DNA of 41,507 bases. It comes from Rhodanobacteraceae bacterium. GTDB taxonomy: Bacteria; Acidobacteriota; Terriglobia; Terriglobales; Acidobacteriaceae. This document shows positions 1-41,507 of this stretch, one piece after another; position 1 is the stretch's first letter; each line of letters opens with the position of its first letter. The translations under genes and the position numbers were made by a program. Below the pieces are notes generated by a model. That model made no database searches and had not been told where the DNA came from. It saw only the letters and a list, made by a program, of their open reading frames with translations. The DNA is taken from contig JANXWZ010000154.1 of NCBI GenBank assembly GCA_025350865.1, positions 1 through 41,507 on the forward strand. Direction: 5' to 3'.

Positions 1-262
1 CGGCTTGTCCTTCGGCGCGCGCAACTCCACCGCCTCCGACAACACCACCGCCTCCCGGGTGAAGCTCTCCGCACCCCAAAACTGCCCCGGGGCCTCGGCC
101 TTGGTCCTCGTTATCTTCGCCTGCCACTCCAGCACGTCGCCCACCTTCAGGCTCCGCACAGGCACCTGCTTCTGTTTCAAGTCGCTGTAAAACGGAGCTC
201 TCGATTGCCGCGTCAGCCGCGGCAATTCAAGCCTGTCCAGAAAACCGACCGCAGTCGCCCGG
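1..262 (-). pseudogene. DUF3857 (transglutaminase-associated) protein fragment, runs off the window
   Basis: Read on the minus strand, the first ~230 bases encode a stretch containing FYSDLKQKQVPV, LKVGDVLEWQAKI and APGQFWGAESF, then PKDKP at the window edge. This is the middle of a DUF3857 domain, which usually sits in front of a transglutaminase-like domain in secreted proteins. The domain normally has about 80-100 more residues on its N side. Here the reading frame runs straight back into the stop codon of the peptidase gene at 264, with no ATG and no ribosome-binding site. So the gene looks 5'-truncated. It could still be expressed from a TTG near 228 as a shortened protein. The rest lies outside the window, so pseudogene status is an inference. 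Confidence 0.5.
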
Positions 263-263
263 C

Positions 264-1988
264 CTACTTCGCCCCCGGATAGATCCCCTTCAACGGAGCC
301 ATCTTCTCCCTGTCCGTCTCGGGGTGCGGGAACGGCTTGCGCGGCATCATCTCTTCCCGCTGACTGGTGTTCCAGAGAAAGATCGCCTCCACCACCGCCG
401 CCTGCTGCAAGTCAGCCGCATGCAGCCGGTCGTAGGTGTCCATGTCCGAGTGGTGAACGCGGGTCTCGTAGTCCATAGGATCCTGGATGAACTGGAATCC
501 CGGCAGGCCGACCGCGTCGAAGCCGAGGTGGTCCGTGCCGCCGGTGTTGCGGTAGCTGACCGTCGTCACGCCGAGGTCTGACAGCGGCGCAATCCACTGT
601 TTGAAGATCGGCGCAATCGCAAAGTTCTCCTGTGTGTAGACGCCGCGCACTTTGCCGGTGCCGTTGTCCAGGTTGTAGTAGGCGTCCAGCGTCTCCCACT
701 CTTTGGTCGTCGTCAGCGCGCCGTGCGGCCGCATGAACGAGGGCAGCTCGGAAGGCGGATCGTTGAACTTGCCGAAGTGGGACTCAACGTAGCCCATGGA
801 GCCGAAGAGCCCCTGCTCCTCGCCCGACCACAGCGCAATCCGGATGGTCCGCTTCGGCTCGACGCCCAAAGCCTTCAGAATCCGCACCGCTTCCATCGCG
901 ACGATCGAGCCCGCGCCATTGTCCGTGGCACCCGTTCCGGAGATCCACGAATCCAGGTGCCCGCCGACCATGACGACCTGATCCTTCAGCTTCGGATCGG
1001 TTCCCGCAATCTCGGCAACGGTGTTGAAGCCGTGCTCGTGGTCGCCAGTGAACTTCGTATCTATATTGACTTCAAGAGTCACCGGCACGCCGTGCGTCGC
1101 CAGCCGCGCCAGCCGGTTGTAGTGCTCGATCATCATCACCGCATTTGGAATGGCAACCTTGTTCTCCAGCTTTTGTGCCGACTGCGCAAGGTTCGCGCCG
1201 TTGTCGTCAAAGATGATTCCCGAGCCGCCGCCATCGCCACCATCGCGAGTCGGCGTGATGATCGCCGCGACACCTTCACTGGCAAACATCTTTAGAGCCT
1301 GGGCCCGCAACCCAGCGATCCTGCGACGCTCCGCCAATAGCTGCGTAATGTTCGCCGGCGCGCCCTGCCCCGCGCGAGGGGCTTCAACCTTTTCCATATC
1401 CTTCAACTCGGCGTCGGTGTAGCGATGGAAGAGCGCCTCCGTGATATCCGGAGTTGCGCGCATCGCGCCAAGCAACACGATCTTGCCGGCCAGCGTGCCC
1501 TTCAGCTTGTCCAGATCAGCGCTGGCCAGGTCGACATACACCGCCTCGCCCTTGACCGGTCCGTTTGTCGCCACGGACCACGGTGCAGCCTGCATCCACA
1601 ATGGCGCCGGGTCCGGCGTCACCATCCGCGCCCAGGTATTCACCTGCTGCCACCCCATCCCAAACTCGCCCCAATCCTCCAGATGCCCGTTCTTCAGGCC
1701 GATCGAGGTGAGCGTATCGCGCGTCCACGCGTTGGCCTTGGCCATATTGGGCGAGCCGGTCAGCCGCGGTCCGATCGCATCGGTCAGCGCGCCGGCAAAC
1801 TCCATCACATGCGAGTGCTTCAGCCCCTCTTCCCGGATGCGAGCATACATCGCATAGTCGATCGCCTCCTGCGCCGGCTGCGCACCATAGTAGGACGGAA
1901 CTTTTTCGGACTTCTGCGCGAGAACGGCTGCGGGCGCAAGCAGCCCGGCTACAAGACCAACAGACACGACGTAACGTAGGGAAAACAT
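264..1988 (-). CDS. Secreted M28 family zinc aminopeptidase (574 aa)
   Basis: Exported co-catalytic zinc peptidase of family M28, expected to remove N-terminal residues from peptides in the periplasm or outside the cell. A signal peptide covers roughly residues 1-24 (hydrophobic core, then VLA-Q). The metal and catalytic residues are visible: GGHLDSW (His about 344), TDNGAG (Asp about 356), GEEQGLFG (Glu 390/391), NLDNGTG (Asp about 441) and VHHSDMD (His about 512). Residues ~150-310 form a protease-associated insert. I start at the ATG at 1988 rather than the TTG 21 bases upstream because AAGGAG lies 9 bases before it. It follows a small membrane-protein gene by 62 bases and may be co-transcribed. 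A mutilated paralogue lies at 12438-12799. Confidence 0.93.
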   Translation of the reverse strand: MFSLRYVVSVGLVAGLLAPAAVLAQKSEKVPSYYGAQPAQEAIDYAMYARIREEGLKHSHVMEFAGALTDAIGPRLTGSPNMAKANAWTRDTLTSIGLKNGHLEDWGEFGMGWQQVNTWARMVTPDPAPLWMQAAPWSVATNGPVKGEAVYVDLASADLDKLKGTLAGKIVLLGAMRATPDITEALFHRYTDAELKDMEKVEAPRAGQGAPANITQLLAERRRIAGLRAQALKMFASEGVAAIITPTRDGGDGGGSGIIFDDNGANLAQSAQKLENKVAIPNAVMMIEHYNRLARLATHGVPVTLEVNIDTKFTGDHEHGFNTVAEIAGTDPKLKDQVVMVGGHLDSWISGTGATDNGAGSIVAMEAVRILKALGVEPKRTIRIALWSGEEQGLFGSMGYVESHFGKFNDPPSELPSFMRPHGALTTTKEWETLDAYYNLDNGTGKVRGVYTQENFAIAPIFKQWIAPLSDLGVTTVSYRNTGGTDHLGFDAVGLPGFQFIQDPMDYETRVHHSDMDTYDRLHAADLQQAAVVEAIFLWNTSQREEMMPRKPFPHPETDREKMAPLKGIYPGAK

Positions 1989-2050
1989 GATTGACTGCTC
2001 CTTGGACAAGAGCCGCCAGAATACCAGACCCGCTGAGCGTCAGGCGGTTG

Positions 2051-2344
2051 CTACGCCTTGCGCAGAATCCGCTTTACCCAGAACGTCCCGAGGTATGCCA
2101 GCGCGCCCAGCCCCATCACGATCCCGACCGGCAGCCCGATCAGCCGGTAGCTGATCGTATAGTCCGCCGGGTGGCCTGAGCCGATCATCACCATCACCAC
2201 GACGATCCCCACAAACGTCGCCGCGAAGAAACCGATAAACCCCGTCGCCAGACCCATGATCAGGCTCGCAATCAGCCCCAGTTCATGCACCGGCGCGCCA
2301 AACACGTAGCCCGCAGCCAACGTTTTCGATCCAGAGACTTCCAT
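2051..2344 (-). CDS. Small membrane protein of unknown function (97 aa)
   Basis: Not a family I recognise. The protein has three hydrophobic segments: roughly residues 17-30 (ELGLIASLIMGLATG), running into a second (FIGFFAATFVGIVVVMVMI, about 31-50), and a third (IGLPVGIVMGLGALAYLGTFW, about 68-88). It ends in a basic tail (VKRILRKA). The ATG at 2344 is preferred; an alternative ATG at 2365 would overlap the divergent gene's start codon. The GAAGG 14 bases upstream is too distant to decide. It precedes the M28 peptidase on the same strand. Confidence 0.6.
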   Translation of the reverse strand: MEVSGSKTLAAGYVFGAPVHELGLIASLIMGLATGFIGFFAATFVGIVVVMVMIGSGHPADYTISYRLIGLPVGIVMGLGALAYLGTFWVKRILRKA

Positions 2345-2348
2345 ACAG

Positions 2349-2354
2349 ATAGAA
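2349..2354 (+). promoter_or_regulatory. Possible -10 box (TAGAAT) for the hypothetical gene at 2364
   Basis: TAGAAT lies 9 bases before the ATG at 2364 and there is no Shine-Dalgarno sequence. A start site 6-8 bases downstream would give a leaderless or nearly leaderless transcript. No convincing -35 is seen. Confidence 0.25.
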
Positions 2355-2363
2355 TAAACCTTC

Positions 2364-3191
2364 ATGGCTGAAGGTGTGCACATCTCTACCGGCAATCTCC
2401 TCGACGCGGCGGAACTCGCCCATGCGGTCGTACTGAAACATGCGCCAAACGGCATCCGCTACACCCCGTTCGGAGATACCAAGCTGGCCGACGCGGAACT
2501 GGATCGCGTGGTGCAGGCCGTCCCGGCGACCGTCGCTGCTGCGATGAGGTCGCGCGCGTTCTACTTCGTCCCGTTGGCAATGCCCGAAGGGTTCTCCGCC
2601 GACACTGCAACCCGCCCGGAAGCTCATCGAACCGCCTCCGACAAGACTCTGGTCTCACCCATCTATACTTCCGAGCTGTCGGACGAGGCGATCTGCCACC
2701 GCAATGTCGCGGTTCCGGTCTCAGACTCGGAACCCGCGCACGAGGGTGTCTTCATCTCCGCCCGACTGCTGCGCGACCAGTTTGCGCTGGCCTTCGAATT
2801 CTTCATCAATGTGGGCCACGCTTTTGCCGCCGAGGCCGGAATCCCGGACGCCTTCACCGCGCTCGCCTGGCAGCAGGCTGTCGCGGACGTACGCGGCGAG
2901 ACTAGCCAGGATGCGTGGGAATCGCGCGCGGAGGCCATCGCCGGCACCAAAGGCGACAAGTCCAAGCCCGACGAGAAGGCGAAAACCGAGTTTCTTGAGA
3001 GTGCGTTCGCCGACGCCATCGCCATTTACCTGCTGTCCCTGGCCGTCGACTTCGACTACTCCGAGTTGCGCGAGCGCGAGTACCCACTGCTCGCTCCATC
3101 GGCGCTGGCGGACCGTCTTCGCCTAATGGCGCATCTGTTCCCGCCCAACGTCGGCTACGAGTTCTCCATCCGTTACCGCCGCCGCGCCTAA
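2364..3191 (+). CDS. Hypothetical protein (275 aa)
   Basis: I do not recognise this family. There is no signal peptide or membrane segment. The protein is acidic and alanine-rich, with a helical central part (residues ~125-240). A charged lysine/glutamate patch (about 195-207) is followed by a hydrophobic helix (FADAIAIYLLSLAVDF). The C-terminus ends YEFSIRYRRRA. Codon use and length indicate a real gene. Its ATG is only 20 bases from the start of the divergent membrane-protein gene, so each promoter must lie inside or against the other gene. No Shine-Dalgarno precedes the ATG. Confidence 0.7.
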   Translation: MAEGVHISTGNLLDAAELAHAVVLKHAPNGIRYTPFGDTKLADAELDRVVQAVPATVAAAMRSRAFYFVPLAMPEGFSADTATRPEAHRTASDKTLVSPIYTSELSDEAICHRNVAVPVSDSEPAHEGVFISARLLRDQFALAFEFFINVGHAFAAEAGIPDAFTALAWQQAVADVRGETSQDAWESRAEAIAGTKGDKSKPDEKAKTEFLESAFADAIAIYLLSLAVDFDYSELREREYPLLAPSALADRLRLMAHLFPPNVGYEFSIRYRRRA

Positions 3192-3217
3192 CGCGCTCCG
3201 CCTCGCTACCGATACTT

Positions 3218-3255
3218 CCTTTGTACCCGTGCTGGTTTCCATACCGGTACAAGGG
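3218..3255. promoter_or_regulatory. Inverted repeat overlapping the ribosome-binding site of the porin-like gene
   Basis: CCTTTGTACC (3218-3227) and GGTACAAGGG (3246-3255) are complementary at 9 of 10 positions, with an 18-base loop. The right arm includes most of the AAGGGAG Shine-Dalgarno. Folded in mRNA it would hide the ribosome-binding site; as DNA it could be an operator. It might instead end transcription of the upstream gene, although no T-run follows. Confidence 0.4.
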
Positions 3256-3263
3256 AGTGACGC

Positions 3264-4412
3264 TTAAAGCGACTATTGATTGCCCTCGGTCTGACGCTTG
3301 CGGGCGTGGGATCGTCATCCGGCCAGAGCCTGGACGACCTGAACATACAACTCCACGGATACGCCACGCAGGGCGGGCTCTACACCGACCGCAATAGCTG
3401 GAATACAACGGATTCGTCGAACGGCAGCGCTGCCTGGTCGGATGTCGTCGTCAACCTCAGCGCACAGCCTGAATCGCGCCTGCATATTGGTGTGCAAACG
3501 CGGTTCTTTATGCTGGGCGATCAGGGCAATGCCATCACGTTGGATTGGGCGCAGGCAGATTTGAAGCTCAATGAGCGATTCGGGATCAAAGTCGGAAAGG
3601 TAAAGACACCCATCGGTCTGCTGAATGAATCGCAGGACATCGACCCGTCGCAGCTTTGCGATTCTGTTGCCTCAGTCGATCTATCCCATTTCCAGTCGCA
3701 ACACCATTCTTGCGCACTACGGTGGTGTCGTTTACGGTACGGTGCCGCTTGGCGAGAAGCTCGGCGAGCTGCAATACCGGGGCTTCGCCGGGCAGCGCGT
3801 TCTTGCCTCTGGCGACGGCTACTTCCAGTCCCTGCGCGATCAGGGAATTACGCTTCCGAACGGAATCACGGGCCACACCGGCGGCGGATCGCTGAAGTGG
3901 AACCCGCCTGTCGCGGGCCTGCTGCTGGGTGTGGCGGAGTCTTCCGGCACCCCTTCCGGCAAGGTGCTGGCCGGACCCTATTCCGGAGCGCTTAACGTCG
4001 ACCGGTTTCGCCAGTTCTTTTATCTCGGCCGATATGAACGCGGCAAGTGGATGATCGCGGCAGAGTACAGCCGGTTCGTCGCTTTGACGTACGTGCAATT
4101 CGCCGGGATTCCGCCGACCATCTATCACACCGACGAACGCCCCTGGTACGTCATGGCAAGTTACAAAGCAACCTCGAAGCTGACTGCCGGACTGTATTTC
4201 AGCAGCATTTTTGACCGCAGGGCCGCGCTGGGCAGTGGCCGGTACCAGAAAGACTGGGCTCTGACGACCCGGTACGACTTTTCTCCCTTCCTCTACGTCA
4301 AGGCCGAGCAACACTGGACGGACGGTACGGTGATCGGCTACAGCCTTTCGGACAACCCCACCTGCAGCCACATGTGCGCATGTCAATGGTCAAACTGGGG
4401 GTGAGTTTCTAA
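3264..4412 (+). pseudogene. Outer-membrane porin-like beta-barrel protein, frameshifted twice
   Basis: Residues after the leader (RLLIALGLTLAGVGSSSGQS) read as a mature outer-membrane barrel with alternating hydrophobic strands and aromatic residues. The frame that carries DIDPSQ breaks at about 3650-3658; the continuation FAILLPQSIYPISSRNT is in the next frame and runs to about 4357. There a second single-base loss shifts the expected ending (LQPHVRMSMVKLGVSF, then TAA at 4410-4412) into a third frame. That TAA overlaps the ATG of the next gene, which supports the reconstruction. The initiation codon also seems lost. AAGGGAG (3251-3257) is ideally placed for codon 3264, which reads TTA; the first usable start in frame is a TTG at 3276. 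This may be a true pseudogene or indel errors; function was probably solute uptake with the binding protein that follows. Confidence 0.75.
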
Positions 4413-4858
4413 TGTCTGTCCATTCCAAGACTCTTCTCGCTCAACGCTTTCTGCCACTCATCTTTGCGATCCTGAGCCCGCTTGTGGGTCGCAGTGCGTG
4501 CGGCCAGGTCGTCGTCATCGCCAACGCCAGCGTCAAGTCTGCCGACGTCTCGAATGCCGATCTCCGCGACGTCTTTACCGGCACCTCTTCCAGCTTGAAG
4601 GACGGCTCGCACGTCACTCCTGTTCTGCTGAAGCAAGGCATGGTGAACGACAGTTTTTTGACGCTCTACGTCGGCAAGTCGGACACTGCGTTTCGGGCCA
4701 ATTGGCGCAGCCTCCTCTTTTCCGGACAGGGTGTCATGCCGCGCACCCTGGACTCCGAAGTCGCCATGGTAGAGTATGTCGCCCACACGCCAGGCGCTAT
4801 CGGTTACGTCTCCCGGGCCACTCCGCATGAAGGTGTAAAAGTTCTGGCTGTGAGGTAA
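4412..4858 (+). CDS. PstS-like periplasmic phosphate-binding domain protein (148 aa)
   Basis: Single small domain of the PBP/PstS-like type, exported by a signal peptide (hydrophobic core about residues 12-30, cleavage near CGQ-VV). VVVIANASV opens the domain; VSNADLRDVFTGTSS, VTPVLLKQGMVNDSF and the ending APGAIGYVS-type motif (TPGAIGYVSRA) are typical of the short stand-alone proteins of this family. Proteins of this kind are often found beside porins and signalling receptors rather than ABC permeases. That matches the context here, although binding of phosphate is only inferred. The start overlaps the reconstructed stop of the porin-like gene (TAATG), and the chemotaxis gene follows after 4 bases, so the three form an operon. 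This is the only intact member. Confidence 0.75.
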   Translation: MSVHSKTLLAQRFLPLIFAILSPLVGRSACGQVVVIANASVKSADVSNADLRDVFTGTSSSLKDGSHVTPVLLKQGMVNDSFLTLYVGKSDTAFRANWRSLLFSGQGVMPRTLDSEVAMVEYVAHTPGAIGYVSRATPHEGVKVLAVR

Positions 4859-4862
4859 ATCG

Positions 4863-6467
4863 ATGCGCATGTTTGCGAGCAGACACGCAATGGGTCTGGG
4901 CAGCATCAAGGCAAGGATTCTGTTGATCCTCGGCCTGCTGGCATTTGGGTATCTGCTATTGCTGGCATTGGTGCAGTTCACCGCGGCTGCGACGCATGAG
5001 CATATCAACCAGGCGTCCACATCCTTGTTCCCGGCGGCCTTGCGATTGAAGGAGGCCAAGACGTCGTTCGAGGACCTGCAGAAGCGTTACAAGGATGCAG
5101 TCCTGTTAGAGGATCCAGCAGCTCTTCTAACCGCTGAGAAGGATGCGGAGGTGGTGGCTGGTGCCTTGTCGAACCTGCGGTCGCTGGTCGACGCTTCGCC
5201 TCAGTTGGCCACTCGGGCGGACGATCTTATCAGCCGTTTCAGCGGGATTCGCAGCCGGTCGCATGATGTTTATAGCGCGATGGTCAATAGCAAGGTTGCC
5301 ATTCCAGAGCAGCTTCGCGAGAGGGCGGCCGCGCTCGCGGTCGACGACAAGGAGTTGGCGACCAGCATGGTCAACCTCGACGACGACGACGCCGTCCAGT
5401 TTCGTGCGCAACTCGGTCTCATCGATGGGTGGTCGCGACGCTCGCGCATTGCCGGCTGGTGCATGTTGCTGATCGCTCTGGCCGTGTGCGGCGGAGGCTG
5501 GAGCGTGTTGCGTTACCGAGTCTTCCTTCCGCTCGAAGGCCTCGCCCACCGGATGCAGGATATCGCTCAGGGTGACGGCGATCTGACCGGCAGAGTGGAG
5601 GTAAACGGAAGCAATGAACTGGATGAAGTCGGATTCTGGTTCAACGTCTTCATCGACCGCGTCGAGCAAGTCGTCGTGCGGGTGAGCAGCAATGCCCGAA
5701 CCCTGGCGGAGGCCGCCAGGGGTCTGGCCGAAACGGCTCGCGAAACGGCTCGCGAGACCGCATTGGAGCAGGAACAGGCGACTCGGATCATGTCCAGCAT
5801 GAGCGAGATCGCGATGGCCGTGCGGGACATTTCGAAGACGACGCAGCACGCTGCCGACGATGCTCGCGAAGCCGAACGGAACGCGCATAGCGGCGGCCGG
5901 ACGATTCACGCCACGGTCGATACAATTCAGCTGCTGCTGGACGCCAAACGCGCCACTGCAACCGAATCAAGGAGCTGGGCAGCGCCAGCCAGGCAATCGG
6001 GGAGATCGTTGAAATGATCGAGGATATTGCCAAACAGACCAGCCTTCACGCGTTGAATGCCGCGATCGAAAGTGCCCGGGCGGGCGAACGTTGCAGGCGA
6101 AGTGGGCCGGCTCGCCGATCGCACCAGCAAAGCCACCGAAGAGATTGACCGGACGGTACGTGCCATCCAGGACGGAACGACTGAAGTGGTGGAAGCGATG
6201 CGGGCCAGCATGAAGCACGTGGAGGGCGGCATGAGCTCAGCACGATCGGCCGGGGATGCGCTCCAGAGCATCATCCAGGGCTCGGAGGCGCTGCAGTTGA
6301 TGGTGACGCAGATCGCCAGCGCGTCCTCGGAGCAATCGGCGGCGACGCAATCGGTCAACGCCAACTTGAATGAGATCGCCAGCATCGGCGTCCGTACTTC
6401 GTCAGCCTCAGCGAGGGCTGTCGACTCATGCGATCGGCTGGCGGCGCTGGCTGCGGATTTGAACTAG
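4863..6467 (+). pseudogene. Methyl-accepting chemotaxis protein, broken by four lesions
   Basis: The N-terminal part has a membrane segment (about residues 17-40), a helical periplasmic sensor, a second membrane segment (about 198-215) and a HAMP domain (RVFLPLEGLAHRM...). The signalling domain then falls apart. A one-base loss near 5955-5963 moves the reading into another frame (RIKELGSASQAIGEIVEMIEDIA, ALNAAIESARAGE). At about 6086-6091 roughly 20 bases are missing: the universal hairpin-tip residues QGRGFAV are gone and the frame changes again to VAGEVGRLADRTS. Finally AACTAG at 6462-6467 replaces the expected Gln codon and ends the protein before LVGAFKV. Only the first 384 residues (to 6017) could be made from one frame, without a functional CheA-binding tip. 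The 3' end converges on ruvA. Confidence 0.85.
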
Positions 6468-6524
6468 CTGGTCGGTGCCTTCAAGGTTCAGGCCGGTCCG
6501 GCCTCTGCTAGCAACACCAGGAGA

Positions 6525-7127
6525 TCACCGAATACTCGCCATAGCCGCGCGGAAGAGAGCCTCGAAGTTCTGCTTCGCGCCCGGCTCCCGCTCCAGCGCC
6601 GCGTCGACAGCCTTCTGCGCCACCGGCCGCGCGTAGCCCAGGTTGACGAGCGCCGACAGCGCGTCTTCCGCTTCCGAGCCATGAGCAACTCCGCCGGGCG
6701 CGGCGTGGGTAGGCTCAACTGCCAGGTCGTCCAGCTTATCCTTCAGTTCCAGCACCACGCGCTCGGCGGTCTTCTTGCCGATGCCCGGAATTTTGACCAG
6801 CGACGCATGGTCGCCGCCGCGAATCGCCGTCACCAGCCGTCCCGCGTCGATACCCGAAAGCACCGTGATCGCCAGCTTGGGCCCAATGCCGGAGATGGTC
6901 AGCAGCTTCTCAAACAGGCGCTTCTCCGCAGGCAAAGCAAACCCGAACAACGCGAGCTGGTCCTCCGCGACGCGCGTAAAGATATGGAGCTTCGCCTCGG
7001 AACCCTCCGGCGGCAGGGATGAGAAGGTTGCGACGGAGATCGCGACATCGTAGCCAACGCCGGCGCACTCGACGATCACTTGGTTCGGAGATTTGGCGAG
7101 GACGACGCCGCGCAGGTGGGCAATCAT
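6525..7127 (-). CDS. ruvA: Holliday junction branch migration protein RuvA (200 aa)
   Basis: RuvA tetramers bind Holliday junctions and load the RuvB motor, driving branch migration during recombinational repair. Full family length. The N-terminal OB-fold opens MIAHLRGVV. Two helix-hairpin-helix motifs follow (TISGIGPKLAITVLSGI at ~72-88 and KIPGIGKKTAERVVLELK at ~110-127). After a flexible linker, the C-terminal domain III (EDALSALVNLGYA...) contacts RuvB. Neither ruvB nor ruvC is next to it. It lies 17 bases after the DinB-like gene and may share its transcript. Confidence 0.97.
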   Translation of the reverse strand: MIAHLRGVVLAKSPNQVIVECAGVGYDVAISVATFSSLPPEGSEAKLHIFTRVAEDQLALFGFALPAEKRLFEKLLTISGIGPKLAITVLSGIDAGRLVTAIRGGDHASLVKIPGIGKKTAERVVLELKDKLDDLAVEPTHAAPGGVAHGSEAEDALSALVNLGYARPVAQKAVDAALEREPGAKQNFEALFRAAMASIR

Positions 7128-7143
7128 CCCCTGATTGTAGCCG

Positions 7144-7737
7144 CTACATTGCGGGCTTTTTCGGCGCGGGCGGCGTGGCCGACGGCGGTAGCAACCCGAC
7201 GCCGCGCAGGTAACTGGCCATCTGCGAGTAGTGATCCATCAAATCGCCGGTGATCTCAATCATCGCCCTGGAGCGGGGCACCCTGGCTCCACGAAAGAAC
7301 GTGACGGTATCGCCCAGCTTGGCGTCGGTCAATGCGGCCATGATCGGGTCGCAATAGTCGAAGGAGGCCTTGAGGGCGGCCACCAGTTCGGCCTTCGAAG
7401 CCGTCTCCGCGACCTTCACCGTGTCGGGCGCTTTGCCATCGGAGAGAATCGCGCACAGACCGCCGTTCGATCCGGCGAGGTGCGAGACGATCCAGCCAAA
7501 AGACTTCTGGTCGGGTGTCGGGTGGAAGCTGTACTTATCGGATGGCATCTCCTCGGCCGAGTCCAGAATGTACTTTTCCTGGCGCGAGTAGATCTGGTTC
7601 GCGCTCCACATTACCGGGTTCCCGACGGAGGCGGCGGGTGGCGGACCAGCGGGCGGCGCGGTCTGGGCCTTCGTGGGAAGACCTGAACAAAGCAGCAGGC
7701 ATGCGGCTAGTGACGCGGTGGCAGTTGCAGTTTTCAT
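7144..7737 (-). CDS. Secreted DinB-like protein (197 aa)
   Basis: Four-helix DinB/YfiT-like fold preceded by an unusual export signal (residues 1-24, ending TKAQ). DinB-like metal ligands can be recognised as VSHLAG and MDHYSQMASYLRGVG, where His residues on two helices normally hold a divalent ion. The function of this secreted subgroup is unknown; cytoplasmic relatives include thiol-dependent transferases. The ATG at 7737 is chosen because GAGGAG sits 4 bases upstream and the signal peptide begins there; the longer frame to 7773 adds residues that do not belong to a signal. A proline-rich tail ends the protein. Confidence 0.8.
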   Translation of the reverse strand: MKTATATASLAACLLLCSGLPTKAQTAPPAGPPPAASVGNPVMWSANQIYSRQEKYILDSAEEMPSDKYSFHPTPDQKSFGWIVSHLAGSNGGLCAILSDGKAPDTVKVAETASKAELVAALKASFDYCDPIMAALTDAKLGDTVTFFRGARVPRSRAMIEITGDLMDHYSQMASYLRGVGLLPPSATPPAPKKPAM

Positions 7738-7973
7738 CGGACTCCTCGCAGACTCTTGCAGACGCATAATCACAGTTGTACTCTATCGCGCCGCCGACGC
7801 GTCTGTATCGCTGATTGACGCATCGAACCATAATCTTCTTCTGGCGGCATCGGTACATTTATCCGGTCTTGACTTTCCGCGCCAGCCGAACGACACTTCA
7901 GCCACGCTGTTTTCACGGGCCTGAGACTCTTGCCAGACCGGATCGCGTGCAGCCCACCTTGGAGAGGGCACAG

Positions 7974-8396
7974 TTGGCAGAAGGCACTACAAGTCGCGCG
8001 AGCCTCACGCTGGAGTCCACCATCGCCAGCGTCAACGTGGTGGAAGAGGCCGCGTTGGAGTACGCCCGCGCTGCCGGGTTTTCGCCCGATATCGCTTCGC
8101 ACCTGTCTATGGTGGCGGGTGAAGCCGCCGCCAACGCGGTGATCCATGGCAACAAACAGGACTCCGCCAAACGGATTACAGCTACCTTTGAAATTGCCGG
8201 ACCGGCCCTCAAGATCACGATCGCTGATCAGGGAGCTGGATTGGATCCGGACACCATTCCAGATCCTCTGGCTCCCGAGAATCTGCTTCGGTCGTCGGGC
8301 CGGGGGGTCTTCCTGATGCGTGCTTTCATGGACGAAGTCAATTTCAGGAAGCTGAATCCCGGAACAGAGATTACACTTGTCAAACGCCGCACCTAG
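7974..8396 (+). CDS. RsbW/SpoIIAB-like serine kinase anti-sigma factor (140 aa)
   Basis: GHKL-type ATPase of the anti-sigma-factor family. In partner-switching systems it binds and silences a sigma factor or other target, and phosphorylates its STAS antagonist. The N box (EAAANAVIHGN), G1 box (ADQGAGLDP) and G2 box (GRGVFLMRAFMDEV) are all present. I start at TTG 7974 (MAEGTTSRASLTLES) because GGAGAG lies 7 bases before it and the domain begins directly; the long frame from 7815 adds a tail unlike the family. The STAS partner follows 56 bases downstream. Confidence 0.85.
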   Translation: MAEGTTSRASLTLESTIASVNVVEEAALEYARAAGFSPDIASHLSMVAGEAAANAVIHGNKQDSAKRITATFEIAGPALKITIADQGAGLDPDTIPDPLAPENLLRSSGRGVFLMRAFMDEVNFRKLNPGTEITLVKRRT

Positions 8397-8451
8397 CTGC
8401 AATGCATTTCATCTAAAACAGATACCAACAATCGATGAGGAGAAACTCACC

Positions 8452-8799
8452 ATGAGCATGAAATACACAACACGTCAGGTCGATGGCGTCACGATTCTCG
8501 ATCTCAGCGGTCGCATCACCCTTGGCGACGGCAGCGTCACCCTGCGCGATGCCGTAAAGGACGTCCTGACCAAGGGTTCGAAGAGCATCCTGCTGAATCT
8601 TGAGAATGTCGACTACATCGACAGCTCTGGCCTCGGGGAACTTGTCAGCGCCTTTACGACGGTGAAAAACCAGGGCGGCGAACTGAAGCTGCTCCACCTG
8701 ACGACCAAGGTCCACGACCTGCTTCAGATCACCAAGCTATACACGGTGTTCGACATCAAAGACGACGAAGCCTCGGCTATCGGATCCTTCGCAGCGTAG
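8452..8799 (+). CDS. STAS-domain anti-sigma factor antagonist, RsbV/SpoIIAA-like (115 aa)
   Basis: Single STAS domain that, when unphosphorylated, captures the neighbouring anti-sigma kinase. The phosphorylation loop is clear: NVDYIDSSGLGELV, with the first Ser after Asp the usual target. The ATG at 8452 has GAGGAG 9-10 bases upstream; the longer frame overlapping the kinase gene is not needed. With the kinase at 7974 it forms a two-gene partner-switching module; neither a sigma factor nor a PP2C phosphatase is adjacent. A strong terminator follows. Confidence 0.92.
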   Translation: MSMKYTTRQVDGVTILDLSGRITLGDGSVTLRDAVKDVLTKGSKSILLNLENVDYIDSSGLGELVSAFTTVKNQGGELKLLHLTTKVHDLLQITKLYTVFDIKDDEASAIGSFAA

Positions 8800-8825
8800 T
8801 AGCTTTCTCCGTTATCCAATCCAAG

Positions 8826-8861
8826 CCGCGCCCACCTGAAAAGGTGGCGCGGTTTTGTTTT
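8826..8861 (+). terminator. Rho-independent terminator after the STAS gene
   Basis: CCGCGCCCACCT pairs with AGGTGGCGCGG (one bulged C) around a short GAAA-type loop and is followed by TTTTGTTTT. It ends the partner-switching operon. Confidence 0.88.
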
Positions 8862-8952
8862 AAGCGTGTCCGGTTCTCCTAACTGCGGCAGCGTGCAGGT
8901 TTCCGTCGTCGACGTGCGGGGTCGAAAGTATTTTCCAAAGATTCATTTTCTC

Positions 8953-8981
8953 TTGACGCAACCCCGTTTCCCACATAGGCT
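8953..8981 (+). promoter_or_regulatory. Sigma-70-type promoter for the Oar-like receptor
   Basis: TTGACG (8953-8958), a 17-base spacer and TAGGCT (8976-8981). It would give a leader of about 120 bases before the ATG at 9109, which is preceded by AGGAG. The same TAGGCT -10 sequence is seen at parA. Confidence 0.55.
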
Positions 8982-9108
8982 TGTTGAACCAATAACAATA
9001 TTTTCCGGCAAAGATTAACACTTGGCCGGGTTTAGGTTCGATCGGTTCGCCGTCGCCGCACCTGTCTCTTCAACCTTGGTTCACCTCCGGTGAGCCCTTA
9101 GGAGTCCT

Positions 9109-12100
9109 ATGCCTCAGAACTGGAAACAGACGATCTCCGCTTATTTAGCGCTGGTATTCGCCGCTCTTCTGCTAGCGCCATCGGCTTTCTCTCAAACTTC
9201 GCGCGGCGCGATTACCGGTGTCGTGATGGACACCCAGGGCGCAGTTATTGCGAACGCGCCCGTCAAACTCACCAACCCTGCAACCGGAACTGTGCAGGAG
9301 AGCAAGTCCACCGGGGCAGGTGATTTCAACTTTCCGGAATTGGCGCCGGGCACGTATGAGGTCACCACCTCTATCGCCGGTTTCCAGACCGCTAAGATTG
9401 CCGGTATCGTCGTCGAAGTCTCGAAGGTGACGAACCTCAAAGTCGAGATGAAGATCGGCTCCGAAACCACGATCGTCGACGTTATGGCTGACGCTCTACA
9501 GACCGACACCACATCAAGCGCCCTGATTGCGGTTATCGATTCGAAGTCAGTGCAGGAAATGCCGATGAACGGCCGGGACTTCACCCGCATGACTCACTTC
9601 GCGGCTGGTGCCAGCGCCCTTACCAACTCTTTCAACGGCTCGCGCACCACAGCCATCAATTTCCAGATTGACGGTGCCGATAATGTTGACTCCTGGAACG
9701 GTATCGTCGCTTCCAACCAAGGTGGTGTCGCGGGCGTAGCGGGCGGACTCGTTCCAATCGAAGCCATTGACCAGTTCTCCATGCAGGCCGCAGGTGAAGC
9801 CGACCAGGGTCGCAACGCCGGTGCCAACCAGAACATGGTCCTCAAGACCGGCGGGAACGCCATCCACGGCGATGCGTTCTACTTTGACCGCAACGAGTAT
9901 TTTGCCGCCATCTCACCTGTCGCATTGCCGGGCAGCCACAAGGCCCTTATCCGTAACCACCAAGGTGGTTTCGTAGTCTCCGGACCGATTTGGAAAGACC
10001 ACACCTTCCTGATGCTGGCTGGAGAATTTCAGATCGCGAAGATCAACACCGCTCTCACCGACACGGTTTTGACGGATGCCTGGATCGCGGACGGCACGGC
10101 GTTGCTGAAGAAGTACGGCCTGACCCCGAACCAGCTCAGCCTCAATCTCTACAACAGCGCACTGTATCCTTCCGATTCGAAGGCGGGGCCGGCGGCGGTG
10201 AGCAACTACTTCGCGAACGGCACGGCAAATTACAACAGCTATAACGGCGTCATCAACCTCACGCATAACTTCAGCGCAAAGCAGCGCCTTTCGGCCCGCT
10301 ACCTTGGCACGACTGGCACCCAGGTTGCGCCTGTCGGAGTGGATTACGCGCAATACTTCCAGAAGGCTCCGATGCACGTGCACAACTTCTCCGTGGTGCA
10401 CAATTACACCATCAACAGCCACATGCTCAATCAGCTGACGCTGGGCGTGAACTACTTCCTACAGACGTTCAACGACGCAAACCAGAGCTTTAACCCGTCG
10501 CAGGCCAGCATTGGGCTGAACGTCGGATTGTCGACTGGCATTCTGGCCGCTGGTGCGCCCAGCATCGTCTTCACGGGCGGCGTCTTCGATCAGACTGGTG
10601 CGACACAGCCTTCGGGCCGCACCGACGTCACTGGCCACATTACCGATAGCTTCCATTGGTCGATCGGCCGCCATGAACTCAAGCTAGGCGGCGAGTTCCG
10701 CCATGCCAATGTGAACCAGCTTTATTTCACCAGCGTACGAGGAACATTTACGTTCGACGGAACGCGCGGCCCCTGGGCTGGCGGCACTGCGATCGATAAG
10801 GCGAACTGCGCCGGTCTGCCTGTACCGCAGGTCACCTCCAGCGGAGCCTGCAACACCAACATTCTGGCGCTGGCTGACTACCTGAACGGTCAAACCACGA
10901 ACTCCTCGGGCGCAAAGTTGTTGGTCGGCAACGCGCAGCGTGTCTGGACGCTCAACAGTGAGGATGCGTGGGTTCAGGACGACTTCCGCGCGAATAGGAG
11001 GCTCACCCTCAACCTCGGCATTCGGTATACCATTCCGGGTGCCATCCAAGCCGCCAAGAACGATGTTTACAGCTTCGTACCGGGCACCAATCCCGGCTTC
11101 CAGCTCGGACTCTATCCGAACTACTATGGAGCCGTCGCGCCACGCTTTGGCTTCTCGTACTCTCCGCTGGATAACAATCGCACCGTGTTGCGCGGTTCCT
11201 ACGGCATCTTCTACGACTTCCCGGCGATGCGTTACTGGACACAGGGGACCACTGCAAACGGAGGAGCCAATTACGCCCAGAATAACCCCGCCGGTCCGGA
11301 CGCGGCAGCAGTCTTCGTCGCTTCCAATGTAACCTGGCAGGTTGGAGTGAACCCCTTCACCGGAACAGCTGCACCGCAAGTCGGCGCGTACGGCGTCAAT
11401 CAGGACTTCAAGATGCCGTACGCCGAGGTCTTCAGCCTCAATATCGAGCAACAACTCACAAAGACTACTCTGTTTACCATCGGTTACGTCGGCAGCCTCG
11501 GCCGCCGCCTGCAGGTTCTCTACGATCTCAACCAGCCCGTTGCCAACGGGACGGCCACCCCCAGCGTCCGCCCTTACACCCAGACCTCGTTCCCAAATGA
11601 GAACGCCGCGTTCACCAAGCCTCTGCTAGGGATCAACCAGCTCAATTTCGAGGCTGCATCCGGCTACCACGGACTGCAGACGACGGTTCGTCAGGCTGCC
11701 TGGCGTGGACTTACGGCGAGCGCCAACTACACCTGGTCGAAGTCGATGGACGATGCCTCGACCCTGGACACGCCCTCGAACAGCTACAACCTCCATCAGG
11801 ATTACGGCCCGAGCACATTCGATAGCCGCCATGTCCTGACTGGGTCCGCCTTCTATGCGGTGCCTCAGCTTGGGCATTTCCTGCCGCGCGTGACCAAGGG
11901 CTTCCAGGTGAATGCCTTGTACACGTTCTCGACCGGCACACCCATCAACCCGCTCGTGAGCACCGATAACAGCAAGACGAATCAGCTAAAGGATCGTCCC
12001 AACTACAACCCGCTCGTCAGCCCTTACTCTGGCACGCAGACTATTCTCGGCACATCGGGCCGCCAGTACCAATGGCTTTCGAATGCCGCAGTCAATGGCG

Positions 12101-12411
12101 TTCAACCGTTCACCGTCGCGCCCGTCGGCACCTATGGCAATGAGCACCGCGATGCCTTCTACGGGCCTAACTTCAAGACGATTGACTTTTCCCTGATGAA
12201 ACGCACACCGATTACTGAGAAGGTGATGTCGGAGTTTCGCGCCGAGGTCTTCAACATCTTCAACTTCAACAATTTCGCCAATCCCAGCGTATCGAATATC
12301 AACAGCGGCACATTTGGTCGAATCACCAATACTCGGAACGGATCCTCCGCTCCTGGTATCGGATACGGCGAGCCCTTCAACGTCCAATTCGCGATGAAGT
12401 TCACCTTCTAA
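9109..12411 (+). CDS. Oar-like TonB-dependent receptor with carboxypeptidase-regulatory domain (1100 aa)
   Basis: Large outer-membrane protein. Signal peptide about residues 1-29 (LLLAPSAFSQ). A carboxypeptidase-regulatory-like beta-sandwich follows (about 34-113; RGAITGVVMDTQGAV, PGTYEVTTSIAGF). Next come a plug-like region with MNGRDFTRM and QIDGADNVDSWNG (about 150-205), and a long beta-barrel ending in Phe (VQFAMKFTF), the barrel-assembly signal. This architecture is the Oar-type family that is greatly expanded in Acidobacteriota; substrates are mostly unknown and polymeric nutrients are a guess. No SusD-like partner is present. It was followed in the same transcript by an M28 peptidase, now destroyed. 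Confidence 0.93.
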   Translation: MPQNWKQTISAYLALVFAALLLAPSAFSQTSRGAITGVVMDTQGAVIANAPVKLTNPATGTVQESKSTGAGDFNFPELAPGTYEVTTSIAGFQTAKIAGIVVEVSKVTNLKVEMKIGSETTIVDVMADALQTDTTSSALIAVIDSKSVQEMPMNGRDFTRMTHFAAGASALTNSFNGSRTTAINFQIDGADNVDSWNGIVASNQGGVAGVAGGLVPIEAIDQFSMQAAGEADQGRNAGANQNMVLKTGGNAIHGDAFYFDRNEYFAAISPVALPGSHKALIRNHQGGFVVSGPIWKDHTFLMLAGEFQIAKINTALTDTVLTDAWIADGTALLKKYGLTPNQLSLNLYNSALYPSDSKAGPAAVSNYFANGTANYNSYNGVINLTHNFSAKQRLSARYLGTTGTQVAPVGVDYAQYFQKAPMHVHNFSVVHNYTINSHMLNQLTLGVNYFLQTFNDANQSFNPSQASIGLNVGLSTGILAAGAPSIVFTGGVFDQTGATQPSGRTDVTGHITDSFHWSIGRHELKLGGEFRHANVNQLYFTSVRGTFTFDGTRGPWAGGTAIDKANCAGLPVPQVTSSGACNTNILALADYLNGQTTNSSGAKLLVGNAQRVWTLNSEDAWVQDDFRANRRLTLNLGIRYTIPGAIQAAKNDVYSFVPGTNPGFQLGLYPNYYGAVAPRFGFSYSPLDNNRTVLRGSYGIFYDFPAMRYWTQGTTANGGANYAQNNPAGPDAAAVFVASNVTWQVGVNPFTGTAAPQVGAYGVNQDFKMPYAEVFSLNIEQQLTKTTLFTIGYVGSLGRRLQVLYDLNQPVANGTATPSVRPYTQTSFPNENAAFTKPLLGINQLNFEAASGYHGLQTTVRQAAWRGLTASANYTWSKSMDDASTLDTPSNSYNLHQDYGPSTFDSRHVLTGSAFYAVPQLGHFLPRVTKGFQVNALYTFSTGTPINPLVSTDNSKTNQLKDRPNYNPLVSPYSGTQTILGTSGRQYQWLSNAAVNGVQPFTVAPVGTYGNEHRDAFYGPNFKTIDFSLMKRTPITEKVMSEFRAEVFNIFNFNNFANPSVSNINSGTFGRITNTRNGSSAPGIGYGEPFNVQFAMKFTF

Positions 12412-12437
12412 CGACCTTGCAGCCTAAGGGACCACTG

Positions 12438-12799
12438 ATGAAATCACGATCTTCTGTTTCGCTTCTACTGGCGGCCATCTCGGCCGCCAGTTTTGTTTCC
12501 GCCCGGAGTTACGCGCAGGCTCCGGAACCGGTTGACCTTACCGTGCTGCACCAGATCAAGACGCAGGCGTTTCACCACTCGCAGGTAATGGACACGCTGT
12601 TCCATATCTCCGATGTCTACGGCCCGCGCATCACCGATTCCCTCAACCACAAAGCCTCGGCGGAGTGTGGGGCGGTGAGGAGGAAGGCCTGCTGGGATCG
12701 AAATTCTATGTTCAGCAGCACTTCGCGCCTCGTGACACCATGAAGGTGACGCCGGAATATTCCAGGCTGGACGCCTACTACAACGACGACGGTGCCTGA
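12438..12799 (+). pseudogene. M28 peptidase remnant with internal deletion
   Basis: The first ~75 codons from ATG 12438 (AAGGGA 6 bases upstream) encode a signal peptide and the N-terminus of an M28 peptidase (FHHSQVMDTLFHISDVYGPRI, DSLNHKASAE). At about 12660-12668 the frame jumps into the catalytic core: GVWGGEEEGLLGSKFYVQQH and then SRLDAYYNDDGA before a stop at 12797-12799. Compared with the intact paralogue at 264-1988, about 300 residues with the first metal ligands are missing, and so is everything after the NDDG segment. The two halves are in different frames, so no functional enzyme can be made. Confidence 0.88.
12468..12498 (+). terminator. Terminator-like hairpin inside the pseudogene's signal-peptide codons
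   Basis: CTGGCGGCC (12468-12476) and GGCCGCCAG (12482-12490) form a perfect 9-bp stem with a 5-base loop, followed at once by TTTTGTTT. It has every feature of an intrinsic terminator for the receptor gene, although it lies within a former coding sequence. Confidence 0.6.
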
Positions 12800-12843
12800 G
12801 ACCGTGGCTCCCGCGCCTCGACACTCCACTGCCCGGGAAGTAG

Positions 12844-12886
12844 ACCGGGTGCCCAATCTCAAACAGCTTGATCGTTTGAGGTGGGG
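12844..12886 (+). repeat. Palindromic interspersed repeat, copy A
   Basis: Begins ACCGGGTGCCC and contains ATCTCAAAC and GTTTGAGGTGGGG, which pair with each other. An inverted copy lies at 13495-13536; the two flank the cupin gene. REP-like in size and position. Confidence 0.75.
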
Positions 12887-12927
12887 CCTGACTCGTTAGG
12901 TGGCGGACGAAAATGCCAATACCGAGA

Positions 12928-12944
12928 TTCTGGCTTGGCCAGAA
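12928..12944. repeat. Perfect 7-bp inverted repeat in the intergenic region
   Basis: TTCTGGC-TTG-GCCAGAA. Together with copy A at 12844 it occupies the otherwise empty 190 bases between the M28 remnant and the cupin gene. No other signal is seen there. Confidence 0.4.
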
Positions 12945-12988
12945 TGACGGCGGTGGTTGGTTGCGGCGTGGTGGTGTGCGGACGGGTC

Positions 12989-13477
12989 TTACCGGGTGAG
13001 CGCTGCGATCATCTCGGCCCACTCCGGCCACAAACCCAGCAGTTCGGCGCGGTCAGCAGCCTCGTAGTCCTCGAACTCGAATCCTGGGCTTACGGTACAG
13101 CCTAGCAGCGCCCAGCTTCCGCCATGCCGCAATTTCGAACCCTGCCAGACTCCGTGTGGCACCACGACTTGCGGTCGCTCTCCGGCGGCAAGGTCATTGC
13201 CGATGACGATCCTATCCCCGGCATGACCCTCGTGCAATTGCAGCATCTCGACAGCGTCCCCGGCGTAGAAGTGGAAGACCTCGTCCGACTTGAGGCGGTG
13301 CATCTCGCTGAAGGTTCCGGGTTCCAGCAGGTAGTAGATGGCCGTCCCGGTGCGCCGCTCGCCGGGATATCGTGGGAGTTGAACTGTCTCGGCGGCCTCA
13401 TAGGTCCGCACGTAGAAGCCGCCTTCGCACGGGTGCGGAGCCAGGCTCAGCAGGGTTTTCACTTCGTCGGCTGTCAT
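12989..13477 (-). CDS. Cupin family protein, DUF985-type (162 aa)
   Basis: Small beta-barrel cupin of the DUF985 (Cupin_5) family. The start MTADEVKTLLSLAPHPCEGGFY, then RTGTAIYYLLEPGTFSEMHRLKSDEVFHFYAG and the end SPGFEFEDYE are diagnostic. Biochemical role unknown; some family members are annotated as sugar epimerase-like, without proof. The ATG at 13477 has GAGG 4 bases upstream; the extended frame to 13531 reads into the palindromic repeat (13495-13536). It lies downstream of the nfrA-nfrB::wecB unit on the same strand, separated by that repeat. Confidence 0.9.
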   Translation of the reverse strand: MTADEVKTLLSLAPHPCEGGFYVRTYEAAETVQLPRYPGERRTGTAIYYLLEPGTFSEMHRLKSDEVFHFYAGDAVEMLQLHEGHAGDRIVIGNDLAAGERPQVVVPHGVWQGSKLRHGGSWALLGCTVSPGFEFEDYEAADRAELLGLWPEWAEMIAALTR

Positions 13478-13494
13478 TGGACCTCGCGGTGAGA

Positions 13495-13536
13495 CCCACC
13501 TCAAACGAACAGACTGTTTGAGATGGGGCACCCGGT
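13495..13536 (-). repeat. Palindromic interspersed repeat, copy B (inverted relative to copy A)
   Basis: Its reverse complement begins ACCGGGTGCCCCATCTCAAAC and ends GTTTGAGGTGGG, nearly the same as copy A at 12844. It begins 2 bases after the nfrB::wecB stop codon and may act as its transcript end. Confidence 0.75.
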
Positions 13537-13537
13537 T

Positions 13538-16500
13538 TTAGGATACCGAATGCAACCGGTCGAACTCGGCGGCCTGGATTGGCATCCGGCCTGGGATTTC
13601 GTCGCGGTCGAGCGGTGCACCGAATTCGAGTACCGGCATCCCGGCGAAGAAGTCGGCGATGCGGATGCTGGCGAAGCCGTCGCCGTATGGATTGGCAGGC
13701 GTGCGCAAGATGCGGCGCTCGGCGATCTGCTCGGCCAGTTGTTCCAGTGCACCCTCGATCCGCTCGCGATCAGTTCCGACCAGCCATGCCACGCCGGCAC
13801 GCACGCCCTCGGGCCGTTCGGTCTTCTCGCGCATAATGAGCACCGGCTTGCCGAAGGATGGAGCCTCTTCCTGCAGGCCGCCGGAATCCGTCAGAACCAC
13901 ATCGCACTGGTCGAGGTAGCCGAGCAGATCGTTGTACTTGGCCGGGCCAGTGAGCAGCACGTCGCGATGATCGCCGAGCATGACGCGAGCGATCTCGCCC
14001 ACACGCGGGTTCGGGTGCAGCGGCCACAGGAAGACGTAGCGGCCTGGATTGTTGGTGACGAGATTCGAAATGGCACCGCAGATAGTGGCGATTCCCTCTT
14101 CAAGGTTCTCGCGGCGATGCGCCGTGACCAGCACACGCACGGGGCCTCGATGCGCGTTGCGCTGCCGGTCGGGCTCCAGGCCAATGCGCTCGCAGTTTGT
14201 GAGGAGCGCGTCAATCCCGGTGTTGCCGGTGACGATGATGTCTTCGGCGTGGACGCCCTCGCGCAGGAGATTGTTCTTGGCCCACTCGGTTGCCGCGAAG
14301 TGAATGTTGGCGAAGATGCCGACCACGCGCCGGTTGAACTCCTCGGGGAACGGCTGGGCGAGGTCCCGGGTACGGAGCCCGGCTTCCACGTGCGCCACGC
14401 GGACCCCGGCATAAAACGCTGCCAGACCCGCCATCGCGGTGGTTGCGGTATCGCCCTGGACGATGACCCAGTCCGGATGGTAGTCAGCGATCACCTGCGA
14501 GAAGCGCGTGAGAATGCGTGCTCCGACACCGGCGAGCGTCTGGTCGTGCGACATTACGTCGAGATTGGCATCGACCTCCACGCCAAAGGCCGCAAGCGCC
14601 TCTTCAACCATGTCGGTATGTTGCCCGGTCGCACAGACGAAGACATCTTCCGGGTCGCCGTGGGTGCCGATGCGGGCTCGCAGTTCCAATACCAGCGGGG
14701 CCAGCTTGATGGCCTCCGGGCGGGTACCGATTGCTACCAGGATACGCTTGGACGGGAAGGGCGTCTTCCACTTCGAGGCTACGTCATGCAACATGGAGAA
14801 TCTCCTTGCAGTGGTATCTGCCGCGCGTTGCGGCCTTGAAATTGGGATAACAGGTGCGGGGCCCTTGGCAATTGGCGGTGCGATCGGTGCAGGTGGGACG
14901 GGAATCGGCCGCGGCGGAACCAGAGCTGGACGTGCCGCCGGCTGGACGGAATAGGTTGGAGCCGACTCGGAAACAATGGTCTCCGCCTCCTGCTGCATGG
15001 CCGGAACCTGAAGCCACGCCGGAACACCAGCCTGAAGGGACGCGAGGTCGACCGCAACCATTGGCAGTGGCACCGATGCGAAGTCGGGCGGAATTTGTGC
15101 GGCGGCGGCAAAGACAGGCCTGGGAAGGGGTGGGATGTCCAGCTCGAACACCGGCATTGCCGCAGGAATAATCTCGTCGGCTTCTTCGACGTATGCCGGC
15201 TCGGCCAATGGAACCGCAATCTCCGGGGCGACGGCGATGACCTCGGCAGAGACCAACTCAAGCTGCGGTTTAACCCATTCGGGCTTAGCCTCCACCAGTT
15301 CGGCATCGGCTGCCTGCTGGGCGCGAACCTTGGAGCGAGCCTGCACCTGCAGCGTCTCCTGTAGCTGCTCGGCAGTAATGGCCGGCATGGACATCAGGAT
15401 CTCGCCCAGCTGCCGCCGTTTGTGGCCTTCCCAGCGCTGCGTCGCCAGCGCGTCGCTCAACTGTGCGGGGGAGATGAGTCGCCGTTCCAGCAGCAGGTCG
15501 CCCAGCGGACGATGGGTCCGCAATAGCTGCTCTACGTTCGGGAACTCATGCGCCGTCTTCAGCCACTTGAGCGGCTTGCCTGTGACGCGCGAATGAACGT
15601 AGCGGCGTATCGCATGGATGGTGCAGTAGAAGTCGATGACGTTGCCCCAGATCAGCCGGAAGGGCACCATCAACATCTGGCGACGTCGCGCAATCTCCTT
15701 GACGCAGGATGCACGCTGAAAGATTCGGTACGCCAACAGCGCCACATTGATGTCAATGAAGCCGGTGAGGGCACCGGGGAAATGAAAACGACCAAGGCCT
15801 GCGTTCCACGCGTGATGGTGGCCGAGCGCCCATAGAATCGACTCGACCACGCACATGACGATGAACAGCGTGACAGCGTTGAGCAGGCTGGTCAAGACGC
15901 CGATGCGGTCGCGCAGCAGCATGTAGCGTTCGCGCCACGTTGTGCCCCAGCCCAGCTTCTCCCAGCCCTGGAAGGTGATTCCGAGCATCCAGCGCTGCTT
16001 CTGGCGGACGGCGTCGCCGAAGATGGCGGGGAAGAACTCGCGGATGGCGACAAGCTCTTCGTAAGGATTCGACGGATTGTCCGTGTTCATCACCCAGACT
16101 TTGGCTAGGCCCGACTTGCGGCCGTTGCGAAACAGCCGGAAGGAAAAATCGTAGTCTTCCGTCAGCGAGACCGGCGGGAACAGGACATGGTTGGTCTGGG
16201 CGGCGAGTTCGTCGCAGGCTTCGCGTCCAAACGCCGTGCCGACGCCCGCCGACGGAACCATGCCGCCGACAGCCAGCCGCGCATCGAGATTCTTCAGGTG
16301 GACCTCGGCGAATTCGTCGAGGTATGTGCCGCCGGTTAGCTTGTGCAGCGGCCGCTCGTACGGGACGACCGGGACCTGGATGAGGTCGTACTCGGGCACG
16401 AAGCGGTTGAAGACCTTAAGGGTCAGCGGATGGACAACGTCCTCCGCGTCCTGCAGCGTGAAGATGGCGTACCGCTTGCCGGTCTCCTGCTCCTTCAGCT

Positions 16501-16912
16501 TGATGGCTTCGACGATCCAGTTGAGGCAGTCGGCCTTACTCGTGGGTCCGTCATTGGGGCACACGACGCGGTGGATGCGGGGGCGGTCGAAGGCGGCACG
16601 CGCCACTTCCATCTGGGTGGGCTCGTCGTTGGGGTAGGTGCCGACGAAGATGTCGTAGTTGTTGTAGTCGAGGCGGGTGCAGGTCGATTCCAGCATGGCG
16701 CCGATGACGGCGCACTCGTCCCACGCCGGGATCAGGATGGCGATCGGCTGCTCGGGCCGGTCGTAGAGTTCGCCTGCTTTGACTGTGGGGTTTTCGCGTC
16801 CCTGCGCCAGCCACTTACGCAGCGGCTTGCAGTAGAACACGAGGTCCATGAACAGGTCGTTCAGGCCACCAATCATGTACAGCAATGCGAGTAACCACTC
16901 GGTGAAGACCAT
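13538..16912 (-). CDS. NfrB-like membrane glycosyltransferase with MshEN c-di-GMP domain fused to UDP-GlcNAc 2-epimerase (1124 aa)
   Basis: Three functional parts in one chain. Residues ~5-27 are a membrane segment. Residues ~55-310 are a processive family-2 glycosyltransferase with DAED (155-158), TEDYD (251-255) and QKQRW (304-308). Further membrane segments follow at ~340-363, 379-397 and perhaps 413-434. Residues ~464-525 are an MshEN domain with two tandem motifs (PLGDLLLERRLISPAQL...ATQ and QLGEILMS...VQ), the c-di-GMP-binding fold found in NfrB. A Pro/Ala-rich linker (~526-718) leads to a complete non-hydrolysing UDP-GlcNAc 2-epimerase (722-1095): GTRPEAIKLAPL, QGDT (Asp821), HVEAGLRT (Glu843), PEEFNRR, TAHRRENLEEG (His932), TDSGGLQEEA. 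In E. coli, NfrB and WecB are separate proteins needed for the surface glycan used by phage N4. The gene starts 2 bases after nfrA. Confidence 0.93.
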   Translation of the reverse strand: MVFTEWLLALLYMIGGLNDLFMDLVFYCKPLRKWLAQGRENPTVKAGELYDRPEQPIAILIPAWDECAVIGAMLESTCTRLDYNNYDIFVGTYPNDEPTQMEVARAAFDRPRIHRVVCPNDGPTSKADCLNWIVEAIKLKEQETGKRYAIFTLQDAEDVVHPLTLKVFNRFVPEYDLIQVPVVPYERPLHKLTGGTYLDEFAEVHLKNLDARLAVGGMVPSAGVGTAFGREACDELAAQTNHVLFPPVSLTEDYDFSFRLFRNGRKSGLAKVWVMNTDNPSNPYEELVAIREFFPAIFGDAVRQKQRWMLGITFQGWEKLGWGTTWRERYMLLRDRIGVLTSLLNAVTLFIVMCVVESILWALGHHHAWNAGLGRFHFPGALTGFIDINVALLAYRIFQRASCVKEIARRRQMLMVPFRLIWGNVIDFYCTIHAIRRYVHSRVTGKPLKWLKTAHEFPNVEQLLRTHRPLGDLLLERRLISPAQLSDALATQRWEGHKRRQLGEILMSMPAITAEQLQETLQVQARSKVRAQQAADAELVEAKPEWVKPQLELVSAEVIAVAPEIAVPLAEPAYVEEADEIIPAAMPVFELDIPPLPRPVFAAAAQIPPDFASVPLPMVAVDLASLQAGVPAWLQVPAMQQEAETIVSESAPTYSVQPAARPALVPPRPIPVPPAPIAPPIAKGPAPVIPISRPQRAADTTARRFSMLHDVASKWKTPFPSKRILVAIGTRPEAIKLAPLVLELRARIGTHGDPEDVFVCATGQHTDMVEEALAAFGVEVDANLDVMSHDQTLAGVGARILTRFSQVIADYHPDWVIVQGDTATTAMAGLAAFYAGVRVAHVEAGLRTRDLAQPFPEEFNRRVVGIFANIHFAATEWAKNNLLREGVHAEDIIVTGNTGIDALLTNCERIGLEPDRQRNAHRGPVRVLVTAHRRENLEEGIATICGAISNLVTNNPGRYVFLWPLHPNPRVGEIARVMLGDHRDVLLTGPAKYNDLLGYLDQCDVVLTDSGGLQEEAPSFGKPVLIMREKTERPEGVRAGVAWLVGTDRERIEGALEQLAEQIAERRILRTPANPYGDGFASIRIADFFAGMPVLEFGAPLDRDEIPGRMPIQAAEFDRLHSVS
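14792..14807 (-). promoter_or_regulatory. Internal ribosome-binding site and ATG for a free WecB domain
   Basis: On the minus strand AAGGAG (14807-14802) is followed by 7 bases and ATG (14794-14792), which is Met707 of the fusion. Starting here gives a 418-residue protein whose first beta strand (RILVAIGTRPEA) begins about 15 residues in, as in stand-alone WecB. Confidence 0.55.
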
Positions 16913-16914
16913 GC

Positions 16915-18174
16915 TCAGTGCGCCCCCGATCCGAGGGAGATGTTCTTCTGGAACAGGAGCCGAAAGCGAAAATCGCCGTAGCCCGAGCCGTAGGGATTGG
17001 CGCTGGAGTTGGCAAATGGAAGATAGAAGCCGCGCACGTATTCGGCACGCAGCGAGAAGCCCTGCCAGTTGGTATTCGATACCTCGAAGCCGGGGATCAG
17101 CTCGAAGATGTTGTTATAGAACTGCTGGTTGGTGTCGAGCGCTACGCTCTCTTGCAGGAATGGACGCAGCCGCAGCGAACCATCGTGCGTCAGGTCGACC
17201 ATCTCACGCGGCTGCAGGTAGGCAATGCCGTCGTGCTTGTACCGGGAGTAGAACCCAAACGAGCCGTTGGCCTCAAACGAGAAGCGATCGCCGATCGCGC
17301 TATCTCGTCCGGAGCGCCACAGCTTGTAATACCCCGCGACCACCCGCGTGTCTGGAACGACCGCTGCGGTGCCCTTTGTCGAGCCGTAGAACAGATATGC
17401 CGCGTTGGCTTCCGCGCTGAGGAAGAGCGGCGAATCGTGCATCTGGAAGGCGACTCCGACGCCGCTGAGCAGCGCGTTGTCGGAGAAGATCTGGGGCAGG
17501 TTGCCGCCGTTTGACTTGGTGTCCCGAAGCAGACGCTCACCGACATAGACCCGGAAGGGGGAGGTACTGCCCAGCCGCTCATAGTATCGGACCGAACTGT
17601 CGACGACGCCGTCTCTGAATCTGTTCAGGTATTGCGCGTCCACTCCAACGACAAGAACGTGGCGGGGGAATTCCCCGTCGAGCACATGGATCGCCTTCAT
17701 GGCCTGCATCCGGATTGCCGGGTCGACGTCAGGATAGCTGCTAGCGATGGCGCGGCCGAACGCAAGCCGGGCATCGTCGTAGCGCTTCTGGTTGGCGTAG
17801 ATGTAGCCTTGCTGCGCCTCGAATTGCGGTGTGCTCTGGCCTAACTGGCGCAGCGCATCGATGTCTTCAGCAGCGCCCTTCTCATCTTTTGCATTCAGGT
17901 CAAGATAGACCTCTTGCTTCAGGGCCGTCACGTCATGCGGATTCGCACGGATGGCGCAGCGCATGAGGTGGCGTGCGTCTTCCTGGCGACCGGTGGTAAT
18001 CGCGTCGAAGGCTAGTTTGCGGATAGGGTAGGTGCGATCTTCGACGGTGCCATTCGCTTCCGGGCAGGGCGCGGCAAACGTCGCGGGTGCCTGCGCGGAG
18101 GCCAGGGCCGGGAGCAGAGCTGCTATCACCACCAGCTGTCGAATTAGGGGCCCGAGACACAATTTGGATCGCAT
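16915..18174 (-). CDS. NfrA-like outer-membrane protein with TPR region (419 aa)
   Basis: Outer-membrane partner of NfrB. Signal peptide about residues 1-27 (ALASAQ). Residues ~45-160 are helical TPR-like repeats (ALKQEVYLDLNAKDEKGAAEDIDAL, RYDDARLAFGRAI). Residues ~170-419 form a C-terminal barrel with the NfrA-type ending YGDFRFRLLFQKNI. E. coli NfrA is more than twice as long, so this is a compact version with fewer repeats. In the known pathway NfrA is proposed to pass the NfrB-made glycan across the outer membrane. No Shine-Dalgarno is seen before ATG 18174, so the start is less sure. The gene leads the operon, with nfrB::wecB 2 bases downstream. Confidence 0.85.
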   Translation of the reverse strand: MRSKLCLGPLIRQLVVIAALLPALASAQAPATFAAPCPEANGTVEDRTYPIRKLAFDAITTGRQEDARHLMRCAIRANPHDVTALKQEVYLDLNAKDEKGAAEDIDALRQLGQSTPQFEAQQGYIYANQKRYDDARLAFGRAIASSYPDVDPAIRMQAMKAIHVLDGEFPRHVLVVGVDAQYLNRFRDGVVDSSVRYYERLGSTSPFRVYVGERLLRDTKSNGGNLPQIFSDNALLSGVGVAFQMHDSPLFLSAEANAAYLFYGSTKGTAAVVPDTRVVAGYYKLWRSGRDSAIGDRFSFEANGSFGFYSRYKHDGIAYLQPREMVDLTHDGSLRLRPFLQESVALDTNQQFYNNIFELIPGFEVSNTNWQGFSLRAEYVRGFYLPFANSSANPYGSGYGDFRFRLLFQKNISLGSGAH

Positions 18175-18249
18175 AATATTGACGCGGTAGGACTACCACA
18201 TCCTCTTACGCTACGCTCGATGAAACCGAGTGGAGAATTGCACTTACGT

Positions 18250-18294
18250 CCTAAAAAGTATTTAGGTTACAACTTCGGTCAGGTTACTTTAGGT
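18250..18294. promoter_or_regulatory. Candidate operator cluster upstream of nfrA
   Basis: CCTAAA (18250-18255) and TTTAGG (18261-18266) form a palindrome. AGGTTAC recurs at 18264 and 18281, and TTTAGGT at 18261 and 18288. These repeats lie 75-120 bp before the nfrA start, in a region with no gene, and are plausible sites for a regulator. Confidence 0.4.
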
Positions 18295-18326
18295 CGGCGC
18301 GGGATGTGACATGGCAACGAGCCCGC

Positions 18327-18370
18327 CAACAACGAAGGGGGACCGGCAAGCCGGTCCCCCTTCGTTGTTG
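18327..18370 (-). terminator. Long perfect hairpin after the secreted HE-motif protein gene
   Basis: A 20-bp perfect stem (18327-18346 and 18351-18370) with a 4-base loop, starting 4 bases after the stop codon of the gene at 18375. There is no clear T-run, but the 3' side of the stem itself is T-rich (TTCGTTGTTG). It separates that gene from nfrA. Confidence 0.7.
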
Positions 18371-18374
18371 TAAG

Positions 18375-20204
18375 TTACCGCACCTTCAGACTGACCGGTG
18401 TGGTGTGAAGCAGCGATCCGCTATAAGCTCCGATGGCGATCTGGTAGGTTCCCAGTGGGGTGGCTCCAGTGGTGGCAACCGTCATCGTCGTCGAACCCGT
18501 AAACGGATTCGTGGCGAAGGTGGCGGTGGCTCCTGCTGGCACGTTGACTGCAACCAAGGTTACCGAGCCCGCGAATCCGCCCGCTGGGGTTTCTGTAACC
18601 GTGTAGACGGCGGAGTTGCCCTGCGTCACCGTCTGGCTGGGGGGCGTGGCGGACAGAGCAAAGTCGACCGGACCGTGCGCCGTGATCACCAGCGACACAT
18701 TGATTGAGTGGGTAATCGATCCGCTTGTCCCCGTGATCGTCAATGGGAACGTGCCGAGCGGAGTCGCGGCATGCGTGATGATGTACATCGCCGAGGAGCC
18801 GGTGAACGGATTGGTCTTGAAGCCGGAGGTCGCAGCGGGCGGCAAGCCAGTGACCGAAAGGGTAACGGCACCGGCGAAGCCGCCCGACGGGGTCTCGGTG
18901 ACAAGGTAGGTGGCGAAGTCTCCCAGGCGGATCGTCTTGGTTGAGGGGGCGGAAATCGTGAAGCCGGGTCCGGTCGCCGGAGTGACGGTTCCTGTGATCA
19001 ACGGATTGACCGTCTCAGTGGCAGTAACCGATTTTCCGACCGTGTTCAGAGTCACGTTGAAGACATGGACGCCCTGATCCGAGGGCTGGAAAATGTAGTC
19101 TGCCGGTAGAACCGCGCTGGAGTCCGTGCTGGTGAAGTGCACGGTACCCGCGAAGGCCTTGTGGGTACCCGTCGTGGGGTTCCGTGCCGTCACGGTCAGT
19201 ACGAAGGGCGTTCCGACCGAAGACGCAGCTGAAGTGAGGCTGAACTTCGGATGGGGTCCCGAGGCTACGCAGTTATTCAGGGAGTTGATGAACTCCTGCT
19301 GCACCGTGTAGGTGCCGTTGGGGGTCGAGATGATGCTCTGCTGGCCATTGCAGATATCGCCGATCTCGCCATTGGTTGCGTCATACCAGGAGAGATACGG
19401 GGAAGTCCCCACAACGGTGGCGAAGCCTACTGCGACGTCCGTTACGGTCTCAATCAGTTCGTGCGAGGATGCCGATTCTACGTTCTGGATCTGGCTGCCC
19501 GTTCCGCAACCCACATCGCAACCGCTTCCGGGTCCGAAGTCGGGAATGACCGAGTACGGCAGGAACTTGCTATTGAACATCACCGTGCCATGGTAGGCGC
19601 AGAATCCGCCAGCCTGGCAGCTTGGGCTACCGCCGGACGTGATGTGGACATTCGGCGGAAAGTAAAACATGTACTCCGTGTTGACGTTACCGTTCAGGTC
19701 ATACCCTGGCAGCGGGATATGTCCAGCGTTAAGCTGCGCGATGAGCTCCGACTGAATCTGAGGGTCGGTCAAGGTGCAGTTCGTTGCCGTTGCGCAGCGA
19801 CTTGGCGCGATCGTCGTGATACCGGTGTAGCTGCCTCGTCCGATCGATTGGTTCGTTCCGGCTACATTGCCCGGCGCGGTGATGTTCGTGGCGTATTCGC
19901 TGAACATGTCGTAGAAGACGCTATTGGTGATGCCGGTGTAGAAGCCCGGGAGATTCGACGCCAGGATGGGGTTAGTGGCGGTTCCCCAAAGCACGATCCG
20001 AACCTGCACGTTCGAAACAACGGGACCGCTGTAATACGTAAGGTGGGCCCCGGCAGGTGCGCTGGCCGACTGGACGCCAGTCTTGAAAGGCACGCCGTGG
20101 ACGATGGGCGCTTCCTGGGCGCTGGACTGAACTCCAGTGCCTAACAGGGCGACGACGAAGGCCATAGCGGCGAGCTTATGGCTTGCAGTGAGACGGATAT
20201 TCAT
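18375..20204 (-). CDS. Secreted protein with HELIE metalloprotease-like motif and two Ig-like tail repeats (609 aa)
   Basis: Signal peptide about residues 1-30 (ALLGTGVQSSAQ). The body begins with a strand motif (YYSGPVVSNVQVRIVLWG) and holds ASSHELIETVTD, then SWYDATNGEIGDICN, a combination reminiscent of zinc metalloproteases though not proven to be one. Cysteine pairs (CDVGC, CQAGGFC) fit an extracellular protein. Residues ~330-410 are a beta-sandwich (FVLTVTARNPTTG). Two tail repeats follow, each with GDFATYLVTETP/GNSAVYTVTETP and a NPFTGS motif. AGGAG precedes the ATG. The tail and leader are shared with the next gene upstream (20459-22635) but the bodies are unrelated. Confidence 0.75.
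   Translation of the reverse strand: MNIRLTASHKLAAMAFVVALLGTGVQSSAQEAPIVHGVPFKTGVQSASAPAGAHLTYYSGPVVSNVQVRIVLWGTATNPILASNLPGFYTGITNSVFYDMFSEYATNITAPGNVAGTNQSIGRGSYTGITTIAPSRCATATNCTLTDPQIQSELIAQLNAGHIPLPGYDLNGNVNTEYMFYFPPNVHITSGGSPSCQAGGFCAYHGTVMFNSKFLPYSVIPDFGPGSGCDVGCGTGSQIQNVESASSHELIETVTDVAVGFATVVGTSPYLSWYDATNGEIGDICNGQQSIISTPNGTYTVQQEFINSLNNCVASGPHPKFSLTSAASSVGTPFVLTVTARNPTTGTHKAFAGTVHFTSTDSSAVLPADYIFQPSDQGVHVFNVTLNTVGKSVTATETVNPLITGTVTPATGPGFTISAPSTKTIRLGDFATYLVTETPSGGFAGAVTLSVTGLPPAATSGFKTNPFTGSSAMYIITHAATPLGTFPLTITGTSGSITHSINVSLVITAHGPVDFALSATPPSQTVTQGNSAVYTVTETPAGGFAGSVTLVAVNVPAGATATFATNPFTGSTTMTVATTGATPLGTYQIAIGAYSGSLLHTTPVSLKVR
18378..18947 (-). repeat. Duplicated tail module, copy 1
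   Basis: About 570 bases encoding the last two Ig-like repeats of the HELIE protein. They are highly similar at DNA level to 20462-21031, with long identical runs around the VPAGATATF and LGTFPLTITGTSG coding segments. Confidence 0.75.
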
Positions 20205-20325
20205 TGGATCTCCTAACTCCCTAGGGAGGCTTACGTCGTGCGTAAATGTTCGGGGCCTGCGGCCAACCAGGAGACAGGAATCTCAGGTTCGTCGATAAGT
20301 GGCGGCCTAGAGCAAGCGTTCCAGA

Positions 20326-20354
20326 ATCCTCGCTCTGAAAAATCGCATTGTCAA
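20326..20354 (-). promoter_or_regulatory. Promoter of the HELIE protein gene
   Basis: On the minus strand TTGACA (20354-20349), a 17-base spacer and GAGGAT (20331-20326). The upstream bases AAAGTTCG also match the promoter of the paralogue at 22757. Confidence 0.5.
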
Positions 20355-20414
20355 GCGAACTTTAGTAAGTAATCGTTGAATTCAGGGCTTCCCCTTTTGG
20401 CTGTTCAGACGCAG

Positions 20415-20450
20415 AAAAGGGTCCCCGCCGAAATCTTCGACGAGGATCCC
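20415..20450 (-). terminator. Rho-independent terminator of the secreted propeller-like gene
   Basis: On the minus strand GGGATCCTCGTCGAA pairs with TTCGGCGGGGACCC (14 pairs, G-T wobbles, one bulged A) around GAT, followed by TTTT. It begins about 9 bases after the stop at 20459. Confidence 0.7.
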
Positions 20451-20458
20451 TCCTGCAG

Positions 20459-22635
20459 TTATTGCACTTTCAGGTTGACAGGAGTCGTGTGAAGGAGCGA
20501 ACCGCTGTAGGCCCCGATGGCGATCTGATAGGTGCCTAGCGGAGTTGAACCGGTGGTCGAAATCGTCATCGTCGTCGAACCCGTAAACGGATTCGTTCCG
20601 AAGGTGGCGGTCGCGCCGGTCGGCACGTTGACTGCAATCAGAGTGACGGAGCCAGCGAATCCACCCGCCGGGGTTTCCGTAACCGTATAGACCGCGGAAT
20701 TACCCTGGGTCACGGTCTGGTTGGTGGGTGAGGCGGAAAGGGCAAAGTCGACCGGACCATGCGCAGTGATGACCAGCGTCACATTGATGGAGTGCGTCAA
20801 CGCTCCGCTGGTACCGGTGATCGTCAATGGGAACGTGCCGAGCGGAGTCCCGGCATGGGTGACAATGTACATCGCCGAGGTGCCGGTGAATGGATTGGTA
20901 GTGAAGCCGGAGGTCGCACCAGCGGGTAGGCCAGTGACCGATAAGGTGATGGCACCGGAGAATCCGTTCAGTGGGGTCTCGGTCACCAGATAGGTCGCGA
21001 AGTCTCCCAGACCGATCGTCTTGCTTGCCGGAGCGCTGATGGAGAAGTCGGCAGCGCCGCAGCCGGGCATTTTGAAGGTCCCGACCCGTGTGCTCCAGTT
21101 GAAGGCACCTGTGGTTTTGAGGTATTCGTCCGTGTACCAGAAGGTGCAGTCGTCGGAGGGGTCCACGCTCATGCTGGTATAGTCTCCCCAACGGGAAAGA
21201 CCACTTCCTGACTGGGAGCCCCCGCCGTTGATGATGACGTTCTCGCCCTGCGTCATCGTGCCTGCCGCGTCGCCTGCCAGACGGCCGGTGTAGTGAATCC
21301 CCGGAGACATCGAGCTGCTGGAGACGCTGTAGCCGAGAGCCATGTTGCCGTTCTTATCCATGGCAATACTTCCCATCCAGCGCGAGCTGGCGTCGGGAGA
21401 GTAGGTGCCCTGCTGGAAGAGGCTGGGAGTTCCGGAGTTGATGCGCAGCTCGTACCAGCGCACTCCCGACGGTACCGTTCCAGCTAGGATGGAATGATTT
21501 ACCACCATTGCGGCGTAGCTTCCGAAGTTGCGGTAGGCCAGGCGGTACATGGCGCGGTCACCCAGGGAATCCAGCTTCTGCGTTGTACCTGCCTGCGGGA
21601 TGCAGGTGCCGGTGCTGGCGCAGGCCTCAGTAAAGGAGGCAATTGTTACATTGGTTGGTCCGACGAAGGTAGAGTTGGCGGGAGTGGTAAAGTCGACGTG
21701 GAATTTCCAGACGCCGAGGGTGGTGCTTGTGTTCAAAGCGACCAGGTAGTTGGGAGCGCCAGCCGGAGGCAGGGTGGCTCCATCCAGATCAGCCGGTAGA
21801 AGGCTCCCGAAGGAGGTAGTGGTGTTAAAACAAACCAAACTGGCGGTGGTGCCGGCAATCATCGCTGCGCGATTGAGTGCGCACACGCGGGCGCCGTTGA
21901 AGGTAGTGCCGCCGGCAAACGCATTGATGGTCAGGTAGTAAGCGTCCGGCCAGACGCCCAACTTGGGGTAGTCCGGAAAGTCGGTGAACACGAAGGAGTA
22001 GCGGTTGTAGGCACCGGTAGGGTCATTGCTAGCCGACACCGCGACGCACTGAAGATACGGTGTCGTGGAGACGGAGAACTGTTGGACGATCCAGCGGTCG
22101 GCGATCTTGTCATAGACGACGGTAGGATCGCCGTCGTTGTTGGTTTGGCAGCCGCCGCCGAACCCGGACCAGATAGTGTTGATGTTTAACGGTCCAACGA
22201 TGAGAGACCCGGATTTATTGAAGATCGCAAAGCTTTCGTTCACGGTTTCAAAATAGTGGTTCGGGCCCACAGTTCCGTTCGGGTCGGGCGGCGCAGCGTT
22301 GGGCGTGAACCCGAAGAAGCCTACTCCGACACCGTCGAAGCTGATTCCCGGCGTAGGAGCGCCCAGGTTGATGGCCGACGTTTGGAGTGTGGGATCGACC
22401 TGCGAGGCGCCAAGTGGCACAGCGGTCGGCCGGGTGCTGGTGCGGAAGGGCACTCTTACCTCATGCGGTACGGTGAGCGAGGTTGCATCGGGACGAATCT
22501 CCCGCAACGGAGGGGACAAGTCGTGCTTGACCTCGGGTATAAACTCCTGGGCGCGGGACTGGACCCGGTTCCCAACAGCGCGATGGCAAACGTCAATAAA
22601 CCAAGTTTGCGGCTAGTCGAAAAATGGATATTCAT
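20459..22635 (-). CDS. Secreted propeller-like protein with Ig-like tail repeats; frameshift in the signal peptide
   Basis: The long frame (20459-22519, 686 residues) lacks an export signal, but one exists just upstream. ATG 22635 (AGGAG 5 bases before) encodes MNIHFSTSRKLGLLTFAIA, ending LLGTG. A one-base loss at about 22563-22567 then switches frames to VQSRAQEFIPEVKHDL, which joins the long frame. The body is rich in Gly, Asn and Asp, with repeated motifs such as PPDPNGTVGPNHYFETVN, DPTVVYDKIADRWIVQQF, RWMGSIAMDKNGNMALGYS and RWGDYTSMSVDPSDDCTFWY, a pattern typical of secreted beta-propeller-like proteins. Function unknown. The last ~200 residues are the same two Ig-like repeats as in the gene at 18375. 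If the frameshift is real, export is lost. Confidence 0.72.
20462..21031 (-). repeat. Duplicated tail module, copy 2
   Basis: Partner of 18378-18947; encodes two Ig-like repeats joined to a different protein body. Confidence 0.75.
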
Positions 22636-22756
22636 TGGATCTCCTGACTCTTAAGGGAGGCTTTCATCGCGTGGCAAAATTCCGGGGTCTGCGGTCAACT
22701 GCGGACGCAGGAAACTCAGGTGGGCCTTCTAGATTGCCCAAGGGGAAGGTCTAAGA

Positions 22757-22785
22757 ATATTCACGGCCTACAGTCGACTTGTCAA
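22757..22785 (-). promoter_or_regulatory. Promoter of the propeller-like protein gene
   Basis: On the minus strand TTGACA (22785-22780), a 17-base spacer and GAATAT (22762-22757). It is preceded by CCAAAGTTCA, matching the homologous promoter at 20326. The leader down to the ATG at 22635 is also related to 20205-20290. Confidence 0.55.
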
Positions 22786-22855
22786 ATGAACTTTGGTAAG
22801 GAATCGTAAATACTTCGATAGTTGTAGACGACGTGTGTAGCCGGTGTGGGCAGCT

Positions 22856-24211
22856 TTACTTGCCGATGCAGAATCGCGAGAAGATCAAGCCGAGAATCTG
22901 CTCGGTTGAAGTGGCTCCGGTGAGGCGATCCAGAGCTTCGAGCGCGGCGTGAAGATCGAGCAGCAACATCTCATGCGGGATGAGGAGTTGCGCTGCGGCT
23001 TCGGACCGATCGAGCGCGGCGACAGCCTCGGCCAGAGCCTCATGCTGCCGGAGGTTCGTCACCAGCGCCGAATCGGCAACCGGCGCGACCCCAGTGAGAG
23101 CCTGCAGAATCGCCGCCTTCAACTCCGCCAGGCCTTCGCCTGTGACGGCCGATGTCCAGATCGCGGTCGGGTCCGCGCGCTGCTCGATCAGGTCGCACTT
23201 GTTGCGCACCACCTGATACGGCCTGCCTTCAAGCGCGGCGATTGTCGACCGATCCTCGGCGGTTTCGGGCTGCGTTGCGTCGACCACCACCACGACAAAA
23301 TCCGCCTCAGCCATCGCGGTGCGCGTCCGTTCGATTCCCTGCGCCTCGGCTTCACCCTCCGGCGCATCGCGCAGGCCTGCTGTGTCGACCAGTTCTACCG
23401 GGATTCCGCCGATCGCTAGCCGCTCCGAGATCGGATCACGCGTCGTGCCGGGTTGTGCGGTCACGATGGCTCGCTCGCGCTCGAGCAGGCGATTGAACAG
23501 GGATGACTTGCCGGCGTTGGGCCGACCCACGATCGCCAGCGTGAAGCCGTCGCGGACGATTCTGCCGTAGCGATAGGTTGAGGCGAGAGTCTCGATCTGA
23601 GCCTTGATCCGATGGATCGCGGCAAGGATCGCGGTAGCGGGCATGACGTCCAGGTCGTCTTCGGCGAAGTCGATTCCCGCCTCCAGCTCCGCAATCAAGC
23701 CGACCAGACTGGCTTTGGCCGGGGCAATCTGCGTTGCGAGCGCTCCGCCTAGCTGTGCGGCAGCCACCCGCGCCTGCTGCAGCGTGTGAGCCGCGATCAG
23801 GTCGTTGACCGCCTCCGCCTGCGTCAGGTCCAGGCGGCCGGAGAGGAAGGCTCGCTGGGTAAATTCGCCCGGCTGGGCCAGCCGCGCACCGCGAGCGAGA
23901 GCCGCGCGGACGAGGAAGTCGAGGAGTACAGGCGCACCGTGACACGAGATCTCAACTACGTCCTCGGCGGTGTAGGAGCGGGGGGCCTGGAAGTAAGTAA
24001 CAACAGCCTCGTCGAGGACCTCTCCGGATTCGTCGACGATCTCAGCGAACCGAACGCGACCGGGAGCAAGAGCGTTTCGGAGGCGGAGCATCGGCGTCGC
24101 GATTGCTACGGCCTGGGGGCCTGAAATCCTGACCACTCCAACGCCGCCGCGTCCCGACGGCGTGGAAATGGCCACGATGGTGTCCTGGTCCAGAAGATTC
24201 CGTTGCGGCAA
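22856..24211 (-). CDS. mnmE: tRNA uridine-5-carboxymethylaminomethyl modification GTPase MnmE (451 aa)
   Basis: Works with MnmG to modify the wobble uridine of certain tRNAs. Complete: an N-terminal formyl-tetrahydrofolate-binding domain (DTIVAISTPSGRGGVGVVRISG), a helical domain, and an inserted G domain with GRPNAGKS (229-236), DTAGLRD (276-282) and NKCD (337-340). The C-terminal CIGK carries the catalytic cysteine. The start is a TTG at 24211 preceded by GAGGG at 6 bases; an in-frame stop lies just upstream. It begins 19 bases after the Oar-like receptor stop, an unusual partner for a housekeeping gene. mnmG is not in the window. Confidence 0.97.
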   Translation of the reverse strand: MPQRNLLDQDTIVAISTPSGRGGVGVVRISGPQAVAIATPMLRLRNALAPGRVRFAEIVDESGEVLDEAVVTYFQAPRSYTAEDVVEISCHGAPVLLDFLVRAALARGARLAQPGEFTQRAFLSGRLDLTQAEAVNDLIAAHTLQQARVAAAQLGGALATQIAPAKASLVGLIAELEAGIDFAEDDLDVMPATAILAAIHRIKAQIETLASTYRYGRIVRDGFTLAIVGRPNAGKSSLFNRLLERERAIVTAQPGTTRDPISERLAIGGIPVELVDTAGLRDAPEGEAEAQGIERTRTAMAEADFVVVVVDATQPETAEDRSTIAALEGRPYQVVRNKCDLIEQRADPTAIWTSAVTGEGLAELKAAILQALTGVAPVADSALVTNLRQHEALAEAVAALDRSEAAAQLLIPHEMLLLDLHAALEALDRLTGATSTEQILGLIFSRFCIGK

Positions 24212-24230
24212 GCTTAACCCTCAAGCCAGC

Positions 24231-27200
24231 TTAGAACAGAAACTTGGCGCTGAGTTGCAGCTGCCGCGACGATCCGCCGTCGCTGATGGCAAAGCGTGTC
24301 GCTGAAATCTGACCGAAGGTTCCCGAATCGACGTTGCCGGATGGCTGGCCGAAGTTCGGGTGGTTCATGATGTCGAACGCGTCAAGCCGGAGCTTGAAGA
24401 CGAGCGACTCGAACAGCTTCGTGTCTTTCTCCAGCGAGAGATCGACGTCGGCAAAGCCCGGACCGGTGACCTGATTGCGCCGCAGGTTGCCAAATCCGGT
24501 GAATGTCGTGACTCCGCCGACGCTGGTCGCCTGCTTTTGGAGAGTGCAACCATTGGTCGATACCGCCAGCGTCGTTCCCACGGGGCAAACCGTGGACTGG
24601 ATGAACGACACGTTGGTCAGGCCCGGTTGCACAATCTTCTGCGTTATGACCGAACCATTGATCACGCTGGGACGGATGACGCCTGCAACGCCGGTGTAGG
24701 TCGAGTTGTTCTCGGTAATGTTGACCGGGTTGCCGGTCTGGTACTGAATGATCGTGGAGAATTGGAAGCCAGACACCAGGCGGTTTTGCTTGAAGGGCAG
24801 CGCGTAGATCGCCGTGCCCGCATAGTGATTGCGGGTATCGAAATCCGACGGCCCCCAGTTGAGTGCGGTATTGGTGCTGTCTTCAAAGGTGTAGCCGCCC
24901 TGCGAACCGAGCGAGTTCGTGTCCATGGACTTCGACCAGTTGTAATTCATGTTGAACTGGAGCCCGTGGCCCATGTTCTTGGTCACCACCGCCCATAGCG
25001 CGTTGTACATCGAGTGACCGCGGCTATCTGCTTCCGCGATGTTCGTCAGAGTTGCAGCACCCGGCAGGATGGGGCTGGAGAGGGACAGCGACGTCACCGG
25101 CCGGTTTGCGAGGTTGCCGCCGATCGGCTGATTCTGGTTAGTGCGTTCGCGCAGATGCTGCCCCACCGAGCCGTAATAACCAAGCGAAAACACCATGGCG
25201 CCCGGGAGTGCCTGCTGGAAGTTGAGGTTATAGGTCTCTGTATAAGCGTTGCTGAACTTCGGATTCACGCTTGAGATTGCGATTCCAGCTGCCTTGGCTG
25301 ACGCATAAAGCGACGATACCGGGATGGCCGCGCCGCTGTACGAAACCGAGGTGCTGAACGGTGCGTTGGTCGTCAAACCGCTGACTGCGGTCTGGACGGG
25401 CTGATCAACCAGGTATCCGTAGCCACCGCGCAGGACAGTCTTGCCGGAGCCCAGAAGATCCCACGCGAAGCCGAGCCGCGGCTCGAAGTTATAGTTCTGG
25501 TTGTAGACGGAGCCGAGGCCGGGGGTTCCCGTCCGCACCAGGGAATTGCTTGCCGCAATAAAGTTGACGAAGCGATTCGCGCCTTCGGTCGGGGTGCCGT
25601 TCCACTCGAAGCGCATCCCGTACTCTACGGTCAACCGCGGGGTCAGCTTCAGGTTGTCCTGCGCGAAGAGTGCGCCAGCATTAATGTAGACGCGGCTGGT
25701 GATTGTGGTGGGCTGAATGCTGAAGCCGGTCGCCATATCCTGTTCGAAGTTATTCGCCGTGCTGGCATAGGTGATGGTGCCGGTGTCTCCTGCGAAGCTG
25801 GCGTCGAGGAAACGGCGGAACTCGCCGCCGAACTTGATGCTGTGTTTCCGGTGCAGCCAGGTTGCCGTATCCGACACAACTCCCAGGGTGTCATTGCGTC
25901 CCTGCGGGAATCCCGACGGTCCGCCAAGGACGAGACCCAGGTCTGAGAACGTCATTTGCGGAAGACCGATCGCCGTAGTGACGCCGTCACCGATATTGAA
26001 GGTTGCCGGGTTCAACAGAGTGTTGGGATTGAATGCAATCGAAATGCGGTTGAACCCGAGCCGCGCCTCGTTGACGAGGTTCGGAGTGAAGATATGCGTT
26101 TCGTTGAACGTCAGCACCTGCCGGTGCGCGTTGCGGTGATCGCCGAAGCCCGGAATCGTGTCTCCCTGCAGGGCTGGCTCGGTGCGAACGTCAGACTGGA
26201 AGGCGTAGAAGGCGTGCAGCGAATCGCTGGTGCTGAACTGATGCAGAACGTCGCCGGTGGTCTGGTTGATTTGAACCGGACCAGAAGTGAAGGAGACATA
26301 ATTGTTGCCGCTGTTAGCCAGAGGAATGATCGCCAGCAAAGCGTTGGCTGCTGGCTTGCCCGCGGCCACGGTGGCTGCACGCTGCGCTGCGCTCAGTACC
26401 GTGCTGTTCTGCAGAATGCCCTGGTGCTGGCGCAGGCCTTCATAACTGGCAAAAAAGAAGGTGTGATTTTTCCAGATCGGACCGCCCACGGCGACGCCGA
26501 AGTTATTGCGCTTCAGCGGAGCCTTATTGCCCGCGACGCCGAGCGAAGCACCGGTTGTGGCGTTGATTGGACGATTGAAGAAGTTGCGGGCGTCGAGCGC
26601 CTCGTTGCGGAAATAGTCGAACACCTCGCCGTGGATTCGGTTCGAACCCGACCGCGTGCTCACGTTGACGATTGAACCGGAGCTGCGGCCATATTCTGCC
26701 GAGAAGGTCGAGTTGTTGATCTTGAACTCGCTGGTGGTATTGACCGAGGGCTGGAACGTGATCTGGTTCTGGCTCATGTCGTTCAGATTGATGCCATTGA
26801 TCTGGAAGTTGACCGAGTCTTCGCGATTGCCTGCGGTGATGAAGGAATTTGCGCCCAGGCCGCGGCTGGCTCCGGTGAGTGAACCAGCGGTCGGCGCTAC
26901 CACGCCGCCCGGAGTGAGCACCGTCAAGTCCAGGAAATGTCGGCCATTCAGCGGCAGTTCCTGCACGGTGTTCTTGTCAATGACCTGGCCCACCGTCATG
27001 GTCTGGGTCTCGATCTGCAAATTCGAGCCCTGAACCTCCACGGTCTCACCCGCCGACGATACGGCGAGCTTCATGTTGGCCGTCACATGCTGGTCCACGT
27101 CGAGCGTCAGCAGTGGCACGGTGTATGCGCTGAAACCGGTGGCGGTCGCCTGAACCTTGTAGTCGCCAGGCTGAAGCGACGGAGCAGCATACAGCCCGGC

Positions 27201-27386
27201 CGCATCGGTCGTCAGGATGCGGTCGTTTCCTGTCGCGAGGGAATGGATCACCACCTGGGCGTTGGGAACCACGGCGCCGGTGGGATCAGTAACAACGCCC
27301 GTGAGGGTTGCCGTCGACTGGGCCAGAGACAAACCGGTGGAGAGTGCGACCATCACGATAAGGGGGAGCAAAGAGCGTAGCTTCAT
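24231..27386 (-). CDS. Oar-like TonB-dependent receptor with carboxypeptidase-regulatory domain (1051 aa)
   Basis: Second large outer-membrane receptor of the same type as the one at 9109. Signal peptide about residues 1-22 (STGLSLAQST). A carboxypeptidase-regulatory domain follows (TLTGVVTDPTGAVVPNAQVVI; PGDYKVQATATGF), then a plug-like region with LPLNGRHFLDLTVL and QINGINLNDMSQNQ, and a barrel ending in Phe (QLQLSAKFLF). ATG 27386 is chosen because GGAGG lies 6 bases upstream, giving a proper signal peptide; the frame can be extended 18 bases further. Substrate unknown. mnmE follows directly. Confidence 0.93.
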   Translation of the reverse strand: MKLRSLLPLIVMVALSTGLSLAQSTATLTGVVTDPTGAVVPNAQVVIHSLATGNDRILTTDAAGLYAAPSLQPGDYKVQATATGFSAYTVPLLTLDVDQHVTANMKLAVSSAGETVEVQGSNLQIETQTMTVGQVIDKNTVQELPLNGRHFLDLTVLTPGGVVAPTAGSLTGASRGLGANSFITAGNREDSVNFQINGINLNDMSQNQITFQPSVNTTSEFKINNSTFSAEYGRSSGSIVNVSTRSGSNRIHGEVFDYFRNEALDARNFFNRPINATTGASLGVAGNKAPLKRNNFGVAVGGPIWKNHTFFFASYEGLRQHQGILQNSTVLSAAQRAATVAAGKPAANALLAIIPLANSGNNYVSFTSGPVQINQTTGDVLHQFSTSDSLHAFYAFQSDVRTEPALQGDTIPGFGDHRNAHRQVLTFNETHIFTPNLVNEARLGFNRISIAFNPNTLLNPATFNIGDGVTTAIGLPQMTFSDLGLVLGGPSGFPQGRNDTLGVVSDTATWLHRKHSIKFGGEFRRFLDASFAGDTGTITYASTANNFEQDMATGFSIQPTTITSRVYINAGALFAQDNLKLTPRLTVEYGMRFEWNGTPTEGANRFVNFIAASNSLVRTGTPGLGSVYNQNYNFEPRLGFAWDLLGSGKTVLRGGYGYLVDQPVQTAVSGLTTNAPFSTSVSYSGAAIPVSSLYASAKAAGIAISSVNPKFSNAYTETYNLNFQQALPGAMVFSLGYYGSVGQHLRERTNQNQPIGGNLANRPVTSLSLSSPILPGAATLTNIAEADSRGHSMYNALWAVVTKNMGHGLQFNMNYNWSKSMDTNSLGSQGGYTFEDSTNTALNWGPSDFDTRNHYAGTAIYALPFKQNRLVSGFQFSTIIQYQTGNPVNITENNSTYTGVAGVIRPSVINGSVITQKIVQPGLTNVSFIQSTVCPVGTTLAVSTNGCTLQKQATSVGGVTTFTGFGNLRRNQVTGPGFADVDLSLEKDTKLFESLVFKLRLDAFDIMNHPNFGQPSGNVDSGTFGQISATRFAISDGGSSRQLQLSAKFLF

Positions 27387-27490
27387 GGGATTCCTCCAGA
27401 ACAAACAGTTCCGAGTCGCCTACGAGAGGTAGGGGCTGATCAACGGACACCGTTGGCTACTGACAAGCAGACAAATAGTGGTTTCCCCTC

Positions 27491-27575
27491 ATTATATGCC
27501 CGGAGTCGCGAGCGGAAGCAGCCTTCCTTTGTCACCATTTTGTTGAGGAATTGTTTTTTGTGTTGCAGAGCAACA
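27491..27575 (-). promoter_or_regulatory. Upstream region of the second Oar-like receptor: TATAAT box and a palindrome
   Basis: A perfect TATAAT -10 lies on the minus strand at 27496-27491, about 105 bases before the receptor ATG; no good -35 is seen 16-18 bases upstream. Further upstream TGTTGC-AGA-GCAACA (27561-27575) is a perfect palindrome and a possible operator. The remaining bases to 27728 show nothing else convincing. Confidence 0.45.
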
Positions 27576-27728
27576 TTATGGGCCGGAGATTGGGGTTGCA
27601 CGCATCGTCGACCCTGCCGCGTCTCGCAACGGCATCGCTGCCTCTTTGGCAAAGCCTACAGCGCGGGCGGTCAGGGCTCTTGCAAAGCACTTGCTGACCT
27701 CAAGCACGACCTCCGTCCACGCGCACTA

Positions 27729-28679
27729 TTACGCGCCAGGGACGGGCAGCGGCGGAGCACTCAGCCCCGATCCATCATGTCGAATCCCACTCCGCAGTCC
27801 GGCTAGAATCTGCGTCTGGAAGTCCGCCGCAGCACCCGGATTGTTGGGCAGGAACAGCGTGTTGGTGCCGCCGCGTGTACCGATGTCGCGCAGCGTATCG
27901 AAGTACTGCGTCAGCAAGACGAGCGCCATCACATCTTCGCTGGTCGCGCCCGGAACACCCTGCTGGAAGTGCTCGATCGACGCTGATAAACCATCGATGA
28001 TCGCCTGCCGCTCGGCTGCAATACCCTTGCCCTGTAACGCCTTCGATTCGGCCTCAGCCTCAGCTTGCTTGACCTTGAGAATCTTGTCCGCCTCGCCGCG
28101 CGCCATGGCCGCAACCTGCGCCCGCTGCGCCGCGTTGATATCGTTCATCGCCAGCTTCACCTTGGAATCGGGGATAATGTCGGTGACCAGCGCGGTGAGG
28201 ATGTTGAAGCCGAAGCCGGACATGGTGGCGTCGAGCTCGGTCTTCACTGCAATCGAGATACCGCTCATCTGATCGAACGTCTCATCCAGCGTGAGCTTGG
28301 GGACGTGGCCGAGGATGGAGTTGAAGACGAAGCTTTCAATCTGCTTCTGCGGGCTGGATAGCCGGTAGAACGCGTCGTAGATATTGTCGTCCAGCACCTG
28401 GAACTGCACGCTGACGGGGATCTGCACGAAGACGTTGTCCTTGGTCTTGGTCTCCACCTGAAACTGCGCCTGTTTGACCTGGAGGTCGACGATGAACGCC
28501 TGCTCGGCAAAGGGGATGAGGATTTGCAAGCCGGGGCGCACGATGCGATTGAACTTGCCGAATCGCTCGACGACTCCGGCGGATGCGGTGCGCACGGTGA
28601 ATAGCGTCTTGGGGGCCGTTACGAGAACGAAGATCGCTACGAACGCGAAGAAGACAAGCACCAAGCCGCCGATTTGCAT
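27729..28679 (-). CDS. SPFH/band 7 stomatin-like membrane protein (316 aa)
   Basis: Membrane-anchored scaffold of the stomatin/prohibitin/flotillin family. One N-terminal membrane segment (about residues 4-24, GGLVLVFFAFVAIFVLV). The band-7 domain follows (AGVVERFGKFNRIVRPGLQILIPF, about 35-195), then an Ala/Glu-rich coiled coil (RGEADKILKVKQAEAEAESKAL). The C-terminal tail contains ALVLLTQYFDTL. Such proteins organise membrane microdomains or guard membrane proteases; no NfeD-like or protease partner is adjacent. The ATG at 28679 with GAGGG about 10 bases upstream is preferred to the TTG at 28712. Confidence 0.9.
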   Translation of the reverse strand: MQIGGLVLVFFAFVAIFVLVTAPKTLFTVRTASAGVVERFGKFNRIVRPGLQILIPFAEQAFIVDLQVKQAQFQVETKTKDNVFVQIPVSVQFQVLDDNIYDAFYRLSSPQKQIESFVFNSILGHVPKLTLDETFDQMSGISIAVKTELDATMSGFGFNILTALVTDIIPDSKVKLAMNDINAAQRAQVAAMARGEADKILKVKQAEAEAESKALQGKGIAAERQAIIDGLSASIEHFQQGVPGATSEDVMALVLLTQYFDTLRDIGTRGGTNTLFLPNNPGAAADFQTQILAGLRSGIRHDGSGLSAPPLPVPGA

Positions 28680-28798
28680 ACGGTCAATTCCCTCGAAGGA
28701 TACGTTCGGCAAGGATACAGCACAACCGATCGCCCCTCTGTGTTGAGAACGTCAACTCGAGACAATCAGGGCGTGTGAGTTTGTCCTAACATCAATCT

Positions 28799-29491
28799 AT
28801 GGCGACTCACTTCTCCCCGGCTGCAATCAAGTTCCTGCGCGACCTCGGCAAGCACAACGACCGCGAATGGTTCGAGCCGCGCAAGCCCATCTACGAGACT
28901 GAACTGAAGGCGCCGATGCTTGCCCTGATCGGCGAGATCACGAACCAGATGCTCGACTTCGCGCCGGACTTCGTTCGGCCTCCGCAGAAGTGCATGATGC
29001 GCATCTATCGCGATGTCCGCTTCAGCAAGAACAAGCAGCCATACAAGACCAACATCGCCGCGTGGTGGGCACGGCACGGGCTGGAGAAGACCTCAGGTGG
29101 CGGCTTTTACTTTCAGATCACTGCCACCGAGGTGATGGTCGCCGCCGGTTGCTACATGCCGGAAAAAGAACAACTGCTCGCGATTCGCCGCATGCTGCTG
29201 GAGCGCCACGAAGAGTATCGAGCCATCGTAAGCGCGAAAAAGTTTAAGGCGATGCTTGAGCCTTTCGACGGCAACAAGATGACGCGTGGCCCCAAGGGAT
29301 TTCCCGCGGAACATCCAGCATTGGATTTGATTATGCAGAGGCAATGGGGTGTATCGTCGGAATTGCCGGTAGATTTGGCGCTTAGCCCGGACCTGTTGAA
29401 GGAGGTCGTCAAGCGCTTCAAATTGGCCGCGCCACTGGTTGCTTTGCTGAATGGGCCTCTGGTCGAAAGACCGAAACAGCCTCTGTTTTAG
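28799..29491 (+). CDS. DUF2461 family protein (230 aa)
   Basis: Matches the DUF2461/TIGR02453 family: FSPAAIKFLRDLGKHNDREWF near the start, then RIYRDVRFSKNKQPYKTNIAAWWAR and GGGFYFQI in the middle, and PKGFPAEHPALDLIM later. These residues are characteristic, and the length is normal. Biochemical function is not known. No Shine-Dalgarno is visible before ATG 28799. Divergent from the stomatin-like gene, with 119 bases between. Confidence 0.9.
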   Translation: MATHFSPAAIKFLRDLGKHNDREWFEPRKPIYETELKAPMLALIGEITNQMLDFAPDFVRPPQKCMMRIYRDVRFSKNKQPYKTNIAAWWARHGLEKTSGGGFYFQITATEVMVAAGCYMPEKEQLLAIRRMLLERHEEYRAIVSAKKFKAMLEPFDGNKMTRGPKGFPAEHPALDLIMQRQWGVSSELPVDLALSPDLLKEVVKRFKLAAPLVALLNGPLVERPKQPLF

Positions 29492-29516
29492 CGAGCAAAA
29501 TGGTTGCTTTTGGGCC

Positions 29517-29591
29517 AAAACAGGCAAAATAGTGATAAATCCAGAAGAAAACCGATAAAAACCTGTGGAAACCCTGTAAAACCCGTTGACA
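29517..29591. promoter_or_regulatory. Phased A-tracts (likely bent DNA) and -35-like box upstream of the HU gene
   Basis: Seven A-tracts centred near 29518, 29527, 29538, 29549, 29559, 29570 and 29579 recur every 9-11.5 bp, the spacing that produces intrinsic curvature. The last part repeats AAACCTGTGG, AAACCCTGTA and AAACCCGTTG head to tail. TTGACA (29586-29591) follows, but no good -10 could be assigned. Confidence 0.5.
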
Positions 29592-29748
29592 AACGTCTCT
29601 CAACAGACGAAGGTTGATCTCGGTACGTTTCTCAAACCCGCATGGATACAGGCTTTTGTTGATGTCTGCCTGGCGGGACCGGTGATTCAGACCAGGCACC
29701 AAAGGCTTCCACGGAAGCAATACTTCGACTGAAACAAGGAGCATTACC

Positions 29749-30045
29749 ATGGCAAAAGGCATGACCAAAACCGCACTTGTAAAGCTGCTGGCTGAGAAGC
29801 AGGAACTCACCAATAAGCAGACCGCTGCTTTCCTCGAACTGCTCGCCGAAACAGCAGTCAAGGAGACCAAGAAGAACGGTGAGTTCACGATCCCCGGCAT
29901 CGGCAAGCTCGTCAAGGCAGAGCGCAAGGCGCGCCTCGGCCGCAACCCCCAGACCGGCGAGACCATCAAGATCAAGGCGAAGACCGTCGTCAAGTTCCGC
30001 GTCGCCAAGACCGCGAAGGACACGATCGCTCCAGTGAAGAAGTAA
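29749..30045 (+). CDS. HU family nucleoid DNA-binding protein (98 aa)
   Basis: Histone-like HU. The dimerising helices (MTKTALVKLLAEKQELTNKQTAAFLELL) are followed by the beta arm with FTIPGIGKLVKAERKARLGRNPQTGE; RNP at the arm tip is the DNA-intercalating signature. The C-terminus is slightly longer and lysine-rich (KTAKDTIAPVKK). AAGGAG precedes the ATG. Single gene with its own terminator. The bent DNA upstream is of interest because HU itself prefers bent DNA, so autoregulation is possible but unproven. Confidence 0.96.
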   Translation: MAKGMTKTALVKLLAEKQELTNKQTAAFLELLAETAVKETKKNGEFTIPGIGKLVKAERKARLGRNPQTGETIKIKAKTVVKFRVAKTAKDTIAPVKK

Positions 30046-30084
30046 CTTCAACCCGTTTCAACCGCAACACAGTAAGAGGGCATC

Positions 30085-30118
30085 GGTCGGAGCGCGGAGA
30101 GGCGCTCCGGCCATTTTT
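30085..30118 (+). terminator. Rho-independent terminator of the HU gene
   Basis: GGTCGGAGCGC (30085-30095) pairs with GCGCTCCGGCC (30102-30112), one G-T wobble, six-base loop, then ATTTTT. Confidence 0.9.
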
Positions 30119-30124
30119 GTTGGC

Positions 30125-30880
30125 CTACACCGCAGCTCGCGGCGCAAAGGCTCTCGCCACCAGGGACACGCCGAACGATACAACCACGCACTTGATCAGC
30201 AGGACGGCGTCGTACTGCCACCCCACAGCCGCAAACGAAACGGCGACGCACCACATATAAATTTCGCCCAGGGCCGCCTGCGCCCATCGCGGCTTCAGAC
30301 CGGTTGACGTGATACGCGGACGCAGCGATGGAACAATTCTCGGCACGAGTGCGCAATAAGCCGCATACGGGGCTCCCAGCTTCGCACTCAGGTACGGCTC
30401 CTCCGCAAGAATCAACCGCACCTGGAGCACACCGATCGCAACGATGGTGAAAATTGCGCCGCTGACGGGCATCAGGAGAACGAGCGCCAGCGTGTGCAGA
30501 AACGTCCCAACGTAGAGCGGGTTGCGCACGTGGCGGAACGGCCCATCCTGCAGCATTCCAGTGGCTGGAACGGCCTGAGCCGTGTGCATCGTCTCGGATT
30601 GGACAACATTCGCACCGAGATAAGCTGCTCCCCAAGTCCTCAGGAAGGCGCCAAGCACGGCCATTGCAATGCCGATGGCAAGCAGCACATTGAAGGATGT
30701 CGCGATACTGCCCAGGCCCAGGCGCGAAAACTGTACCGCCAGCACGCCCCACAGGTGCGCATTCGGACCGGTCGGATCAAGGTGCAGCACATAGTTCCAC
30801 GGGGCGATAAAGCCCAGAACATAAATGACCGTGTGCAGGACATAGCGATACCGATACTCGATGCTGGAAGCTTTGAACAT
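30125..30880 (-). CDS. Isoprenylcysteine carboxyl methyltransferase/PEMT-like membrane protein (251 aa)
   Basis: Integral membrane methyltransferase family. Several hydrophobic helices are visible (LHTVIYVLGFIAPWNYVL; FNVLLAIGIAMAVLGAFL; FLHTLALVLLMPVSGAIFTIVAIGVLQV). The SAM-site signature is GPFRHVRNPLYVGTF (about 115-130), with EEPYLSAKLGAPYAAYCALVPRIVPS afterwards. Substrate unknown; bacterial members methylate lipids or are uncharacterised. The first ATG is at 30880; a TTG at 30892 would add 4 residues, and neither has a Shine-Dalgarno. It follows parB on the same strand by about 50 bases, but nothing links it to partitioning. Confidence 0.85.
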   Translation of the reverse strand: MFKASSIEYRYRYVLHTVIYVLGFIAPWNYVLHLDPTGPNAHLWGVLAVQFSRLGLGSIATSFNVLLAIGIAMAVLGAFLRTWGAAYLGANVVQSETMHTAQAVPATGMLQDGPFRHVRNPLYVGTFLHTLALVLLMPVSGAIFTIVAIGVLQVRLILAEEPYLSAKLGAPYAAYCALVPRIVPSLRPRITSTGLKPRWAQAALGEIYMWCVAVSFAAVGWQYDAVLLIKCVVVSFGVSLVARAFAPRAAV

Positions 30881-30929
30881 AGAAGAAATCAATCAAATGT
30901 ATTTGTAACAGTGTCTAGCACAAATAAAG

Positions 30930-31835
30930 CTAATCACCCGGCTGTGCGTTCAGCGCCGTCAGCAGGGAATCGAAATCCTCCAGCCCCGAATACTCGATAA
31001 TCACGCGGCCCTTACCCTTCTTGTCCTCGATCCTGACGCGGAGGCCGAGCGCCCGCTGCAGACGGTCCTGAGCCTCGTGGACATTGGGATCCTGCGGCGG
31101 CTCAGCCTTCTGCTCCTTTGCCGCCTTTGACTCGGGGTTCATCAGGCCGTGAATGTAGGTTTCGGTCTGGCGCACCGACATTGAGAGCGCCATCACCTTC
31201 TGCGCGGCAGCCAGGATCTGTTCCGGCGTCTGCAGGCCAAGCAGGGTGCGTGCGTGACCGAACGAAAGGTCACCCGATTCCACCTTCTGCTGAATCGCCT
31301 CGGGGAGCCGGAGCAGACGCAGGAAGTTTGCCACGGAGGCGCGTTCTTTGCCGGTGCGAACGGCCATCTGCTCCTGCGTCATTTTGAAGTCGTTCGACAG
31401 CCGCTGATAAGCGCGAGCCTGCTCCATCGGGTTCAGGTCGGCGCGCTGCAGGTTTTCGACGATGGTCATCTCCATGGCCAACTCGTCCGAAACCTGACGG
31501 ATAATCGCGGGGATAGTCGCCTTGCGGGCTTCCTTCGAGGCCAAAAGACGGCGCTCCCCATTGATCAGCTGGAATCGGCCACCGGGCAAGGGTCGCACGA
31601 TGATCGGTTGAACGACGCCCGTCGCGGCGATGCTTTGCGCCAGCTCTGTGAGTTTTGCCGGATCGAAGGTGGACCGGGTCTGAAAGGGGTTGCGCTCGAT
31701 GAGATCGAGTACAATCTCCAGTGGTTTCCCGTTTGCTTCTACCGGAGCGGGAGCCGGCGGAGGAGTTGCCGGCCGGGACGGTAGAAGTGCTTCCAGTCCT
31801 CGGCCAAGTGCGCGACGTTTCGGGTCAATTGCCAT
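30930..31835 (-). CDS. parB: Chromosome partitioning protein ParB (301 aa)
   Basis: CTP-dependent clamp that loads at parS sites and spreads to organise the origin region. N-terminal KRRALGRGLEALLPS is the ParA-contact leader. The CTPase core contains IIVRPLPGGRFQLINGERRL (the GERR motif) and VENLQRADLNPMEQARAYQRL. The helix-turn-helix that reads parS follows (MTQEQMAVRTGKERASVANFLRLLRLP), and the dimerisation domain is at the C-terminus (RVIIEYSGLEDFDSLLTALN). Lies 76 bases downstream of parA. Its sites are at 32806 and 33685. Confidence 0.97.
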   Translation of the reverse strand: MAIDPKRRALGRGLEALLPSRPATPPPAPAPVEANGKPLEIVLDLIERNPFQTRSTFDPAKLTELAQSIAATGVVQPIIVRPLPGGRFQLINGERRLLASKEARKATIPAIIRQVSDELAMEMTIVENLQRADLNPMEQARAYQRLSNDFKMTQEQMAVRTGKERASVANFLRLLRLPEAIQQKVESGDLSFGHARTLLGLQTPEQILAAAQKVMALSMSVRQTETYIHGLMNPESKAAKEQKAEPPQDPNVHEAQDRLQRALGLRVRIEDKKGKGRVIIEYSGLEDFDSLLTALNAQPGD

Positions 31836-31911
31836 TGTTCAACTCACTTTTCTCTCGCGAAGGTCATTCTGATCGTAGCGAAGAATTTCAGTATTTCGTT
31901 ATTGCGACCTG

Positions 31912-32742
31912 TCAGGCCGAAACAGCGGGGATGATGTGATTGCGTTCCAGAATTTCGCGGGCCAGCTCGGCATAAGCCTCGGCGCCTCGGGATCGCGGGT
32001 CGTACAACGCAACCGGCAGGCCATGGCTGGGAGCCTCGGCAAGCCGGATATTGCGGGGAATCGTGGTGCGCAACATCTTTTCTCCGAAAAACTCCTGCAG
32101 ATTCTGCGTTACTTGCTGCGCGAGGTTGGTGCGGTCGTCGTACATCGTCAGCAGGACGCCTTCGAGACCAAGATCTGGATTGAATGCCTGCGCGACGCGA
32201 TCCAAGGTGCCAATCAGCTCGGAAACGCCTTCTAGCGCAAAATACTCCGCCTGTAGCGGGACAAGGAGTCCGTTGGCCGCGACCAGCGCGTTGAGGGTTA
32301 GCAGGTCGAGGGCGGGCGGGCAATCTAACAAGATGAACTGGTAGTCGTTGCGGATTGGTTCCAACGCGTCGCGCAGGCGGAACTCGCGGCGTTCAGCGTT
32401 GACGAGTTCAAGCGTGGCGCCGATCAGATTCTTACTGCCGGGGACGAGGGAAAGGGTTGGGATGTCGGTTGGCAGCGTAGCTTCGGTGATGGTGGTGGGG
32501 CCGAGCAGGATGTCGTAAATCGATAGGCGCTGGGGCTCGTCGGCTTTTTGGCGGCGAAATCCGAGACCACCCGTCGTGTTTGCCTGGGGATCGCAGTCCA
32601 CCAGGAGGATTTTGCAGCCAAGCATTGCGAGCGATGCAGCGAGATTGATCGCAGTGGTCGTCTTGCCGACACCACCTTTGTGGTTGACGATGGCAAGCAC
32701 TTTGCCGAGGGATGGGACGGAGGAAGAATCTTCGATAGACAT
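31912..32742 (-). CDS. parA: Chromosome partitioning ATPase ParA/Soj (276 aa)
   Basis: Walker-type ATPase that forms DNA-bound gradients moving ParB-parS complexes. Deviant Walker [10 protein letters not shown] (about 22-30), [15 protein letters not shown], Walker [19 protein letters not shown], and the C-terminal [19 protein letters not shown] are all typical. The start at ATG 32742 ([11 protein letters not shown]) is used; the frame can be extended to 32850 but that part would translate a parS site. No Shine-Dalgarno is present, and the inferred transcript start is only about 8 bases upstream, so translation may be leaderless. Confidence 0.96.
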
Positions 32743-32744
32743 GA

Positions 32745-32785
32745 GGGCTGCTAGCAAGCCTACTGCCAGCAGCCCAATGTCGCAA
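32745..32785 (-). promoter_or_regulatory. parA promoter with a split inverted repeat over it
   Basis: On the minus strand TTGCGA (32785-32780), a 17-base spacer and TAGGCT (32762-32757). GGGCTGCT (32745-32752) and AGCAGCCC (32768-32775) form an 8-bp inverted repeat that straddles the -10 box, a possible operator. parS lies about 20 bp upstream of the -35. Confidence 0.5.
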
Positions 32786-32805
32786 CTGAAAGGATGATGG
32801 GGGGC

Positions 32806-32821
32806 TGTTCCACGTGGAACA
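32806..32821. promoter_or_regulatory. parS site 1
   Basis: TGTTCCACGTGGAACA, a perfect 16-bp palindrome matching the chromosomal parS consensus, upstream of the parA promoter. Confidence 0.95.
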
Positions 32822-32832
32822 GCGCGTGAATC

Positions 32833-32848
32833 TGTCCCACGCGGAATC
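32833..32848. promoter_or_regulatory. Degenerate parS-like site
   Basis: TGTCCCACGCGGAATC matches the parS palindrome at 12 of 16 positions and starts 27 bp after the start of parS site 1. It may be a decayed or weak ParB site. Confidence 0.35.
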
Positions 32849-32890
32849 AAGATGACCGTACGTCACGGGACGCACGACAATCCCCACGGA

Positions 32891-32908
32891 GCGACGGCGA
32901 ACCGTCGC
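32891..32908 (-). terminator. UUCG-type hairpin after the Zn-ribbon protein gene
   Basis: On the minus strand GCGACGG-TTCG-CCGTCGC, a perfect 7-bp stem with a stable UUCG tetraloop, immediately after the stop codon. No T-run follows, so it may slow or protect transcripts rather than end them. Confidence 0.45.
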
Positions 32909-33403
32909 CTAGTGGACTTGGGGCTGCTCAACCTGTGAGGGTCGCACGACGGACAGCCGAGGTTCCCGTGGCTCACTGCTCGCAAGGTACGCATTCAGCT
33001 GCTGAACGGTCGTAATGGTAGGCGGAAGCTCCAGGTGACTGGCCCGCACTGCGGCGCGACGGAGAGAAACGGTCATCGCCTTGATCTCCTTCTTTGAAAG
33101 ATGCTTGTCCAGCATGGCCGTGTTTGGGGCCACTACCTCGCAACCGCAACTGCGGCAGAACTGCCGACGATCCCGGGCTAACCCTTGGGGATGCTGTTCG
33201 CCGCAAATGCAATGGAGAGTCCCGGTAGCCGCAAAGTTCATCAGCGAATTCGACTCGCCCTTGCCAGCAAATAGGATCCGTCCCAGGCGACCGCGAAACA
33301 ACGCGACCGTAAACCCGGTCATGACACCACCGGTGACGGGAATTAATGCGGCTCGTGCCGTCAGTACAGCATGTAGATCAATTAGCGCGAGTGGGGAGAC
33401 CAT
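32909..33403 (-). CDS. Hypothetical protein with N-terminal hydrophobic region and Cys-rich zinc-ribbon motif (164 aa)
   Basis: Family not recognised. The N-terminal third is hydrophobic (LIDLHAVLTARAALIPVTGGVMTGFTVALF), possibly one membrane segment. Residues ~60-90 hold a probable zinc ribbon: HCICGEQH, then FCRSCGCEVV, spaced by 15-20 residues. The C-terminal half is helical and basic (SKKEIKAMTVSLRRAAVRASH). Start at ATG 33403 with GGAAGG 11 bases upstream. It sits between rsmG and parA with a parS site at each end, so it always travels with the partition locus here; a role in origin biology is only a guess. Confidence 0.7.
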   Translation of the reverse strand: MVSPLALIDLHAVLTARAALIPVTGGVMTGFTVALFRGRLGRILFAGKGESNSLMNFAATGTLHCICGEQHPQGLARDRRQFCRSCGCEVVAPNTAMLDKHLSKKEIKAMTVSLRRAAVRASHLELPPTITTVQQLNAYLASSEPREPRLSVVRPSQVEQPQVH

Positions 33404-33474
33404 GGCTCTATTTTCCTTCCTGATTACAGTCTGGGGAGAAAGTGACTGTTTGCAAACTATAACCAGTCCCAAAG

Positions 33475-33511
33475 GGGGAATCCTATTCCCCTCGACGTTT
33501 CCACTATTATA
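33475..33511 (-). promoter_or_regulatory. Promoter region of the Zn-ribbon protein gene
   Basis: A perfect TATAAT lies on the minus strand at 33511-33506, with a weak -35. The following leader folds into GGGGAAT/ATTCCCC (33475-33481 and 33485-33491). TAACCAGT occurs both in the leader (33461) and upstream of the promoter (33520). The rest of the ~300-base gap up to rsmG holds only parS site 2. Confidence 0.45.
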
Positions 33512-33684
33512 CTTAAGTGTAACCAGTGGTAACCGTGCACCGTAATAAGGTGTAGGTCAGAATGGTTATGTGGTAGTTACTGTCTCGATATCTAGCGCGT
33601 CTGCTATGACCTATTGGATGCAGTAAAGTCAGAGGCGAGGTCAAAGAGTCGGTTGTGCCGACCAAATACTCTAGCGCCAGCCAA

Positions 33685-33700
33685 TGTTCCACGTGGAACA
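33685..33700. promoter_or_regulatory. parS site 2
   Basis: TGTTCCACGTGGAACA, identical to site 1 and about 880 bp from it, just past the 3' end of rsmG. Confidence 0.95.
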
Positions 33701-33710
33701 TGCCTCATCA

Positions 33711-34289
33711 TCAGCACAGATGCAGGAATGAGTTTTCGGTACGCGGTACTTGCAGGGCACAACCAGTATCTCCGGGCGCCCCGGTCAGATGCGCGATGAT
33801 TCCACCCTCCACGCGACGCAAACGCGCCAACTCCAGAGCAACAGATGGGTTGTCAACGGCGCGAAGGGTCACAACATCGAACAGACGCGACTCCGGCAGT
33901 CGTTCCACTCGGTCACCCCATACCTCCGTGGAAAGACCGAGTGTCCGAACCGCCTCGCGTAGAAAACTGGCCTTCTTGTTCTGAGATTCCGCCAGCGTCA
34001 CCCGGAGCGCAGGCAAGGCCAATTGAATCGGCAATCCGGGAAATCCGGCACCCGACCCTAAATCCAGCAAGGTCGCACAGGTCGGAAGGTTCGCCGCGAC
34101 GAATAAGGACTCGCCGAAGTGCCGCCGCACAATCTCCTCTGGATCGCGGATCGCGGTCAGGTTCGTCTTCGCATTCCATCGCAGCAAAAGATTCAGATAG
34201 ACAGAAAGCTGCGAGACCAACTCCTGCGATGGGTCAGGATAGTAGTCGGTCAGAAGCGAAGCAATGCGCGCTGGAGTCAACGCCGCCAT
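33711..34289 (-). CDS. rsmG: 16S rRNA (guanine-527 N7) methyltransferase RsmG (192 aa)
   Basis: SAM-dependent enzyme that methylates G527 of 16S rRNA. Recognised by LLLRWNAKTNLTAIRDPEEIVRRHFGES, the SAM motif LLDLGSGAGFPGLPIQLALP (about 73-92), VTLAESQNKKASFLREA and VTLRAVDN. The C-terminus is slightly short (ends ENSFLHLC). Its ATG is inside the last codons of the puuD-like gene (13-base overlap), so translation is coupled. rsmG next to parAB is a classic origin-proximal arrangement. Confidence 0.96.
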   Translation of the reverse strand: MAALTPARIASLLTDYYPDPSQELVSQLSVYLNLLLRWNAKTNLTAIRDPEEIVRRHFGESLFVAANLPTCATLLDLGSGAGFPGLPIQLALPALRVTLAESQNKKASFLREAVRTLGLSTEVWGDRVERLPESRLFDVVTLRAVDNPSVALELARLRRVEGGIIAHLTGAPGDTGCALQVPRTENSFLHLC

Positions 34290-35017
34290 TTCTGTGCCTC
34301 AACCAGCATCCTGGAAAAAAGACGACGCGACGAACTGCTCAAGGCGAACGATCTCTCCGGGTGCCACTGGACCCCCAGAACAAACTGCTCACCATCGACC
34401 GAGTTCGCTCCTTCAATCGCCTCGACAACGCCATCCTGCGGGCAACGCGCCGAAACCACCAGTCCGTCGCCTGGAATCCCCACTGCCTGATGGTGTGACG
34501 AGTTGATCGGCAACCTGTCCACCCCATCCAGTTCGACCGCGTCAATCGTCCCGCTCAGGAGCGAACCCGGCGCAACCACAGCCGAATGTGCCACGGCGAC
34601 GGACCTTCCTGCAGAATGATTTACCGGCATCGCGACGAGGTCCTGTACCAATGTGCCGCCACGAAAGACATTCAACATCTGCGCGCCGAAGCAAATCGCA
34701 AAGACAGGCTTGCCGGTTCGATAGGCATCTTCCAGCAAAATCCGGTCCACTCGTTCGCGAGCTACATCCGCCGGGGCCGTGGCAGGGTCCTTCTGCTGCC
34801 CAAAGAGTTCCGGGTCCACGTCCGCCGGACTTCCTGGCAGAACAATTCCGTAGCAGCTCGCGGCCAAAGCCAGTAGATCGCTGTCTCCGAGGTCCAGGCC
34901 AACTTCGATCGGCTCGCCGCCGCTCAGACGAACCGCGTCGACGTAAGCCGAGTAGTTGGCACGGTTGTAAGTCGGGTCGAAGCTGGTCGGAACCGGGATG
35001 GCAATGCGTAGATTCAT
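34277..35017 (-). CDS. Class I glutamine amidotransferase-like peptidase C26, PuuD-type (246 aa)
   Basis: Gamma-glutamyl hydrolase family. The nucleophile elbow FAICFGAQMLNVFRGGTL contains the catalytic Cys. YGIVLPGSPADVDPELFG and the VQWHPERS motif (catalytic His and Glu) complete the triad. PuuD of E. coli hydrolyses gamma-glutamyl-GABA in putrescine breakdown; no other Puu gene is here, so the substrate is open. AAGGA sits 7 bases before the ATG. Lies between plsC (17 bases upstream) and rsmG (overlapping), within a minus-strand operon starting at folC. Confidence 0.9.
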   Translation of the reverse strand: MNLRIAIPVPTSFDPTYNRANYSAYVDAVRLSGGEPIEVGLDLGDSDLLALAASCYGIVLPGSPADVDPELFGQQKDPATAPADVARERVDRILLEDAYRTGKPVFAICFGAQMLNVFRGGTLVQDLVAMPVNHSAGRSVAVAHSAVVAPGSLLSGTIDAVELDGVDRLPINSSHHQAVGIPGDGLVVSARCPQDGVVEAIEGANSVDGEQFVLGVQWHPERSFALSSSSRRLFSRMLVEAQKWRR

Positions 35018-35034
35018 AGACTATTCCTTTGCTG

Positions 35035-35799
35035 TCAATGCTTTTGATGCGCAGCGTAAAGCGCTGTGATCTCGGTGAACAGACGTTCCGTAAGCGCCTG
35101 GGCGTCCCTGGTTGTCATGCCGTCGGTCGAAATCGGCTTTCCGACTACAATCTTCAGCGGTCGTGGCGTCAGGTGGTACGTATGCATTGGCAACATCTCA
35201 TAGGTGCCGACCAGGGCCAGCGGTACCAGCGGCACCTGGGCCTTGATCGCTAAAAACGCGGCCCCGGACTGGTAAGGCAATGGAACTCCCAAAGGTGATC
35301 GGCCACCCTCGGGGAAGATGACCAGCGGCAGGCCAGCCTTCAACGTCTTGACGCCCCGCAGCAGGCCCGCGATCGTTGACCGGCTGGAGTGGGCGTCGAT
35401 TGGAACCTGCCCTGACCGATTCAGGTACCAACCCACAAACGGGATCGGCCACAGAGACTGTTTGGCCAGAATTCGAAACTGGAACGGCAGCTTTCCGAAT
35501 AGGACTGGCGTGTCGTAGTAACTCAGATGGTTCGAGGCATACACCGCGACACGTTCCGAATGCAGGTTCTCACGGCCAACCAGCTCTACCGGCGACAGGC
35601 TGATCAGCAGCAGAACATTGGCCCACGCTTGCGCAATGGCGTGTTGCTGGCTGCCTGCCTTGTCCCAAAGTCCGCACATCAGGGAGATGCAACCGAACCC
35701 GACCGTCGCCAACGCCAGGATCGGAATGACAAACAAGTAAGTAAAACCCTTGATCTGCCACGAAACCGGCTTTGGCCCCACGCTGTTGCCACCGGTCAT
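35035..35799 (-). CDS. plsC: 1-acyl-sn-glycerol-3-phosphate acyltransferase, PlsC-like (254 aa)
   Basis: Transfers a second acyl chain to lysophosphatidate in phospholipid synthesis, at the inner membrane. N-terminal membrane segment (FTYLFVIPILALATVGFGCISL). The HX4D motif appears as NHLSYYD (about residues 89-95); the glycerol-phosphate motif FPEGGRS and the following VPLVPLALVGTYEMLP are present. Its ATG overlaps the folC stop (ATGA), implying coupled translation. Confidence 0.93.
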   Translation of the reverse strand: MTGGNSVGPKPVSWQIKGFTYLFVIPILALATVGFGCISLMCGLWDKAGSQQHAIAQAWANVLLLISLSPVELVGRENLHSERVAVYASNHLSYYDTPVLFGKLPFQFRILAKQSLWPIPFVGWYLNRSGQVPIDAHSSRSTIAGLLRGVKTLKAGLPLVIFPEGGRSPLGVPLPYQSGAAFLAIKAQVPLVPLALVGTYEMLPMHTYHLTPRPLKIVVGKPISTDGMTTRDAQALTERLFTEITALYAAHQKH

Positions 35800-37202
35800 G
35801 CAGGGACCGTCGCAGCCGGGAGCGCGAGATTGCGAATTTCACCGATCAGATAGACGGAGCCTGTCGCCAGGATCAGCCCACCCGCCGGTGTCACCCGCCG
35901 CGCCTCGTCGAGCGCGTGGGCGGAATCGGCTGCGACGATTGCGGGTATCCCTAAATCTTTGGCAGCCGCTGTCAGTTCGTCAACGGATGCGGCACGAAGA
36001 TTGGCAATCGGCGCGAGGATCAGGTGGTCGTTGCGGCGCAGCGGGTCGCCATCCGACGAATCGAACAGCGGGAACAGGATCCGCGACATCTCGGCCAGGT
36101 TCTTGTCGCGCAGGCAACTGAAGATCAAGGTGCGGGCTTGAGTTTCCGGCAGCGTCGAGATTGCGCCGCGTAGAGTCCACGCCCCGGCTGGATTGTGGGC
36201 AACGTCAAGCAGCAGTCCGGGCTCGATTCTTTCCAGTCTTCCTGGCCACACGGTGTTGCGAATCCCGGCTTCAATAGCGGGGTTTTCGATGTTGTAACCA
36301 TCTTTGTTACGTAACTCGATGGCCGCTGCGATCGCAAGCGCGATGTTCCGCTGCTGATGTTGGCCGGCGAGCGGCGAGTCGACTTCAACGGTGCCTTCGC
36401 TGCCAGGATTCAGGGTGTAGCGATTGCGAGGCAGCTCACTGCTCGACTCGGCTGCGTCGCCATTGCGGACGGCTGGCGGCAGGAAGTCGGCCGCGTTTAC
36501 TCCGATCACATTGAGAGCCGTTGCCACTTCGCCGATCGCCTGATTCGCCTCCGGATGCTGGGCAAGCGTAACCAGGGCTCCGGAGGGCCGCAGGATGCCG
36601 CACTTCTCCCGCGCGATCTCGGCGATGGTGTTGCCAAGGTACTCCTGATGGTCGAGCGCGATGTCGGTGATGACGGAGAGCAGGGGTTCCACGACATTCG
36701 TCGCGTCCAGCCTGCCACCCAGTCCCACTTCGAGGACGAGAATGTCGACTGGCTGGGACGATTCGGCGTAATAGAGGAAGGCGATGGCGGTCACGCGCTC
36801 GAAGAAGCTGGGCACGACGGCCAGTTCCCCGGCGGCAACGAGAGCCTCGCAGGCATCGTCCACGCGCATGTAAAACCGCGCAAAGTCGTCGTCGGAGATC
36901 GGTGTGAGCTTGCCATCGGCGGAGAGCTGGATGCGCTCGTTGATGCGTACCAGGTGCGGGCTGGTGTAAAGGCCGGTGCGGTAGCCTGCAGCCGTCAGAA
37001 TCGCCGCCAGCGTGGCTGCCGTGGACCCTTTGCCGTTGGTTCCGGCGATCAGAACCGCGGGCACACGGTCCTGCGGATCGCCCAGCGCGCGGCAGAGCTT
37101 GCGCATGTGTTGAAGGTCGAACTTACGCGGCACGCCGGTACGGGTGGGCGCAAGTTCCGGCCCTAGAGCGTACAGGTGATCGACTGCCTCTGCGTAGTTC
37201 AT
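35796..37202 (-). CDS. folC: Bifunctional folylpolyglutamate/dihydrofolate synthase FolC (468 aa)
   Basis: Adds L-glutamate to dihydropteroate and to folates. ATP loop AGTNGKGSTAATLAAIL (about 53-69); YTSPHLVRINERIQL; LEVGLGGRLDATNVV; SVITDIALDHQEYLGNTIAEIAREK; and the late LLDVAHNPAGA motif. Length is slightly over the usual ~430 because of short insertions near residues 230-260. First gene of the folC-plsC-puuD-like-rsmG run. The GAAGG upstream abuts the ATG, so initiation may be weak. Confidence 0.96.
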   Translation of the reverse strand: MNYAEAVDHLYALGPELAPTRTGVPRKFDLQHMRKLCRALGDPQDRVPAVLIAGTNGKGSTAATLAAILTAAGYRTGLYTSPHLVRINERIQLSADGKLTPISDDDFARFYMRVDDACEALVAAGELAVVPSFFERVTAIAFLYYAESSQPVDILVLEVGLGGRLDATNVVEPLLSVITDIALDHQEYLGNTIAEIAREKCGILRPSGALVTLAQHPEANQAIGEVATALNVIGVNAADFLPPAVRNGDAAESSSELPRNRYTLNPGSEGTVEVDSPLAGQHQQRNIALAIAAAIELRNKDGYNIENPAIEAGIRNTVWPGRLERIEPGLLLDVAHNPAGAWTLRGAISTLPETQARTLIFSCLRDKNLAEMSRILFPLFDSSDGDPLRRNDHLILAPIANLRAASVDELTAAAKDLGIPAIVAADSAHALDEARRVTPAGGLILATGSVYLIGEIRNLALPAATVPA

Positions 37203-37324
37203 CCTTCTATTCTATGTCCGGTCGCGGCTCCAGGTACCAAAGTTTGAATCGCATCAACACCGGTTGATCGCACGATTGCATACGCCGATAAGCAAGCCAG
37301 GGCATTACCAAGGGGGGAACGGCG

Positions 37325-37429
37325 ATGAGGGATATTGTGATTATTCTGCTTTTCTGGGCGATGGTTCTCGCTCCATGCGTGGTGGCGCTGCATACCGGCG
37401 CACACCTTGACCCGGATGATGCGGATTAG
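37325..37429 (+). CDS. Small single-pass membrane peptide (34 aa)
   Basis: A short gene supported by an excellent ribosome-binding site (AAGGGGGG, 7 bases before ATG). The product is MRDIVIILLFWAMVLAPCVV, then ALHTGAHLDPDDAD: a hydrophobic helix of about 20 residues followed by an acidic, His-containing tail. No family recognised. It resembles small membrane regulators in shape only. It lies alone in the gap between folC and the CxxC protein gene. Confidence 0.55.
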   Translation: MRDIVIILLFWAMVLAPCVVALHTGAHLDPDDAD

Positions 37430-37446
37430 ACTTGCAAACAGCCCAA

Positions 37447-37471
37447 AGCCCCGAGCAGTTATGTCGGGGCT
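37447..37471. terminator. Hairpin between convergent small genes
   Basis: AGCCCCGA (37447-37454) and TCGGGGCT (37464-37471) form a perfect 8-bp stem with a 9-base loop between the plus-strand peptide gene and the minus-strand CxxC gene. No T-run on either side, so termination is uncertain. Confidence 0.4.
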
Positions 37472-37502
37472 CCGGCGTTGCAGGCTGACTGCGTTGTATG
37501 GG

Positions 37503-37772
37503 TTAGACGGACCAGTTATGTGCGCCGCCCAACAGCGCCGCCGCCGAAAAGCTCGGAAGTCCATTCCATTCGGGGATGTTGAAGCCGGTGCGAGGGTGAA
37601 CCTGTGCCGAGTTCGAGGAGTTGTGCTGGTTGGCCAGCGCCTCAATCACCTGGCGGCGAGTTGCGTCCTGTTCGGTCTTCGACGTGCGAGACCAGTAAAC
37701 AAGGAACCCTTGTCCGCACACCTTGCAACGGACATCACTAACGGTATTGGAAATCTTGCAGAGAACTTGCAT
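37503..37772 (-). CDS. Small CxxC-containing protein (89 aa)
   Basis: Family not recognised. The N-terminus has a likely zinc knuckle (VRCKVCGQGFLVYW). A charged helix follows (TEQDATRRQVIEALANQHN), then a distinctive end (HPRTGFNIPEWNGLPSFSAAALLGGA). Low repetition and sensible codon use suggest a real gene. ATG 37772 is preferred over the longer frame from 37835; only a distant AAAGG precedes it. Divergent from thrS. Confidence 0.6.
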   Translation of the reverse strand: MQVLCKISNTVSDVRCKVCGQGFLVYWSRTSKTEQDATRRQVIEALANQHNSSNSAQVHPRTGFNIPEWNGLPSFSAAALLGGAHNWSV

Positions 37773-37946
37773 AGCTTTTCGGGCCTTTCGGAGGTCTTCT
37801 TGGTGGAACTTCTTTACCGTACAGGGGGGAACCAAGATGCAAAATACCCCTACCGGCTGAATCTTTCGGACCTAAGTGTGATGCGTCTTCGACCCGCAAC
37901 GGGTACCCGGCGTTCGGGTTGTAGCTTTTGAGACGTCGCTGCCCCG

Positions 37947-37975
37947 TTGGTAATTGTTACCAAACAAAATATGCT
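37947..37975 (+). promoter_or_regulatory. thrS promoter with a palindrome
   Basis: TTGGTA (37947-37952), 17 bases, TATGCT (37970-37975), followed by ATG at 37999. The -35 box is part of the perfect palindrome TTGGTAA-TTG-TTACCAA (37947-37963), which could be an operator. Upstream, CGGGTACCCG (37900-37909) is another palindrome. Confidence 0.4.
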
Positions 37976-37998
37976 GTAGCTCAGGGATAAAAGAACGT

Positions 37999-40056
37999 AT
38001 GAGCTTAGCTGAAGTACAAGCCACCATCCGCGTACAGCTGCCGGATGGTTCGATTCGCGAAGTTTCTCAGGGTACGACGCCGCTGGACATCGCGACCTCC
38101 ATCTCACCGCGCCTCGCTGCAGTGGTGGTTATTGCGAAGATTAAGCCGATCGCTGGCCTCGACATCAATCAGTCGGAAGGCGGCGCAGATGACGCGCCAG
38201 ATTCGGCCGAGACGATGTATGGCGCGGGCGATCCGCAGGCCGAGAAGCTGGTTGATCTGACCACACCGCTTACTGAAGATGTCGAGTTGTGGCTGCTGAA
38301 AGAGCAGGATGAGGCCGCGCTGAAAGTGGTGCGCCACTCGGCCGCGCACGTGATGGCGACTGCGATTCTGGAGCTCTTTCCCGAGACCAAGCTCGGTCAC
38401 GGCCCGGCCACCGATCAGGGCTTCTTCTACGACGTCTATCGTGACACGCCATTTACTGAAGGCGACCTTGCCTCCATCGAGGCGCGCATGGCCGAGGTGG
38501 TCGCTCGCGATGAGAAGTTCGTCCGCGAGGTCGAGCCCCGCGAACAGGGCATCGCCGACTACGAGCAGCAGGGTGAGTTCATGAAGGTTCACTTCATTGA
38601 AAAGTTCACGCAGCCTGGCGATCAGATCTCGCTCTACCGCAACGGCAAGTTTGTCGACTTCTGCCGCGGACCGCACGTTCCCTCCACCGGCCGGGTCAAA
38701 GCCTTCAAGGTCATGTCGATTGCCGGCGCGTACTGGCTGGGCGATGAGAAGAACCAGCAGCTCCAGCGCATCTACGGCACAGCCTTCTTTACCGACAAGG
38801 AACTGAAGACTCACTTCGCGCGGCTGGAAGAAATCAAAGCTCGCGACCATCGCGTGCTGGGCAAGCAGCTCGACCTTTTCTCCATCCAGGAGGTCGCGGG
38901 TGCAGGTCTGATCTTCTGGCATCCGAAGGGCGGTTTGATCCGCAAGGTCATGGAAGATTGGATGCGCGATGAATGTATCCGGCGCGGTTACGAGTTGGTG
39001 TATACCCCGCACATCATGCGGCGTGAGCTGTGGAAGATCAGCGGCCACGAGATGAATTACAGCGACAATATGTACCCGCCGATGGAGCTTGACGATGCCG
39101 AGTACCGGCTGAAGCCCATGAACTGCCCCGGGCACATTCTCATCTACAAGAACTCGCCGAAGAGCTATCGCGACCTGCCGGTTCGCTACGCTGAGTTGGG
39201 GAACGTTTATCGCTACGAGCGCAGCGGAACTATGCACGGCCTGCTGCGTGTCCGCGGCTTTACGCAGGATGATGCCCATATCTTCTGCACGCCGGACCAG
39301 ATCGAGAGCGAAATTGAAGCGTGCGTGGATTTTGCTGACGCCGTGCTCAAAACTTTTGGGTTCGCGGAATTCAAGGTCGAGCTATCGACTTGGGATCCGA
39401 GCGACAAGGCCTTCATCGGCAGTGCCGACCGTTGGGAAGGTGCCGAGGGCGCGCTGAAGAATGTCCTCGACCGCAAGGGAATTCCGTTCCGCCGCATCCC
39501 GGGTGAAGCCGCGTTCTACGGGCCAAAGATCGACATCAAACTGGTCGACGTGCTTGGCCGGCTGTGGCAGCTCTCTACCGTGCAGTTCGACTGGAATCTG
39601 CCGGAGCGCTTCGATCTCGCTTACAAGGGCGAGGACGGTGAGCTGCATCAACCCGTGATGGTTCACCGTGCGCTCTTCGGTTCAGTGGAACGCTTCTTTG
39701 GTGTGCTGATCGAACACTATGCTGGTGCCTTCCCGTTTTGGCTTGCGCCAGTCCAGGTGGGGCTGGTTCCCATCTCGGAGAAGCATCTGGACTACGCAGC
39801 TAAGGTGAAGAAGCGGCTTGAGGCGGCGGGGATTCGCGTTGAACTCGATCAGCGCAACGAGAAGATGAATGCCAAGATCCGCGAGTTCGGGCTCGCCAAG
39901 GTGCCTTTCATCCTGATCCTCGGCGACAAGGAAGAAGCCACGGATGCGGTCAGTGTCCGGACGCGGGGTAAGGGCGACGAAGGCAGCGTGACGGTCGATG
40001 CGTTCGTGGAACGCGCGACGAAGTTAGTTGGATCGAAGGGTGTCGAGCTAAGCTAA
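37999..40056 (+). CDS. thrS: Threonine-tRNA ligase ThrS (685 aa)
   Basis: Charges tRNA-Thr. All parts are present in the normal order. The TGS domain (IRVQLPDGSIREVSQG) comes first, then the editing domain with HSAAHVMATAI and later GPHVPSTG. The class II catalytic core follows, with MNCPGHILIYK (zinc Cys), RYERSGTMHGLLRVRGFTQDD (motif 2) and PVMVHRALFGSVERFFGVLIEHY (motif 3), and the anticodon-binding domain (VGLVPISEKHLDYAAKV). ATG 37999 is used; the frame can be extended 45 bases but that part overlaps the promoter. A short acidic insert (SEGGADDAPDSAETMYGAGD) lengthens the TGS region. Confidence 0.97.
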   Translation: MSLAEVQATIRVQLPDGSIREVSQGTTPLDIATSISPRLAAVVVIAKIKPIAGLDINQSEGGADDAPDSAETMYGAGDPQAEKLVDLTTPLTEDVELWLLKEQDEAALKVVRHSAAHVMATAILELFPETKLGHGPATDQGFFYDVYRDTPFTEGDLASIEARMAEVVARDEKFVREVEPREQGIADYEQQGEFMKVHFIEKFTQPGDQISLYRNGKFVDFCRGPHVPSTGRVKAFKVMSIAGAYWLGDEKNQQLQRIYGTAFFTDKELKTHFARLEEIKARDHRVLGKQLDLFSIQEVAGAGLIFWHPKGGLIRKVMEDWMRDECIRRGYELVYTPHIMRRELWKISGHEMNYSDNMYPPMELDDAEYRLKPMNCPGHILIYKNSPKSYRDLPVRYAELGNVYRYERSGTMHGLLRVRGFTQDDAHIFCTPDQIESEIEACVDFADAVLKTFGFAEFKVELSTWDPSDKAFIGSADRWEGAEGALKNVLDRKGIPFRRIPGEAAFYGPKIDIKLVDVLGRLWQLSTVQFDWNLPERFDLAYKGEDGELHQPVMVHRALFGSVERFFGVLIEHYAGAFPFWLAPVQVGLVPISEKHLDYAAKVKKRLEAAGIRVELDQRNEKMNAKIREFGLAKVPFILILGDKEEATDAVSVRTRGKGDEGSVTVDAFVERATKLVGSKGVELS

Positions 40057-40078
40057 CGGGCGGCGGCCTTTGCCACCG

Positions 40079-40203
40079 TTGTGTATGGTCTGCCAGCGGC
40101 TAGAAAGTTTGCATATGGTCCGCCATACACAACATCACTTTGTGTGTGGTCGGCCATACACAAACTTATTTGTGTATGGTTTCATGCTATAAACCATACA
40201 CAA
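40079..40203 (+). repeat. Four operator-like palindromes at 30-31 bp intervals upstream of the Fic gene
   Basis: Units begin at 40079, 40109, 40140 and 40170. The full unit is TTGTGTATGG, a TCNG spacer, and CCATACACAA. Unit 1 keeps only the left arm, unit 2 has 2 mismatches on the left, and unit 3 has one mismatch. Unit 4 has a longer spacer and a perfect 13-bp stem (TTGTGTATGGTTT / AAACCATACACAA) ending 12 bases before the ATG. Its spacer and right arm hold TGCTATAAA, a possible extended -10 box. Confidence 0.85.
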
Positions 40204-40215
40204 GAGGTTTATGCC

Positions 40216-41346
40216 ATGAAGCCGGCCATCCCCATCACACTGCCGATCAAAACGCTCGACTGGGCGAGCCTTATGCCCGTCGTCGGAGAGGCGAACCGCG
40301 CAGTCGCCCGGTTCGATGGGATGCTGGCCCACATGCCAAGTCCGGAATTGTTGCGCACTCCATTGATGATGCGCGAGGCGGTCCTGTCTTCGAAGATCGA
40401 AGGTACGGTTGCGACCATTACAGACGTGCTCCGCTCCGAGGCGGGCGAAGACCCCGTGCAGGAGGTCAGAAAGCTCGACGTTGAAGAGATCATGAACTAT
40501 CGTCTTGCCCTGCGTGAGGCCCAGAAGCAGTTGAAGCGTCGACCCTTCTGCCTCAATCTGATGCTCGATCTGCATAAGGTCTTGCTGAGCAGCGTGCGCG
40601 GACATAACAAGGCTCCCGGCGAGTTTCGACGTATTCAGAACTATCTGGGCCGCCCGGGATCGACCATGGAGCAAGCTATCTTCATCCCGCCAAGCCCCGA
40701 GCGTCTGATGGCGGGCCTGGACAACTGGGAACGCTACTACCATGCCGACGAGAAGGACGCACTTGTCCAACTCGCGCTCATCCATGCGCAGTTCGAGTTC
40801 CTGCATCCGTTCCTGGATGGCAATGGTCGAATCGGACGCATCCTCATCCCGCTGTTTCTGTTCGACAAGAAGATTCTTTCCAGCCCGACGTTTTACCTGT
40901 CCGAATATCTGGAGGAGAATCGCGATGCGTACGTCAGCCATCTCGGCAAGTTGCACAAGGGGCGAGAAGCGTGGGATCGCTGGTGTGTCTTCTTCGTCAA
41001 AGGCATCACGATTCAAGCGGAATGGAACGTCTTCCGTGTTCAGGCGGTGCTGCGTTTGTATGAGCGACTGAAGGCGAAGATGTTCGAGATGACGACGTCG
41101 CGTTCGGTCGTGCCCTTGCTCGACGCTATGTTCGCAAAACCGATCTTCCGAGCTTCCGCGATGCTGAAGGTACCGGGAATGCCGCAGCGTCCGCAATTGA
41201 TGATCCTGCTGGATCGTCTGGTTCAGGGCAATGTCCTCCGGGTTCTGACGCCAGGCAGTGGACGGCGCGGGACCATGTATTCATTGCACGAACTGGTGAA
41301 ACTATCGGAGGCGAGGCCGCAGAGCAACCCCCTCCGCGCACGGTAA
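40216..41346 (+). CDS. Fic family AMP-transferase with C-terminal winged helix (376 aa)
   Basis: Fic enzymes usually transfer AMP to Ser, Thr or Tyr residues of target proteins. The catalytic motif HPFLDGNGRIGR (197-208) is intact. An inhibitory motif of the class II type, SSKIEG (58-63, fitting [S/T]xxxE[G/N]), lies on the N-terminal side and would clamp ATP. A Fic_N-like domain covers ~1-85. Residues ~300-362 look like a winged helix (LLDAMFAKPIFRASAML... LMILLDRLVQGNVLRVLT... RRGTMYSLHELVKL), which can bind DNA. ATG 40216 is chosen because AAGAGG precedes it and the domain starts there; the longer frame would translate the palindrome array. Stand-alone; no antitoxin gene upstream. Confidence 0.93.
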   Translation: MKPAIPITLPIKTLDWASLMPVVGEANRAVARFDGMLAHMPSPELLRTPLMMREAVLSSKIEGTVATITDVLRSEAGEDPVQEVRKLDVEEIMNYRLALREAQKQLKRRPFCLNLMLDLHKVLLSSVRGHNKAPGEFRRIQNYLGRPGSTMEQAIFIPPSPERLMAGLDNWERYYHADEKDALVQLALIHAQFEFLHPFLDGNGRIGRILIPLFLFDKKILSSPTFYLSEYLEENRDAYVSHLGKLHKGREAWDRWCVFFVKGITIQAEWNVFRVQAVLRLYERLKAKMFEMTTSRSVVPLLDAMFAKPIFRASAMLKVPGMPQRPQLMILLDRLVQGNVLRVLTPGSGRRGTMYSLHELVKLSEARPQSNPLRAR

Positions 41347-41366
41347 GATTACGACTGGGGAAGCCT

Positions 41367-41507
41367 ATGTACCGCATTAAGGAATCCATCCACATCAACG
41401 CGCCGATCGACCGCTGCTTTCTACTCTCCACGAGCATTGAGATTGTTGCTGAGACCCTGCACCTGACGCCGGTGTCCGGCCAGACGACCGGCCTGATCGT
41501 CAACGGG
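41367..41507 (+). CDS. START/SRPBCC-like protein, 5' part only
   Basis: The 47 visible residues begin MYRIKESIHINAPIDRCFLL and continue STSIEIVAETLHLTPVSGQT, the first strand and helices of a polyketide-cyclase/START-like ligand-binding fold. GGGGAAG lies just upstream of the ATG. It starts 20 bases after the Fic stop and may be co-transcribed. The rest is outside the window. Confidence 0.75.
   Translation, partial: MYRIKESIHINAPIDRCFLLSTSIEIVAETLHLTPVSGQTTGLIVNG

Follow-up and report, generated by a model that had tools for sequence, protein, structure and literature searches.

The closest described relative of the locus reported here is the NfrB–NfrA–WecB (NfrC) system of Escherichia coli, which makes the N4 glycan receptor NGR (PMC8669469, PMC8669472). 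According to these two papers, the NfrB-dependent glycan requires WecB but neither WecC nor other ECA enzymes, the chemistry of the NfrB product was proposed from genetics, and NfrB binds c-di-GMP via its C-terminal part (PMC8669469, PMC8669472), with a Kd of about 1 µM (PMC8669469). An nfrB operon with an adjoining wecB is described for Pseudomonas soli (PMC8669469). The BcsA/BcsC and PgaC/PgaA systems likewise pair an inner-membrane synthase with a TPR/barrel outer-membrane exporter under c-di-GMP control, a control that is presumed for the locus described below. We know of no donor-making enzyme included in the BcsA or PgaC synthase chains.

Here we analysed a 41,507-nucleotide stretch of DNA (the window) from a bacterium of the Granulicella group and describe an open reading frame that joins, in this order, an NfrB-type glycosyltransferase (GT), a two-motif MshEN domain, a disordered Ala/Pro linker and a non-hydrolysing UDP-GlcNAc 2-epimerase (WecB) (Table 1). 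The frame contains no internal stop, and its ATG lies 2 bases from the stop codon of the upstream gene, which encodes an NfrA-like partner. The same fusion frame is open, in differing neighbourhoods, in Granulicella rosea DSM 18704 and in an uncultured Granulicella metagenome-assembled genome (MAG). The initial annotation had proposed such a one-ORF fusion, and the open frame and the domain matches bear it out. The locus is a new domain architecture within a known pathway. In common with the E. coli system (PMC8669469, PMC8669472), it has the DxD, TED and QxxRW GT motifs, the MshEN domain, an adjacent partner with TPR-like helices and a putative barrel, and a probable dependence on UDP-GlcNAc 2-epimerase. 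By contrast, WecB is encoded in E. coli by a separate gene of the ECA operon, whereas here it is fused to the synthase, and the E. coli gene order nfrB–nfrA is nfrA–nfrB in the window. In nfrB operons with an adjoining wecB, such as the Trinickia, Ralstonia and Holophagaceae loci, WecB is tied to the synthase by neighbourhood, as two proteins without a tether. We consider it likely that the two window genes encode a surface-polysaccharide machine of the NfrA/NfrB kind, with the donor-making enzyme built into the synthase, gated by c-di-GMP and exporting a ManNAc-containing polymer. Searches of the open-licence literature found nothing on NfrB together with 'Acidobacter' and nothing joining a UDP-GlcNAc 2-epimerase with MshEN. 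In the accessible text, the words 'fusion', 'fused' and 'Acidobacter' are absent from PMC8669472; 'fused' and 'Acidobacter' are absent from that of PMC8669469, in which 'fusion' occurs 12 times, denoting reporter or tag constructs in all nine places shown.

Table 1. Coordinates of the fusion gene, its parts and the upstream partner in the window.
Feature	Positions	Strand	Evidence
nfrB::wecB fusion ORF	13538..16912	(-)	1124 aa, single frame; full-length homologous frames at both other fusion loci
NfrB-type processive GT, residues 1-460	15533..16912	(-)	PF13641/PF13632; NF011305 419.7 bits (cut-off 409); motif residues; model; hydropathy
Two-motif MshEN domain, residues 469-524	15341..15508	(-)	NF053729; PDB 5htl; conserved residues; motif spacing
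Putatively disordered linker rich in Ala and Pro, residues ~542-718	14759..15289	(-)	Composition; pLDDT; identity
Non-hydrolysing UDP-GlcNAc 2-epimerase (WecB), about residues 720-1090	13643..14755	(-)	TIGR00236; residues; Foldseek; sole PF02350 match
NfrA-like export protein (putative), 419 aa	16915..18174	(-)	Weak TPR matches; model; Foldseek; homologues before other fusions

The WecB part matches Epimerase_2 (PF02350) over residues 756–1088 (E 8.6e-99). It is of the non-hydrolysing type, as had been annotated: it scores 378.5 bits against TIGR00236 (wecB), over the cut-off of 210.15, and 69.3 bits against TIGR03568 (NeuC-like, hydrolysing), under the cut-off of 235.9, and is thus not NeuC-like. 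Its best 20 Foldseek matches are UDP-GlcNAc 2-epimerases throughout, and in a tree of WecB parts it groups with E. coli WecB among 45 rows, apart from eight other Epimerase_2 proteins. Of eighteen E. coli WecB positions compared, 13, which we take to include the catalytic residues, carry the E. coli residue in each of the three fusions (R10, K15, D95, E117, E131, R135, T211, H213, S290, G291, G292, E296 and R313). The other five (D44, K205, G212, Q271 and F276) are not identical, and some of these are wrong numbers at which the E. coli letter is not the one intended.

In each of the three carrier assemblies the fused WecB is the sole PF02350 match at E ≤ 0.001; a second epimerase elsewhere in these assemblies was looked for and rejected, no further match appearing at this threshold. 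UDP-ManNAc would thus be made at the synthase, and is its likely donor, in line with the initial annotation. A natural synthase–epimerase fusion, in assemblies that contain no second epimerase match, argues independently for this donor and supports the so far indirect idea of what NfrB-type synthases polymerise. A WecB above the TIGR00236 cut-off was found in 43 of 46 Acidobacteriota with an unfused NfrB versus 1 of 31 NfrB-less congeners, a comparison in which kinship is a confounder (the NfrB carriers come mostly from a single family, and all 31 negatives are congeners) and that covers a chosen subset of NfrB carriers, some matched over the GT part only, and 31 chosen of the 60 negative congeners. 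The three NfrB-bearing genomes without a WecB match (G085, G160 and G171; 97–99% complete) indicate that some NfrB relatives may do without UDP-ManNAc. Among 14 genomes holding 15 loci, 13 of which were chosen for having no wecB in the available stretch, an epimerase is present in 12, and none was found in G796 and G797, both MAGs. It seems improbable, if conceivable, that the fused WecB is a general cellular source of UDP-ManNAc, merely parked on a synthase whose NfrB part might take UDP-GlcNAc or a mixture of donors. WecG-family proteins, with one to three matches per carrier genome and two in the window genome, might be other users of UDP-ManNAc, and the three WecB-less genomes would also fit such a source; on the other hand, the single WecB above the cut-off among the 31 congeners means that other pathways of the genus seldom need WecB, wecB often lies near nfrB where the genes are separate (within 3 kb at 30 of 57 loci), and E. 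coli genetics links WecB to NfrB (PMC8669469, PMC8669472).

The GT part carries a Pfam GT2 match (PF13641) at residues 56–310, and the motifs named in the initial annotation are found as D155/E157, D253–D255 and Q304..W308, with D155, D253 and W308 aligning with D169, D267 and W330 of E. coli NfrB. All ten residues reported as mutated in the accessible parts of the E. coli NfrB papers are conserved. Processive GT2 motifs with a MshEN domain C-terminal of them assign the protein to NfrB; its NF008411 equivalog score, 459.4 bits, is below the curated cut-off of 1170, and we therefore file it as an NfrB-type relative and not as the E. coli equivalog. The model and hydropathy place long helices at residues 2–27, 326–364, 380–407 and 416–444, the last an extra hydrophobic helix that counts against a settled membrane topology. 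A phmmer search of residues 1–460 against PDB chains returned no match at E ≤ 1, and the best 50 Foldseek matches of the fusion model were epimerase-type chains (the fiftieth titled CapG), which is uninformative for the GT.

C-terminal to the GT, the MshEN domain matches NF053729, an MshE-related c-di-GMP motif, over residues 469–524 (48.5 bits; cut-off 38), and PDB 5htl (MshE) at E 3.4e-4. BcsA has a PilZ domain instead of MshEN (PMC8669472). E. coli NfrB continues for about 200 extra residues after its two-motif domain, including the region with the Pfam MshEN model (542–628), which is missing in the window protein. From the sequence, c-di-GMP control of the window synthase is plausible: the motif residues are kept, including all seven MshEN residues reported as mutated in the accessible parts of the E. 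coli papers, in all three fusions (G471 of the window protein corresponds to the E. coli residue altered in G491L), and GGDEF matches number 8, 21 and 8 in the three carrier genomes, but the half-motifs are 13 residues apart in every fusion, a 3-residue insertion relative to the spacing of 10 in 18 of 19 unfused NfrBs. Most single MshEN substitutions tested in E. coli had no effect on phage N4 infection (PMC8669469, PMC8669472), and the conserved residues are therefore weak evidence. The insertion could also mean that the synthase uses its own epimerase and has lost the c-di-GMP response, MshEN being a structural remnant. Consistent with such a loss, no other folded part is as poorly conserved in the window lineage as MshEN (49–51% identity to the other two fusions versus 73–74% for the GT), and dN/dS is ~0.30–0.58 for MshEN in that lineage. 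Among the three fusions dN/dS is ~0.08–0.18 for the GT part and ~0.21–0.27 for the WecB part, derived from dS values of 1.1–1.5 that are close to saturation. We nevertheless think a loss unlikely, given the seven retained residues, the NF053729 score above its cut-off and the MshEN domains of the other two fusions, which are 80% identical with a dN/dS of ~0.14.

The partner comprises a signal-like first helix, TPR-like helices and 12 predicted β-strands. Its TPR matches are weak and under the Pfam cut-offs, and its model (mean pLDDT 62.4) shows confident TPR-like helices at residues 49–168 and low-confidence strands at 172–408. The best Foldseek match is E. coli BcsC, with a poor TM-score (0.25–0.33); most others cover TPR only, and 4y25 stands at rank 42. 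Homologues of the partner precede the fusion at both other fusion loci, and the best 30 rows outside these loci for a profile of the three partners are all open frames abutting nfrB, mostly from Burkholderiaceae and matched via the N-terminal TPR part. The label nfrA given by the initial annotation thus agrees with position and with the predicted architecture. It does not agree with similarity: BLASTP against E. coli NfrA gave no meaningful match (best E 1.6), no Pfam match to NfrA_C (PF13283) was found at E ≤ 1, whereas E. coli NfrA scores 227.6 bits, and the partner has 419 residues as against 990. A phage-receptor role, predicted at the same time, is without support, the partner not being recognisably of the E. 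coli NfrA type.

In the mechanism that we favour, the GT part would be an inner-membrane protein whose active site faces the cytoplasm, and the WecB part, held by ~170 flexible residues, would convert UDP-GlcNAc to UDP-ManNAc. The GT would polymerise ManNAc, alone or with GlcNAc, and push the chain across the membrane, and the TPR/strand partner would take it on through the outer membrane; c-di-GMP bound to MshEN would switch the GT on. Any benefit of the tether is presumed. As a tentative and rather doubtful extension, the fused WecB could, since WecB enzymes form dimers, pair two synthases, confine the cell's UDP-ManNAc to the membrane and bring both donor production and polymerisation, united in a single complex, under c-di-GMP. 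Such a self-feeding synthase would yield a poly-ManNAc-type surface glycan in these Granulicella. The fusion offers a single polypeptide for testing donor supply, polymerisation and c-di-GMP gating together, and its carriers include a named strain from a culture collection, G. rosea DSM 18704.

The linker, annotated at about 190 residues, is present with 177 (531–707; 20% Ala and 19% Pro); model pLDDT is below 50 across residues 547–718, and identity among the fusions is 16–28%. An artefact of sequencing or assembly, or two genes joined by chance read-through, to which the draft state of the window genome (246 contigs) and the weaker codon-position pattern of the linker (GC3 0.63, below its GC1 of 0.74; GC3 0.78–0.84 in other parts) might point, has a negligible chance of being correct and is taken as refuted, because independent full-length open frames, unsplit by any stop, exist in two other genomes, one from a cultured strain, and dN is below dS in every part and pairwise comparison, linker included.

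Among 62 genomes of the genus, two have an NfrB, both fused, and 60 show no NfrB match; the uncultured Granulicella MAG is the third carrier. The genes of the pathway are hence present in Acidobacteriota, as first proposed, although to say that it works there is too strong for sequence data. Samples of 399 genomes from the class, 396 from the phylum and 398 from Pseudomonadota, which overlap in part, include the window genome and G158 and had at most a few candidates per genome scored, yielded no further fusion among those NfrB matches that cover the GT; the longest non-fusion GT-covering frames in them have 768, 870 and 794 codons. A 929-codon frame at one further locus (L139) has no WecB match. 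The scan of relatives, which covers loci bearing any of six peptide patterns, likewise gave no additional fusion among 57 related NfrB loci: two are fused, and separate neighbouring genes, also anticipated, occur at 30, with wecB within 3 kb on the same strand at 28 and on the opposite strand at 2.

In quick trees, the fused NfrB parts and the fused WecB parts each form a clade (SH-aLRT 100 in both). The trees omit ten duplicate loci, the WecB tree also rows that score less than 90 bits or align over fewer than 300 residues, and the NfrB tree another 16 of 110 rows; some duplicates stayed. No supported sister group emerges for the fused WecB clade, which bears on an origin by fusion of two neighbours. 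Beyond the two genes and overlapping frames, the only matches between the window and the other two loci are of low identity and involve two large barrel ORFs and one DinB-like ORF, which places the downstream Cupin_5 gene outside the unit.

The window carries a two-gene unit on its reverse strand, in which 2 bases separate the open reading frame (ORF) of a partner protein from that of an NfrB-type glycosyltransferase (GT) joined to a two-motif MshEN domain and WecB. This three-part fusion, proposed in the initial annotation, is confirmed by the open frame and by domain matches. In an AlphaFold2 model built from 38 sequences, pLDDT is at least 90 for 670 of the 1124 residues and below 50 for residues 547-718, which, as modelled, are a long disordered tether joining two well-folded halves. 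The long helices comprise a first helix (2-27) and two C-terminal to the GT domain (326-364 and 380-407); the latter correspond to the pair of putative membrane helices described as separating the domains of Escherichia coli NfrB (PMC8669469). An additional helix (416-444) is only moderately hydrophobic. With this inferred topology, the GT, MshEN and WecB parts should all lie on the cytoplasmic side.

Features of the window, with domain positions in fusion-protein residues
Feature	Location	Strand	Detail
Partner ORF	16915-18174	-	419 residues
Fusion ORF	13538-16912	-	1124 residues
GT2 domain	N-terminal half of fusion protein	-	domain search
Two-motif MshE-type domain	residues 469-524	-	domain search
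UDP-GlcNAc 2-epimerase (WecB)	about residues 720-1090	-	domain search
Cupin_5 (DUF985) gene	12989-13531	-	
M28-type peptidase gene, apparent remnant	12417-12743	+	extends to about 12810
OMP_b-brl_4/CarboxypepD_reg protein	9109-12411	+	
OMP_b-brl_4/CarboxypepD_reg protein	24231-27404	-	
Threonyl-tRNA synthetase-type gene	37954-40056		
Fic/DOC family protein	40081-41346	+	

The same architecture occurs in Granulicella rosea DSM 18704 (L083), assigned to one genus with the window's genome, and in an uncultured Granulicella metagenome-assembled genome (L084, G776). In these relatives the frame is likewise open, with 1125 and 1127 codons from stop to stop, respectively; if the first TTG is taken as the start, the proteins have 1114 and 1117 residues, and a partner homologue lies upstream, overlapping that start by 4 bases. 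Among the three fusions, identity is 73-86% for the GT half (dN/dS about 0.08-0.18), 57-67% for the WecB half (about 0.21-0.27), with dS of 1.1-1.5 for both halves, and 16-28% for the linker. The fusion is real and has been kept over time. Within the available stretches, the surroundings share no further genes beyond low-identity matches (large barrel ORFs and one DinB-like ORF), and the three fusions form one clade in quick trees of both the NfrB and WecB parts; the gene pair thus looks, by sequence, like a two-gene cassette of single origin. The neighbours differ: a 6-phosphogluconate dehydrogenase-type protein (7484-8506) and a GH16/CBM6 protein (14896-16857) at L083, and an MRJP-family protein (15057-16421) at L084.

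The WecB half is of the non-hydrolysing UDP-GlcNAc 2-epimerase kind, scoring 378.5 bits against TIGR00236 (cut-off 210.15) and 69.3 bits, below the cut-off of 235.9, against the NeuC model. When 18 positions of E. coli WecB were compared, the three fusions all kept the E. coli residue at 13, which include the catalytic ones. The fused epimerase is the sole Epimerase_2 match in each carrier assembly.

NfrB matches occur in 2 of 62 sampled genomes of the genus, both fused; the third carrier came from a scan of the species-genome collection. Judged by open-frame length, other NfrB relatives in 399 class, 396 phylum and 398 Pseudomonadota genomes are unfused. Separate neighbouring nfrB and wecB genes, which the initial annotation proposed to look for, were found within 3 kb at 30 of 57 scan-derived loci. 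Measured between open frames, on stretches some of which end at contig ends, a same-strand wecB lies at most 500 bases away at 10 of these loci; wecB is at 500-3000 bases at 18 (same strand) and 2 (other strand), and further off at 9; 16 have none within the available stretch and 2 are fused. The corresponding counts for the 19 loci from class and phylum genomes (L064-L082) are 1 within 500 bases, 4 (same strand) and 1 (other strand) at 500-3000 bases, 1 further off and 12 with none. An epimerase is present somewhere in 12 of the 14 genomes behind 15 NfrB loci, 13 of which lack a nearby wecB.

According to two E. coli studies, the NfrB-dependent N4 receptor glycan needs WecB and not the other enzymes of the wecB operon, and wecB adjoins nfrB in every organism that has NfrB without WecB in another pathway (PMC8669472, PMC8669469). 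WecB exceeded the cut-off in 43 of 46 chosen Acidobacteriota genomes with unfused NfrB versus 1 of 31 chosen NfrB-less congeners, a comparison confounded by kinship. The three NfrB-bearing genomes without a WecB match (G085, G160 and G171; 97-99% complete) are either exceptions to the published rule or assembly gaps; their NfrB-type synthases are candidates for another donor sugar. The simplest reading of the fusion is that the synthase would carry its own supply of the donor, which is probably UDP-ManNAc. Part of the UDP-ManNAc may instead serve other pathways, as WecG-family matches occur in all three carrier genomes (2, 1 and 3). The fusion is new as a domain architecture, but the pathway is an established one and no novel type of system is involved; it offers natural evidence for the NfrB substrate and a one-protein test case.

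The proposed c-di-GMP control is plausible from sequence. All three fusions retain D169, D267, W330, L490, G491, L505, L509, L518, G519 and L537 (E. coli NfrB numbering), residues that were mutated in the E. coli work (PMC8669472, PMC8669469). This conservation is support rather than proof, because only some E. coli MshEN changes blocked phage N4 (G491L fully, G519S partly) in one of these papers (PMC8669472). The domain also matches MshE (PDB 5htl, E 3.4e-4), and the carrier genomes have 8, 21 and 8 GGDEF matches. Against this stand the half-motifs, 13 residues apart in the fusions but 9 in E. coli NfrB, 10 in 18 of 19 other NfrB rows and 9 in one, and the divergence of the window lineage, whose MshEN domain is 49-51% identical to the other two and more variable there than GT and WecB; L083 and L084, at 80%, show no such elevation.

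The upstream gene, initially called nfrA, does not encode an E. coli-like NfrA by sequence: neither domain search nor BLASTP detected likeness. Its model has confident TPR-like helices and 12 strands without confidence. Among structural matches, BcsC, which exports cellulose, comes first at a poor TM-score, and the remainder mostly cover the TPR part only; 4y25, the polysaccharide outer-membrane secretin PgaA, ranks 42nd. Outside these loci, the first 30 of 30 rows matched by a three-partner profile are open frames abutting nfrB; these matches run through the TPR part, the best with E 4.5e-5 in a set of 8735 frames. We take the partner as a probable short exporter of the NfrA/BcsC/PgaA kind. 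The predicted phage-receptor role is not supported, as nothing in the analysis favours it.

The Cupin_5 gene begins 6 bases past the fusion stop codon and has no match within the available stretches around the L083 and L084 fusions. Between it and a large barrel gene, downstream of the fusion, sits the apparent M28 remnant, a 108-residue frame with 28% identity over 97 residues to the intact M28 protein at 264-2009 (E 8e-6, small database); a further piece downstream, in a different frame, was judged by eye only. Two large outer-membrane proteins carry OMP_b-brl_4/CarboxypepD_reg domains, and the Fic/DOC family gene adjoins the threonyl-tRNA synthetase-type gene.
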